This document shows, one piece after another, positions 1-64,000 of a stretch of DNA of 64,000 nucleotides. Under the pieces are notes generated by a model. That model did no database searches. It was not told the origin of the DNA and saw only the letters and a program-made list of their open reading frames with translations. The translations under genes were made by a program, and so were the position numbers. How positions within the stretch are numbered: the stretch's first letter is position 1; every line of letters starts with the position of its first letter. Origin of the DNA: Gracilaria domingensis (taxonomy: Eukaryota > Rhodophyta > Florideophyceae > Gracilariales > Gracilariaceae); assembly GCA_022539475.1 (NCBI GenBank), contig VCMS01000017.1:124001-188000 (forward strand), written 5' to 3'.

Positions 1-655
1 ACTATACATTCATAAAACGTAATTCCATCCCTGAGAAGATATGAAAGGGCTCAGCTTGCCTGAAATTGAATAGTTTTCTTGTACCGTCTGCGGAGAGGAA
101 CTACATATAAACAGTTTTTTCTACAACAAACAACCATAGTTTCTAGAACAAAGTGTATAAGGCAACTTTCCTTGAAATTGGCCTACTTTTGCCATTTTTC
201 GATGCTTTTGCTTTCTATGGATTCACCCAATTTGCAGAATGACTCACATTCTATTGTAGTAGTTATGAATCCGGATAAAATTGATCATTTTGTTCACCGC
301 AAGACCCAAGCATATCTTCGGTTACTTCAATCGAAGATTGAATCCAGTTCATAGTGCAAGCGTCCAGTTTGAGCATGACGTTAACATGTTGTCGATAAAT
401 TAACGTTCTCTTACAGTAAGGTTTGACATTCTCTAAAAGTTTGCCTGAAAAGGCCAACTAATTTTTTTCAAAAAATGCACTGCGACTCCATTTAAGGCAT
501 CCTGTACCTTACATAAATTCTCGTAGTGCTTTGTCACATGGTAACGCCACAGTGTATTACTCATATGTGAATTTACCGCTGTTCTAAGCTGCGCAAAACG
601 TTGTGCAAAGCTTGTCAGCTATCATTACAGTTACGGCAACAACGCATCCGTCAGT
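1..655. other. No recognisable gene
   Basis: AT-leaning sequence with only short, overlapping open frames on both strands and no recognisable domain, tRNA-like box or clear repeat. I see nothing I can name here. Confidence 0.4.
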
Positions 656-1192
656 GTGAAAGTGAGTTTGCTTTTTTGCTTCTTTGGTCCGTGCCGGTGG
701 AGATGCTCTAAGGCAAAAGAGTTTAAGCCTATATGGGTCATGTCAGAATGGAAACACGAAGAGTCAACAATTAAGTACATCTCTCTGGCGATTTTATTCC
801 CATCCAGTGTGCAAGACGGACATATTGTTCCTCATGTTGTCGATTATGGCCACACTCTCGAGTTAACAGTTCAGTGGCCAACGTCGATGACGAATATGGC
901 TGTATTGCACAAGAAGTGGTTGTCCTAACAGTTCCAGGCAATGCTGAAATATCACCCGATGATCTTGGGTTTCAACAGAAGTCTGAAATCGTTACGAGAG
1001 TCCGCCTCCGATTGTGTACGTTCTGTATGTAGAATTGAACTTTCGTTTGTGGTTGAAACGCACATACGGCGAAAGGAACTTCTAGATTTTGTAGATGGGT
1101 CTACGGTGTTACACATTGACCTTAAAGTGCCCGATGATTCTTACGCTAAAAATGAAAGTATTACTAGAACGCAATTAGAGGGTACATTTTAA
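656..1192 (+). pseudogene. Decayed unrecognised gene remnant
   Basis: Two open segments in the same frame (656-928 and 941-1192) are separated by one TAA at 926-928. The first segment has protein-like composition: a run of beta-prone hydrophobic residues, then a TVQWP and an LHKKWL motif. Just after the first stop a neighbouring frame looks more protein-like for about 25 residues, so both a stop and a frameshift are likely. I do not recognise the family. An AATAAA-like signal lies near 1218, after the second segment. It could be a remnant of a host gene or of a repeat-associated gene. Confidence that it once coded is modest. Confidence 0.25.
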
Positions 1193-2090
1193 TGCTTTCT
1201 TATACTTTCTTCGTACGTAATAAAATTCTTGTCATGGGTTTCTGTTTCGTGCAAGGTTTTGTAAGAGTACTTGTTTCTCACCGAATAATATAAAAGCTTT
1301 AGACATAGAAAGTGAAACTTGAAAGAACGCTACGTCAATACATATATGCTTCTCCTTCCCGCAATTCCCAGAACAGGAGCAGTTATAAAAACTGCGATGT
1401 AGATATACTTAAGTACTAAGCACTCAGAAAATAATATATCAATTTCTAGAAGGTTTGTCAGTCTGGTTGGTTTTGGAATCAATGTTGAACAAAACAATTT
1501 GTACATTGAAGGCAAAACAAAGAGCAGCAAAGTGTGCGCATCTTAGCAAGAAAGAAATGCAGGAGGATAGACCTTTCAAAAACGTTGCAAGCGTAACAAC
1601 TGCTTCTGTAAAAAAGATTAAGTGCGTTAGTGATTGCTTTCCCAATTAACCAATGCTGTGAAAGTACTGCAGATGCAGCTTTAAGACCTTTAGTGTGCTC
1701 TTTTTTTGTTCCATGTTTGTGTCAAACATGTTCGCCAAGATATTGATTTATAGTCTATCCACTGTCGCTTGACAAATTTACGAAAACAATCCAGCTCCAA
1801 ATGGCGTACAAAAGTGAAATGTAATAACAAGGTTCAAGATCGGCATCTAAGGAGAGACTTGAGTCAATGGAAGCAATTCGCGAAGAAATAGAGCTTCTCC
1901 CTACAGGCTGGGATGTAGTTCGAGACGCTTGCTGTACGATATCTCTTGGTTCTAGAACCTGAATACATAGCTAACGCAAAAAAGCATTGGCTGGTTGAGC
2001 CCGGATTCATGCAAAGCAAAACTCTTCCAAAAGAGATGCGCTGAAATGCTTTTTATATTTCGCTCATCCGTTACCGGCTTTGACATTTCA
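1193..2090. other. Non-coding stretch left of element A
   Basis: Short frames on both strands (for example 1439-1645 minus, 1455-1649 plus) have no recognisable motif and mirror each other. The last 60 bases or so (about 2030-2090) resemble the stretch just left of element D (about 52845-52903), so part of it may belong to a repeat shared by the two insertion sites or to an unrecognised part of the LTR. Confidence 0.35.
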
Positions 2091-2860
2091 TGTTATGAGA
2101 GGCTGCCGTAGGAATGGCTTTATTTTGGGGGTGTGCCTAAAAAGAGTACTGTTTCTTCTCACGTGTTCTGAGTTTTGCCGATGCCGGGTGCGCAGTAGCA
2201 AGCCTGTTACGATTTCACACTTGTAACGTAGTCTCCAGCAGAGCCCGATAGTTACATATTATAGTTAACATTTTTAAATGCCCTAAATAGCTGACGTCAC
2301 CTTTTGCCACTGTATACGGAGTTAATGTCAAGGAAATTTCAGGTTCTGACTTTCTTGCCAATTGCGAGCGGACTCCGTCACCAACCCAGCCAACCGAAGG
2401 AGCCCCAGACTAATCACCAGACCTCTACCACTAAAGAGTACAACAACGTCGTTATGGCATTCTTTCTATTATTTTATTTATACTATTCCGGTCATATTAC
2501 TCTCATTACTCTGCCTTGTTACACAATTTTGGTCCCCATTTTTTAGGAATATTTCTCGATATCGACAGTCACTGCACCGTTGCGCGGCTCGTCTATTGCC
2601 TCTCCTGCCTAACACTGGTGACCTGGTTATATCCGCTCGCTTTGGCACATCAGACCATCCGGATATCTACGTTAATTCTTCTCCTTTACCTCCGACTGCA
2701 CGCCCAGATCGAGGCCACCTGTATTTACAATCTACATCGCGCTGTCTCTATCAGAAGGTTCTACTACTGTCCCTACCCCTATAGGGAGCAGGGCTTGAAC
2801 ACCCTGTTGGGGCGCTTTGGCGACGCGGTTCTGGTTTTCCCCCAGGCGGGCTTGCACCAG
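2091..2860 (+). repeat. Probable 5' LTR of element A
   Basis: The stretch aligns by eye with the region left of the PBS of element D (52904-53675). It starts TGTTATGAG in both copies and ends near TTGCACCA, five bases before the PBS-like motif. Its length (about 770 bp) agrees with the firmly bounded 739-bp LTR of the related element E. The left boundary is uncertain because weak similarity to D continues a further 60 bases upstream. Confidence 0.5.
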
Positions 2861-2864
2861 AAAC

Positions 2865-2882
2865 TGGTCTACAGACTTAGAA
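2865..2882 (+). promoter_or_regulatory. Primer-binding-site-like motif of element A
   Basis: TGGTCTACAGACTTAGAA lies a few bases after the presumed LTR end. The same position in D and E holds TGGTCTCCCGACCTAGAA, and in B TGGTCTTTCGACCTAGAA on the minus strand. A TGG start is expected of a tRNA-primed site. I cannot name the tRNA. Confidence 0.5.
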
Positions 2883-2996
2883 TCGGTTTTGTTTTCAAAC
2901 ATCTGTTAAAATTGGTTTGGTTGTTTGGAACCCAAGTTGTTGGGAATATCCTCCTATACGGTTCTCCATTTCGCTCGTTTTCGGAAGTCTGTCTGA

Positions 2997-5058
2997 TTGC
3001 CAAGTGGCCGAATGTGTCGGTCAACGATGTCGTCCCGTCGCAGGAGTGGCGCCCCACGTGCTGCTTCGGTGTCCGGTTCGTCCGGCTTGCTGGCACGTCT
3101 GCCTCCGTTGCCGAAGGACACGCTCGAGGTTCCAAGTAATGGCGATCCGAAACCGGCTTCCCGGGGCCTCCGTTCTGATAACGGGACCCCACCCACTCGT
3201 GGGCCAACTGAAACCGCACCTGGGGGTAATTCCGCCGCAGCGGTTGACGTTATGTCGTCCGGGTCCGACGAGTACACCTTCGGCGAATTAGAGGCTCAGG
3301 TGCGCATCCTGCAGAACTCCCAAGTGGGCCTCGTTCGGGATATTATGAAACTCCGGCAAAGGCTCGATGAAGCCGGTGTCCGGGATGTTTCGAGCGACGT
3401 ACGTGTACTATGGTCTGATGTCAACCAGATCGTGGAACACCGACAAGTGTGGGCTGCCCTGCACGAGCAGGCTTCTGCGCGCCTGGAACGCGTGGCTACC
3501 TGTCTGGAGACGGTCGAACAAATCATCATTTCTGAGGCTGTTGCGCCCGGAGCCCCAGTTTCCGAAGGTTCTCGGCATTCGCACCGCTTCTGGGGTCGCC
3601 CGGCTAAGAAGAATAAGGCTAAATTGGAGTCTGATTCGTTTTCCTCGTCCTCTTCATAGGAGGAAGCCCAAAATGTGGTATCTTCATCCGACTCGTCGGA
3701 CAGCGAGAACGATCGCTCTCGCCAGCGCGCTACCCGCTCGCAGGCCACTGAAGTAACGCAGAGCGTCGCGCGCGGCCGTACGAAAGAACGGAGACACCTT
3801 GGATTGAAGGAATTGAAGCCGACATATCTACTGTATCGAAAGTTACTTTCGTACCGATATTATCGGCTTGAAGACACGACGCCACAGAGAACCCCACGGG
3901 GGACTGGCAGAGTGCGAAATCATCTCCGACAAATGGAGCTCACGCTAAAGCCCCGCAATTCTCCGGGGAAGATCCACTTCTTGTCTTGGATTTTCTTGGC
4001 CGCTTCGTGGCGGAAGCCGATGTACTTCGCATGAGTGAGGCACGGGCCTACACTGCGCTGCCATACTTTTTGACGGGCGTAGCCGAAGTCCAATTCAATT
4101 CGGTCAGTGGGTCGACTCGCGCCTCCGGAGGAGGAGTTACGTTCCAGGCCGAGGCCGTACAATACCTCTTGAGGTCGTACGCTACGGGAAATGCGATACA
4201 AGGTGCCATACTCGTGCTACGAGACACAAAGCAAGGAACCGAAGAGTCGGAAACTGTTTATTCTACCCGCCTCAACAAGGTTTTCCACCGAAGCGGCAAC
4301 GTGTTCTCAGCAGCTGAGCGATGCACTATGTTTGTGGATGACCTAGATCGTTCGGTCAGCACTCTGGTTGCCCGTTATCAGGAAGACAAACGCCGGATTA
4401 CTTATCTGGAACTCGTAGAGTACGCCCAAGCTGAGGAGAGTACGCCCAAGCTGAGGAAGATGCAGCCCGAGCACGAGCCGCTATCAAGAGGCGTACACGG
4501 CGCCTCCTTCACGTGAAAGCGCGGGACTCGTCTATGCCTCTTTCGCGAGGTTCTTTGCAAGGAGGTTATGATGACCTACACCTGTTACAGGCTGACGGTT
4601 CAATGCCGACTTCGCAGTTGCTGTCAACAACGGAGCTGTGTACTGTCGACGTAGACCCCGCTCTGTACACCGGTCAACACGTTCCGGCCTTGCACGTGCC
4701 ACATGCTGGTGGGTATCGTAACAAACGCCCTGGGTGGAGGGACCCGTATCCTGCACGACAGAAACGCCGGCTGCCCAATGCGGATCTTCTTCGACATTTC
4801 AATTTTCATACCTGTTACAGGCCCGGGCATATAGCTCCGAATTGCTTGTTGCCTCTCAAAGATATGGCAAAAATCGTGCCTCAGTATGAGTGGTTGACGC
4901 CCGCCGAATGGGAAGGGGTTGCCGACAAATCGTACCTTCGTGCGGAGGCGGAAACTCAGCCTGAGAAACAGGAAACCCAACCGCCTCCAGGTGGGAACGC
5001 AAGCGCACTTGCAGAGCATTCCGCTCCGCAGACTAACGGCGAAGCTCAGAAAAATTAA
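2997..5058 (+). pseudogene. gag region of element A
   Basis: Capsid-type Gag sequence related to the intact-looking Gag of element E: a Pro/Ser/Thr-rich N-terminal part, a coiled stretch around 3296-3540, a Ser/Asp/Glu-rich linker, then the capsid-like block near 3800-4450 and a zinc-knuckle-like region near 4800-4850 (HTCY..GHIAPNC). The region is broken and is part of the fossil element. Confidence 0.75.
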
Positions 5059-5248
5059 GCATGGGAGCCTCCAGCAATGGAGAGGCGTCCCCTGTTGTGG
5101 GGTCTAAAGCGCCGGAAGCTGAGAAGCCTGGCTCCCGGGTCACAATCTTGACAAGGAAAATGGCCACTTCAGACGTGGACTCTGAATGCCTTGGCATTTT
5201 GCGTCTTCCGTGGATACGGTCTAAGAACAGCGGATTCCTGATCGAGTC

Positions 5249-8200
5249 TTGGTCATGTCGAAGCGCAATTACAAGATCTTCGCCGACCTCGGTGTTTCTG
5301 ACCAGTATATGGTTCGACAGTTGTCCATTCTTGACACGGGCGCTGGCCCAAAGTTCTTCGTTCAGTCTCTGATTCCGCCGCACTTGCGGTCTCGTATGAG
5401 CGTACCGCCGCGAATTGAAATCGCGGATGCGAACAATAGGCCACTTTCAACTGTGGGAGTAATCGACCTGGTTGTCAGGCTTGGTCGCTGTATCGTGCAG
5501 TTGGGGTTCTTGATTTGCAAGCATTTAGCTGCGCCGGTTATTCTCGGATGCGACTTCTGCGACCGTTTTGTCGAGGCAATTCGACCGCGGAAACGAACAG
5601 TTGAGATGGAAGACGGCACGAAAGTACCGATTGTTCGGACACCCCTTAGGCAGGCTTTGAAGAAGCAAGTTCCGCTGCCAGCGGCTCAACAGCCAACGGC
5701 TGACGGACGCCTGTCGACGAAACTCCGAGTAGCTCGGTGTATCTGCATCCCACCGGAATCGCAGATCTGGGTCTCCGTTTCATCCAAACAATGTGGCTTA
5801 CAGACTGTTCAACCGCTACCTCGGCTCTACGAGACATGCCAGCTTGTCCTTGCGAACGGGATTGTACTCGTGGAAGCCGAGAAGCCTTTTCAAGTATTGG
5901 TTGCTAACTTCAGCCATTGCCAACAACGGTTGGTCAAGAACCAAGTTATTTGCTCCATACTTCCACATTCTGTGGCAATAGTACCTACGCAGGTCTCTAC
6001 TGCCGCAGTTCTCGGTATCCTCGAAGCTGAGGAGGAAGAGGCGGAACGGAACAATTCGGAACCGAATACTGGACCGACCGGTTCGTCGGGAGACGCTAAG
6101 CTGACTCCATTGGAATGCGAATGACCGCCATCAGTGGGAGGAAGCGATGCCGACCTCGTTGGATAAGGAGAACGGAGCACGTACTGCTGACGTGAAGGAT
6201 AATGCAGTACGGGAGCTCGAGTTTCTGGACTTCAGTCATGTCCCAGGGACTCATCGCGATAAGCTGCGGCATACGTTAGAAGAGTTTACGCCCGTGTGGG
6301 ATGGAACGATCGGTAAGATTGGAATAACCGAACATCAGATCGATCTAATGCCGAACACATGACCAACCTCACAGCACCCTTACATGCCAGGACCGACAGC
6401 CCGGCAAGAGGAGAAAGCTCAAGTTGAGAAAATGCTCCGCGCAGGAGTTATTGAGCCGGCTCAATCACCCTGGGGATCGCCCGTGGTGCTCGCGCCCACA
6501 GCTGATGGGTCTTGGCGATTTTTCATCGATTACCGCAAGCTGATCGCGGCCACGGTCAAGGACGTGTATCTTATCCCAGGAATGGATGAATGCATCGATT
6601 CGTTGGGCGACGCGAAAATGTTCACAACCCTAGACGCGAATTGGGGCTATTGGCAAGTTTTCGTGAGCGCCGTAGATCGTGACAAAACAGCCTTCGTCTG
6701 TCATGAAGGATTGTACCGATCTAATGGGATGCCCTTTGGGTTAACGAACGCACCAGCCACATTTCAGAGAGCTGTGGATACTTTGCTCGCCGGCTTCAAG
6801 TAAAAATCTTGCCTGGTTTACCTGGATGACATCATTGTCTACTCCAGCAACCTCGATGAGCTCTTGAGCCACATACGGGATGTGATGCGAGTCCAACGCC
6901 ATGCAGGCATTACGCTCAAGCTTAAGGAGTGTGAGTTCTTCACCAAAACCGTAAGGTATCTCGGCCACGTTATCCGTCCTGGACGGCTGTCGATAGACGA
7001 AATTCGTGTGAAATCCCTCAAAGAGGCTAATTATCCGCGGACGCAGACTGAACTCCAATCTTTTCTCGGCTTATGCAACGTTTATTGCCACTTCATTCCG
7101 AACTTTGCGGATATTGCATCACCTGTAGACGAACTTCTTCGCAAGCGACAGCCAGTACAACTGGAAGCGTTCGACGACCGCAAGGCTGCGGCTTTTTCAT
7201 CGCTCGTGGACGCGGTGACATCGCCACCTGTTTTATCCCTACCTAGGGCTTGTTTGCCGTATGCCATTGATACGGATGCGAGCGACTACCAAGGTTGATG
7301 CGCACTGTTCCAGACCACCGAAGATGGCGGAAGATTGCCAATTGGGTATTGGACAAGAAGCCTCAACGTTCACGAGAAGAATTACTCGCTATCTGAGAAG
7401 GAGTGCTTCGCAGTGGTCTGGGCACTGCAAACTCTGCGCCCCTACCTAATGAGAAACCGTTTTAATGTCCATACCAATCATTCGGCCTTGCGCTGGTTAC
7501 TCTCTATTGCAGAGACATGTGGTCGCTTGATGTGGTAGAGACTCCGGTTAGCCGAGTTTGATTTCGAGATTCGGTACAAGAAAGGAGTCCTCGGAATACA
7601 CAGTCTGATGGGCTTTCCAGCTTGGAAACATCAGCTGAAGCCGCGCCAGTCGATGGTCTGGAGATACCTTGTTTCCTCGCAGAAGATGGCTCGAGCGATG
7701 CCGATGAAGATTCGGAAGGATGGGACATCTACGATGCTGTTCTAGCGGTTTCGGACACGACACCCGTTGCGGGCTCTTTCGTAGCAATTACGCCGGAAGA
7801 ACTCATCCGAGAACAGCACACTGATCCGTTTTGTGCCAAGATTCGTGCCCGTTTGAACGGTGGAGCACGCTGCCTTTCGTCGAGAACGACCAGGGATTTC
7901 TCATCCAAACTGTCGGAAAGACGCCACAAATTGTGGTTCCCCACTCGCTCCAATCTGGAGTGCTACACGTGTCGCAATACGCGAAATTGTCAGCCCATCC
8001 TGGTGGCAGGAAGTTGTACTGCACCTTACGGAAGGACTTCTACTGACCATCAATGGCTTTTGACGCGTACGCCACTGTCCGTGGATGTTCTGGTTGTGCA
8101 AAGAACCGCGTCAAACTGCGAAAGTATTCCAAACAGTTGGTGATTTTCCCCGCTAGGGCACCACTCGAGTTTTTGGCCATTGACATACTCGGCGAGTTCA

Positions 8201-9019
8201 TACGCACCCACCGGGGACACCGGTTCCTACTGGTTATAACCGACCGCGTTTCCAAGCTGGTGCGGACTGTGCCCCTCAAGATCATTACCGCCAGTGCGGT
8301 CATCCAAGCTTCGTTACACAATGGGTTTTTGTCTACGGACCGCCGATTGATCTGTTATCGGATAATGGACCACAGTTCACGTCTACGTTCTTTCAGGAAG
8401 TCTGCCGCATCTTGCGGATCCAAAACTGGTTTACGACAACATATCATCCCCAGAGTAATGGGCAAATTGAACGTTTTAACCGCAAAATTCTCAATGCATT
8501 ACCGACGTTCGTTGCCGACCATGCGTCGGAATGGGATCAATACTACGATGCAGTGACATATGCCTACAATACGCAGGTTCACCGCACTACTCAGATCTCG
8601 CCGATCGAGCTTGTGCTATCACGTGTTCCATCTTCGAGGGTAATCGAGCCACAGCCAACTTTGGATAAGTTTCCGTCACCCCGTCTACACAGGGACGCCT
8701 GGAAGGACTGGCTCAAGAACATCATTCCTAAAGTTAAGAGAACATGGATAAGGCACAGGGCGCGTGCAAGCGAAATTTTGACGTCAGAGTGCGCAAACAT
8801 GCCCCTCAGACCAGAGAAGGTAGCTATGCTTTCATACGGAAGGAATACTATAACCTCGAAAAGGAGAAGCGTCACAAGCTTTCTCCTAGCGCGGACGGCC
8901 CTTACCGGGTTATTGCTGTGACCGACACTACGGTGTTTCTCGAGATCAAGAGAGAGCACGAGCATTTTTCGGGGGATCGCGTAATGCCTGCGCCAAAGCC
9001 TGTTTCTCAGGATTCGTAA
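5249..9019 (+). pseudogene. pol region of element A (PR-RT-RH-IN)
   Basis: The aspartic protease motif LDTGAG lies near 5333. Reverse transcriptase blocks follow (IDYRKL near 6525, FGLTNAPATFQ near 6735, VYLDDIIVYS near 6815). RNase H (IDTDASDYQ) is near 7268. Integrase begins with a zinc-binding remnant and a core near 8090-8560 (SNGQIERFNRKI near 8455). The order PR-RT-RH-IN marks Ty3/gypsy rather than copia. The region is broken in several places; this is an old copy. Confidence 0.85.
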
Positions 9020-9267
9020 CCGCCATCGCCGGTCTTTCCCTCATCTACTGGGGGAATAGCCGTCGAAACGGAAACGCTGGCTCAACTGTCTGTTCTGCCG
9101 CACCCGGACGGCGGACTCGTTGATCTGCTGGCAAAGCCGGAGGCTGATCCCTCACTTTCGACTGCCGCTCATGTCTACACGCGGATACTGGCCCACCCAA
9201 GGGTACTGACCACCGCCCCCGACGCTCGAACTGAGGAGGGGGAGGAGGGGGCCAGTCTCTCGCTGTC

Positions 9268-9732
9268 TGTAGTATACTGTTACGGGTCACTAACCACGGG
9301 AGGAACGGTCCAAAGGATGAGGGGCCAACGGCGAGACCACTGGTAAAAAGGTGCAATGGGCGGGCGCTGTCGGTCGTGCCTACACGAAACGGCGAGCGAC
9401 GTAGCGATGGCTTGAAAACCTTAAGGTCTTTGGTACTTGTTAACCTATGGGGTCAGATAGTTGCCAAGGGGTCTCTTGCTTTACCACAGGAGGGAGGCGC
9501 AGCTCGAGCAGCATAAGTATCGGTTGCGAGGGGCCTGGACCTCCGGAGTGGTGCACTGTAACTCAGTGCACCACGTGTACTACCTAGACTACCTATGGTA
9601 CAAGTACTAATAGTCAGAAATTAAATAGCCACTACCCCCTCCCAAACACCACGTGTTTCATCTGTCGGAGCTCACCGCCGATCCCAGCAGTGATGGAGGC
9701 CGGTATCCTAATGAAGGGGATATACTACTACA
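9268..9732 (-). repeat. 3' LTR of element B
   Basis: The stretch begins TGTAGTATA and ends TACTACA on the plus strand, so it has the TG...CA ends with short inverted termini expected of an LTR. It matches 36750-37214 over its whole length. It contains the hairpin GTGGTGCACTG...CAGTGCACCAC near 9551-9577. The flanking CTGTC is repeated outside the other LTR, which argues against this being a solo LTR. Confidence 0.85.
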
Positions 9733-9959
9733 TATCCCCCCGCCTAGACTTTTGCGTCTCGAAAAAGTCAGCTTTATCTGGCACACCGCGACAGTACAAG
9801 GTTGTACCGGAGTGCCTGGAAGGGGGTGCGTCCATCCATTCCAGTGGTGGTCCTTCTGTTTTCGCCTTTGATCTCCTTACGAGTGGCGACCGTTTCTCAA
9901 AGAGCTCGGCAGTTCTGCCAGTCACCTACCGCATAGCGCAGTGGCCGTAGAACAGAAAG

Positions 9960-10583
9960 ATGGTCGGTGACAGTCGGGGTACCGACGCACCCATCCCATA
10001 CGACGACGTGCCCATCCCACGCCTTTTGTCGACCTTCTTTGCCATGAGCGGTTCTGCAGCGCCCCCTACGACGAATGCCATGGCCACGGGCCAGCATTCG
10101 GCCAACAGCGGGCGTCCTGGGGACGCATTCGATCATACCATTGGCAGAGATCCGGTGGAGAACCGGAGTGCTAACATGCCCTACACCGTACAGTATTATT
10201 TATCCCGCCAGGACGAGTTCTTCGATGCACGTCGCTTCGCAGCAATTCCAGAAATAACTCTCGGCCATAAGAAGTCACGGCAGGTAGCATGGCTCCAGCG
10301 ATGGCTTCACGTCCCGGTCAACGGCCGAACGGTTCCGAGCTGTACGGGGAGCGTTTCAACCGATATGCAATACGTCCGGAGTCTGGCCGAGGAGGAGTAC
10401 CAGAGGCGGGTGAATTCAATCCTTGCGGACATATACGCAGAGTTCTCGGATCCCTCCGTACCATTTCCGCCTCAGGACCAAAACCTCTTGGGCCTCGTTG
10501 CCTTTGTGCCGCCCTACGATAGAATCTACTGGATGGAGGATCGTGTCTTTTGGAACGACATGTGGAGCCAGACAGTAAGATGA
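9960..10583 (+). CDS. Antisense ORF 1 in the 3' region of element B
   Basis: A 207-codon frame on the strand opposite to B's gag-pol, lying between the integrase/chromodomain and the 3' LTR. The translation has an N-terminal Pro/Ser/Ala-rich part and a more structured C-terminal half with aromatic residues (VPPYDRIYWMEDRVFW). I recognise no domain. Some Ty3/gypsy lineages, such as plant Tat elements, carry antisense genes in this interval, so an accessory gene is plausible, but a chance frame cannot be excluded. Confidence 0.35.
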   Translation: MVGDSRGTDAPIPYDDVPIPRLLSTFFAMSGSAAPPTTNAMATGQHSANSGRPGDAFDHTIGRDPVENRSANMPYTVQYYLSRQDEFFDARRFAAIPEITLGHKKSRQVAWLQRWLHVPVNGRTVPSCTGSVSTDMQYVRSLAEEEYQRRVNSILADIYAEFSDPSVPFPPQDQNLLGLVAFVPPYDRIYWMEDRVFWNDMWSQTVR

Positions 10584-11322
10584 GGACGAATCTGCGCTAC
10601 TTGTTCTGCTGGCATCAAGTAGAATTCCATGATATGGATTCACCTGACCGAAATGGGCTTTACCCGAAGCTTCCCATATTACAGGATCCAAAATGGGACG
10701 ACTTCTAGAAGGTCTCAAACCTCCTGGTGGTTTCCACTCCCTCTCTGGTTGCATACCATTCACGCCAACTGATAGTCCGCTCGGAAGATCGGCGGAAATG
10801 GTAAACGTGGCAGGTACTTTAAAGATTTGCAATCTTTTGCATAAACCACTCCAAATCCTACTTCATCCGATCTAAGTCTGGGCGGTTTTTGTCTTGATGG
10901 CATTCTTAGACACCTGCGAGTATGGTGTCCGCTTCAATGTGCGAACGAAAGATTGGCGTGTTTAGAGTACCGCCAGTGTGCTTCTCAGCCCTATAGGTCG
11001 GCTCCTGCCACTGCCTCCTGTTATGATCACGTATCTCCGCTAGTTAGGCATCCAGAACATAGTTCGGGGTACGGAGTACACTGTCGACCGTGCCGAGCAG
11101 CTGCTTGAATATGTCGTTGAAGTGGACTGGGATTCCGCTCCCGCGTACTTCTGATATGACTTCCACTAGGACCATTTTGCGGCGATCCCAAGATATCCTG
11201 GGGGAGAGGATGACGGCAAGACATATTCCGCTTTTCCAGTCAAGGCCAACCCGAAATTATTACCGCGCTGGGAGATACTAGACTACCACCCACGAGGACT
11301 TGGCTTTTTCGACGCTTGCCGA

Positions 11323-12279
11323 GTGCCGGATGATCCAATGGAGCCCCCACCTGCGATGCCGAGTAGTACTGCACACGTTCAGGAGAGACACCGTCCAAAT
11401 GAAAGCTCCCCTCTCGTGAGCAAGAGCGCTCCCGAAGGAACAGCAGTTGCCGAATGGCCGCAAGGTGCTGTCGGAGACTTGCCTGAGGCGGCACCGGCTC
11501 CGTCGGACAGGTCGCTGGAACCAGATAGTGTGAACCAGAATGAAGAAACTGGAGGCGGGTTGTTGCTGGATGCCTGCGGAGATTCTACTCGCAATCAACC
11601 AGCGTTGGAAGTGCCTGCGGGTTCAGTTAGCCCGTGCGTAATTGCAAGGGGACCGTCGTTTGATATTGTGCCCAGCACTGGGACTCCACTGAACGAGGAG
11701 AACTTAGCCGCATTCATGGCACTCAGTGATGAGATGAGAAACCAAGGGTATCAAGGTCGCTGGAGGCTCGTTCATGTAGGTATGTCAGCGCTATCCTGGT
11801 TGCGCAGGTCCCAGCGGTACGAACTACTGGTGGGAGAGGCGCGCGAGCTGCGTCGACAGCTAGAATCACGCCTGCTGGGAATGGCGGAACGCCTGAAGGA
11901 AGACGTCAATAGCCTTCTGAACCAGAACGTCCAAAACCTTTCTACCAACGTTACGGAGAGTTTTGAACGACACATATCAATACCGCTGACAACCATGTCA
12001 GATTCCGAGGGCTCCGAAGCACCGCACATCATGCCGAAAGAAGCGCTACAACCACCACATGGAGGTCCTTTCAAATGCCTTAGAAGGGACCACCATGCTC
12101 CTCAGAGGCCCAAGGTACCGTCACTTGGTGGTCAGCTGCCATCAGCGCCGCACCAGATCCGCTGGGAAGGTCCACGTGAGAGAGAAACGAGTCAAAAACC
12201 GCTCGAAGGCACAGTCAGCGGGGAAGCTGGAACTCACGAGAAGAGCGGGAAACCGTGGCTCGAGGGGAGATTGTATTGA
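11323..12279 (+). CDS. Antisense ORF 2 in the 3' region of element B
   Basis: A 318-codon frame opposite to B's pol. The first 110 residues are acidic and Pro/Ser-rich. Residues about 125-215 look like a helical, possibly coiled segment (GEARELRRQLESRLLGMAER). The C-terminal part is basic and Pro-rich. An AATAAA lies near 12464, after the stop, which suits a plus-strand transcript. I recognise no family. Together with 9960-10583 it fills the 3.2-kb gap between B's chromodomain and 3' LTR; that gap holds no sense-strand coding sequence I can identify. Confidence 0.4.
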   Translation: MPDDPMEPPPAMPSSTAHVQERHRPNESSPLVSKSAPEGTAVAEWPQGAVGDLPEAAPAPSDRSLEPDSVNQNEETGGGLLLDACGDSTRNQPALEVPAGSVSPCVIARGPSFDIVPSTGTPLNEENLAAFMALSDEMRNQGYQGRWRLVHVGMSALSWLRRSQRYELLVGEARELRRQLESRLLGMAERLKEDVNSLLNQNVQNLSTNVTESFERHISIPLTTMSDSEGSEAPHIMPKEALQPPHGGPFKCLRRDHHAPQRPKVPSLGGQLPSAPHQIRWEGPRERETSQKPLEGTVSGEAGTHEKSGKPWLEGRLY

Positions 12280-12933
12280 CGCTGGCTCTAGGAGCATCCA
12301 TGTCGTGCCGTGAGTCTGCTCTCGACGCTTCATGGCGCCCCCATTAGAGTTGAGATGCTCCGTGACGGCATGAACGCTCTTGAACGACCCCACCCTCCAT
12401 GCTTGGCGCAGCAAAGGTTGCACACGTGTGTGCCGGGAGTTGTGCGCAGTGTCATTTGATCAAATAAATTATTAGGCTGATTTTTTCACGCCGTGCCGTT
12501 CTCCCGCTCGCGCTCCATTGTGCCTACGCGGTGCTGCGTCCGAAAAATCGTCCAAATAACGCCAGAACAAGCACATTGCAGAGATTCCTAATCTGGGGTC
12601 GGCTTGCCTCTGCGCGGCCTAGAAGCCGAGATATGGGCAATTCTTTGTTTCCGGCCGAAAACCCGTGTGGCAAGCCATTTCAAAAAATCTGCGCAATTCC
12701 ATTCGGAATTTTTTGGCGCTTGGCGCGGTGAGGCGCGCGTCTCTTGCGTTGTAACGCAGGTAATGACTTAGCTAGTTAGCAAAATTAGTCGGTTGGATTG
12801 GAAGTTAAGGACGCGGATAGCGAAAACATCCGCTGGTAAAGTAAACTGGTGGCAATCGTTTCCATTGTGGACAGTGTGGCGCCATGTCTTACGGGTCATA
12901 CGCACCCTCTTTAAAGGCGCGCTCCGTGCGCTC

Positions 12934-13347
12934 CTATTTCCTCCAAAACCTTCGGATAAAGTTTTCCGGGATGTGCTCCCGTGGCTCCCACTGATCGAAC
13001 TCTGGTGGATAACCGTACCATCGGACTTTGTAGATGACATTGCCGTCATCATCAAGACCAGCGGAAACAATGTGGTCTACCACATACTCCTTAGGTAAGA
13101 CCTCTTCTGGTAAATCCATCGTATCCAGCGGACCAAAGCCTGAAGAAGAAGGTGCTCCAACCTGCACAGGGCGCGTATCCTCGACACTCAGGCGAGAAAC
13201 CAAAGGTTCAAATGCCTCCTCAAGAAGATCCATCTCATGCAAAGGAGCGAATCCGTTGGTGTCATCGCCCGCTGTGGAAGCTTCCGTACCCATGGTTGGA
13301 TCAGCAGTGACAACCTTTTGGCGTAGTCGTAGGAGGTGCAGGTGCAC
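12934..13347 (-). pseudogene. Chromodomain at the C-terminus of element B pol
   Basis: The last 50 residues form a chromodomain: EYVVDHIVSAGLDDDG, then IYKVRWYGYPPEFDQWEP, then a terminal helix. Chromoviruses carry this module at the integrase C-terminus, and it is known to steer integration to marked chromatin. It ends before the antisense-ORF interval and belongs to the fossil element B. Confidence 0.85.
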
Positions 13348-16300
13348 TCGACCGTTCGGAAGAGGGCCTTCTTATGGAAGGACCTTTAGTAAGCTCCCGG
13401 CTCGCGTTAGTTCCACTGAACGTCTGCTGTGTACCCGACGTAGGAGGGACAGTTACCACCGCGGCCGAAGAGACGCGATCGATAGCGACTGTGTCTTGAA
13501 GGCCGTCGCGCTCGATAGTGACCGTATGGGAAGTCGATCGCAGAACCTTGTAGGGTGCAGTGGAGCATGGAAAGAGCTTCCGGGAGGCCAGCTCCATGTC
13601 ATCCAATGGTTTCTCCGATAGTGCCCTATCCAGGTATACCATCTCTCCAGTCTTGAAGGACGGCAAAGAGCGGACAGACTTGTCGAAGTCCGCTTTGTAC
13701 CTGAGCTGGGCTCGTGACAAGGTTGCTTTAGCCGTGTGGAGAATATCGTCGATCTTCCGGCGTGCGTACAGTTTAGCCTGCGTAGGAGTCATACCTTCGG
13801 TGATTTCCTGAGGGAACCAAGATGTCTTGACATCCACTGCCAATGGTAACGGCTGCCGAGTCAGCGTAAGATCGAATGGAGTGGTACCAGTGGACCTATG
13901 CAACTGAGTGTTGTAGGCACAAACCAATGGCTCCACGTAGTCATCCCAATCCAGTTGGTGCTCAGCAGTGTAGTGCACCAAACGGTTTACGAGCGTCTTG
14001 TTAAACCGTTCGGCTTGACCATTGGTTTGCGGATGGTAAGCCGTCGTAGTGACATGCTTTATACCAAGCGTGGCACAGATCTGCGAGAAGAACTTGGACA
14101 CAATCTGACTACCATTATCCGTCAGGAGATACAGAGGCAAACCGTAAGGATAAACCCAATGCGTAAGGAACGGCATCGCCACATCCGTTGCGGTAGTGTT
14201 CTTGAGCGGAATAACCCTTGTGGTTTTGGTAAACCTGTCGGTGATAACTAAGATAAACTGGTTGCCGTGTACTGACTTCGGGAGTGGCCCAAGGATATGC
14301 ATCGCGATAAATTCCAATGGTCCGGCCGCTGGAAACAACATGAGCTTAGCCTGATGGCGAGCTCGAGTTCCCCGAACCTTTGAGCAGGAACCGCAGGTCT
14401 TTGCTGTGTTCCGAAGGTCGTTATCCATAAACGGATATTAGAAGTGCTTCCTAAGGGTCTGGTACATGCGAGTACCTCCAGGATGGCCAGCAAACCGTGG
14501 GTAGCGCGCGAGGTAGAGGAAACGTGGCTGCAAGGATTTAGAAATGATCTTCTGGATAGAACCATCCAGTGGAGACCTTCGGCAGAGTAATCCGAAGCGG
14601 TCAAAATCAAACAGGCATCCCTTGGTTCCAACGAGGTGTGCCTTCGCTTGGCAGAATTCGTCTGCTCTCTGAGCCTGTAGGAGATCTTCTAACGTGATTG
14701 GAAGTAGCTCCTTTTCCTCTGGCACAATTGTATTTACCTCTAGGTTCAATTCCTCATGCTGGCATTCTTGTGGTCAGTCCACTAAGTAAACCTCTTCCTG
14801 GTCCAGTTCACTATCTGGACATTGCACCGCGGCGACCAAGAAGTCATCCTCGGGATCCGTTTCGTACCCATCGAGGTTCGGCGTTGGTATTTCGTCATCC
14901 AGGAGGGTATCGTCATCTCCATCGGTAAGTATTCGACTGAGGGAATCAGCAGATTGGTGCTTCACTCCAGGCCTGTAGGTTACATCGTATTCAAACTCGC
15001 AGAGCCTTAGCCTCCACTTCGCTAGCCTGCTGGACGCATCAGTCATGTTCAAGAGCTAGCGGAGGGAGTGGTGATCTGTTCTGATGGTAAATCGAGCTCC
15101 CTCGAGGTAGGACCTCAAGGTTAGCACTGCCCAAACGATGGAAAGGCATTCCTTTTCGGTAGTGCTGTAGTTTTGTTCGGCACTATGCAGAGTCCTACTC
15201 CAGTAACCAATAGGTCGGTAGTTCTTTGGAGACTCCTGTTCCTGTAAAAGAACACATCCAATCTGTCCATCGGAAGCGTCAGTGTCCAAAATATGTGGTT
15301 TATCCGGCTTTGGTAATGCTAGTACAGGAGGATTCGGTAGTTTATCCTTCAAGGTTTGAAATGATTCGTACTGTTCGTCCGTCAGGCGGTCAAATTCCGA
15401 TAGCGTACCCTTTTTAAGCATTTCGTTGAGGGGTGCCACAATCTTCGAGAACCCTTGGAAAAACCTACGGTACACGTTACAGAGCCCAAGAAAAGAGCGC
15501 AACTCTGTGTGGGTTCGAGGTGGTTTTGCCAGTCGGATTGCTTCCGTAGCTCTCTTGGCAACCTGAAGCTTCCCAAGGTGAACCACATGGCCAAGGTAAT
15601 CCACTGAGGCGTGGAAAAAGAAGCATTTTGGTAACTTCAGAGTTATTCCAGCCTCAGGGAGAATCCTCAGAATTGACCTCATATGGGTGAAATGTTCCCG
15701 AACGGTTCTTCGAAAATATGATTACGTCATCCAGATAAACCAAGGCAAACTTCCACTTGACCCTAGATAGGATTATATCCATTGCCCATTGGAAAGTCGC
15801 CTGTGCGTTCATCAAACCAAATGGCATCCGTGTAAAACGGAATAGTCCTTCATGGGTTGTGAACGTCGTCAGGGGCTTTGCGACGTCGTCCAATGGTATC
15901 TGCCAATAGCCCCAAATGGCATCCAGCGTGGTGAATACCGTTGCTTTGCCTAAGGAATCGAGGCAATCGTCCATTCTGGGAATCGGATAGCTGTTCCGTT
16001 TGGTCATTGCGTTCAGCCTTCGGTAGTCAATGCAAAACCTTACGGACCCGTTCTTTTTCGCCGCGAGAATGAAAGGACTTGCCCATTGGGATTCATGCGG
16101 TGGTGCTGGCTCGATTACGCTAGCGTTGCGCATCTTCGCCAGTTGCTCCGTTACGATCTCGCGTCTCTTAAGACCTGTACGGTACGGGTGTTGTTACACT
16201 GGCTTAGCGTCATCTTTAAGGTCTATTCGATGTTTCGTAGCCCGAATCTCTCCCAAGTGGCCAGACCACATGGATTTGAATTCTTGGAGAAGCTCGATGA

Positions 16301-16480
16301 CCTGTGGGCGGTACGACTCGAATTCCTCTCCTAGGTTTACCTCCCTCTCCCAAGTCTCGACTTCCTCGTCGTCATTGGAGGTGAGTTCATCCCATGAGGT
16401 TGCCATGATAGCCATTGGAGCTGGTAGTGCAATACCAATGACAGTACCCTTTGGTAAGCGTGCCGGGCGCTCCCGAAAGT
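13301..16480 (-). pseudogene. RT-RNase H-integrase region of element B
   Basis: Read from 16480 leftwards. A protease-RT linker (RLPKGTVIG near 16450) is followed by RT blocks at 15654-16133 (IDYRRLN, YWQIPLDD, FGLMNAQATFQ, VYLDDVII). RNase H follows (LDTDASDGQIGCVLL near 15260), then a zinc-binding region near 14400-14500. The integrase core at 13301-14428 is in one long frame and includes TDNGSQIVSKFF and HPQTNGQAERFNKTL. The region as a whole is broken. Its 5' side stops abruptly at 16483, where the DNA transposon begins. Confidence 0.85.
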
Positions 16481-16482
16481 TA

Positions 16483-16517
16483 CTCCGTCTTTCTCTTGCA
16501 GATGCTAGTTTTTGGGG
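16483..16517 (+). repeat. Left terminal and subterminal repeat of the transposon
   Basis: CTCCGTCTTTCTCTTGCA at 16483-16500 is paired with TGACGTCTGTGTTCTGCA read inward on the minus strand at 33786-33803. GCTAGTTTTTGGGG at 16504-16517 is paired with GCTAGTTTTGGGG at 33739-33751 (minus). The repeat is weak and the spacing differs by about 30 bases between the ends. Confidence 0.55.
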
Positions 16518-16916
16518 AGGGTCGTCCAGAAATTGGCAAGGGTCGTCCAGTAAATTTTTTGAAAAAATATCGAGATCAATTATTTCAAAATTTGGAGATA
16601 ATTGCTTGGGTCGTCCAGAATCGCTGTGCAGTAAATACTGGTGGGTTTTCCACTCGTGCTAGTTCTTTAGTCGAGGGCTACCTGAACTGTATTTCGCGAA
16701 GTCTAGGTTCAGTTTCCATTAAGGTGCACATTACACGATAACTTCTGCGGAATGATACCCTGCAACGCATGGAATACTAGTGCTAGTACAGATGATGCCC
16801 ATTATGAAATCATACCGTTTCATTCGTATCTATTCTTCTATCGACCGCTTTTGCTAACCACTACTTCGCTATATTACATGTACCATATCCCCATGATGGA
16901 GCGGGTGTAGGCGCAA
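16518..16916. other. Subterminal AT-rich region with GGTCGTCCAG repeats
   Basis: GGGTCGTCCAG recurs near 16519, 16540 and 16609. Short subterminal repeats of this sort are typical transposase-binding sites in CACTA-like transposons; binding here is inference. No gene is seen. Confidence 0.4.
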
Positions 16917-17068
16917 TCTGCGGCAGATGCCGCAGACTGCACGTCCACCATCGGCTGTATCGGTAGAACAAATACGCACTCCGAGAGGATGAGGCGCGAA
17001 GCGCCTCATCCTCTCCGTTCCTCATGTAGGGAACCATGCCCAGATGTATGGTTCCCTACTTGAGGAAC
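16917..17068. repeat. Cluster of three perfect or near-perfect hairpins
   Basis: The first hairpin is at 16917-16936 (9-bp arms, TCTGCGGCA). The second is at 16983-17015 (15-bp perfect arms, GAGAGGATGAGGCGC, 3-base loop). The third is at 17017-17037 paired with 17048-17068 (21-bp arms, one mismatch). The arms are conserved while the surrounding sequence is unremarkable. Confidence 0.8.
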
Positions 17069-17110
17069 CTGCACCTGCAACTCGTGAGCTACGTCCGCAT
17101 CAAAAGTCAT

Positions 17111-17627
17111 TTACCTGTATACGCAAGCAGAAAGTATCCATAAGTTAGTCAATGATCCGTTGGATACATTTGAAATGCGATGGAACGTACCATTGATAAA
17201 GCAAAACAGAAACGTTGCGCTAGAAAAGTCGAGGGACCTAGTAACTCGCAAACGGAAGAAGAAGCAGGAAAGGGATCGGTTAGATTACCAGCCCACCATC
17301 ATCGTAAAGCGCGAAAGGTGTCGAAGCGAGAACTCACAAGCAAGGACACCAAGAATGCCCATGCAGCAAACATACCGCAAGATGCGATAAACGAGAGAGC
17401 AGCCTATGTCCCAACCAAGTACCAGAATCGCCTATCCCGAACAGCCAGAGATCGATCTTGAGAGACGAAATGAAATTGGTCGTTTACCTGTATACGCAAG
17501 CAGAAAGTATCCATAAGTTAGTCAATGCTCCGTTGGATACAGTTGAAATGCGATAGAACGTACCATTGATAGAGCAAAACAGAAACGTTGCGCTAGAAAA
17601 GTCGAGGGACCTAGTAAGTCGCAAAAG
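17111..17627 (+). repeat. Direct repeat of about 142 bp (17111-17252 and 17484-17627)
   Basis: Both units start TTACCTGTATACGCAAGCAG and run about 142 bases with only a handful of differences. Their offset is 373 bases. Short basic frames (17160-17390, 17180-17461) overlap the first unit but have no recognisable domain. This is a local duplication in the 5' flank of the transposase gene. Confidence 0.8.
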
Positions 17628-17888
17628 TAACCCAAAGCCTTTTTCCTGCCGTTTACATGTCGCAGAGCGCGAAGAGACGTGGTGAAGATTGGTTAGTTTA
17701 GAACAAAGATACGTAGAAGGAAATGGAAGCACGTACGAAAAGACTGCACGGAAAGACTGCACGGAATACATCCGTGAGATACGGATGCTGTCCGCTTTAT
17801 GGAGGCGTCCGACGAGGGCGGAGAAAGAGAATGAGGTACGCTTCATTTCCGCTTAATGGAATCCTTTCTCAGCACGCTACTTCGTAAT

Positions 17889-17953
17889 CCGTCGTACTTT
17901 TTTCCGCCTTCGCACTTCGTAGCGAGTGCGAGGGCGGAAAAAAGTACGACGGA
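17889..17953. repeat. Long hairpin upstream of the transposase gene
   Basis: Arms of about 28 bp (17889-17916 and 17925-17953) are complementary except for one extra A in the right arm, with an 8-base loop. The arm starts CCGTCGTACTTTTTTCCGCC. It lies 365 bp upstream of the transposase start and could be structural or regulatory. Confidence 0.8.
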
Positions 17954-18317
17954 GCGGAGTAGAACGCGAGGGTGGCACGGATCACGACGGTAACAAAAGG
18001 TCGGACGTCGGACGGGCGGGGGCGGCGGCGGAGGGAAGAGATTTATTTTTCTGTGCGAGATTGGACAAGTGTACAGCGTACAACGTTGGGAATCCACAGG
18101 TTTATAACCAGTGGTAGATAATACGAGAAGTACACCCTTGTGTTGAGGTCGACGTGTACCTACGTTCCTTTTTGAACGAAAGCACGTGATTTAAACTCAA
18201 AATATATTCTCCGTTCTGAGCAAGACGTCGATATTGACTGTCGCTCGACCTCCTTCTCCCTTCGGACGCCCTTCCCTTGCAGTCTTTGTCGTCGTTTCTC
18301 GTTCATTTCTTCTTCCC
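17954..18317 (+). other. 5' flank of the transposase gene
   Basis: GC-rich then mixed sequence containing GGCGGGGGCGGCGGCGG near 18015. No ORF with a recognisable domain. It presumably contains the transposase promoter; no motif is clear enough to call. Confidence 0.3.
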
Positions 18318-21300
18318 ATGGTCTACTACTGTACACATAAGAAGCGTGGGTGCCCCTTCGTTACTCGCCGCGGAGTCTTATCTCTTCAACAGCATGTCAA
18401 CCATTGCCCGTTTCGTCTGAAAGCAGCGCTGGAAGACGACAATAGCCAGGCCATTCGGAGAAGCAAGCGTCTCAAGCTTTCCGCGCCCGCGCCCGCATCT
18501 TCCGAAACGGTCACTGCCCCTTGTCGCCTTCCCGAGCCTCCAGTGTCCGAGGACATCGTCGACCCCACTCCGTGCGCCCCTCCCATTCCGGACACTTCGC
18601 ATTGTGTTTCTCCTTCCCCGGGTCCCGCGTCATTAGAGCGAGAACACGGAAGCAGTTCCCGCCCAGTGCCTTCTGAGGAGGCCCTTGGTGATTTGCATAT
18701 GGATTATCTCACGGTTTGTCTGGCTTCAGTAGCTTCCAACCTTGGTCATCGTGAGGCGGACGAGCTAATTGGGCTACTTCGGGACCCGCGATTCTCGCAA
18801 AAGCGATTCAACGAGACCATAACAAGTTCCAAGCGCTGTACAGAACTAAAGAACGCCATTTTCGAACGATACGCCTCAAAGGACGGTTTCAATCGAAGAA
18901 CTGTCTCGCCAGAAGGATGTAAGTTCAGCGCCATCCTCTACACGAGAGACCCCGTTCAGACACTTGTGAAACAGGTCTAGTTGGCTAACAACGAAAACAC
19001 ATTCTTCCACCCTATACCTCAGACCCACTCCACGAAAATATCTCACCCCATGTCCGGCTCTCTCGCAAGAGACGCCACCTCAAAACTTAAAGAAATGGTC
19101 ATGGGCTCTTTGGATAGTAGAATAGTGTGGTACTCCCAAGAAATAAGTTACAGTGAATCTTTCGTAGGTCTTCTGCAGGTATACACCGATAAGTCTTCAA
19201 CAACTCTAAAGCAAAAATCTGTTACCGCCTATCCTCTTCACCTCATATTTCTCAACTTCTCCGACGAGCTTCGCCGTAAGTGTATCCGTGATGACCTCAC
19301 AGTAGTGGCATACTTCCCTACCACATTGATCGAAGTTTCCGCATTTGAAGCAGACGCAATGCCATTCGTTTCTAGCAAGTCTCTAGGCCAGTCCAGGATG
19401 CAAATCGTTCAAGAATCTCTTCGTCAAGTCCTGGAGCCCATTCTAAATCTCACGCAGAAAGGTTTTCAGTTCATCGGCGAAGACAAACTAAGTCGAGTGT
19501 GCCATCCTCTGCTTGCAAGTTATTGTGCGGATATTCCTGAGGCTAAGGACATTCTGTCCATTCTTCATGGGACCAAAACGGAAATCCCGTGTCATAGATG
19601 CAAAGCCCCTCGCTCATCTTTATGCAGTCCTATTCCCACCTCATTCAACGGACGTTCTCAAAAGCACACGAAAAGCATCCGAAAGACATACACAGCTATC
19701 TTGCAACATGCACAAAAAGACGAGGCGGAAAGACGTCCACGTCGTGCGAAAGAGAGGAGATCTCAAGCGGATACTCTGATGCGTTCAAATTCTATATCTC
19801 TCATTCCTTCGTTCCTCGAAACTTCCGTAAGCCTTGGAATGATCCCGGGATTGTCTCCATACAGTCTGTTCTCATTTGAACCATTACACAACTTGCATCT
19901 CGGCATCTCAAAGCCGATAAAAACGGCCACAATCGAGAGACTGCAGTCAGACACCCTGTGCATCACAATAGGAACATCTGCATCGCCTTCATTTCGAACG
20001 ATACGCACCCAACTCCTCAACCATGCAAACGCAATTCTAGCTGCCATAGAACGCGATTCTTCTGCCAAAGGTTTACATATCGATTTCTCCACGCAGGAGA
20101 AAGGCAAATCTTTGAATGGTATCTTCACGAAAGACGGTCTCCGTGGAATGCTGGAGGCCAAAAACTACAAAGCACTTGACATGGTCTTTCCCTTCATAGG
20201 AGCATTCTTTGACATATGCTGTAGAGAACAGGACGTTGCCCCAATCACTACCGTTTTCTTTCAGTACTCGGACTTGCTTTCGACCTTATTCAGATACAAT
20301 CGTGACCCGTATTGGACTGAAAGCTCTCTCCTGTGTCTTAGTTCGGAGATTGAAGCCTTCAAGCGTTCCGCAACAAAGACTCTGGCGGATTTTCATCCCT
20401 TCAGACTGGGAACTCTGAAGTTTCATCTTCTCGATCATCTCGTGGACGATATTCGCCGTCTGGGAAGTATCAAGTACTACGACGCAGGCATATACGAACA
20501 TGCACACCTGCTATTTAAGAGACACTACAAAAAGACGTCCAGAAGAACAGCAACGGCTGTGGAAGAGACTATTCGCTCCATTGAGCACGGACATGTTAGA
20601 AAGCAATGGAATGGCAATACTCCTTACCAGCGTAATCCAGGTTTACCAGGAACTTCCACACAGCTTCCTCGGTTTGCAATGAGAGGGCGTTCTTTCATTT
20701 TACGAGCTCTTCAACATTGTGTTTCACGTATGTCCAGTTCAAGAACATGGACTGCTGTTAGAGAGATGTTCTCAAGTACGGACACAAGGTCGATTCTTGA
20801 TCAAATTGGTGAACAGGCCCTTCCTCCTTTCCTCAGTCTCGTGAAAGAAACACTGGATGAGCACTCTAGTACATACTTCCCAGAAAAGACAAGGATAACT
20901 CTGGTGAATTCGGCCCTCGTGAAAAGCGGTTTCGTTCCGACTCTTGAACACTTCGATTCGTCTTCTAAGGCACTTAAGCTGGGACGACCCAAATACCCCA
21001 TCATCCAACGTGTTTTCGCTTCTCCACCATTTGGTCTCAGTAGAAAGCCAAATTTTTCCACTGTATTGGTAAGCGGAGAAGATTCAGAGACTTGGGTTGC
21101 CCAGGTAGTCGCTCTGATTCGAATATCTCTCCTTGATTCTGCACTTACCGCACCAGAGGTGGCATTCGTCCGGTATTTCGAGGTTTTACCCCCCGCAACA
21201 AACATCGACCACATATTGAAATGCATATCTTTACGGTGGGCTACAAACGATGAAAAGAACCACACTCTTCCGTTCCCTCGTCATTCCAAAGCGGAGACTA

Positions 21301-21497
21301 TCGTAGAGTTAACTCCTTGGTACGGGATGGTTCCGGCTTCTGCACTACAGGGAACTGTCCATGTTGTTCGATCAAACTACCCTGCTCCACCTTTTTGTCC
21401 TCCACTTCAATGGTTTCAACACCGATTCTACATCAATCAATTCTATCATGATTCAGATGAAGGACCAACTGAGCACGTTGATCTTGTACAGCCTTAA
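18318..21497 (+). CDS. Plavaka-type (CACTA/EnSpm-related) transposase, one in-frame stop
   Basis: From ATG 18318 the frame runs about 1059 codons, with a single TAG at 18978-18980 and no frameshift. The N-terminus is a C2HC zinc finger (C5, C12, H26, C30), as at the start of fungal Plavaka proteins. The core has the family's first acidic block VYTDKSS (Asp codon at 19188), followed by a KSVTAYPLHL...LRRK...VVAYFPT stretch. The second block reads FEPLHNLHLGISK (Glu at 19878 where the family usually has Asp). The third block reads KFHLLDHL...GIYEHAHLLFK (Glu at 20496). The C-terminus keeps the VRYFEV...PWYGMVP...FYINQF tail. The stop splits the zinc finger from the catalytic core; it is either inactivating or read through. 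The end overlaps the convergent neighbour by four bases. Confidence 0.85.
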
Positions 21498-23890
21498 ACA
21501 TTAAGGGCTCCATCCTCTACATGTTCACCTTGTGGTGCCTTTTCTTGTGATCCTGTGCTACTTCCGAAATCGTTCATGTCCATTTCCTTGAACTCCATAT
21601 CCCCTTCCTCGCATTCACCAACGAAACAATCGCTAATAGAACCCAACCTTCGGCTCACACTGTCAATAAAAAAATGTTCTTTCACAGTGAGGTAAAGTCT
21701 TCCGTTCGACGGCATTCGATATCCAAATGTAGCCTCTCTCATGTCATTACCAAGAACCTTAGTCCAATCTTCCGTTGTCGTTCCAAAATTATGAAACTCG
21801 CTGGAATTGGTCCTCAAGACATGTTGCCTAACATCCCCCAGAACATTCTTTAAACACAGAGGTAGCAGTTCAGCAAACTTCTTTGTAAACAGTTTCTGTC
21901 TCTGGCCACCCCTTGACACATCCGTACTTAGAAGGCTCACAACCGTCAACACCCAAGCGTCCAAACGTGCGAGCAACAGTATTGTGCCATCTAAAAAGGT
22001 GCCCGTATCCTTGTCTTCCACATCATACCCAATAAACTCCTTCAGCACTTGTACCCCGACACGGTTTCGGAAGAACAAGTCTTGATCTTCCGTCGGCATA
22101 TCCTCGACATTGTCCGCATTGGAGTACTTTAGACGAACAAATGGGGCTTTTCTCCACCATGAAGTGTTCGGTACACCATTTTCGTCAAGACGCAGTATGT
22201 TCTCCTGCGCTTCCTTCAACTGCATTGTGAGTTCGTCGGCATTCTCTTCTACCAGCTTTGTTCTTCTCCAAATCAGATCGTACCCCAGGAGCAGAAATAG
22301 TTTATCCCTCGTATTTCTCTTACGAACGCCCACGACGTCACTCATGGTCTGCCGCATTCTCTGCCTAAGGCACATATCTGCACAAAGTTCCAGTATACAC
22401 CTGTCGGTAAGAGATGCTTTTCTAATACCTTCCCAGCTCAACTCCTTCAACTCGCTTTCAACCATTTTCTTCAGCAAAGCATCTGGCCCCCCCTCTACCG
22501 ACGGTGTGAACATGCCAAAACTGCCCAAGAGCTCCACGGGGATTTTAGGAACCATGTATGAACCACCTTCCTCCGGCTCAATAAGCCCTTCCCCACTCTC
22601 AGTTGCGTCTTCCACCTTCTCGGCACGGTTACCCCAATTTTGGGTGAGCGACTCACCTTCGAGCCATAGCTCACTTGTTTCTCTCCTTGCCCACGTCAGC
22701 ATGTTGTGATACACTGCTCGAGCAACCCCTCAAAACTCGTCGCACACCTCAATTTTATGCTTCTTTCGACCTGTCTGCCCAGGTTCACCAGCACGTGTAC
22801 TCCTATCTCCCTCCTGTTTCAGTGCCCCTCTTAGCCCTTCAATGACTAGATCCTTCTCTTCAAGCCTCTTTTTCAAAGCCGTACTCTGCTCTTGGGCGAC
22901 CTTCACTAGAATTCCCCGAACCATCAAGTCCTCTTGTAGCGTCTTAACCTTTTCTTTCAAGCAATTCAGTTCATTTAAAAGATCAGGTCTGTTCATAGAG
23001 CTTGAATTCACACCAGTTTGGATATCTTCCGTTATTTCCCTAGCTTCTTCGGCGACAGGCCCCGGTAATGCCGCAGGATTCGGTGTTATTTCGCTATCGG
23101 AACTATCCTCATGTGCCATAGCCTTAGACACGAGAGGCTGCAGGCATTCTGTGTCCACCCTTGGCACGGCTCCGAGCTCCAACTCCCGTGTCTGTTCTCC
23201 TCCATGGCATGGTATATCAGATGAATTGGGCCTCGTACGAGCTGCAACGGCCCCCGTTCTGGAAAGAGGGGAAGGTCGAGGAGTAACTCGTCTATCAGTT
23301 GTCTCTCGATTTCTTATTGTCTTTCTCCCTTGTCCGGACCCATTGCGAGGCATGATACGATTCATAGCGGCCCCATTTCTAGAAGACAGGGATGGACGTG
23401 ACGATCTTAATATACTAGGGCTCTCACGACTTCTCGTCATTGTCCCTTGTTGTCCAGATCCACTGGGCGGCGTAACCCGCGCCCCAATGGCTCCGGTCTT
23501 CGATATCGGCCGGGGACATGAAGGTTTTGGTGTCATACGAACCTCTTCGGTTCCAGTTGTCATGCCCTCCTGTCCTGACCCGCTGGGCCGAGTTACCTCA
23601 TCTTCTTGAGGAGCAGAGACAGATGCACGATTTGCATTATCGGCAGTTGACGGCACGACATCGTTCGCTGATCCACGAATTCTTGACGCAATCCCGGAAG
23701 ACGCTCCGCTGCGAGATGGGCGACAGAGTCCTTTAGAAGGACGCCCACTGACTCTCTCCTTCGTCGAGGACGACTTCCGTTTAGGAAGTGCGGTGCTTGT
23801 AGCCTGATTCGTATCATCCGATGCTCTTCTCTTCTTCTGTCCACTCTTGTTCCGCTGCGTACTATTTCGCTTTCTCGGCGTTATACCCAT
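21494..23890 (-). CDS. Coiled-coil protein of the transposon, unknown function, one in-frame stop
   Basis: Two minus-strand open segments, 22730-23890 (ATG at 23890) and 21494-22714, are in the same frame and are separated by a single TGA at 22730-22732, so I treat them as one gene of about 800 codons. The first 260 residues are basic and Ser/Pro/Arg-rich (GITPRKRNSTQRNKSGQKKRRAS looks like a nuclear-localisation region) with imperfect repeats around PSGSGQ. Residues about 300-370 form a coiled coil (LNELNCLKEKVKTLQEDL). The second half is acidic and helical (LTDRCILELCADMCLRQRM) and matches no family I know. A 15-bp linker between two independent genes is the alternative. Its place between transposase and methyltransferase suggests an accessory transposition or DNA-binding protein. 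Confidence 0.5.
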
Positions 23891-24136
23891 GTTGTGGAGA
23901 TAAACAGGGTAATGAAACGAAATTGTTGGGGAGGGGGGGAGGGGGTGGGGGGGTGCATGGTTCAGATATTCCGGGAGACTCCGCAGTTCCTGCTTTTTAG
24001 GAATTTGAGGTGCCCAATGGGTCGCAAATATCGCCGTTACAGATGAAGAGCTCCAGTGTACATGTACAACAACGCGTATTGCAGGCAGCTGCAACACTCA
24101 CAAGCATATTTACTTTCTATTCGGTACTGAACTCAT

Positions 24137-26514
24137 CTATTGCTCCAATGTCAGAGCCCAGTCCCAGGCGTACTGCTCTCCGTAGTTGAAATACAACTCT
24201 TCGCACCTCTCAATATCTCTTACTGCTCTACAACGAAGTAGAGCATAGTTAGAAAGGTCTGACTTAAACTGTATCACGGACTTTGCTTCCACCACCTGCA
24301 CATTGGCACTTCGAGTGCTGTTTGACCGGGGCTCCGATAAATCGGGATCCCCGGCATGATATCCGGCGTCGTTAATGTAGCCCCCGATACAAAAAGGCGC
24401 CGGGACAATGTAGACTTCGCTCTCCTTTCTATCCTGAGCCTGTCCTGGTCTGTTCCTCAGGTGCAGAAACTCCGTACCAGTCACAGTGACCATCATAGAA
24501 AACAACTTGTACCGCACTGGAGTTGCTCCGAGACAGCCACTTCCATACGTTAAGTGTCTTTCCTTCCGGTTCGTCAGATCCGTGTATACCAAAGTTCCAT
24601 AGAAATGACAGATAGTTTCCCCAGCCAATATCTTATGTTCCGTGAACACCCCCATACCAGCACGGGGATGTCGAATATTAGAAGATGCTATATGTAAGCG
24701 ATAGCGATTGGCTTCAACAGTCAACAGCATATGCATATCCATTAGATTCAGAGCTCCTCGGTACTTCTCCTCCCAAAGATCTACAGTACGCTGTCCACAC
24801 TTCTCGACAAAGTCCCAGTCCTTCCAGTATCTTCCTAGGAACTGAGTAATATGTCCAGGCATCACTTGGTACTGGGGGTAACCAAATGGAGCCTCCCATT
24901 CAAGCCGACCTCGGTCCCGATGTGGAACCCGTTCATAAGTCGTTGAAGCCGCATCCACCACCTCCTGTTCAACTAGGATGTCATTCTTCCCCCCGCAAAT
25001 AACTTCGGCCATAAGAGTCGTTAGATGGTGCTTCGCATGGCTGAAACATGGCCTATTCTTCTCGCACCCCAAGAACTTTCTATGCCTTGTCAGCGATAGG
25101 CACGCCATACCCGTAGAAAAAGTTCCCGCGAACATGTCCATGACAAGATCACCCGGTCTTGTGAAGCGACATATCAACTCATCAACTCTCTCGACTTCTG
25201 CTCCGGTCTGATGTACTGCCCACCTGGTACTGAACTACCTGGCTCATGTACCTTCCATGTCAACTACTCCCCCGCTCTCGGTTTTGGCACCCGGTCAATT
25301 ACATTCCTGTTAGCCGGGAAAGTAGAAGGAATGAAATTGTTCTCCTCAAATGGAGTAAGACTGGCTTCCTCCGATGGTCGCAATCCACGCTTCACCCCAT
25401 GAACGGCGTACTCCGTTACGGGCTGTATCCCAAACTTCCGTGGATTCCCTCCAACATTACTGCGATCCCGGATGAACACCAGTGGATTCGCATCCACTTT
25501 AAACGAAGGCATGAGTTCTGGTTTACCTTCGCTTCCAGCTTCATCTTTCGTACTCGCCGTTTCCCAAAGTATCCTGTGCCAAACATGAAACTGTGCCATG
25601 GCACAGAATATAATGAAGTGCCCACCTGACCGAAGCGCGGAACTTATTAAGTCAGCCGTACGGATCATGTCTTCCTCACTGAAGACATCGTGACCACTAT
25701 TCCGTTTGTTCCTCTTCCTTCGAGTGTTAAAGGGAGGGTCTGTTAGGACAAGCTGTGCCTCACTCCATAAAATCTCACTCTGATTCACAAACGTTTCGTG
25801 TGTGTGCCTCAGGTCCGTCATGTCACAGTTGTACGCTACAAAGTGTGACTTTCTCATCCCCTTCCACACCTTGTCCATATTCATTCGAAGGAGACTGGAT
25901 ATCCCCTTCATGGGCGGCTCAATACCAGTCTTTTGGATGTTGTAACCGGCAACCCGAGATTCATGCTCCGCAAGATTCACCGGCTTCTCGAACTCGTCGC
26001 TATCGGAGCTCACGAGGTTCATATACTCTCGACGAGGTGGGGGTGGGGCAGACTTGGTCGAAGAAGGTTCGGCATTACCGGAAGTTTTAGGGGTTTTCGT
26101 CAGTTCAATATCAGGTTTCGCGTGAATGCCGACATGGAACCCTGCCGCATGACGCATATCCTGTATCGGTTTCCATAGCAACTCCGAAAACTTCTGAAAT
26201 CGAGCAGGCAACTCACCGGAGTCAGAACCAGATACGGTATCCATCCGTATCTCCGAAAACTCTATCCAGTTCCTCATCTGATCAGCCCGTAAGCTATAGA
26301 GGCTATCGTGGGTGCATACGGTTTCGAGGTCTGTCAAAAATTCCTTAGCCAGTATTCGGAGGTTTGTATCGCATTCATCACTCAAGGTCTCCACCGATCC
26401 ACTAGTACTGCTCTGTGGCACATCCTTTGTGTTGAATCGGGTACTCTGGCTGGGCGGGGCATAACCAGACTCCCGTGTCTCTAGCGCCGTATACTTCAAC
26501 GTCTGCATATTCAT
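24137..26514 (-). CDS. DNA amino-methyltransferase fused to a SET domain, interrupted
   Basis: Read leftwards from ATG 26514 (or 26508). After a low-complexity N-terminal half comes VLTDPPFNT (codons at 25726-25740), the catalytic motif IV of DNA N6-adenine/N4-cytosine methyltransferases. RPEQKSREL and then DLVMDMFAGTFSTG (near 25125), the SAM-binding motif I, follow. Motif IV before motif I is the beta-class order. C-terminal to this is a SET domain: GMGVFTEHKILAGETICHFYG, YINDAGYHAGD in place of the usual NHxC block, and NYGEQYAWDW at the end. Between the two halves there is an in-frame TAG (25264-25266) and a one-base frame change near 25175, with protein-like sequence continuing across; an intron is a less likely explanation. 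The start lies only 18 bp from the divergent dioxygenase-like gene. Substrate base and histone target are unknown. Confidence 0.7.
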
Positions 26515-26532
26515 GTAAATGAGTATGGAGCG

Positions 26533-27414
26533 ATGCCGGATATACGGAAAGGAGAGGAACAGAAGTCGTTTGTTCAAATAATCAACGATGATGAAGGATG
26601 GAAGGACGGTAGCGATGGACCATTTGAGGGGAGAGTGATTTCGACACGTTGGGGTACGGTGGAGAAGCCGGAGAATAATGAGGAGCTCAGGTGGGTTGTA
26701 AGGTCGCGTGCTTTACTTGATGTTCGAATGGGTACAATTGCTGCGGCTTTGAGACTATGGGACAATGAAAGAGAAGCTGTGAAGATGTACACTCCGAAAA
26801 CTGGTGGTCGATTTCTGGGGACGACGAGAAAGTGCAAGCGCCAGACGCTGCACACCGACTTCAGTGGTCTGGTTACGAAGGAAACAATGAATACTGGCAA
26901 CCCCGGATACTTTTTAATGGCCTCTGGGAAAGAGGGCTTTCCTCTCTGGGTGAGCGCTGGAAGCCATCAACTGGTGGGGATGAACAACCAACAGTTGCGA
27001 GTGATGTCGGAGGTGTATCCAGCGAAGAAGATAATCATCCCACCGTACTCTGTATTCGTGGGCCGTGGTGATGTGACACATGCTGGAGCAAGTGGGAAGG
27101 ACAAGGTGGATAGGCCCGAGTCTATGGATTTGCTGGTTAGATACCACATGTACATGGTACCAGAGGGCTACGCACTACCTGATGCTGTTCATCGGGTGCG
27201 GGATTTCCGACCCACGTTTGTCAATGGTGAGGAGGAGGAGGAGGCGGAGGATGAACTGTTGTCCGATAAGGAGGGTGGGGCGGTTGACATGGACGAAGAC
27301 CAAGTGGTCGTGGAGATTGGTGTGAAAGCGGACGCCGGTAGAACCGAAGTGCTCGAGAGTAGTAGTGATGACGATTTGCCAATAATGAGGCTGCGAGCGC
27401 CTCGAAGTGGATGA
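26533..27414 (+). CDS. 2-oxoglutarate/Fe(II) dioxygenase-like (double-stranded beta-helix) protein
   Basis: An intact 293-codon frame. The centre has the HxD...H...R pattern of this superfamily: LHTDFSG (His/Asp codons 26851 and 26857), then beta-strand-like blocks (PLWVSAGSH, IIIPPYSVFVGRGD), the distal THAGA (His at 27079), and an Arg in LLVRYHMYM (27139). The C-terminal 80 residues are acidic (runs of Glu and Asp). It is transcribed divergently from the methyltransferase-SET gene with overlapping 5' regions, suggesting shared control. In other systems dioxygenases of this fold oxidise methylated bases or demethylate protein; a role as eraser of the neighbour's mark is inference. It could also be a cupin-like protein without oxygenase activity. 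Confidence 0.6.
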   Translation: MPDIRKGEEQKSFVQIINDDEGWKDGSDGPFEGRVISTRWGTVEKPENNEELRWVVRSRALLDVRMGTIAAALRLWDNEREAVKMYTPKTGGRFLGTTRKCKRQTLHTDFSGLVTKETMNTGNPGYFLMASGKEGFPLWVSAGSHQLVGMNNQQLRVMSEVYPAKKIIIPPYSVFVGRGDVTHAGASGKDKVDRPESMDLLVRYHMYMVPEGYALPDAVHRVRDFRPTFVNGEEEEEAEDELLSDKEGGAVDMDEDQVVVEIGVKADAGRTEVLESSSDDDLPIMRLRAPRSG

Positions 27415-27678
27415 GAATGAGATGATTAGTAAATTATGTGTGTCTTGCGAGTATTAAGAGTAGTATACTATTACAAGGCTATACATATGAACATAGAAAA
27501 GGTGCGGCAGGCTGGTAATTGAACAAATTTCAAACGTCTTTGGTCCAGTTGCGTCTAATTGCAACATGCCAAATGCTCGGTATCGTTAACATCATTGGTG
27601 GCACCAGTCAATTCGCAATTGAACATGTAGCGTCCTAACATTTCTGAAACTGCACTTAAGGTTGCTTTTAAGAGAAGT
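27415..27678. other. Intergenic spacer with AT-rich 3' flank
   Basis: 264 bp between the dioxygenase-like gene and the first phosphatase copy. Nothing recognisable beyond AT-rich trailer sequence. Confidence 0.4.
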
Positions 27679-28590
27679 ATGAAACTGAGAAGTCTATACA
27701 GTTCCTGTCTATGCGGTACTTGTGGCAGTATGGTGACTGTATCAGGAAAAATGGCAGAGGAACAGAGAGACTTGGCGGAAATTTCACCAAATACCTTGTC
27801 TAAGTTCATATATGCCAATGGTTACGGTATATTAAGTTCCGTTGATGGAACGTTGAGAAGAGAAGGAGAGTCAATTCAAGAAGAAGTTGTGAAGTGTATG
27901 AAGTTCATTGACGAACGTGTTGGTTTCGGACTTGTCACAGGGGGTGATGTGGGCGACGTGGAGGGGAAAATGGAAGGACTCGGAGACTATAAGTTTGGTG
28001 TCTCGGCGAATCATGGAGCTTTCCTGCGTTTCTCTGACGAGAGAGAAATTAAGGGTGCATTCAATGATCACACCCTTGACCACACTGTTGACAGACTACT
28101 GTTCCTGGCAAGGGATTTGAATAGGAGGCATGGTATTGTGAATGATGATGACAAGGGGTTCGTGGAGACCAGAAGTGATAGTGGCCTTCCCAATTTCGTG
28201 TACAACAAACTGTGGCAGTGAAAAGAAGAAGTGGATTCTGCTATTGGGGACCTGTTGCAGAAGATGGATGCGTTTGTTATCTATCCCGGCGATAAAAGTT
28301 GCGAAATTGTGGACAAGCGATACACAAAAGGAAGCGGAGGAGAAAATCTTGTGGATAATGAACCGAGATTTATTGATACGGATGACGTCGTGACGTTCGG
28401 AAGTGCTTTGAGCGACGGGCCTTTGCATGAAGTAGGCGTGTACGGCGTTCATGTCAAAGAAGATTGTATCCCGGGTGGAGTACACAACCTGTTCGAAAGC
28501 GTGGAGGATGTACATTCGACAATTATGTTGGTGGCTCTGTTGTACGGCTACGAGGAAAAGCAGCACGATAAAAACCACCATGAATCATAA
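27679..28590 (+). pseudogene. HAD-superfamily phosphatase copy 1, disabled
   Basis: A paralogue of the opposite-strand gene at 28637-29515 and co-linear with it from end to end. One in-frame TGA (28219-28221) sits where the paralogue has Trp. Catalytic residues are also lost: motif I reads SSVDGT instead of SDVDGT, so the nucleophilic Asp is Ser, and TGR reads TGG. The loop GNASND of the paralogue is GSALSD here. The C-terminus is complete. Loss of the nucleophile independent of the stop suggests it was already non-catalytic or has decayed for some time. It converges on its paralogue with 46 bp between the stops. Confidence 0.75.
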
Positions 28591-28636
28591 AAGGGTATTG
28601 AGATATATACGACACTTTTATTACTGAGATCTCATA

Positions 28637-29515
28637 TCATAGATAAGTATTACAGGCATCGTACCACTTGAAACAAATTCCAAGAGCATTTCTAAACCAT
28701 TGACACTTGCATTTTCTGTACCCGTACAGTTCTGCCACCCTTCTGATGGTCTCATGCACGTCCTCCACCCCATCAACAAGATATGTTAGCGCTGCTGGAT
28801 GGTCTTCTCCCTTCACATGAACTGCCAGGGTTGCCATTTCATATAGAGGGCCATCATTGGAAGCATTCCCGAAAGCAACGATTAAATGTGTGTCGAACTG
28901 GGGGTCGTTTTCAACCAAGGCTAGCGCCCCACTATTTTTCGTGAGACGAATGTCCCCTACGTCACAGTTTTCATCTTGAGGGTACGCAACCAGGTTCGGA
29001 AAGGATGTCAACACTTTTGAAATACCGGAGTTAACTTCTGTTTTCCACTTCGACAGTCCATTGTCCGTGAAGTTAGGGAGTCCACTGTCTTTTCTAGTGC
29101 TCACCACTGCTTGTTGACGCTCTTCGTGAAGTCCGTGCGATTCATTTAAGGAGAGTGCAAGTCTCTCAAGTTCGGCTGCACATCTTTCGTAGCCTTCCTT
29201 GTCAAGGTCCTGATCAATTTCGGTACCATTGGATAATCTCACCCGTGCGCCTTGGTTTCCAGAGATGCCAAAAGTGTAGCCACCCAGGTGCTCCATGAAA
29301 CTCTCGGCATCCTCTATATCTCGCCCAGTAGCAATTCCGAAACCAACGAGTGCGTTGATGTACTTCATGTATTTGACTGTTTCGGCAGGAATGTTCTCCT
29401 CAGCTCTTTTCAGAGTACCGTCAACATCACTAATCACGGCGTAGCCATTTTCGAATATTTCGTTAGCCAGCTGCTGGGGAGTTACTTCTTGGGCTCTAAC
29501 TTCTGAGTTATACAT
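28637..29515 (-). CDS. HAD-superfamily phosphatase (trehalose/sucrose-phosphatase-like), copy 2
   Basis: An intact frame (ATG at 29515, with an alternative in-frame ATG at 29593). Motif I is ISDVDGTL (nucleophile plus second Asp), motif II GIATGRDIEDAESF, and a central cap-like region follows. The C-terminal motif AFGNASNDGPLYEMA stands where most relatives have GDxxND, so one metal-coordinating Asp is Asn. The layout (short motif I, large C2-type cap, sugar-phosphatase-like C-terminus) resembles Cof, sucrose-phosphatase and trehalose-phosphatase groups; substrate is unknown. No signal peptide is clear. It forms an inverted pair with 27679-28590, inside the transposon, so it is probably captured cargo rather than a resident gene. 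Confidence 0.7.
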   Translation of the reverse strand: MYNSEVRAQEVTPQQLANEIFENGYAVISDVDGTLKRAEENIPAETVKYMKYINALVGFGIATGRDIEDAESFMEHLGGYTFGISGNQGARVRLSNGTEIDQDLDKEGYERCAAELERLALSLNESHGLHEERQQAVVSTRKDSGLPNFTDNGLSKWKTEVNSGISKVLTSFPNLVAYPQDENCDVGDIRLTKNSGALALVENDPQFDTHLIVAFGNASNDGPLYEMATLAVHVKGEDHPAALTYLVDGVEDVHETIRRVAELYGYRKCKCQWFRNALGICFKWYDACNTYL

Positions 29516-29593
29516 GTTTTGAAAGCTTTCGAAAGGGTTCGTCTTGCAAATGGGTGTGGGTATACGAATGAGAAGGATGTGATTGATGTTCAC

Positions 29594-30110
29594 AAGGTGT
29601 TTCGTAGTATAAAAAGAGTCTAAGGACGACCATATACGAATATTGTAGTACTGTTTTAAAACGATACTAAGACGAGAAGCTTTTGCATCGATTTGCAGTA
29701 AGGAAAGAATGATTTAGTCATAAATTATATGTACGGGTTCAAGTGGGTAAAGAAAACTATGAATATCTTCAACATGAGCTTAGAAATCAAGAAGAGTAAA
29801 ATAACCTCCATTAGGGGTGGAAACCCATAAAAGGTTTACCTTACTTTATACGGGTGCCCCAAGTATTGCAAAGGCTTAGTTCTTCAGAAATATCACAATT
29901 TTGTACTTGTTTCGTTACTAGTATCGTGCACTTTAATGATGTGGAATGACCCTTTTCCATCTAGCAAAATCTTAGCGAAGTATTAGTGATAAGGGATGTA
30001 GGATTTAAAGGGGCATATTTGAACCACAGAAGGACGAACAATATAAGTAATGTAATAGGAACAGGTCATTTCGATAAAGTAACTTTTATGTTTAACTATC
30101 TCTAAAAGGT
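29594..30110. other. Intergenic stretch inside the transposon
   Basis: About 500 bp of AT-rich sequence with no ORF or repeat that I can support. It contains the presumed promoter of the HAD gene on its left side. Confidence 0.4.
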
Positions 30111-31044
30111 TTACAACACCGAAAAGTCATGTGTTCTAACCTCAAAGCTGGGGGAATGGGGAGGGGGATAACTTTTCCTTAACAACGTTGACGTAGTTTG
30201 TATGAAAAGGAGCGGGGTCACCGCCTACAATGTTTCTTTCTTGGCGGGAAAAGTCGTAGAAGTACGCGTTCCTAAACTGAAAGTCGGAGAAAGAAGTAGG
30301 GAAGCCAAAGAGAGTTTTCCCATGTGCAAGAAGTCGCCCAACGGTCTCTTCCAGGTTGAAATTAGTACCTGTCTAAAGCGAAACTATCTTCAACAGCTCT
30401 TTCATTATTGTGAGCACAACCGTACTGCACTCCGTAGCGACTACGTCCATAGGAATGAAACCTCTTGAGGCCCCGACGATGTTGGACGCTGATAGCCACA
30501 CGAGCTTCTCATAATAGCTTACGAGAAATGTGTCTTCGTCGACAACCCCGCAAGTGAGACCCATAGAGCTAAACCTGTCTGCAACGTTGGAGGCCCACTT
30601 TCCTGTTGCGACAGTGAGACCATCCGGACTTTGAGGAGTGACACCATCCTGCGGAGCTGCGTTTCTTGAGGGGACACCAACGTATAGGACAACTTTTGAA
30701 CATTTGTCCACACCGAGCTTCGAAACCAATGGTATGATGTCTCCATTCTGGAAGAAAACGAGATTCTCTCTGAGCGAATAAGGGCAAGCCTGAATTACGG
30801 TCTCCAGGGTGTTCGTTCTTCCACAAACTAGTATCGGTACATCAGAAAGATGAGAGGTAGCATCCATGCTGCAGAATTCGTGTGCAGAAATGACCGTATC
30901 TTCTTCGTTCGCCAGCATGGTACCTATACGCCCCCTTTCAACAATAACGGCCCGAGTCCTTCGGGCGGGAGATGAGGCCTGAGGGACGTCAGAGTATCTG
31001 GGACTCGGAGGCGGAGTGGGAGGCATGTCGGACTGGGAGTTCAT
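30111..31044 (-). pseudogene. Ketopantoate-reductase (ApbA/PanE)-like protein with one in-frame stop
   Basis: ATG at 31044; the frame reads to TAG at 30373-30375 and then continues to a TAA at 30111-30113 with clearly homologous sequence. The first part has a Pro-rich N-terminus, then a Rossmann-like segment with DVPILVCGRTNTLETVI and LRENLVFFQNGD (the QNG block of the PanE fold) and GLTVATGKWASNVADRF. The part beyond the stop has FGFPTSFSDFQFRNAYFYD and GDPAPFHTNYV, which fits the C-terminal helical domain of a family conserved in algae and plants. There is a single nonsense change and no frameshift. The reaction catalysed by this family is not known to me. It lies within the transposon and looks like a captured host gene. 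Confidence 0.6.
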
Positions 31045-31441
31045 TGCAAGTGTTCGAATGTTTTTGTGTGACGATAGAAATGGAAGATGGGGCGGAGAAC
31101 TGCTGGTGTAAAGAGTGGTACTTAAGTACAAACGGTTGGGAAGCGCAGAACGGGAACATGGTTCACTTTGTGAAAGTGAGCGAAATGTATGATATGTGAT
31201 CGTACTGAATGAATGATAGGGCTTGTATGAGACGACAAGCCACAAAGTGTGACGATGTTTTATGAAAAGTAGGTGGAAGAGTAGAAAGTGTACAATGAGT
31301 GAAACTGATTTCGAACCTGAGTTGTAAAGTAGTTGTAAAGTACGAGTTACGGGGAGCTTGAATACAGGATGAAAGGAGCCATTTTGGCTTCATAAATGAC
31401 GTGAACGGGTTTTATAGCTTCACTCGGATTGCCATAATTAA
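31045..31441. other. Upstream region of the reductase-like gene
   Basis: About 400 bp with only short overlapping frames and no recognised motif. It probably holds the promoter of the gene at 30111-31044. Confidence 0.35.
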
Positions 31442-31762
31442 AAGGATGGAGTTGGGTTGCGCCCGAATACGTCTATAAAGGTCGTAGAAGCACTTATGAA
31501 GGAAGGAGTTGTAGACATGTTATTGTTGATGACGGTGGAGCCAGGGTTTGGAGGACAGGCGTTTATGGAGGGTGTTCTTGATAAGGTGCGACATGCAAGG
31601 GAGTTGTACCCAAGAATAGGGATACAAGTGGATGGGGGTATTGCACTGAGTACTGTGAAAGGAGTAGTGAAGGCCGGTGCAAACATTTCAGTTGCATGAT
31701 CTGCCATCTTTGGCTCGAGTAACCCAGCTCATGTCATAGCTGGTTTTCGAAAGGTTGGTTAG
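31442..31762 (+). pseudogene. rpe: 5'-truncated ribulose-phosphate 3-epimerase fragment
   Basis: The C-terminal 40-45% of ribulose-5-phosphate 3-epimerase (pentose-phosphate and Calvin cycles) is readable: VGLRPNTS, then LLLMTVEPGFGGQAF (the active-site MTVEPGFGGQ loop), VRHARELYP, IQVDGG, KAGAN. An in-frame TGA at 31697-31699 stands where the family has Gly, and homology resumes with SAIFGSSNPAHVI to a stop at 31762. The N-terminal half is missing; upstream there is a stop in frame. The clean 5' truncation and its place inside a DNA transposon suggest capture of a host-gene fragment. Confidence 0.75.
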
Positions 31763-31779
31763 AGATAGTAGCATAAATT

Positions 31780-32140
31780 TATTGATTATTACATTGTTAC
31801 CTTTACGTGTTATCACGACTATATTCTCCGTCTTCATTGGAGATGTATTTCTCTTGTATCACAACCGGGAAAGGATGTGAGAGAACATCAATATATCCAA
31901 AGTGGACGCTGAGAGGGATGATGAACTACTCTACGTGCTATCATTGTTACCCATCCGGTGTCGAGTGGTGACATATTCTTTTTTTGTCACAACCCATAAA
32001 GGATGTGACGGAAGAAGAACATGCCCCCAGTTGAGACAGAGGGTGAGCAACTCTAAGTACAATCACTAGTCCCTAGCTTGCCTCCACTGGCAATATCTTC
32101 CTGTTTTGCTATAACCATCGAGTGGGGTTATGGTGGAAGA
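31780..32140 (+). repeat. Three diverged ~125-bp tandem units, each with a stem-loop
   Basis: TCACAACC...GGATGTGA occurs at 31859-31880 and 31986-32009, and ATAACC...GGTTAT at about 32111-32131. Spacings are 127 and about 124 bases. Flanking sequence between the stem-loops is also alignable, so these are tandem units whose stems vary while pairing is kept. Confidence 0.65.
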
Positions 32141-32402
32141 GAAAAATATCGCCGGTCGAGGCGAGGTGGGTGGGGATTATGTGAGCGCGAAAGAGGAGAC
32201 AGAGAGGTGGCGCTCAAATAGTGGAAGGTGCGAAGGTGTACAGTAGATGTTTTGGCGGGAAATGGGATGAGGGAAACAGGAACAATCATGGTGCTGGATA
32301 TAGCCCATGTGGTTGGACAGTGGGGGTGGACAGCACAGTTTAGCTCGATTGCCCTGTATCGCAGCGGAAACTTCGATCCAACTACTACTTCTTCTTCTGA
32401 AG

Positions 32403-33332
32403 ATGTTGAACGGATACGTGAAGGATGAGGAGCTGTTGGCGCTGTTGGAGGGGGAGGAGGTACCGCAGACGCCGTCATCAAAGCGGGAAGAGGACGTGAT
32501 TACGGCGGCTGGTCGGATGTCGCAGAAGAAGAAAGTGGCTGATGAAGGAAAGAAGTGTGAGGCGAGGATAGGGGATGGTGATGAGGTGGAGAAGGGTGTA
32601 GAATTGGAGGTGGAGGGGGTCGCAATGGAGAGAAGGGGTGCGGTGCATCTGAGTCAGTTAGAGGTTGGAGACCAGATAGAGAGTGGGGGCGGAGAGGGTG
32701 ACAGGGAGATGCGGTTTGTGGGGGAGATGAAGGCGAGAGTGGGGATGTTGGGGTTGGTGATGAAGGAGCAACTGGACGATGGAGTTGTGGAGATTGTAAC
32801 GGAAATGGGCGGTGTGGTGCTGAGTGGGGGTGCTAGTGGTGTTTCGGTTGAGGCGATTTCGAGCCTGCGGAATTCGTTGTCGGTATTGGGAGTGGAGATG
32901 AGAAATCATGTGTATGGGATAGTGGAGTGTGCGGGAAGGGAGGTTGGAGAGTTGCGGGAGGAGAATAGGGTTCTGAACGAGAGGTTGGACGTGCTGGAGA
33001 AGGAGGTGAAGGAGCTGGGTAAGAGGCAAAGATTGGTGGAAGAGGAGACGGTGAAAGGAGGTGTGGAGGGAAAGACGGAGAAGGGAAGTGTGGGAAGGGT
33101 GGCGGTTTAGAAGGGGTCTCCTGTGACACCGAAGACAAAGGGTGGTGGGGTTGGGGATGGGAAGAGCCGTCTGAAGAAGAGGCGTAAGGAGATGAAGAAG
33201 GTGGTCGAGGAGGTGCGGCGGGAGGGAGTCGGAGCTCCGGTGGTGACTGGGTTTAGGAGTGCGGCGGAGGTAGCGCGGAATGCGAAGGGGATTCTGAGGG
33301 GACAGGAGGAGAGAAAGATGGGAGGGATTTGA
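32403..33332 (+). CDS. Coiled-coil ORF near the right end of the transposon, one in-frame stop
   Basis: ATG at 32403 opens a frame that meets TAG at 33108-33110 and continues in the same frame to 33332. Strong purine bias on the plus strand sets it apart from its neighbours. The protein is Glu/Lys/Val/Gly-rich. A coiled coil is evident at about residues 180-220 (REENRVLNERLDVLEKEVKEL), followed by a basic tail (SRLKKRRKEMKKVVEEV). I recognise no family. It could be a second accessory protein of the transposon or captured cargo. Confidence 0.4.
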
Positions 33333-33738
33333 AGCCGTTTTGGGGCGAGGCGGGTATACGAGAAGGGGGAGGGTTATACACCTGACTTCTACAAAATGAC
33401 GTTTGCGGAGGCGGAGAGAGAGGATGCGAACGCGTGATGGGCGAGAAATGGGTAACTAGCGGGGGTGGTGTGGACTGGGAAGAAGCGATGGGATGATTGA
33501 GGTGGGATGAGTTGCGATTGGCATTGCAACATGGGAGAAAATGGAAAGGCAAACTAGCACGAGTGCAGTTTTGAGAGAGGGTCGCGGAAAAGAATGAATG
33601 GGGTGGTGCGGCGAAGTAGAACCTCTACAAAAACTAGGGGACCCAAGAACTAAACTGCGCGAAATTGAATTTAATATTCCAAAATTTCTTAATTTTTTGA
33701 GTGCCAGCCTCTGCTACCCGCTCGCGCGCACCAAATAG
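33333..33738. other. Right subterminal region of the transposon
   Basis: About 400 bp with G-rich plus-strand composition and then an AT-rich block. Short frames occur on both strands without recognisable domains. The minus-strand frame that enters element B's protease region from here is transposon sequence, not part of the protease. Confidence 0.4.
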
Positions 33739-33803
33739 CCCCAAAACTAGCTTAGTTTCCAAAGCGAACAGACTATATTCCACTTTGCAGAACACAGACG
33801 TCA
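33739..33803 (-). repeat. Right terminal and subterminal repeat of the transposon
   Basis: Read inward on the minus strand: TGACGTCTGTGTTCTGCA (33803-33786), then GCTAGTTTTGGGG (33751-33739). These pair with 16483-16500 and 16504-16517. TA follows at 33804-33805, after which element B's protease region resumes. Confidence 0.55.
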
Positions 33804-33805
33804 TA

Positions 33806-34332
33806 TTAACCAGAAAGGGAACCTTCGGTCTGCAGTCCATGATTCCATTGGCCATTAAGGAAAGGTGACGCTGAATCGTCTTCGGATGATTCTGAAGCGT
33901 CACCAGAGCAGCGGTTTCGCAGTGAGCCAGAGCCGCAATTTGCGTCATGGTCGGTATCGTTATCGCCCGTGATAACCGAACCTTATTGGACACGGTATTC
34001 TGCGCCAACGGTGGGCGACGTGGGTTGGCATCGGGACCAGATTTGGAATCGAAAAACGCCACTGGACGGGTGCGGTGGAAGGAAACCTTCCGGAGCCCGG
34101 GGTAGACTGCCTTCACGTATCGGTCAATGAAAGACGTCCCAAGGAGACATTCGGCACCTAATGTAGAACAAACAAGGAACCAAGTACGGACCCGAAGGTC
34201 GCCAATCTGTAAGCAGAGAGAAATGATTCCTTTAATATCCATTGGTCGTTTCGATGCATCAGTTACCCTTGGAGTCCTTCTAACCTTCACCTCGTCCTCC
34301 CAGCCAGCCGGTAAAACATTTGGATGGACCAA
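33806..34332 (-). pseudogene. Protease region of element B
   Basis: Retropepsin-type region and linker: an SFIDRYVKAVYPGLRK block and LMANGIMDCRPKVPFLV match the corresponding stretches of elements A, D and E (SFIDRY aligns with their CDFCDRF). Homology stops at 33804, the edge of the DNA transposon, and the matching downstream part is at 16480. Part of the fossil element B. Confidence 0.7.
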
Positions 34333-34616
34333 GTTTGGCCCTGCTCCAGTGTTCGGGACGCTAGTAACGACCCGTGACCTTGGGGCAGTTAAACCAATGG
34401 TGTGTCTTACTTTGTAATTCTCCTTCCGTAGGATACATATTGGAGAATCCGCTTCACTGCCCAGTTTGTCACACCATTATGCCAAACTTCTGTCTTATTT
34501 TGGTGACACCGACGGTTGAGTATCCGAAGGCTTCTGAAATTTCCTTGGACAAATTTCTTCACCTTCGGCGTTGAGGCTAGAATCCTGAGAGGGACGACGC
34601 GCCTCAAGCCGCTCCT

Positions 34617-36624
34617 CTACCCGTTTTCCGACTGAGTTTTTCCACCAGTGCTGTACGCGTGACCACTGGCCTGCACTTCTCCTGGAACATCCGTCTGGTG
34701 TTCTGAGCTGGCCTCAACCACTAGATTCGAAACTGCATTAGCCGTTTGAGCCTTGGCCGGCGTTTCCAATGGCGTGGCGTACCTCGACATTCCAGGGGAC
34801 GGCGTATACCGTGGAGCGTGACGGGTGAACATTCCTTCGCATCGCCGTGCCTGGTAGTTCTCGTTCATTAAGGCCATGAGTTTGTCCTTCGTTTCCTTCG
34901 GTAAGAACTTCATGCAATCGCATGGAGTAACGGTTGAAAGGCAAATGTAGCAGGCCTGATGGGAGCGTTGGAAGACATCCCTGCGTGGTTGGACCGGAGA
35001 ATACTTCGGCGTAGACTGTTCAGAAGGAGTTGTTATTCCAGTCGACAGTATGGAGGGCGCACCTGAGGGAGCTGAACCAAAGGAAACCGCAAGAACGTTT
35101 CCGTCGTTCTCGTAGAAACCTGAGGCACTGCTTTCCAAACTCTCAACCATATGGGCCTGGGAGGTTTTCCGGATTGGTGTCGCTCTTCCTTTGGCGTCAT
35201 TATCAGTTGACCGGCGAGAAGTTCTTTAAGTTTTCCCGTAACCTTCGGCATAATTCACCAACTGTCTATAGGAGAGATTAGGGTGGTCCATATGGTGATT
35301 TCGAACATGCGTCCTAATGGCCGGTAGCATTCCAGCGATGAAATGCTACTTCAACCAGTTCTCGGAGAACACATTCCCACACCTATAGGCCTTTCTCCAA
35401 AGCTGGTCTGCGAAGTCCTTCTCGGATACGTTCGAACCTTGCCTGTAGAATATAACTTCCTGATGGGCGTCCATAACGACGTCATCCGTCGCGTAGGTTT
35501 CCAAAAGGTAATTCACGACCTCTGGATAGGACCTGAGGAGCTCCCGATTGGTCACGTCGACGGGGTCCGCAGTTCCAGAGATCTTAGAAACGACATGGTC
35601 GTGCGCTTGCCCATGAAGAAAAAACTGAAAAAGATACAGAGCGGCATCTTTGTGAACGCCATTCTGATCACAGGCCGTGCGGAACAGACTGAGAAACCTA
35701 AGGATAGAAATGGGGTCGGATCCCGAAAACTTTTCCGTTATGGTTAGCTGCATCCGTTTGGCCCATCTGGCGACCTTTTGGCAACCGAGCTGGAGTATCG
35801 CGCAGACCTGCTGGCCAGGCGATACCTGCGGTAGTCTAATACCCTTTTGAAGAGTTCATTGGTTCTTACCAACGGCTTGAGACGTCGAACCGCTGCCTCA
35901 TCCGTTTCTGAGCCGCTGGAACTTGAACGAATCCGAATCGGACTCGCTACCGCTAGAGTTCCTCTGGCTTTTCCTCTGGTTCTTCGACTTCTCCCTTCTG
36001 CTACTTCTCTTCTTTTTACGGTCAGAGCTTCTAGCTTCCAATAGCAGCTCTTCATCTTCAGCCTCTAAACCAATGGCTGACAGATACCAATGGATTACTT
36101 TGAATTCCACCCACGGAGGGCGGCGGGACTACCTGGCGAATGACCTCACGGCGGATACCTAAGGCAAGCGAGTCCACGAAAGCGTCGGACTCGAGAATCT
36201 TTGGTAGAACACGTTCCGCCAGTTGGTCGGCATGCTCAGCGAGAGCGACAGAGACTCGAAGATCCACAAGGGTTTCGAGTCGAGCGTCGAGCATCTCTCG
36301 AACCCTAGGCCATAAGACATCGGCAAGTCCATCGGTAGTTACGGAACCAACGGTTTCCTGCAGTGCTGCCTGTGGTGTGTTGAGTTGCGAGCGGTACTCG
36401 TCGAGCCGTTCTCGGATTCTTCCAGCCAAAGAGGCGTCACGATTAATCCTCTCGGGGTTATCGACGGGTGTGAGGAGATTAACCTGTGGCTGCGAGCGGG
36501 TACTCCGACGGTCACTCACGTTGTCGCCGGAGGGTCTGGTGACATCAGCGAGCGGTGGAGGAGTTCCGATGGCTTGAGCCCCGGTTGTACGAGGGTCTTC
36601 TTGAACGGGTTGATTGTTATCCAT
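34617..36624 (-). pseudogene. gag region of element B
   Basis: Starts at ATG 36624, 126 bp from the 5' LTR. A Pro/Thr-rich N-terminal part is followed by a helical segment (RIRERLDEYRSQLN) and an Arg/Ser/Glu-rich linker near 35900-36050. A capsid-like block lies at 35346-35750 and a Cys cluster (CYICLSTVTPCDC near 34940) in place of a canonical zinc knuckle. The region is broken. Distantly related to the Gag of A, D and E. Confidence 0.7.
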
Positions 36625-36727
36625 GATGGCGGTTGCTTCTGTTACCAGTCCGTCGGTAGTCCAGATCCAATGGTAGAACTCTGGTAGCTCGTCTTTCCTA
36701 GAGGTCGTTCTTCACTTCCGTGCGGAA

Positions 36728-36745
36728 TTCTAGGTCGAAAGACCA
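36728..36745 (-). promoter_or_regulatory. Primer-binding-site-like motif of element B
   Basis: On the minus strand TGGTCTTTCGACCTAGAA begins four bases inside the 5' LTR. It matches the motif at the same place in D and E at 16 of 18 positions, which supports the LTR boundary and the strand of B. Confidence 0.6.
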
Positions 36746-36749
36746 GAAA

Positions 36750-37214
36750 TGTAGTATAATGGCACGCGTCACTAACCACGGGAGGAACGGTCCAAAGGAT
36801 GAGGGGCCAACGGCGAGACCACTGGTAAAAAGGTGCAATGGGCGGGCGCTATCGGTCGTGCCTACACGAAACGGCGAGCAACGTAGCGATGGCTTGAAAA
36901 CCTTAAGGTCTTTGGTACTTGTTAACCTATGGAGTCAGATAGTTGCCAAGGGGTCTCTTGCTTTACCACAGGAGGGAGGCGCGGCTCGAGCAGCATAAGT
37001 ATCGGCTGCGAGGCGCCTCTACCTCCGGAGTGGTGCACTGTAACGCAGTGCACCACGTGTACTACCTAGACTACCTATGGTACAAGTACTAATAGTCAGA
37101 AAATAAATAGCCACTACCCCCTCCCAAACACCACGTGTTTCATCTTTCGGAGCTCACCGCCGATCCCAGCAGTGATGGAGGCCGGTATCCTAATGAAGGG
37201 GGTATAATACTACA
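36750..37214 (-). repeat. 5' LTR of element B
   Basis: 465 bp, same length as the copy at 9268-9732, with about 17 differences, four of them clustered next to the internal edge. Outer flank CTGTC (37215-37219) equals the flank left of 9268. Confidence 0.85.
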
Positions 37215-38458
37215 CTGTCGTTGTCGCCGTCGTCGACGGAATCGCCTTCGCAGGCCTCAATGTCGTACGGAAGTCGTGGTGAACGCACGAGGACGCGCCT
37301 ACATCCGGACAATCGGAAGGAAGCGAACAACGCGCAGTCATCGCGAAAGCCTGAGAAGAAACACACCACGTCGGGGGAGCACAAAGCCGGAAGCCCGGAA
37401 CAATACCAGAATATAGCTGCTGCAGAAGCCGCCGCTTCGCCCGCGGATGGTACTGTACTGCCGTCTCAGACAGAAGGACAGGAGCCTGCCCCAGCTTTCC
37501 AGCGTGAGACTGGCGCGCCGGAAAAGGGTGCGGTAAACACCGCAACTGCCGCGTCGAATGCGGAAAATACACGCGTCCCGCAGTCGGAGCCTGCCAGCGG
37601 GAGCGCAAATGCATCAAGGAAAGCCGGAAGTCCGGGGGAAAAGTTAATCGAAACAGACCGTGCGGTTATGGCAGACGCGACTTCGAGAGATCTTATTGAA
37701 GCCGTCGAGAACACGGAGGAAACCGCCGATATGGCGAGCCGATACGCCACACTAAGTGGGAAGCAGCAAAACGGTGCACACGCGCACACAACGCGCCAAG
37801 TGTCTGGATTCGCCTGCGATCCGCTTCCAGTTGAGGATGACAGTACATGAGCCGGGCACGTGCCTGCTGTAAGGCTCACGGCTGAGAACGGAAATTCCGA
37901 ATTGGAATCGGAAGCGCACAACCGTGCAACGGCACAGGCCCCATCACCAGCATTGAGTGGCGAAACGCCGCCACGGCGCGCGCCAGAGCACCACTCTCTG
38001 GCGCACCGTGATGCGGACCGTTCACCCTTACGACGGGAGATCTTGCCGGAGCGCCGGAAGCTCGCTATTCGAGAAGACCGAAGTAAGGTCACAGCCCGAC
38101 AACAAGGAGAGGAAAGCAAGAACTCTGGAAGCCTGAATGTCAGGAACACACAGCCGTCTTAAACGGACTAAGCCGCCAACCGCGGACGCTACTGAAGAGC
38201 AGCAACTTTGCCGCATATGCGGAAGCCACTTACAGTGGAGAAGAAGATGAAGACGAAAGAAGCATAGGAAGAAGGAGAAGAAGCCAGGACACTGGAAGGA
38301 AGGCTAAGAAGTCTTACCGCTACAGCCGCTTCTGCGGAAAGTTAGACCTATCTTGTGGGCCGTTCGCAACAGCCTCGAACGAGGTATTGCCAACTGAGAA
38401 GGGGGAGAACAAGAAGGAAATTTTGATCCAAGCCAGCAAGGCTGGAGAAGTTTACCTC
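37215..38458 (+). mobile_element. Element A, distal part beyond the inserted element B
   Basis: Plus-strand coding-type sequence resumes directly after B's right LTR and target duplication. It is rich in Ser, Glu, Lys and Arg (long hydrophilic tail, e.g. RGERTRTRLHPDNRKEANN) and ends near 38458 after a basic stretch. Its position and the shared CTGTC make it the 3' continuation of A's post-integrase region. It is broken like the rest of A. Confidence 0.55.
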
Positions 38459-39841
38459 TAATTATTGAGTTTGCCTCTCATCATCGGGTGTGGTATAACC
38501 GATTGGTGCGAGCTGTCAGTGGGGAGCCCCGTGTGGGTTCGACCATGCGGAGGTTGAAACGCGTGACACCTGATAGGTCGGCAGCACCCACCTTTGCCTA
38601 TAGTGCACGGTGACCAAGTGGTAAAGACGCCCGCACTGGTGTGCAGCTGGCACGTACTACCCTCGTGGTCAACAAAACTAGTAGAAGGACGACTAAGCTT
38701 ACCGATTAGTGACTGTAGAACCGAACTGGTATCACTTTAGCCTAGTTGGTGCTTGACTTTACCATCTGGTGTGGGAGATTGGCGCCTCGGAAGTCTAGTA
38801 CCTCAGAGCGCCCCTCCAGCTCTCACGGTCCTAGTGCCACGGAGGCAACCGGAAAGTGCACTTGTGGTGCGCCACCCCGGCAACATATCTATACTACTTA
38901 GCAGATATTAATTCTAACTTAATGAAAATAAAGTAATGAGTGCTTGCCGTCCGTGCCCATACGCGTTTCACGCGGTACAGTAGACACCCGGGCTCAGAGC
39001 CATGTGACGTCACCATTTACTATATTAAAGCTCCCACCGATTGGGCGGAACATACTACATCGCGGTCTAGAACTGACTAGTTTAGCCTGTCAGAGATTTC
39101 AAGCCGGAATGTTACGCGCCGCATGGCTAAGCACCTGGGGTGCTCCCACTACCTGGAGCTTGAAAGAAGCACTGATCCGCTATCGCTTGCAATTCCGATT
39201 CTTGGGGAACCGTATCAAAAACAGCCACTCCTGCGTCTCAAAAAAAGTCGCGAATTACCGCCGCTGGGGGCGTCAGAGATTAACTGCCAATCCCGGTAGA
39301 TGCCACGTTTTGTGCTCACGGCGTAGTCGGATCGGGAGCCGCTACAGCCTGTGGGTCAACAAAGACGACTTTTTCGTCGACTTTTATCGCTTTGGGCTCC
39401 GGTTTGTCTTTTGCACACTCTGGTGTCCATTCATCAATGGGGCGTTTTTCTTTGCAGGTTTATAACCGTGGTTTTTTACGTATACAAACCAAGGTAAGTT
39501 TTTGGTGAGATATGTCGTTTCTTTCAGCAGCGAGAAGCCGCCTCAGCAGGTCTAATTATCTGCCATATACACGTGCCAAAGTAGACAAAGTCGCCGGCGT
39601 TGAAGTTCTTTCTTGGAGAACGGTTGGGCTGCGGATGACCCCCGTCGGATTCCTGGCTAGCAGAACCTCGTTACAGTAAATCTGGTCAAAAGTGCTTTAA
39701 TTTCGAAAACAAGGGTCTCGATCTTCGTTCCGCATCCATGTGCATTGGGTCTTTGGCTGCCACCATGGCTTAACAGCGTGAGCTTTTTGAGTGTTCGTGG
39801 CAACGGACAGGGAATGAGCTCGACAGTGGGTCGAGGCAGGA
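38459..39841. other. Unassigned sequence after element A
   Basis: No match that I can see to A's 5' LTR, so the 3' LTR of A is either lost or unrecognisable. An A/T-rich spot with AATAAA-type signal lies near 38925. The frame 38944-39465 is open but has no recognisable domain. Confidence 0.35.
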
Positions 39842-40204
39842 GTGCACTCTGTGTTACCGAAAGCACAAGTTGCTCGAAGCTCGATTAATGCCACCCATAT
39901 CAAGGCATTGCATCAGAACAAACGTTCCTCTGAAGCTTCGACGAGGCTCCGAAAGTTTGAGGAGCTGTTCTTGGATCTTGGTCTGCTGGCAATGGCGGAA
40001 TCGATGGTGTTTTTCCGCTCGGGCTTTGCGCAGGTCGCGGTGTGGTTCGGGGCGATGACTGACTCGGTGCTGGTGGATGTGGACGACTGCGCACAGATGG
40101 TGCGAAGCAGCGAAAATGGTACAGAATTGCTGGATTGGAACTATTCACGGGCTTTCAAAGAGCTGGTTGGGGGATACTTGCAAGTTGAGAAAGCAGGGCG
40201 ATGA
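39842..40204 (+). CDS. Unrecognised 120-codon ORF
   Basis: An open frame with a helical, fairly balanced composition in its middle (RLRKFEELFLDLGLLAMAESM) and no known motif. Initiation codon and boundaries are uncertain; it may be the remnant of a larger gene. Low confidence. Confidence 0.2.
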   Translation: MHSVLPKAQVARSSINATHIKALHQNKRSSEASTRLRKFEELFLDLGLLAMAESMVFFRSGFAQVAVWFGAMTDSVLVDVDDCAQMVRSSENGTELLDWNYSRAFKELVGGYLQVEKAGR

Positions 40205-40559
40205 GAGCGAGATATGAACACAGTAGGCTCATTCAAGAAGACTGTGCAATGAAGAGAAGCTTTTGTGGAGATTTTTGGACGGAGCACAACAGAGCAAGGA
40301 AGAGCACTCTAATTTGTTCGTTGTGCTCGGGACTGAAACGAGTGGACCTCAAAGGCGTGCCCGCCAGCTTGTGGCACTTGTCAAGCAGCATGCGGTTTGC
40401 ATATGGATGAACACAGAGCGCGCGAGGATGGGCATGAACGTGCTGCAAAGAACAAACAGATGTCTGCAAAGTTTGCTGCGTTTAGGACAACGGGAAGGAC
40501 ACGGTTTCAGAAGGGTCTTTCCTCAAAGTGCGCAGTTTTCGAAGCCGCACTCCAAAGTC

Positions 40560-41335
40560 GGACGGATCGGCAAAGCTGAAGTGGGTGACAGACACGGCAA
40601 CGGCGGCGTCGATTGGCATACGACATGCCCATCGGGTCGTGCTCCACCAACCTGCAGCCTCTCCCTCGCCCGCCGTGGTTGAGGAGGTCGGACGCGACGT
40701 AGATCGGGAGCTGCTTGGCCTCGGCGGCGTCGACCAAGCCGAGCACGCACGCGGACGGCCACTGCTTGAACGCGCGCTAGGCACGCGCGGCGTGCGGCAA
40801 CGTGTACGCGTTGGCGGCGTGCAGGCGCAGCGCCACGAACCGCTGAGCGCCGACGCGTTCACGTACGACTGTAAGGCGTGCTTACGCACGTTGGCCACCG
40901 CCGCCGCCACGCAGCGCGCGCACGCGATGCGCGCCGGCGGCGCGACGTGCGCGCGGACATCGGCGAGTGCGCCGCAGCGCGGCGGAGTCGAAGTGCGCCG
41001 ACGCGGCGGGACATGCGCGGGAATGAGCGGCGCAGCGACAGCTTGGGAGCGGTACTGCACCTGAGCGGCTCGAGCAGCGTGAAGGTGGCGTTCTGCGCGA
41101 CGGGGACCAGCCGGCACCAGCCGGCGCAGCATGTTTCTGCACGTCGACCATGCGCTGCCAGCCGCCGGGCGGCAGCAGGCGGTCGAGCGGCGCGTCGGAG
41201 CGCGCGTCGGAGCGCGGCAGCGGCGGCGGCAGCAGCGACGACTCGCGCGTGTTGCGCGCGTTCCGACGCAAGGCGGCCGCGCCGGCGGGACGCTCATCGC
41301 GTGCCGTGACCGCGCCGCCAACGAGCGTGCGCAAG
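40560..41335 (-). pseudogene. GC-rich island, probably a decayed gene on the minus strand
   Basis: GC content is visibly far above the surroundings (runs of GCG and CGC). All frames are open because stop codons are rare in such composition, so length alone says little. The most protein-like segments are on the minus strand and change frame: PPGGWQRMVDVQKHA near 41170 and LVDAAEAKQLPIYVASDLLNHG near 40700, the latter with an upstream in-frame stop. I do not recognise the family with confidence. Confidence 0.3.
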
Positions 41336-41344
41336 TCAATTCTG

Positions 41345-41415
41345 CCAGCGTGTACACGCAGCAGCCATGTACACGGTGCCGCCGTGTACACGGTGCAGGC
41401 GTGTACAAGGTGCAG
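41345..41415 (+). repeat. Short tandem repeat around TGTACACGGTGC
   Basis: About four imperfect copies of an ~18-bp unit built on GTGTACACGGTGCAGGC. Confidence 0.7.
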
Positions 41416-41488
41416 CTGCGTTTGATTTTGTTCTAAATGTTTTTCTCATTTCGGAGACAAATCGTCCAAAAGCAGAAGATTTGACCAA

Positions 41489-42061
41489 GCTGTATTGAGG
41501 AATCTTACACCTTACTGTACTCCCCAGGCAGAGAAGGTAAGGCTCATTTAAAAAGTACACTCGTCATTGCAAATGCATGGTTGCACAAAACAACCTTAAA
41601 GCAATGACGCCTTGAAGCAGAATGTAACACAATGAGGTTGGATCAAGTCTGGCCTTCTCCGATGGAGGGGAAGGCCGACTGACGCTCTCTTTATAGTAGC
41701 TCTAGCTGTCTATCTAGCTGTCAAACTAAACTATCTAGAGGACATGTCATCACAGAGTGACCTACTGTCTCCTAGAGCGTGAGCGACAAGCCGATCACGC
41801 TGATCAGGCGTGATATTGGCTTGTAGCTCTACGCCTGTGTTACACAGAACAATTTTTGTTGTACAACACAATCAGTCTCCTGCGTGTAGCTTTTAGAGCT
41901 GTATTGAGGAATTTTTCAGCTTACCGTACTCCCAGCCAGAGAAGGTAAGGCTCATTTTAAACCTCAACTCGTCAATGCAAATGCATGGTTGCACAAAACA
42001 ACCTGAAAGCAATGACGCCTTGAAGCAGAACAATTCTTGTTGTACAACACAATCAGTCTCG
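41489..42061 (+). repeat. Tandem duplication of ~165 bp, first copy interrupted
   Basis: GCTGTATTGAGGAAT... to ...ACAACACAATCAGTCTC occurs at 41489-41881 and 41899-42061. The first copy is longer only because 41623-41844 (plus one target duplication) is inserted in it; the second copy shows the empty site. Confidence 0.8.
41623..41844. mobile_element. 222-bp solo LTR or LTR-like insert
   Basis: Begins TGTAACACA and ends TGTGTTACA (9-bp inverted ends, TG...CA), flanked by CAGAA on both sides (41618-41622, 41845-41849). The uninterrupted copy of the surrounding duplication at 41899-42061 has CAGAA once. Ends and 5-bp duplication fit a solo LTR; a small non-autonomous DNA element is the alternative. 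No coding part. Relatively young, since ends and duplication are perfect. Confidence 0.7.
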
Positions 42062-42686
42062 TCGCGTTGGCACCGCCAAGAGGAGGAAAGAGAAGCAATT
42101 ATATGCTTTATTTTTATTTTAGAACACTTGCTTCCTGAAAGGCTTGCATGCATCGCGCAGTCTAAGTTACCAAGCGGTTCCGCGTTAGCTCCGTTCTCTC
42201 CTCTCACGCTCTACCGACGCAGCCATGCATAGAATGATAATACAGTGCGTTGTTGCTCACAAATTTCATACATCTCATCATTTAACTAGTCGCTCGCCCA
42301 TCACGTTATGGAACGCGGCACAAGAAGGGCAATGTGATAGAAATCCAAATGCAGGTGCGACGCAGCACAACCTGGCAGTCAGACTGTGTTAGCATCGCAC
42401 AGGGACCGCATGGCCTCCCAGGAAGCGTTCAGAACGAGCGCCCAGCAAAGCGAATATCAACAAGGTTACGAGTTCTTGAATGTCAGCAACAGAACATTAG
42501 CAATTTATTCCTGCAATACTATTGGTCGAAGAGAGATCAGAAAGCTCTCACTGCCTCTCACGTTTCTGACGAACCCAGAGCCGTCATGAAGACAAAACAT
42601 GCACATCTTCAATTCTGTCTTGCGATATCCCTCATTCCAACCAATTCAAATGAAAGAAAACTATTTCAGCTTTCGAGTGTGTCGAC
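42062..42686. other. Spacer before the metallopeptidase gene
   Basis: Short open frames on the plus strand (for example 42334-42690) have unremarkable composition and no motif. They overlap the 3' end of the next gene. I see no supported gene. Confidence 0.35.
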
Positions 42687-43637
42687 CTAAGGGCAAGAAA
42701 ATAATCCTTGGTGTTTCATTTCGAATTCGGCGAAAGAGTGAATGCTTCCTTCGTTGTACTTTAGTACATCGACCATATCTCTGTAGCTGCTGTCACATAA
42801 AGATTGGAGGTTTCGAAGAGCAGCGGCTACGTTTCCAGCAACGTCCAAGGAGGCATTTCGGTCATAGATTCGTTCACAGTCACCTGCCCAGTACATTGCC
42901 CAACCTTCGTTGAACGCAAAAGAAATCGAAGTTACAGAGTTGCAGATATGGTCCTGGAAATCTTTCAACTTGTACTCCTTCTCATGATCTCGAAAGTGCT
43001 CATAATCTCCATCATAAAAATGTCGAACCACATGCGCAAGCTCATGTTGAGCGCTTCCGAGATTCCAGTCAAAGTTTTTATCGGAGATCACATTGTCGTA
43101 CTCAGTAAACGGAGGGCCATCAAGAAATTCATCTACATGAACATTAGCCCTAGTTGGCAAGGCATCACTCACCCTATCCATGTAGTCCATAAGGGCATCG
43201 TAAAAGATCAGATATGTATTACAACGATGGTTATCCATCTTGATATCCCCCAAGTTTTGAACTCTTCCTTCGTTCACTTCGAAGTATTCTCTATCACCAT
43301 ACAGGACCCGCAATTGTCGTTCAATTCCGTTCTGTGTGTCCTCAAACTGATACGTTGTACTAACACGTAGTGTTGGAGCCGTTCCGTCTGGTAATGCGAT
43401 TGGGGCACCCCTGATTTCAAAGCTTCCCTCTCGATCGGTTACGCCCTTCCCGACAAGGTTATCCATGAATCCAATTGTTTGTACGAAGTGCAATCGGATG
43501 AAAGGAACGCCAACCCCGTTACAGGTATAGCGTCCCTTAATTGTAACCTGATTCCCGCATTTCGGGAATGCTGTTGAGAAATTAAAAAGCACTGTTATGA
43601 GCAAGAAAAAGGTGATAAGCTTTTCGAGGAACGACAT
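42687..43637 (-). CDS. Secreted transthyretin-like / HExxH zinc-metallopeptidase protein
   Basis: An intact 316-codon frame from ATG 43637. Residues 1-24 are a signal peptide (ITFFLLITVLFNFSTAF). Residues about 28-75 resemble the transthyretin-like beta domain: VTIKGRYTCNGVGVPFIRL and VTDREGSFEIRG. In the second half, around residue 200, QHELAHVVRH gives an HExxH zinc-binding motif, and NEGWAMYWAGD some 50 residues later supplies a plausible third ligand (Glu), as in gluzincin-type peptidases. Six or more Cys fit an extracellular protein. Probable location is the cell wall or outside the cell; substrate unknown. The transthyretin-like label rests on pattern only; the peptidase motif is clearer. 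The gene has no stop or frameshift and looks functional. Confidence 0.65.
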   Translation of the reverse strand: MSFLEKLITFFLLITVLFNFSTAFPKCGNQVTIKGRYTCNGVGVPFIRLHFVQTIGFMDNLVGKGVTDREGSFEIRGAPIALPDGTAPTLRVSTTYQFEDTQNGIERQLRVLYGDREYFEVNEGRVQNLGDIKMDNHRCNTYLIFYDALMDYMDRVSDALPTRANVHVDEFLDGPPFTEYDNVISDKNFDWNLGSAQHELAHVVRHFYDGDYEHFRDHEKEYKLKDFQDHICNSVTSISFAFNEGWAMYWAGDCERIYDRNASLDVAGNVAAALRNLQSLCDSSYRDMVDVLKYNEGSIHSFAEFEMKHQGLFSCP

Positions 43638-44438
43638 GCTTCGATTTGAACAAGAGTTTCAAGCCCATATAAACTTTGATATGCCTTCAGCTAAAGCCAC
43701 ACGAGAATGCAGGAAGTTAGACGGTCATTTGTACCACCGCAGTACCAGAATGTGGCAGTCAAATATCTGCGAGAGATGCTTTTCGTTTCCTCTGAAAGCA
43801 ATACCTGGCCGCAGGAGGGTCAGAATACAGAGGAGGCTCTCTGCGAGACGCCAAGTGGTAGCGTCACGATAGTCGTGCAAAGAGATTTCTCCGAATTAAG
43901 AGATAGTCTACCACAACACAAAGAGAATAAACGGAATATATGTCTTTAAGGTTCCAGGTTGGGTTTAAAAATGAAAGGTGGGGATACATTATGGGTCGCC
44001 GGCTACCCACTTAAAATTGTTGTCCAACATTCCCAAGCTAATCATATGACTTAGCTCTCAGTAGACTAGATATTCCTCAAAAACCTTTCATTTATAATCT
44101 GATGATGTCTTGAGAACGACAGCAAGAGGGAAGTCGAGTTCAAGTAGTAAGGATGATTGATATCAGGATCTTTATAAGCACCTCTGACATCCGTGTGAGG
44201 ATTCCTTCTGCAGACGAACTCGATTTTTATTAAAGAGATAAAAGAATTCCGCCCTTCCGTACTTCCTCTCCTATCCCAGTTTCCGATCCAGCCCACGGCA
44301 AATCGTTTGGCACCTAGTCCGGATCTCGAACTCATCGTCTTTCTCCGGCATTCCCAATTCGAGCAGACCCTGTCAGATTCTTTTCGAAAGCCGACGAGCT
44401 CCTGCACTGCTTCGAGACCTTCATTGATTTCATCTACA

Positions 44439-44852
44439 ATGCGTGGTTTTCCGTTAATTTTGAGCTTGGCTCTTATGACATTAATGTCTTCTCCCGCTTT
44501 ATGTTTAACTGTGACCTGCATCGCGTCACCAGTCGGGGATGCTTGCTTTACTGAAAACGGATTACCTCTCCAATGCGCTGTGGGAGTGAGCGATCAGGAA
44601 AGGGAGCGATTCCCGACTGCCGTGTTAATCGTGAACGGTGATGTGCAAGGTGAAGTCAGAATAGAGAGCGGAATTCTTATTTGGGAAGACACTCCAAGGA
44701 CACCGTCATGTGGAACTTTTGGTAAGATCCACCGAAAAGACCTATTGTACAGTGGCTCCAAACATACTTGCAGACCTCAAGGATTAAAGGAAGTGCAGAC
44801 GGGGGTCCTGTCTCTAATTTCTAATGGGTTTCGTCTCAATCCTGTCTGTTAA
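44439..44852 (+). CDS. Small secreted cysteine-containing protein
   Basis: ATG at 44439 gives 137 residues (the frame is open upstream, but the ATG directly precedes a signal peptide). Residues 1-22 are hydrophobic (GFPLILSLALMTLMSSPALCL) and end at a good cleavage site. The mature part has six Cys spaced along 115 residues, suggesting disulphides. No family is recognised. The minus-strand frame overlapping its start (44066-44521) looks like a shadow. Confidence 0.45.
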   Translation: MRGFPLILSLALMTLMSSPALCLTVTCIASPVGDACFTENGLPLQCAVGVSDQERERFPTAVLIVNGDVQGEVRIESGILIWEDTPRTPSCGTFGKIHRKDLLYSGSKHTCRPQGLKEVQTGVLSLISNGFRLNPVC

Positions 44853-45455
44853 TGAGGCACGTGTTTGGGGCCTCAGTAGTATTAACGTGTTGTACTTATG
44901 AGTATACAATGGATGTTATTCAATACTAAAAACGACTCTATTCGTGTTTCACATGCCAGTGACCAACATACAAAAATTGCGAATTATCACTCCTCCCACC
45001 ATACCAGAATGTAGCATAGCAAAGAGCAAAAGTTCTTCACGGTGGGACCCATTGCTGCGTGAAACAGTTAGAAGGAAGCCGATTTTTCTTTTCGTCTTGG
45101 TTGGCATCTCCAGCTCGTAGCATTGGGGTAGTCGAGGGCATTATGATCGCTGCTGCTAGTCGTCATTTATGCGAACTCTGCATTGCCGGTGACTTTTATA
45201 CCAATCTTGAGCTCTCTCGTGGCAAATTCGCTCACAAAGTTCTCGTTCCTTGCTCCTCGAACAATCCACAAGCTTTGGTGGAACTTGAAGGTTCAACATG
45301 TCCCACTGAAACCACATTCGGTTAGAGTGAGTAGGGAGAAAGAAATATGCTCAGGGATCCCAATCGGGGAGGGCGGCGACAGATCGCTGCTTGTCAGGCT
45401 GCATGCCGCCGCAACGACAACCGAAGGTACACGTATGTCGTAGTTGTTGCGGCAG
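44853..45455. other. Spacer with a short ORF
   Basis: The frame 45059-45325 (88 codons) has a moderately protein-like middle (AGDFYTNLELSRGKFAHKVL) but no known motif; it could be a remnant. Nothing else is seen. Confidence 0.25.
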
Positions 45456-45612
45456 CATTGTAGTGTCAGCGAGGTGCAGATCGAAGACACTATCAGTACT
45501 TCAACATCTTCAGCCATGTGCCGTGGGCAAGCACGTGAGCGGCCATAGCTCAGCTGGTAAGTCCGTGACACAGGTTCGAAGCCCAGCGCGGCCAATCCTC
45601 CTAACCTACTAC
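45456..45612 (+). mobile_element. tRNA-derived SINE, copy 1
   Basis: Contains an RNA polymerase III A box (TAGCTCAGCTGG, 45546-45557) and B box (GGTTCGAAGCC, 45573-45583). Only 15 bases lie between them, against about 40 in copy 2, so this copy has an internal deletion. A unit beginning GCAGATCGAAGACACTAT precedes the tRNA-like part and a CCTAACCTACTAC tail follows. The same modules in the same order occur on the minus strand at 48893-49126. It lacks an anticodon arm, so it is not a tRNA gene. Confidence 0.65.
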
Positions 45613-45928
45613 AAGCATGCCGCACGTCACTATGCGCACCTTCGTAGAAACCGTCGGTTTGAGCGCTGCTGAGTTTATATCCAACATTTAATTTGTCAGG
45701 GTTCTACAAATACGAACAAGCATAGGTTATTGCTTCTGGCAGGACCTTGTCAAGCGAATGCAGACCCAGGCGAATGCTCGCCCGAGCGGAGCGTGGCCAA
45801 GCACTGAGCCAAAGTCCCCAATATCGCTCGTCTCGGTCCTGTGCTATAACCGGCTTGTCCGACAGGACTTGATGTCCAATGGATTCAGCACGAACGGTAC
45901 AAATGGCAGCAGTTTGATACGGAGAACG

Positions 45929-45971
45929 GCTACGTCGTGGAACGGTGAGCATGACCGTTCTACGACGTAGC
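45929..45971. repeat. 18-bp inverted repeat with 7-base loop
   Basis: GCTACGTCGTGGAACGGT pairs with ACCGTTCTACGACGTAGC with one mismatch. Could be a structured transcript element or a small foldback. Confidence 0.75.
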
Positions 45972-46279
45972 TCTTGTGGACCACACCAACATGACAACTA
46001 CGCACCACAACTTGTGTAGCAAAAAATCTGTGTAAGTAGGCATCTTTCTGTTTTAAACAGACTACCAACAAGCGACACGTCCACATCCAAATACTTCCTG
46101 TTGAATGCCGAAAGCTTGCTTCCTAAAGATCTTTTGAACAAGATTGCAGCAAGAAAGCAGCGCATTACTTTCTAGACACAAAGGCTTCAAGCTACCGAAA
46201 GTTTAAAGGAAGTCATACAGTTTTCAGCACCTTCGAAGACAGAATATCAAAATTGCTACTTGTTTATCCTCCGCCTTTT

Positions 46280-46486
46280 AATACGGAAGGTGTATGAATA
46301 CAGTTGTGTTCAAAAACTGATGATTAGTCTTCCTAGTTTCGACTGGCAAGCGAGCAGCATGGTGGCTTTCCGAAAGCCAAACAATGCGTGGTGGTTGAAG
46401 GTTGAGTTCCAGCGGCGAGGAACGAAAGACTGATGCTACCAAATGTAATACGGAAGGTGGATGAATACAGCTGTGTTCAAAAACTG
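46280..46486 (+). repeat. 40-bp direct repeat (46280-46319 and 46447-46486)
   Basis: AATACGGAAGGTG.ATGAATA and the following CAG.TGTGTTCAAAAACTG recur with two differences at a 167-base offset. No gene is seen in 45972-47437 apart from short frames on both strands. Confidence 0.7.
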
Positions 46487-47437
46487 GTGAGCTTCCAGGT
46501 GGGATCGGCTGTATTCCTCTCCGCAGGAGCAGTCCAGATTCGTACCTCCTCTTCTATAGCACGCGTGGAGTGCGGCTCGAAGCGCTAGTGGCTAATGAAG
46601 GTAACTGTAAACCTCAAGCGTACGTACAGAGACAATAACGCTAGGATTGTAGGTCACTACTGCTTTACATACGTATCGAAAGGTGGTACGAGTTGCTCCC
46701 CTCTGCTCTAATTGAAGAGTTCCGAAGCCTCGAATTGATACCGGAAGGTTAAGATCGAAACCCATAAACCTAGAAACGTTGTCGGCATACTGTCGTCCTT
46801 TGTTGCATCCGTCTCACTATTTCGGGCAGCCGTTTAGTTCTGCGAGTTGACATTGATAGTTTCAGAGGCAACGTCATGGCGTCCTTGCAATAAGGTTTTC
46901 TTGTGGGGCTTGTCACAGGTGTTATATTTTTGTCGGAAAAGTGGACAACCGCCAAGAAGAGAGATGGGCAGCAATACCCATCCAGTAAGGATTAAGAGCA
47001 GGCTAGTGATGTATGGCAAGAATATACAACGTTAATTCGGACTTGGAATCCAAATAATTTGGTTCAAGTTTGATAATAATTCGTCCTTCTCATGAAACAA
47101 TTTCTACCAAATTGTTTCTGTAACCACAAGGTTTACGTCGACCTATAATCAAAGGTAGGATCTGTCCGTTTAACAAATTAAAGAAGACCAAAGACTACCT
47201 GTAGTAGCATGAAGACATAATGCTTACCCTTTTCCAAACTCCCTTCCCATCCGAACAAACGTCCAACAATCCAGGAATATCTGCCTCAGAGCCGTAAAAT
47301 GAGACGGATCATGATATTTATGTCGCTCCTCCTGCAGTCATGCACAAAGTATACTTCGATACGTCGATCTCGGCCCATGAAGCATTAGGAGATAAATACC
47401 GTGTGCAGCCTGACATCTATGTCGACCACCAAGGTTA
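46487..47437. other. No recognisable gene
   Basis: About 950 bp with only short frames. It includes the upstream region of the membrane-protein gene that follows. Confidence 0.4.
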
Positions 47438-48526
47438 ATGATGGTGTTGATTCCACTCAAATCGCAGTATGTTAGCCTCATAATATCCTTTTTCTCGCTG
47501 TTTTCAGAGCTTGTTTTGCTCCAAGCTATCCTTCGGTTCAATCTCTTTTTTGAATGCCGGAACTTGCGGAAAGGAAACGAAGTGAGCGTAAGTCGTCACC
47601 GACATCGTGTCGTCACGGTTTCCATTTTGTCCCTCCTGGCTTTTCTTGCTTTGGAAATCATCACATCCTTCTTCAGTGATCCCGCCGTGCAAAAAGCTTT
47701 GGTCACTCAGCCTTGCGTTGCTGTCGATGGACTCGATCGCAGAAATGGTTCAAATGGACTGCTGATCGAAGAAGATTTTGTGTCTATCAAATGCAATGAC
47801 TTCCTCGACAGGAGCATTATCTACAGGGCTGGAAATTATAGCTTCGAAGAGAAAAGGGTGACGTGCTCTACCACTAACCTTCTGGAACTTAAGACTGAAG
47901 CTGTGCACGAATATCTTTTGGACGGAGCTGAACGAATCTCAACAGAAGACCCCAATCCAAATCCTCTTCTTCATTGTGTGGATGGTCTCTGTGTGGTTGC
48001 CGAAACAGTTGCATCTACTCTGAGCGAGAGACGAAATGGTACCCTGCTAAAGCTGTCTCAAATTTTTCGAGAAGACACGATAGCAGACTTGCGAGAAACG
48101 CGACCTCCGATGCGGTATATAGAAGTTATCGTTTTCTATGACTTTTCTGGGCTTCAACCTCTATTTGCTGAGCGTGCTTTAAACCCTAATTCTGTAGTGG
48201 TATCTGATCCAATAGAATGGGTCCGACGAGTATTTTTGGGTTCCGAAACCACATTGTGTGCCTTTGAAACTGAAGTTGGAGATGCGACAACCATTCCAAT
48301 TGCGCTTGTGTGCGTCATTCTCGTCGTTTGGTGTCTGTCCTTTCTCATATGCATTTCAAGTCTTTTCATTCGTGGGAGGATCTTCTACGATATAAGCGAC
48401 CCATTTCATTGGGCAAAACTTACGAGATTCAGCATTGATTCACACATTGTAGGGGATCCTGTGATCTCAAAAATCGAGGGAAGCGGGAAGTGCGTTGTTC
48501 AGGTGTCAGATTCACTGAGAAAATAA
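47438..48526 (+). CDS. Predicted three-helix membrane protein with extracytoplasmic domain
   Basis: An intact 362-codon frame from ATG 47438. Hydrophobic helices lie at residues about 12-32 (YVSLIISFFSLFSELVLL), 60-80 (VVTVSILSLLAFLALEII) and 287-312 (IPIALVCVILVVWCLSFLIC). Between the second and third is a ~200-residue domain with several Cys and NxS/T sites (NGSN, NYSF, RNGT), as expected of a lumenal or extracellular loop. The C-terminal 45 residues would be cytoplasmic. I do not recognise the family; the layout suits a surface or secretory-pathway protein. No sign of decay. Confidence 0.55.
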   Translation: MMVLIPLKSQYVSLIISFFSLFSELVLLQAILRFNLFFECRNLRKGNEVSVSRHRHRVVTVSILSLLAFLALEIITSFFSDPAVQKALVTQPCVAVDGLDRRNGSNGLLIEEDFVSIKCNDFLDRSIIYRAGNYSFEEKRVTCSTTNLLELKTEAVHEYLLDGAERISTEDPNPNPLLHCVDGLCVVAETVASTLSERRNGTLLKLSQIFREDTIADLRETRPPMRYIEVIVFYDFSGLQPLFAERALNPNSVVVSDPIEWVRRVFLGSETTLCAFETEVGDATTIPIALVCVILVVWCLSFLICISSLFIRGRIFYDISDPFHWAKLTRFSIDSHIVGDPVISKIEGSGKCVVQVSDSLRK

Positions 48527-48892
48527 GTATAAGATGCCGACTCAGAAAACACAAAAGTACCTCCCCTTGAGGACGGAAGCAGGCTCGTATTTGTGACTTA
48601 CTTTTTTGTTGTGTGCCGGTTCTATTGATAAAAAACGACCTGTGCTAATTAAAAGCGGTAAATGTTGAGGGCATACCATCCAGTACGTTCAAAATACTTC
48701 AAACCAGCTTTTCACTGCTTAAAATTAAGTTTTACTTTGCGCAAAGTGCTAAATTAGCTCAATTTGAGCTCAGACTGTTTGTTAGTAGGACCTTTGCTAG
48801 GACTGAACGTGACTAGAATTATATTTCATTTGCAGGTTAATCAGTCATTACTCATTTATTGTTCCATCAAGTCAGTGAGTCAAAAATACGGG
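48527..48892. other. 3' flank of the membrane-protein gene
   Basis: AT-rich trailer with no ORF of note. Confidence 0.4.
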
Positions 48893-49126
48893 AGTAGTAG
48901 GTTACGGGGAGTGGCCGGGCCAAAACTCGAACGTGTGTCAAGGACTTCGTGCAAAAGTACTCACGGTGCTTATCAGCTGAGCTATGGCCGCTCATGCGCT
49001 TGCCCAGGGCACATGGCTGAAGGTGTTGAAGTACTAATAGTGTCTCTTGCGCTTGCCCAGGGCACACGGCTGAAAGCGTTGATGTACTATTAGAGTCTTC
49101 GATCTGCAACTTGTTAACACTACATG
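48893..49126 (-). mobile_element. tRNA-derived SINE, copy 2
   Basis: On the minus strand this copy has an A box (TAGCTCAGCTGA, 48983-48972) and B box-like CGTTCGAGTTT about 39 bases on. It is preceded by the GCAGATCGAAGAC head and followed by GTAACCTACTAC, as in copy 1. The ~51-bp unit ending GTGCCCTGGGCAAGCGCA is present twice in tandem here (48994-49044, 49047-49098). The two copies are diverged, so the family is not very recent here. Confidence 0.65.
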
Positions 49127-49490
49127 TGGTATGCTGTATTTTCACAAATTTGCCACATTAATACAGATGTGCAAATCAAGATGTTATTCGTCTACACGTT
49201 TTTTCGGAAACAAGCAAGTGCTGAGAGCAAATTAGCGGACCAGCAAATGAAAGATATGTGTAATAGCAAACGAGTAAAAAACCTTAAATCAAAAACGCAA
49301 AGAAGAAGATTATGTATCTAAAATACGGGCCTCCAGAGCGCGAATGAGCCGCCAAAGGTCCCAAAAATGCGAACGGTTACTGTTTAACTTATCTGTGGAG
49401 GCGTTTCTCGAGGTGTGCCCTGGGAATCCCTAGGAATCCCTAGGACATACCCCCCCCGATTTTTTCCTGATCTCAGCGAAAAGATCAGAA
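49127..49490. other. No recognisable gene
   Basis: Mixed sequence with a short A-rich frame at 49124-49321 and duplicated GGAATCCCTA near 49425-49445. Nothing supported. Confidence 0.35.
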
Positions 49491-49990
49491 ATGTGCAGCG
49501 TGGAAGCTGTACTTTCCTCCCCCGCCTTTTACAACTCTCAAGACACGCGCCGCCCCGCACAGCGGCTCGCCAAAGAGCACGATGTCCTTCGCCCTGCCAT
49601 TGCGCCGCCAAGGTGCGACGGCCGTGCCCATTGCGGGCCGTGTGCCCGCAGGAAGAAGCGCCGCCGCGTGGCTGCGAGAAAAAAGGTGGCCACCGCCGAG
49701 TACCCGCACCGGAAAGCACCGCCGATGCGTCGCCGCACAAAAAAGCGTCGCCGCCACCGTTCCGTTGCACAAGAAGAAGCGTCGCTGCCGCAGAGCCGCC
49801 GCATGAAGAGGCACTGCCTCGAATTGCCGCTACCGAAAGAAGAATGCACTGCTGTGATCGCCGCTTGCTCGCACTACTGGATGTTGGCTACTGCTGGTAC
49901 TGGTCGTTGTCGCTGTCGCTCACAGCTGAGCTAAGATTGTTGCTGCCATCGCTGTGGGACTGCGCTGGTATGAAAGCGATCCGCGGCTAC
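49491..49990. repeat. GC-rich low-complexity region
   Basis: Imperfect repeats mixing GCCGCC, AAGAAG and CACCG keep several frames open on both strands. The translations are Arg/Lys- or Ala-rich and mirror each other, so no frame can be trusted as a gene. A run of CTGCTGG...GATGATG-type repeats follows to about 50090. Confidence 0.5.
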
Positions 49991-50296
49991 TGGATGACGG
50001 CGCGTGGTGTGACTACTGCTGGATGATGATGACTACTGCTGGACGATGGTGGCTACTTCTTGGTACTAGACGTTAGCGATGACTGTGGCTACTGCCAAGT
50101 GCTGGACGCTGGACTTTGGTGTAAATCTTGTTACGTGGTGACCGCTGAAGCTGGCTGTGTATACTTTTAACTCTATCATCCGCGCAGCTTGGCAGAGGAT
50201 GGGGCAGAGCGTGATCTTTATTCAAGAAGGCAGCAAGATAAAATTCAAGGCAACAAGGAAGGGGACGCAAAGCAAGGAAACAGGACGAGGGAGGGT

Positions 50297-50752
50297 TCAC
50301 GTAGACGAGACAGACTTAAAAGTTGGATAAATGGTACGAAGTGTCTTAGCAGTCGACGCCGATCTGCGTCCCATCATTGAGAGCGCAAGGTCTAACCCGA
50401 CTCTTCGAACGAACAACGCTGGTAATTCCTGCACACTAGTCTTCAAATTGTCCACGGATACTCCTCTATGGTGCAAGAAGTCATGTAACGCATCTTCACA
50501 TGCCAGTATCTCAGCTACAATCTTCTCCTTTAATTCATCTTCGTCTTTTTCTGCCGCCACTGCAGCCTCCTCTTCCTCAGCAACTTCCTTCGTAACTTCC
50601 TCAGCTTCACGCTCAATGACGCAGATGGACCGTGCCGGGGGCACGTCAGACCCGGCCGTGTCGTCGTCGGTCATTGCGGCCAGACTGTCTCTAACGGACA
50701 TGTTGAGACGGGTGGTGCGATTGACTACTGGGATAGATGAGGATGACGACAC
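50297..50752 (-). CDS. Small acidic coiled-coil protein, unknown
   Basis: A 151-codon frame from ATG 50752. Residues about 50-80 are a Glu/Lys/Ala-rich coiled stretch (EEVTKEVAEEEEAAVAAEKDEDELKE); the C-terminal half is helical (VSVDNLKTSVQELPALFVRRV). The opposite strand is also open (50331-50762) but its Ser/Ala-rich translation looks like the shadow. No family is recognised. Confidence 0.35.
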   Translation of the reverse strand: MSSSSSIPVVNRTTRLNMSVRDSLAAMTDDDTAGSDVPPARSICVIEREAEEVTKEVAEEEEAAVAAEKDEDELKEKIVAEILACEDALHDFLHHRGVSVDNLKTSVQELPALFVRRVGLDLALSMMGRRSASTAKTLRTIYPTFKSVSST

Positions 50753-52016
50753 CGCTATCTAAATAAGCAAATGGAGCGTGACAGGTCACTATGCCAGCAA
50801 AGCACCAACCAGCCGCAAATTGACAAAATGTATTGACAGAAGCGAAAATCGTGGCCCTCCGTAGGACATGGATAAGACCTGAACATTCCAACAGAAGACC
50901 TAAGCCGCCAAGTGAGGATTGGCGAGCCACCGACCACCGACCTAGATAACGAAGAGCCGTGCGCTGACATCATTACATTTTATGGATGGTGAGCAGCACT
51001 AGGGTATTTAGGACTAGACGATGAGCAAGTTACAACTTAGGGTATACGAACCACAAGAATTGTAGATATAAACCCCCCGAGTTCGAGGCTTCGCAGCCAA
51101 CCTAACTCGGGCAGACCACTTCCCCCCTCGACGACGCCCCCCCCCATCCTTGCCTCTCTCACCTTTCTTCCTCCCTTTCCGTCGTCACCAACCTTCTTTC
51201 CTTTGGCAATCCCACCTTCCCTCAGCGCAGTCTGCGCCTCCCTGCCACCAACCTTTCCCCCTACATTTCCTTATTCCCGGCGGCCTGGTCTCCCGCCGCT
51301 CCCTACCCAGTCGCCTTGTGCTGCCCTCCATTGGGCTCGTCCGCACATTGCGATCATAACTACATCCCCGTTCCCCCGGACGGACGTGGGCAGTGGTACG
51401 CATTACACGGGTTCCCTTCCTGTCGTCACCTCGCCTGGTTGCTAGGTTTATGGTGGTATCGACGACAGGATCGAACGCCTTAGCCCTGCCCATTCTACTG
51501 TTCCGCCGACAGCCTTGGTGTGTTGGTCTGTTGGCGCTGCATTCTGTCGTTGTGTTGGCATTCGGCATCGAACGCCTAACCACACTCTCGTTTAATTACT
51601 CTCCCCGCTTCCTGTTAGCGGAGAGTTTCTACTATCTTGGGGTTATCTTGTCTGCTCCTGCAGGCATCTGAGCTACGTTAACTTGTCGCCCCTTTTGGGC
51701 TCGTACTCTCGAGCATTTATTGTGTCGCTCTCCTTGGGTTTGTCACCACCCGCGCTGTTTCCCCCAAAAATGGCGTCCACATTATCCATGTCAGACGATG
51801 CTTTTCAAAAAAGGCTAACTATGGACAAAATTGAAACTTTTTTTAATATATGTAAAACGACGCCATTGCGCGCCTTGAAAGTGTGTGCAACGGCTTCGCT
51901 TCATCGTGTTTCATTCCATCTAGAGCACGTCACATTCTTGGATGTCGAACACGATGATCGATGCCAACCTCCAACTCAATATTGATGTTCACTGACCTCA
52001 GCAAAGAAAAAACGGA
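50753..52016. other. No supported gene; pyrimidine-rich tract and a hairpin
   Basis: A hairpin at 51076-51111 pairs CCCGAGTT with AACTCGGG and, inside it, GGCT with AGCC. A C/T-rich tract follows to about 51320. Open frames here (51150-51359, 51203-51445, 51393-51671, 51683-51985) are low-complexity or lack any motif. Confidence 0.4.
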
Positions 52017-52505
52017 TTACCTATGGACACATCTATGACCCAGCTGCATCGCAAAATATCTCCCCGAACAGCTCTCCGACCGCCTCCAAAGCCGCGTCAA
52101 AGCGCGTATGAGTCCTACAATCCACGTTTCGACGATTGATTTTGGAGAAAGACGGCTGTTTGCGCACAAAATCTTTCGAAATGCGACCACACAACGTTTT
52201 GTTGTGCTTCTTCTTGCGATCTTTTGCCCGTTTTCCTCCCTTTCTTCGGCGGCTTTCAGTCGTTCTTGCTTTTTTGCAGCTTTTTGCTGCTGCCTAGCAG
52301 CTGCTACAACCTGTTTCTTTTTCAGCTCTTTTTGAGCTTGATTGGCCTCTCTTTCGTCGAGAATTTGAGCAACTGTGTTGAGTTCTGCGGGAGCACCACA
52401 ATCAAGCTGTTCTGACGGATTCTCTTCTACCACGCTCGAATTCTTCTCCAATTCTTTCGCGGTCTTGAGCGGTGCAATCGCTTTCATAATGGGTTGAACA
52501 TCCAA
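52017..52505 (-). CDS. Lys/Glu/Ala-rich coiled-coil ORF, possibly a transposase tail
   Basis: 162 codons. Residues about 55-95 form a long charged helix (EANQAQKELKKKQVVAAARQ), with a less ordered C-terminus. Many Tc1/pogo-type transposases end in such a charged helix, so a remnant is possible, but no catalytic part is present nearby. Low confidence. Confidence 0.25.
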   Translation of the reverse strand: MDVQPIMKAIAPLKTAKELEKNSSVVEENPSEQLDCGAPAELNTVAQILDEREANQAQKELKKKQVVAAARQQQKAAKKQERLKAAEEREENGQKIARRSTTKRCVVAFRKILCANSRLSPKSIVETWIVGLIRALTRLWRRSESCSGRYFAMQLGHRCVHR

Positions 52506-52903
52506 TCTGAAACCTCAAATAGAAATATTGTGAACAGTAGCACCGTTCTTCATAAACGTCGTCAAGTTCTTTACCATAATGCAGCATGCAGTATTGCCCT
52601 CAAGTATCATTGATACTTTTATCACGACAGCTTTATTTGTATGCCGTAATTGAACAGCTGACAACCTCGGTCCTATTTTGTCAGCCTTTTTGACATCTAC
52701 GGCGCCGATTCTGGGTTCGCACTTCTTGAAACGCTCAGCATATCCCGGGCCAAAAGAATAGAAACCAGTATCGGCAAAACAGTACTTGATATGTGCGACT
52801 GTTATGCACTCATGTGAATAGGTATAGGAAAAAACGCCGTGGTAAACGATGCACCAGGATGCTTTTCATAGTTTGTTGATGCGTTACCAGCTTTGGCACC
52901 TCC
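52506..52903. other. Left flank of element D
   Basis: No gene. The last 60 bases resemble the left flank of element A (about 2030-2090). Confidence 0.4.
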
Positions 52904-53675
52904 TGTTATGAGAGGCTACTGTAATGATGGCCCTATTTTAGAATATGTCTAAAAAGGGTAGTGTTTCTGCATCCGTGTGCCAAGTTAACCCGATGCCTAG
53001 AATGCCATTGAAGGCCAGACAAAATTTCACACGTGTAAAATATTGGCCGCCAGCGCAAAATAGTTACATATTTTTAATTGATATTTCCAAGTGCCGTATA
53101 TAGGTGGCGGCACTTGCCGCCACTGTACGGGAAGTAAACCTCAAAGAGGCTTCTAGCTCTGGCTTTCTTGTCGCTTGTGAACGGCTTTCGTACCTAATCG
53201 GGCAAGCCGCCACAATTCCGGGCTAGTCATCCGATCTCTACCACTGAGGAGTTCTAGACCGTCGTTACGGCATCTTTTGTTGTTTTTTTGTTATAAATTT
53301 CGTCATACAGCTCTCGTTTCTCTGCTCTGTTATACAGATTTTTTGCCCACTAGTCTTCAGACTTATTCCCGTTTATCACGAGTCAGTGCCCTGCAGTGCG
53401 GCTCGTTTGCTGATCCCTTGCCTCTCTACCGTTAGACTAAATATCTTCACTCGCTGTGGCTCGCTGAAACCACCGGATACCTACGCCGATTCTTCCCCTT
53501 CACCTCTGACTGTACGCACAGATCGGGGCAACTCGGACTTACACCCGACATCGCGCTGGCCCTATGAGAGGGTTCTACTGCTGCATCTACCCCTATAGAG
53601 AGCAGGTTTCGAACACTCTGTACGTGCGCTTTCCGCGACGCAGCTCTTGTTTGCCCACTCGTGGGATTGCACCCC
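52904..53675 (+). repeat. Probable 5' LTR of element D
   Basis: Begins TGTTATGAG as in A and ends shortly before the PBS-like motif. About 772 bp, matching A (770) and E (739) in length. The left edge is tentative. Confidence 0.5.
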
Positions 53676-53679
53676 AAAC

Positions 53680-53697
53680 TGGTCTCCCGACCTAGAA
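53680..53697 (+). promoter_or_regulatory. Primer-binding-site-like motif of element D
   Basis: TGGTCTCCCGACCTAGAA, identical to that of element E at 60463. Confidence 0.6.
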
Positions 53698-53840
53698 TCG
53701 GCTTTATTGGCCAACATTTGTTGGAGTTGGTTCGTTTGTTTGAAGCCCAGATAGTTGGGAATATCCGTTCTTACGGTTCTCTCATTGTCCGTTTTCGGAA
53801 GTTGTTTTGGTTGCCAATTGGCCGACTGTGTCGGTGAACG

Positions 53841-55854
53841 ATGTCGTCCCGTTGCAGGAGTAGCGAGCCACGTGCCGCTTCTGTGCCCGGTTTGTCTGGC
53901 TTGCGGGCAAGTCTGCCTCCGCTGCCGAAGGACACTGTCGCGGTCCCCGGTAATGGCGCCCCGAAACCGGGTCCCCAGGGCCTCCGTTCTGATACCGGGA
54001 CCCCACCCACTCGTGGGCCAACTGAGACCGCACCTGCGGCTGATTCCGCCGCAACGGTTGATATTATATCGTCGCGGTCCGACGAGTACAACCTCCGCGA
54101 ATTAGATTCTCAGGTTCGCATCGTGCAGAACTCCCAAGTGGGCCTCATCCGGGATATTACGAAACTCCTGCAGCGGCTCGATGAAGCCGGTGTCCGGCAT
54201 TTTTCGAGCGACGTCCTTGTTTTACGGTCTGATGTCAACCAGATTATGGAACACCGACAGGTGTCGGCTGCCCTGCACGAGCAGGTTTCTGCACGCCTGG
54301 ACCGCCTGGCTACCCGTCTGGAGACGGTCGAGCAAATCATCGTATCTGATGCTGTTGCGCCGGGAGCCCCGGTTTCTGAGGGTTCTCAGCACTCGCGCCG
54401 TTCCCGGGATCGTCCGGCAAGGAAGAACGTCAAGGTTGAGTTTGACTCGTCGTCTTCGTCCTCTTCAGAAGAGGAAGCCCAAAATGTGGGATCTTCATCC
54501 GACTCGTCGGACAGCGAGAACGATCGCTCTCGCCAGCGTGCTTCCCATTCGCGGGCTACCGAAGCCACTTCTGGTGTTGCACGAGGCCGTACGAAAGGAC
54601 GGAGACACATTGGATTAAAGGAATTGAAGCCGACGAATCTACTGTATCGGAAGTAACTGTCCTACCGATACTATCGGCTTGAAGACACGACGCCACAGAG
54701 AACCCCACGTGGGACTGGAAAAGTGCGAAATCATCTACGACAAATGGAGCTCACGCTAAAGCACCACAAGTTTTCTGGAGAGGATCCAATTCTTGTCTTG
54801 GATTTTCTTGGCCGCTTTGTGGCGGAAGCCGATGTACTTCGGATGAGTGAGGCACAGGCCTACATTGCGCTGCCGTACTTTTTGACGGACGTAGCCGAAG
54901 ATCAAGTCAATTCGGTTCGTGGGTCATCTCGCGCCTCCGAAGGAGGAGTCACGTGCTGGCCGGAAGCCGTACAATATATCCTGCGCTCTTACGCGGAAGG
55001 CAATGCGATACAGGGTGCTATATACGCGCTGCGAGACACGAAGCAAGGAGCCGATGAGTAGGAAACCGTTTTTTCTACCCGCCTCGACAAGGCTTTCCAC
55101 AGATGTGGCAACGTGTTCTCCGCAGCTGAGCGGTGTACGATGTTTGTCAATGGCTTAGACCGATCAATTCGGACGTTGGTAGCCCGTTAGCGGGAGAACA
55201 AACTCCGGATTACCTATCTGCAACTCGTACAATTTGCCTAAGCTGAGGGAGATGCAGCTCGCACACGCGCTGGTGTCAAGACGCGCACGCGCCGCCTCCT
55301 TCATGTAGAAGGCCGGGACTCTTCTTTGCTTCTATCGCGAGGTTCGGTTCAAGGGGTTTACGACAACCTACACCTGTTACAAGCTGATGGTTCAATAACG
55401 ACTACGGAGTTGCTGTCAACGACGGAGCCGTCTACTGTTGACGTAGACCCCGCTCTGTATACCGGTCAACACGTTCCGGCATTGCACGTGCCATACACTG
55501 GTGGATATCGCAGTCAACGCCCTGGTTTGAGGTCCCTATCCTCCACGACAGGAGCGCGGTCAGCCGAACCCGGATCTCCTCCGGCACTTTATTTGCCACA
55601 CCTGTTACAGGCATGGACACATCGTTCCGAATTGTTTAATGCCCGTATGGGCATTAAACAAGGCTAAGATCGTGCCTCAATATGAGTCGTTGATGCCCGC
55701 CGAACGGGAACGCGTTCCCGATAAATCGTATCTTCGTGCAAAGGCGGAGACTCAGCCTGGAAACCAGGAAACGGTGCCATCGAATGTTGGAACTGTAGCC
55801 GCTCCTGCGGAATCGAAACCACCGCAGATTGCCGGCGAAGCTCAGAACAACTAA
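53841..55854 (+). pseudogene. gag region of element D
   Basis: Matches the Gag of A and E: coiled N-terminal half (53841-54350), Ser/Asp-rich linker, capsid-like block (about 54720-55200), then a region corresponding to the zinc-knuckle part. The region is broken. Confidence 0.75.
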
Positions 55855-55856
55855 GC

Positions 55857-58800
55857 ATGGGAGCCTCCAGCAATGGAGAGGCGCCCCCAGCGACGGGTTC
55901 TAGCGCTCCTGAGGCTGAGAAGCCTGGCTCCCCGGTCACAATCCTTTCGAGGAAGATGGCCACTACACACGTAGACTCTGAGCACCTTGGTGTTTTGCGT
56001 CGTCCGTGGATACGGTCTAAGAACAGCCGGTCCCCGGATAGAGTCCTGGTCATGGCGAAACGTAACTACAAAGTTTACGCCGACCTAGGTGTTTCCGACC
56101 AGCATATGGTTCGGCAGTTGTCCGTGCTCGATACAGGAGCTGGGCCAAACTTTTTGGTTGAGTCTATGATTCCGCCGCACTTGCGGTCTCGCGTTCGTGC
56201 GGCGCCGCATATTGATATCGCGGATGCAAATAATCGGCCACTCTCTACAGTGGGAGTGATAGACCTGCTTGTCAGACTTGGCCACTACGTGGTGAAGCTC
56301 AATTTTTTGGTTTGCAAGCAGCTCGCTGCGCCGGTTATACTCTGATGTGACTTCTGTGACCGCTTCGTCGAATCAATTCAACCGCGGCGAAGAACCATCG
56401 AAATGGAGGATGGGACCATTGTACCGATCGTTCGGCGTCCCCTTCGACGGGCTTTGAGGAAGCAAGTGCCCTTGCCTGCTGCGCAGGAGCCTGCCGCTGA
56501 TGAACGGAAGTCTACGAAGCTCCGAGTTGCTTGGTCTATTTGCATCCCGCCCGAATCGCAGGTCTCGGTTACTGTAACATCTCCACGATGTGGCTTACAA
56601 ACGGTGCAACCGTTGCCTGCGTTGCAGGAGAAGCATCAGCTCGCCTTGGCTAATGGGATTGTTTTCGTGGAACCCGAGAAGCCTTTTCAGGTGCTGGTCG
56701 CGAAGTTCAGCCGTTTTCCTCAACGGTTGGTTAGGAGCCAAGTTATTAGATCATTGCTCCCGCACCCTGCGGCTATAGTGCCTACTCAGGTTTCTATGGC
56801 CGAAGTTCTCGGAATCCTCGAAGCTGAGGAGTGGGAGGCGGAACGGAACAATTCCGAACCGAAGACTGGACCAAACAGTCCGTCGGGAGATGCTAAGCCG
56901 ACTGCGTCGGATGCGGATAACTGCAGCCTGTCGAAGGAAGCGATGTCGACCCCGTCGGAAAGTAATGATAACGACCTTAGTGCTACTGACACGAAGGATA
57001 AGGCAGTATAGGAACTGGAGTCTTTGGATCTTGAACACGTCCCAGAGACTCACCGCGATAAGTTGCCGCACATGCTCGAAGAGTTCACGCCCATGTGGGA
57101 TGGCACACTCGGTAAGATTGGTATTACCGAACATCGGATTGATTTGCTACCGAATACTCGGCCCATTTCACAGCACCCTTACAGGACAGGACCGACAGCT
57201 TGGCAGGAGGAGAAAGCTCAAGTTGAGAAAATGCTCCGCGCTGGAGTTATCGAGCCGGCTCAGTCACCTTTGGCATCGCCGGTGGTGCTCGCGCCCAAAG
57301 CTGGTGGGTCTTGGCGATTTTGCATCGATTACCGCAAACTAAACGCGGCTACAGTCAAGGATGTGTATCCTATCCCACGAATGGATGAATGCATCGATTC
57401 AATGGGCGACCCGAAAGTTTGCACAACCCTAGACGCGAATTGGGGCTATTGTCAAGTTCCCGTGAGGGCTGAAGATCGTGACAAGACAGTCTTCGTTTGT
57501 CATGAAGGATTATATTGATTAAATCGAATGCCCTTTGGGTTAACGAACGCGCCAGCCACATTTCAACGTGCTGTGGATATTTTGCTCGCCCACTTCAAGT
57601 GGAAGACTTGCCTGGTTTACCTGGACGACATCATTGTCTACTCCGGTAACCTGGACGAGCACTTGAACCACGTGCGGGATGTGAAGCGAATCCTACGTGA
57701 TGCAGGCATTACACTCAAACTAAAGAAGTGTGAGTTCTTCACCGAGACCGTCAGGTATCTCGGCCACGTTATCTGTCCTGGACGGCTGTCGATGGACGAA
57801 GTCCGTATGAAATCTCTCAAAGAGGCTAAGCATCCGCGGACGCAGGCTGAACTCCGATCTTTTCTCGGCTTGTGTAATGTTTACCTCCGCTTCATACCGA
57901 ACTTAGCGGACATTGCGGCCCCGTTGAATGAGCTCCTCCGTAAAGGACAGCCAGTCAATCTAGAAGAATTCGATGACCGTAAAGCTGCCGCTTTCTCGTC
58001 GCTCGTGGACGCGGTGACATCGCCACCTGTTTTATCCCTACCTAGGGCTTGTTTGCCGTATGCAATAGATACGGATGCGAGCGACTACCAAGTTGGCTGT
58101 GCACTATTCCAGACCACCAAGAATGGCGAGCGATTGCCAATTGGGTATTGATCAAGAAGCCTCAACGTTCACGAGAGGAATTACTCGGTATCTGAGAAAG
58201 AGTGCTTGGCAGTTGTCCGGGCATTACAGACACTGCGGCCCTATCTTATGGGAACTCGCTTCATTGTTCATACCGATCATTCGGCATTACGCTGGCTACT
58301 CTCTATAGCAGAGCCATCTGGCCGCTTGATGCGGTGGAGACTTCGCTTGTCGGAATTCGACTTTGAAATCCGCTACAAGAAAGGACTCCTGGACACTCAT
58401 GCTGATGCACTGTCCCGCCTGGAAACAGCGGCCGAAGCTACGCTAGTCGATGACCTGGAAATACCGTGCTTCCTCGCGGAAGACGGCTCGAGCGATGCCG
58501 ATGAAGATTCGGAAGGATCGGACATCTACGATGCTGTCTTAGCAGTGTCAGACACGCGCCCAGAACCGGGTTCTTTCGTACCGATCAAGCCGGAAGAACT
58601 CATCCGGGAGCAGCATACGGACCGTTTTTGTACGAAGATTCGTCTGAACGGCGGAGCACGACTGCCCTTCGTCGAGAACGACCTAGGATTCCTCATCCAA
58701 ACTGTCGGACACAGGCCACAGATTGTGGTTCCGCACTCACTTCAGTCACGGGTACTGTCGCACTATGCGACGTTCTCAACCCAACCTAGTGGCAGGAAGT

Positions 58801-59720
58801 TGTACTACATCTTGAGAAAGAACTTCTATTGGCCAGCGATGGCTTTCGATGCGTATGCTACTGTTCGTGGATGTTCTGAATGCGCCAAGAACCGCGTCAA
58901 ACTGCGGAATTATTCCAAGAAATTGGTACTCATCCCTGCTAGGGCTCTACTGGAGTTCGTGGCTATTGACTTGCTCGGTGAGTTTATTCGCACCCGTCAG
59001 GGAAACCGGTTTCTACTGGTGATCATCGACCGCTTTCCTAAGCTGGTACGGACTGTGCCTTTGAAGAAGGTTACCACCAGTGCGGTCGCCCAAGCTTTCG
59101 TTACACACTGGGTTTTTGTCTACGGACCGCCGATTGATTTGTTATCGGATAATGGACCGCAAATTGCGGCTAAGTTCTTTCAAGACGTCTGCCGCATCTT
59201 GCGGATCCAAAACTGGTTCACAACAAAATATCATCACCAGAGTAATGGGCAGGTTGAACGCTTTAACCGCACAATGCTCAATGCATTACGGACATTCGTT
59301 GCCGAGCATCTGTCGCAATGGGATCAGTACACCGATGCGGTGATGTAAGCCTACAATACGCAGGTCCATCGTACTACTCAGATCTCGCCGTTCGAGCTTG
59401 TGCTATGAGGCGTTCCACCGTCGGTGGTCATCGAGCCACAGCCAGTACTGGAAAAGTTCCCCTCGCCCCGCCTCCATAGAGACGCGTGGAAAGGATGGCT
59501 CACGAAGATTATTCCTATGGTTAAGCAGAATATCGCTAAGGCACAAGCCGCCTAAAAGCAGAATTTTGACGCCAGAGTGCGCAAACATGCCCCTCAGATC
59601 AGGAAAGGTAGCTATGCCTTCATACGCAAGGAATACTACAATCCTGAGAAGGAGAAGCGCCACAAGCTTTCTACTATCGCGGATGGTCCCTACCGGGTCA
59701 TTTCAGCTACCGACACTACG
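55857..59720 (+). pseudogene. pol region of element D (PR-RT-RH-IN)
   Basis: Protease LDTGAG near 56132; RT blocks IDYRKLN near 57325, FGLTNAPATFQ near 57533, VYLDDIIVYS near 57620; RNase H IDTDASDYQVGC near 58065; integrase core with DNGPQIAAKFF near 59150 and SNGQVERFNRTM near 59240. RT to integrase is better preserved than in A. Broken, and cut at 59720 by element E. Confidence 0.85.
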
Positions 59721-60459
59721 TGTAGTGCAACGCTCATCTATGAGTATTCTGACTGGACTTAGTCATATTTCCCGTTTACGGGTTTGCCTGGTACACACCA
59801 GTATAAGACTAGTAGTTACTAGTGATTGCCATTGGGATGGTTCGGACACGTGGGACACGGTGGAGCTGATCGAAGGTTGGCCACTACACGTGGGCGGTTG
59901 CCACAATTAGTGGGAAGCTTAGTTAATATTATTTATTAATTTTAGTGGGGACACTACTTAGTGCGACGGCGTCGCCGCCGTCGCACCAGTAAAGTGCCCC
60001 AACCAGGGTGATCCTACCTCAAGGATCTCGGCTCTAGCCACTCTCGCCTTCGGCGGTGCACAACTCCTTAACGGAGGGACTCCCCGTTGTAACGGTGCGG
60101 CTATCCACCCTGCGTCTCCACAGAACCCAACTTTGGGAGTGTTATAACCATCTGTTGTCGTGTTCGACCCTGTATAGGGAATACCCCGGCGATACGCCGT
60201 ACCTCTCTTTTTCCCTCTCTCTCCCCTATCTTTCCCTTTCCCCACTCCGTGGTTTCGTCCCTCTTCGAGGCTACTACACTCGCGTGCGAGTCACCATTCT
60301 CTGCTCAACTCTCAACGCCCCGTCGTGACGGTTTGGCCCCGGTCTTACACCCGGCTAGTTTCGCCATTCCAGAGAGGCTCTGTTCTCTGGGTTGCCCTCA
60401 GTAGAGGAAGATCCCGAACGTCTTCGTGGTGTCTTTTCCCGCTCACGGGTTGCACTACA
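59721..60459 (+). repeat. 5' LTR of element E
   Basis: Starts TGTAGTGCAAC and ends GTTGCACTACA, which are exact inverted copies. Contains the GC-rich hairpin GTGCGACGGC...GCCGTCGCAC near 59959-59984. The left flank, CTACG (59716-59720), should recur after the 3' LTR outside the window. Confidence 0.85.
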
Positions 60460-60462
60460 AAG

Positions 60463-60480
60463 TGGTCTCCCGACCTAGAA
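60463..60480 (+). promoter_or_regulatory. Primer-binding-site-like motif of element E
   Basis: TGGTCTCCCGACCTAGAA begins three bases after the LTR, as expected for a reverse-transcription primer site. Confidence 0.65.
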
Positions 60481-60558
60481 AGTTGACCCACTCTTGTGTA
60501 CCCTCTTTGAGGTTCGTTTTCTCTTGGAAGTTCCCGTGTAACGGTTGGTTGGATACCG

Positions 60559-62760
60559 ATGTCTCGGAAGCCCTCCGATGCGGAGCATGCGATCACTCGC
60601 AGTCGTTCCACCAACGGTGGTAATCCGACGGATGGTCGGCCCCCTTCGAGGATACCAGTCCGCCCTGGATCTACATTGGGTAACAGACCGTCCTCGCGGA
60701 CGTCTAACCAGCCGGCACGCCGGACACTTCCGTTTTCCCCGTTGATCCCTCCCACTGATGGGATTGCTCCGGCATCTGCCGTTGCCGCACTGGCTCCTGC
60801 TCAGCAGGTAAAGGCGACCGCCGAGGCGTCTCAGGCCCGTCGGGAGAAGATTGACGACCCCCAGGGTGCAACCCTGGAAGAGCAGGTTCGCATGCTGCGC
60901 GCTGCTCACAATTCCCTTATGGGAGCCCATGATTCCCTCGCGGGAGAAGTCCGGACGCTCCGGGAGGAAGTCCGCACATTTCCTGTGAAGGATGTTGCAG
61001 AGGATCTCCGTATTCTACGGTCCGATGTCAACTCCGTGCTGGAATGCATTGGAGGACCCGCTGCCTTCGTGGAAGGAATCGAGACCCGATTCGATCGGAT
61101 TCGAAGCCGTCTGGAAACTTTGGAGAAGGCCGCTATCGCGGAACTCGCCACTCCGGCGGAGCCGGTTGAAGTGTCGCATCGCGACAAGAACACCAGTCGG
61201 GACAAATCACGCCGCAGGCGGCAGGCCAAGGAACAAAACCAGCACTCCGACTCGGATTCGAGTACGTCAGCTGAGGCCTCGAATGATTCGGAAAGTTCTG
61301 ACTCGTCAGAGTCTTCCATCGAAGATGGTCGTGCAGGGCACTCATCACGCTCTAAGCGGTCATCGGCCACCCAAGGTGTTGTTCGTACCCGGTCGAAGGG
61401 ACGGAAGCACTCCAGGTTGAAGGAGCTGAAGCCGACGAACCCGATGTATCGGAAGCTACTCTCATACCGGTATTACCGTTTGGAGGATTCCTCATTGGAT
61501 CGCACACCCCGTGGAACGGGTAAAGTGAAGGACTGCATCCGCCGTATGCAGCTCTCACTGCGTAACCAGACCTTTTCTGGAGACGACCCAGTCCTGGTGC
61601 TTGATTTTCTCGCCCGTTTTGTGGCGGAGGCCGATGTTCTCGGGATGAACAAAGGCCAGGCCTACATTGCGTTACCGTATTTCTTACGGGGGGTGGCCGA
61701 AGACCAGTTCAACTCTGTAAGAGGCTCATCTCGTGCCTCCGAAGGAGGGGTTACGTGCTGGCCGGAAGCGGTCCAGTACTTGCTGCGCTCGTACGCCACC
61801 AACGACGCAATCGGCACCGGTATTCTGGCACTCCGGGACACCCGGCAGAAGTCTGGAGAGACGGAAACCGATTACTCGGTCCGCCTGAATAAGGCTTTCC
61901 ATCGTTGTGGTAATGTCTACCCCGCAGGGGAACGTTGTACGATGTTCGTCGACGGCCTCGACCCGGCCATCAAGACCTTGGTCGCCCGCTACCGCGAGGA
62001 TAAGCGGAAGATTACCTACCTCGAGTTAGTCCAGTACGCTCGAGTGGAGGGTGATGCACTTCGTGCACGAGGTCCTGTCACCAGGTCGAAGTCCGCCAAG
62101 GCGTTGATGATGGAGACTGGATCCCCATCGTTGTCGCTGCACACGAGCGAGGCCTCCCCAAAGGAGTACGACAACGTCCAGTTGGCCCAGGAAGGCCGGA
62201 GTTCCATTCCAACTACGGAACTACCGTCAACGACGGATGCTTCTTTCGATACCGCTCGGGACAGCACGCTGCTTTACGCAGATGCAAACCGTGTGAACGG
62301 GCCGAGAATCCCGTACGCGAACGGAGCAACCCGTTTTCAACGGCCTGGATGGAAGGACACACGCCCTAGGGTAGGGTTCACCGATGCTCGGAATAGTAAC
62401 CCGCGTTCGGGGATGGCGATGCCGATCTGTCACCTTTGCTACACGCATGGTCACATTTCGCCGCAGTGCCTCCTCTCGATGAGGGATATGTTCATGGTTA
62501 CGGTGAACTATGAAGCCTTGACTCCAGAAAAAAAGAGAACCGTCCCTATGACGTCGTACTTGCGTGCGAAGACGGACTTCTCTCACGCTGTCGCAGCACC
62601 ACCGCCGCAGCGGAATGTCCAGGCACCACCCGTGCATCCAAACCCTCGGCATGTTGCCGAGCCCCAAACCGCTAACGCGGGACCCCACGGCCAACGAGCC
62701 CAAGCACTCGTAGCCGAGGAACCTGAGCAGCCGCCGCAGGCGGAAGTTCAGGGAAACTGA
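60559..62760 (+). CDS. Gag of element E
   Basis: 733 codons from ATG 60559. Residues 1-95 are Pro/Ser-rich. Residues about 95-200 form a coiled coil (LEEQVRMLRAAHNSLMG, VRTLREEVRTF). A Ser/Asp/Glu-rich stretch follows at about 210-260. The capsid-like block lies at about 295-500 (VLVLDFLARFVAEAD, RGSSRASEGGVTCWP). A CCHC zinc knuckle CHLCYTHGHISPQC is at about 622-635, then a Pro/Ala-rich tail. The length is generous for gypsy Gag because of the coiled and Ser-rich additions, which elements A and D share. Confidence 0.85.
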   Translation: MSRKPSDAEHAITRSRSTNGGNPTDGRPPSRIPVRPGSTLGNRPSSRTSNQPARRTLPFSPLIPPTDGIAPASAVAALAPAQQVKATAEASQARREKIDDPQGATLEEQVRMLRAAHNSLMGAHDSLAGEVRTLREEVRTFPVKDVAEDLRILRSDVNSVLECIGGPAAFVEGIETRFDRIRSRLETLEKAAIAELATPAEPVEVSHRDKNTSRDKSRRRRQAKEQNQHSDSDSSTSAEASNDSESSDSSESSIEDGRAGHSSRSKRSSATQGVVRTRSKGRKHSRLKELKPTNPMYRKLLSYRYYRLEDSSLDRTPRGTGKVKDCIRRMQLSLRNQTFSGDDPVLVLDFLARFVAEADVLGMNKGQAYIALPYFLRGVAEDQFNSVRGSSRASEGGVTCWPEAVQYLLRSYATNDAIGTGILALRDTRQKSGETETDYSVRLNKAFHRCGNVYPAGERCTMFVDGLDPAIKTLVARYREDKRKITYLELVQYARVEGDALRARGPVTRSKSAKALMMETGSPSLSLHTSEASPKEYDNVQLAQEGRSSIPTTELPSTTDASFDTARDSTLLYADANRVNGPRIPYANGATRFQRPGWKDTRPRVGFTDARNSNPRSGMAMPICHLCYTHGHISPQCLLSMRDMFMVTVNYEALTPEKKRTVPMTSYLRAKTDFSHAVAAPPPQRNVQAPPVHPNPRHVAEPQTANAGPHGQRAQALVAEEPEQPPQAEVQGN

Positions 62761-62798
62761 ACGAGGGAGTCTCCTTTTCGGGAGAGGCCTCCTCAGAG

Positions 62799-64000
62799 TT
62801 GAGGCTGTTGACGCCCGAGGCGTCGTTGCCTCGCTCCCCGGGGAAAATCCTCTCGAGGAAAGACGCCGCAGACGCGGATTCGGAACACCTCGGTGTTTTG
62901 CGTCGACCGTGGATACGGGTAAGGAATAACCGGATCCCGGACCGAATCATGATGATGGCCAAGCGAAACTATAAGGTGTACGCTGACCTTGGCCTGAGCC
63001 CCCAGTTTATGGTGCGTTACCTGACTGTACTAGACACAGTTGCAGGTCCGAACTTCATCGTGGAGTCCCTTCTCACACCGCAATTGCGGTAACGTATCCG
63101 CCGCAGCATGCTTCCTGATGTCGCTGATGCGAATAACAACCCGTTAACAACGTTGGGAACAATCGACTTAGTCGTACGCTTGGGAACCTCCGTGGTGAAG
63201 GTCGACTTCATCGTTTGTCGGTCATTGGCTGCCCCAGTCATTTTGGGTTGCGATTACTGCGACAGGTTTGTCGATGCAATCAGGCCCCGCCTCAGGCGTG
63301 TAGAACTCGACGACGGTTCGTCGGTACCGATCGTCCGTCGTCCGCTGAAGAGGTCATCGCGGAAGCAAGTTCCACTCCCTGCTGCGCAGGCCCCGGCACC
63401 GGCGTCGCGCGAGTCCACCAAGCTCCGCGTCGCCGCGTCGATCCGCATCCCGCCTGAGTCCCAAATGATGGTGTCGGTTAATTCCCGTCAACACGGTCTT
63501 CGGGTTATTCAACCGCTTACCTCGTTGTACGAGAAGTGCCAACTCGCTGTCGCGAATTGCGTTGTGCAATTCACACCGGATACTCCGTTTCGGATACTCG
63601 TTGCCAACCTTGGCAGCACCCCCCAGTATCTGGTGAAGAACCAAGTCATTGGGTCTGTGACACCACACCCACTCGCGATGCTTCCAACGAAGATGACGGT
63701 TGCGGATGTTCTCGGACTAGTTACCTCCGAAGAGGACGTCGCCTCATCTAAGGAGCGGGAAGGAGTCGCAATTCCTGCCGCTTCCACGAGTACCACTACA
63801 GTCGCAACGGAGAAGCAACCGACTGACTCGGAACCAAACCCTGTGTCAGGGACAGAAGAGCGTAAGCTCACGAGCTACGACAAGGTTGACCCCTGGAAGG
63901 CGCTCGAAGAACTTGACCTCGGTCATGTACCGGAGTCGCTCCGTGAACGTCTAAGAGACATGTTACGGGAGTTTACCCCAATGTGGGATGGCTCTCTTGG
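62799..64000 (+). pseudogene. Start of pol of element E (protease and linker), partial
   Basis: The protease region corresponds to that of A and D (MAKRNYKVYADLGLSPQFMV, VLDTVAGPNFIVES), followed by GCDYCDRFVDAIRPR-type and LVANLGSTPQYLVKNQVIG linker sequence and an acidic spacer, then the lead-in to RT at the window edge. About two breaks are visible. Confidence 0.7.

Follow-up and report, generated by a model that had tools for sequence, protein, structure and literature searches.

We found that the locus at 24137-27414 of the analysed DNA (a stretch of 64,000 nucleotides, hereafter the window) comprises what is left of two genes, divergently oriented, from a large DNA transposon of the Plavaka superfamily in Gracilaria domingensis. 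Less damaged copies of this element encode a transposase, a fusion of a methyltransferase with a SET domain (MTase-SET) and, facing the fusion, a ParB-like/dioxygenase-like protein. On balance, we lean towards the view that these genes form a conserved transposon-borne module that acts on DNA and chromatin, probably to mark the element itself or to counter silencing. The features of the element in the window are as follows.

16486-33800, no strand: Plavaka-type DNA transposon, internally deleted copy, 17.3 kb (ends set by comparison with other copies)
16486-16508, plus strand: left terminus, common form CGTCTGTCTCTTGCAGATGCTAG, from which the window has one mismatch
18234-21497, plus strand: Plavaka transposase in two ORFs, 18234-18980 and 18981-21497 (PF18759, 2.4e-17)
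21494-24097, minus strand: element ORFs, two here, 21494-22714 and 22730-24097 (no Pfam match)
24137-25177, minus strand: C-terminal piece of MTase-SET, with motif I and the SET domain (PF01555, 3.8e-7; PF00856, 9.7e-7)
25264-26577, minus strand: piece of MTase-SET with motif IV (DPPF), lacking the first part of the protein found in L009/L010 (copy comparison, motif)
26518-26528, no strand: breakpoint of the internal deletion (4.7-5.4 kb lost, the length varying with the reference copy)
26533-27414, plus strand: C-terminal part of the ParB-like/dioxygenase-like protein, a core with HxD, H and R (copy comparison, aligned motifs)
27679-28590, plus strand: HAD-hydrolase-like cargo gene interrupted by a stop, 27679-28221 and 28231-28590 (C60 copy: PF08282, 1.8e-4)
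28637-29593, minus strand: second HAD-hydrolase-like cargo gene (C60 copy: PF08282, 2.6e-13)
30373-31245, minus strand: element ORF (nothing above the Pfam cut-off)
32307-33110, plus strand: element ORF, possible coiled coil by weak matches only (nothing above the Pfam cut-off)
33778-33800, plus strand: right terminus TTCCACTTTGCAGAACACAGACG

That the gene pair is transposon-borne, as the sequence-only reading had proposed, was borne out by the termini, the target duplications and the Plavaka transposase (PF18759). The termini have the form CGTCTGT...ACAGACG, and at 3 or fewer mismatches we counted 572 left and 584 right ends genome-wide, the reversed control giving 0 in both cases. The window copy is flanked by TC/TC, which reads as a 2-bp target duplication, Plavaka elements having ones of 2-3 bp; such duplications were present in 9 of 10 sampled end pairs and, with the window and copy C34 included, in 10 of 12, inspection of the flanks of C34 (22,644 bp, or 22.6 kb, full in extent with its genes interrupted) revealing none. 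The transposase exceeded the PF18759 cut-off of 26.3 bits in the window and in copy C60, where it forms one 1059-aa ORF (2.7e-19). A CHRC stretch is visible in the unaligned sequence, the feature of the Plavaka class being C(2)C and H(3-4)H between the catalytic D and E. The Plavaka termini given in an excerpt of PMC12730594 (TGT..ACA or CATCA..TGATG) are not matched by those of the element. What the window holds is a broken remnant rather than the intact copy assumed earlier: MTase-SET is split by stops, and about 5 kb has been lost internally. Furthermore, a copy of about 10.4 kb (the one such copy read) has both ends but neither MTase-SET nor the oxygenase part, and therefore neither is needed in cis.

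The earlier claim of a methyltransferase and a SET domain in one minus-strand gene held for its motifs, with motif IV (DPPF) at 25729-25740, motif I (DMFAGTFSTG) at 25109-25138 and SET motifs in the interval 24664-24179, but not for the single gene, of which the window retains the 3' part, divided by stops into the ORFs 25264-26577 and 24137-25177. An intron joining these ORFs was ruled out because other copies, C465 and C164, hold one open frame of 1045 aa, in which the proposed fusion of an amino-methyltransferase to SET is uninterrupted. This frame matched Pfam N6_N4_Mtase at 3.8e-15 and SET at 1.7e-7; in the window, the 24137-25177 ORF surpassed the curated cut-offs for both domains (3.8e-7 and 9.7e-7), and the 25264-26577 ORF by itself gave sub-threshold methylase matches only (0.018 and 0.054). 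The SET profile scores were 29.6 and 32 bits against a cut-off of 22.4, and the SET-like part is thus a SET domain by profile in both the window ORF and the 1045-aa frame. In the methyltransferase part, motif IV precedes motif I together with a family profile match, an order that we take to mark a beta-class amino-methyltransferase. Canonical SET motifs are NHxC and a catalytic Y; N968 and Y1031 are nearly invariant among 15 aligned sequences, and the NHxC position reads IND. As a whole, MTase-SET is under purifying selection (pN/pS = 0.51, 0.42-0.64, whole gene, 7 copies), and the SET part alone gave 0.65 (0.34-1.47), which is not distinguishable from neutral in the sampled copies. A pN/pS of 0.37 from 18 sequences was set aside for the 7-copy value because 11 of the 18 had been chosen by protein score, three of these repeating another's copy.

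At least 119 methyltransferase matches were present among those listed in the genome. Among 25 homologues, N6_N4_Mtase was matched in all and SET in 23, Chondrus included (E ≤ 0.01); profile comparison with other red algae, which had been suggested as a check, gave a Chondrus relative with SET and a Pyropia relative in which SET was not found. By sequence, the closest PDB relatives of the methyltransferase part are DpnA and CcrM, adenine DNA methyltransferases that share motif IV before motif I and DPPF/Y; they are prokaryotic and have no SET, whereas the Gracilaria protein also has a long extra N-terminal region. Among 44 prokaryotic relatives no frame exceeded 495 aa, which by length leaves no room for a further SET, and the single viral relative is a 265-aa methylase. 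DPP was present in 39 of the 44, none of which had a simple ParB-like motif ahead of the DPP, and a ParB-methylase origin of the methyltransferase part was thus unsupported. That origin is nevertheless kept open by P0024 and by the literature. P0024 has the architecture ParB-like + MTase + SET, a further arrangement that seems, as far as sequence goes, to tie MTase-SET and ParB-oxygenase together, and in its apparent joining of ParB to a methylase it resembles Bce_0392 of Bacillus cereus, a ParB-methylase fusion with an adenine methylase (PMC5512222, an excerpt of which mentions neither SET nor an oxygenase). The genome search gave no match to PF00145, and an ordinary 5mC target is therefore less likely. 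An MT-A70 genome search was empty, its controls being equally silent.

The PDB relatives of the SET part are KMT2C, which matched best, SETD8 and PBCV-1 vSET; EZH2 chimeras are among its further profile matches, and vSET is deposited as an H3K27 methyltransferase. Another reading of the gene pair, which we regard as unlikely, is that the marks silence or limit the element through heterochromatin-type methylation of lysines, coupled to that of DNA, and so keep copy number tolerable, a block that the oxygenase would remove at a set stage. The EZH2 chimeras and vSET would fit such restraint; however, KMT2C is an H3K4 enzyme and not a silencing enzyme, and more than 570 element ends do not look restrained. 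A precedent comes from bdelloid rotifers, in which bacterial-type N4C methylation coupled to SETDB1 H3K9 methylation silences transposons (excerpt of PMC8885841). Both cases involve a eukaryotic bacterial-type amino-methyltransferase with a functional coupling, putative in the alga, to lysine methylation, but the rotifer system as excerpted consists of two host proteins that silence transposons, whereas Gracilaria has one transposon-borne polypeptide.

In the window, 18 bp separate the ATGs at 26514 and 26533, and both ORFs lack their 5' parts. This spacing, previously read as design, is instead the scar of an internal deletion of about 5 kb, because homology to other copies breaks at the junction, ending at 26528 on one side and restarting at about 26518 on the other, and the missing 4.7-5.4 kb are present in other copies (C60, C34, C329, C32 and C109, the last with a run of N there). 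AATG microhomology was read at the junction. In copies without the deletion the two genes are indeed divergent: of the 31 nearest MTase/dioxygenase pairs no more than 15 kb apart, 28 (the window among them) are head-to-head, and in 27 copies outside the window the facing genes lie 5.5-7.9 kb apart. The two genes are therefore neighbours elsewhere, and since both are repeated in the genome and have relatives in other records, the pairing goes beyond chance. Given the paired copies, the oxygenase gene is also not some unrelated stretch next to an element truncated where homology stops (26528). In a second Plavaka family, whose MTase-SET is 33% identical to the first, gene order was kept at 20 of the 21 loci with a Plavaka match within 10 kb (of 53 loci), and a facing ParB-oxygenase was present at the single locus read. 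An own-genome search with P0029 for second-family oxygenases gave 762 candidates, 42 of which were scored, at 38-41% identity; C12 was absent from these 42.

The divergent spacer holds repeats in both orientations. It could be, although we rate this as quite improbable, that transposase binding is controlled by a gate, formed by methylated termini or by the repeat-rich spacer, which the oxygenase would reset once replication is over. Bacterial Tn10 is gated by Dam methylation and, in keeping with such control, MTase-SET adjoins the transposase in two families; SET and ParB, however, would be left unexplained.

The facing protein is represented in the window by its C-terminal 293 residues (26533-27414), from which the ParB-like stretch and the first portion of the oxygenase part are missing; elsewhere it is at least 1033 aa long, with a ParB-like stretch and an HxD/H/R dioxygenase-like part. 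All three elements of the HxD...H...R motif ascribed to it were read, as HTD (LHTDF from 26848), H (DVTHAGA from 27070) and R (LVRYHMY from 27133). The motif is kept in aligned relatives, HxD in 8/8 oxygenase sequences (two from this element), the distal H in 7/8 (absent from P0032) and R in 7/8 (G in P0030), and at least 134 dioxygenase matches were among those listed in the genome. The oxygenase part matched no Pfam family, Tet_JBP included, and had no credible match among PDB sequences. TET/JBP membership was rejected, no element protein matching the Tet_JBP profile; the genome-wide Tet_JBP search was empty, with 1 of 14 controls detected, below the cut-off. Diverged PE-type TET/JBP members also escape sequence tests, but they carry HxE where the element protein has HxD. 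PHROG ParB-like matches were 0.0017 and 0.092 for the element protein (L028) and 6.2e-5 for P0024; P0028 and P0029 matched no ParB model in Pfam or PHROGs, and the DGxHR motif occurs in all four. ParB_N (PF02195) gave no match, the genome search included, and a profile of the ParB-like stretch gave nothing credible in the PDB. The pN/pS of ParB-oxygenase was 0.74 (0.54-1.02), not distinguishable from neutral in the sampled copies.

In the favoured reading of a module acting on DNA and chromatin, the putative MTase-SET would methylate amino groups of DNA, probably yielding N6-methyladenine in view of the DPPF motif and the DpnA/CcrM relatives, and its SET part would methylate lysines, probably those of histones at the same site. 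The putative dioxygenase would be guided to element DNA by the ParB-like part and may there oxidise or remove a methyl mark. Together, the enzymes could give the element control over its own chromatin state, most likely for evading host silencing or telling its own DNA from host DNA; it is by analogy that anti-silencing is preferred over other roles. A tentative and rather doubtful extension is a 6mA-based, element-encoded circuit, in which one polypeptide couples DNA-adenine and histone-lysine methylation at a shared site and a dioxygenase, targeted through ParB, acts on the DNA mark to erase or convert it.

TET/JBP genes are carried by fungal DNA transposons, Plavaka among them (Kojima 2025, PMC12730594), which, as excerpted, share with the Gracilaria element a Plavaka-type transposase, 2-bp target duplications and a dioxygenase-like gene inside. 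Here, by contrast, the host is a red alga, Tet_JBP is not recognised, a ParB-like stretch is joined, the termini are different and, unlike in the fungal elements of that excerpt, MTase-SET is present. SET proteins are likewise encoded by the Phytophthora DNA transposons HarbingerS and MuDR (cited in PMC12730594), but these belong to other superfamilies, and the excerpt does not mention a DNA methyltransferase in the same polypeptide. Transposons with one epigenetic enzyme are already known; the Gracilaria element has a conserved pair, one chain seemingly writing on both DNA and protein and facing a putative eraser. If this is true, the pair offers a natural setting for testing how a DNA mark and a histone mark come to be coupled, and by what means elements escape or exploit silencing. 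One 78-Mb genome supplies hundreds of element ends, and methyltransferase relatives occur in Chondrus and Pyropia. The 6mA write/erase circuit would be set in a red alga without detected C5 methyltransferases, and transposon-made 6mA or 4mC in red algae is a question that the element raises.

Two HAD hydrolases and further ORFs travel along with the pair, as would suit host-acting cargo, with enzymes that alter host chromatin or guard against other elements or viruses. Amoebidium likewise has very large, cargo-carrying repeats flanked by Plavaka, the cargo named in the excerpt being tyrosine recombinases (PMC11244446). We nonetheless consider a host-directed role very unlikely, since MTase-SET beside the transposase in two families is a better fit to element fitness. 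Among the other ORFs, pN/pS was 0.60 for the 21494-22714 part (10 copies) and 0.99 for the 30373-31245 ORF (6 copies, few differences).

The genome that we searched comprised 77.9 Mb on 680 contigs (the G. domingensis genome size is given as 78 Mb in the accessible part of PMC10388701), with the window at C17:124001-188000. The closest annotated proteins were G. domingensis entries, 95, 89 and 97% identical. The amino-methyltransferase and SET gene (MTase-SET), initially read as one minus-strand gene, is represented in the window by two ORFs separated by stops:

25264-26577, minus strand, MTase-SET piece with motif IV (DPPF), by ORF and motif reading
24137-25177, minus strand, MTase-SET piece with motif I and SET, with Pfam N6_N4_Mtase and SET matches both above the cut-off

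The domain content thus stood, including the SET part, but the single frame did not hold in the window. Copies on contigs C465 and C164 have a single 1045-aa frame with ~250 additional N-terminal residues absent from the window gene, and in the C465 frame Pfam placed N6_N4_Mtase at residues 506-743 (3.8e-15) and SET at 873-1032 (1.7e-7). Because MTase-side homology to other copies stops at 26528 and oxygenase-side homology starts again at ~26518, with AATG microhomology read at the junction, one deletion of 4.7-5.4 kb (the range over comparison with five copies) removed the 5' ends of both this gene and the one facing it.

The pairing of the two domains extends beyond the window: among 25 MTase homologues, some of them assigned by name to Chondrus crispus or Pyropia yezoensis, N6_N4_Mtase was matched in all and SET in 23 (E ≤ 0.01), and the P. 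yezoensis protein stops short of SET. Profile matches in the PDB were DpnA, CcrM and MboIIA for the MTase and KMT2C, SETD8, EZH2 and PBCV-1 vSET for SET. The frames of all 44 prokaryotic relatives are too short to include an added SET, and a ParB-like motif ahead of DPP was not found in the 39 that could be checked.

In the copy on contig C60, the dioxygenase-like part of the facing gene (ParB-oxygenase) forms the C-terminal end of a 1033-aa frame, the N-terminal part of which carries the motif FIVDGLHRLKA and weak PHROG ParB-like matches (0.0017; second model, 0.092); Pfam gave only a sub-threshold GmrSD_N match (0.17) on this stretch. The relatives P0028 and P0029 are alignable over both parts and have DGxHR, and profile searches found no ParB model for either. 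In P0024, a ParB-like stretch (PHROG 6.2e-5) precedes MTase and SET in a single chain. Across eight aligned oxygenases, two of them from the element, HxD was read in 8/8, the distal H in 7/8 and the R in 7/8. Profile searches of the oxygenase part found neither a Pfam family nor a credible PDB sequence match. Its core is absent from the annotated G. domingensis entries P0026 and P0027, from which gene prediction apparently spliced it out, and their names (Mediator 15-like, SasA) look wrong.

That these genes are transposon-borne was borne out by common termini, 2-bp duplications and a Plavaka transposase (PF18759, 2.7e-19 in the C60 copy). Copies share the left end CGTCTGTCTCTTGCAG..., and the window copy and that on contig C34 (22,644 bp end to end) share the right end ...GCAGAACACAGACG; with ≤3 mismatches, 572 left and 584 right ends were found genome-wide and none with reversed control patterns. 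A 2-bp duplication flanked 9 of 10 sampled left-right pairs and the window copy (TC/TC); the C34 copy has none, and its transposase, MTase-SET and ParB-oxygenase frames are all interrupted. Across copies, the element also carries two HAD-like hydrolases and other ORFs. As described in the accessible part of Kojima (PMC12730594), fungal Plavaka elements make 2-3 bp duplications and some carry TET/JBP genes; their termini are unlike those of the Gracilaria element. Separately, in a ~10.4-kb copy on contig C8 (L066, C8:198001-207950), MTase-SET and the oxygenase part are missing, but most of the transposase region remains and terminus searches gave both ends; several further left-right pairs are of about this length. 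On contig C32 (L045/L042/L043), the left end of one copy directly abuts the cut right part of another, a nested or tandem insertion.

The two facing genes, which the sequence-only reading had noticed as neighbors, recur together elsewhere. Among the loci taken (117 MTase loci, from 119 rows less 2 second pieces, as the best of 674 candidates; 134 oxygenase loci as the best of 586), an oxygenase lay within 15 kb of 31 MTase loci. Twenty-eight of these pairs, including the window, were head-to-head, the 27 outside it with 5.5-7.9 kb separating the matched parts; the other three were 10-13 kb apart in other orientations. Loci without a partner carry little information, since the lists cover only part of the candidates. 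In the C34 copy, the MTase starts at 10805 and the facing gene's first ORF, whose beginning resembles that of P0027, at 12342, a gap of ~1.5 kb. Repeats in both orientations occupy this divergent spacer (element ~10.9-12.1 kb), and the ParB-like domain may use them as its cis sites.

A genome scan with PF01555 gave at least 150 matches among 328 candidates, some of another type. The gene on contig C12 (L112, 855 aa read) is an MTase-SET 33% identical to that of the first family, and represents a second, diverged family of 53 loci (63 rows less 10 second pieces), 17 of which are only 59-77% identical to it. Twenty-one of the 53 loci had a Plavaka match, among the 123 listed, within 10 kb, against ~1.7 expected if the loci were placed at random (a rough null, given that elements nest); 20 were convergent (19 at 4.6-5.9 kb, one at 7.6 kb). 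For the first family the corresponding count, among matches listed, was 15 of 117 MTase loci, 14 convergent, and linkage of MTase-SET to the transposase is thereby established in two families. For the oxygenase, linkage is established across the first family and, in the second, at C12, the single locus read, where a ParB-oxygenase relative (28% identity over 688 columns, 2e-70; 44% over 97, 5e-26; internal frame change) occupies the first-family position on the facing strand. N6_N4_Mtase matches at C382:10484, 36683 and 110684 and C6:483851 are absent from the lists of both MTase-SET families.

In seven copies (the window and six others, picked by linkage rather than protein score), pN/pS, which mixes pre-insertion selection with post-insertion drift, was 0.51 (0.42-0.64) for MTase-SET; the transposase gave 0.60 (0.49-0.74) and ParB-oxygenase 0.74 (0.54-1.02). 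Within these copies, the SET domain alone (0.65, 0.34-1.47) was indistinguishable from neutral.

Architecture and motif conservation are established; in function, the MTase part would methylate DNA amino groups, more likely of adenine than of cytosine, the SET part may methylate lysine, the dioxygenase-like part may oxidize and the ParB-like part may provide targeting. A whole-genome profile search, shown to work here by PF01555 matches, found no C5 DNA methylase (PF00145; controls matched 10/14), though split exons could hide one. Because of this, 5mC erasure by an element-borne enzyme, the proposal made for fungi, fits this genome less naturally, and a mark set by the element itself would be the likelier oxygenase substrate. 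Our first choice of role, by analogy, would be anti-silencing or self-marking, since the accessible part of Kojima (PMC12730594) reads fungal elements so and KMT2C gives the best SET matches. The opposite reading, that the element silences itself, finds its best argument in the bdelloid N4CMT-SETDB1 coupling, as far as presented in the part of PMC8885841 available. Full-text searches of largely open-access literature, judged by title and abstract opening, listed no paper on red-algal transposons with an MTase-SET or ParB-dioxygenase module.

The absence of PF00145 matches against at least 150 for N6_N4_Mtase is an unusual DNA methylase balance for a eukaryote. The HAD-hydrolase-like genes of the window element lie at 27679-28590 (plus) and 28637-29593 (minus); that they act in nucleotide or base metabolism is no more than a guess. 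Outside the element, the window holds a retrotransposon integrase core at 13301-14428 (minus) and retrotransposon RNase H and integrase at 58206-59348 (plus).
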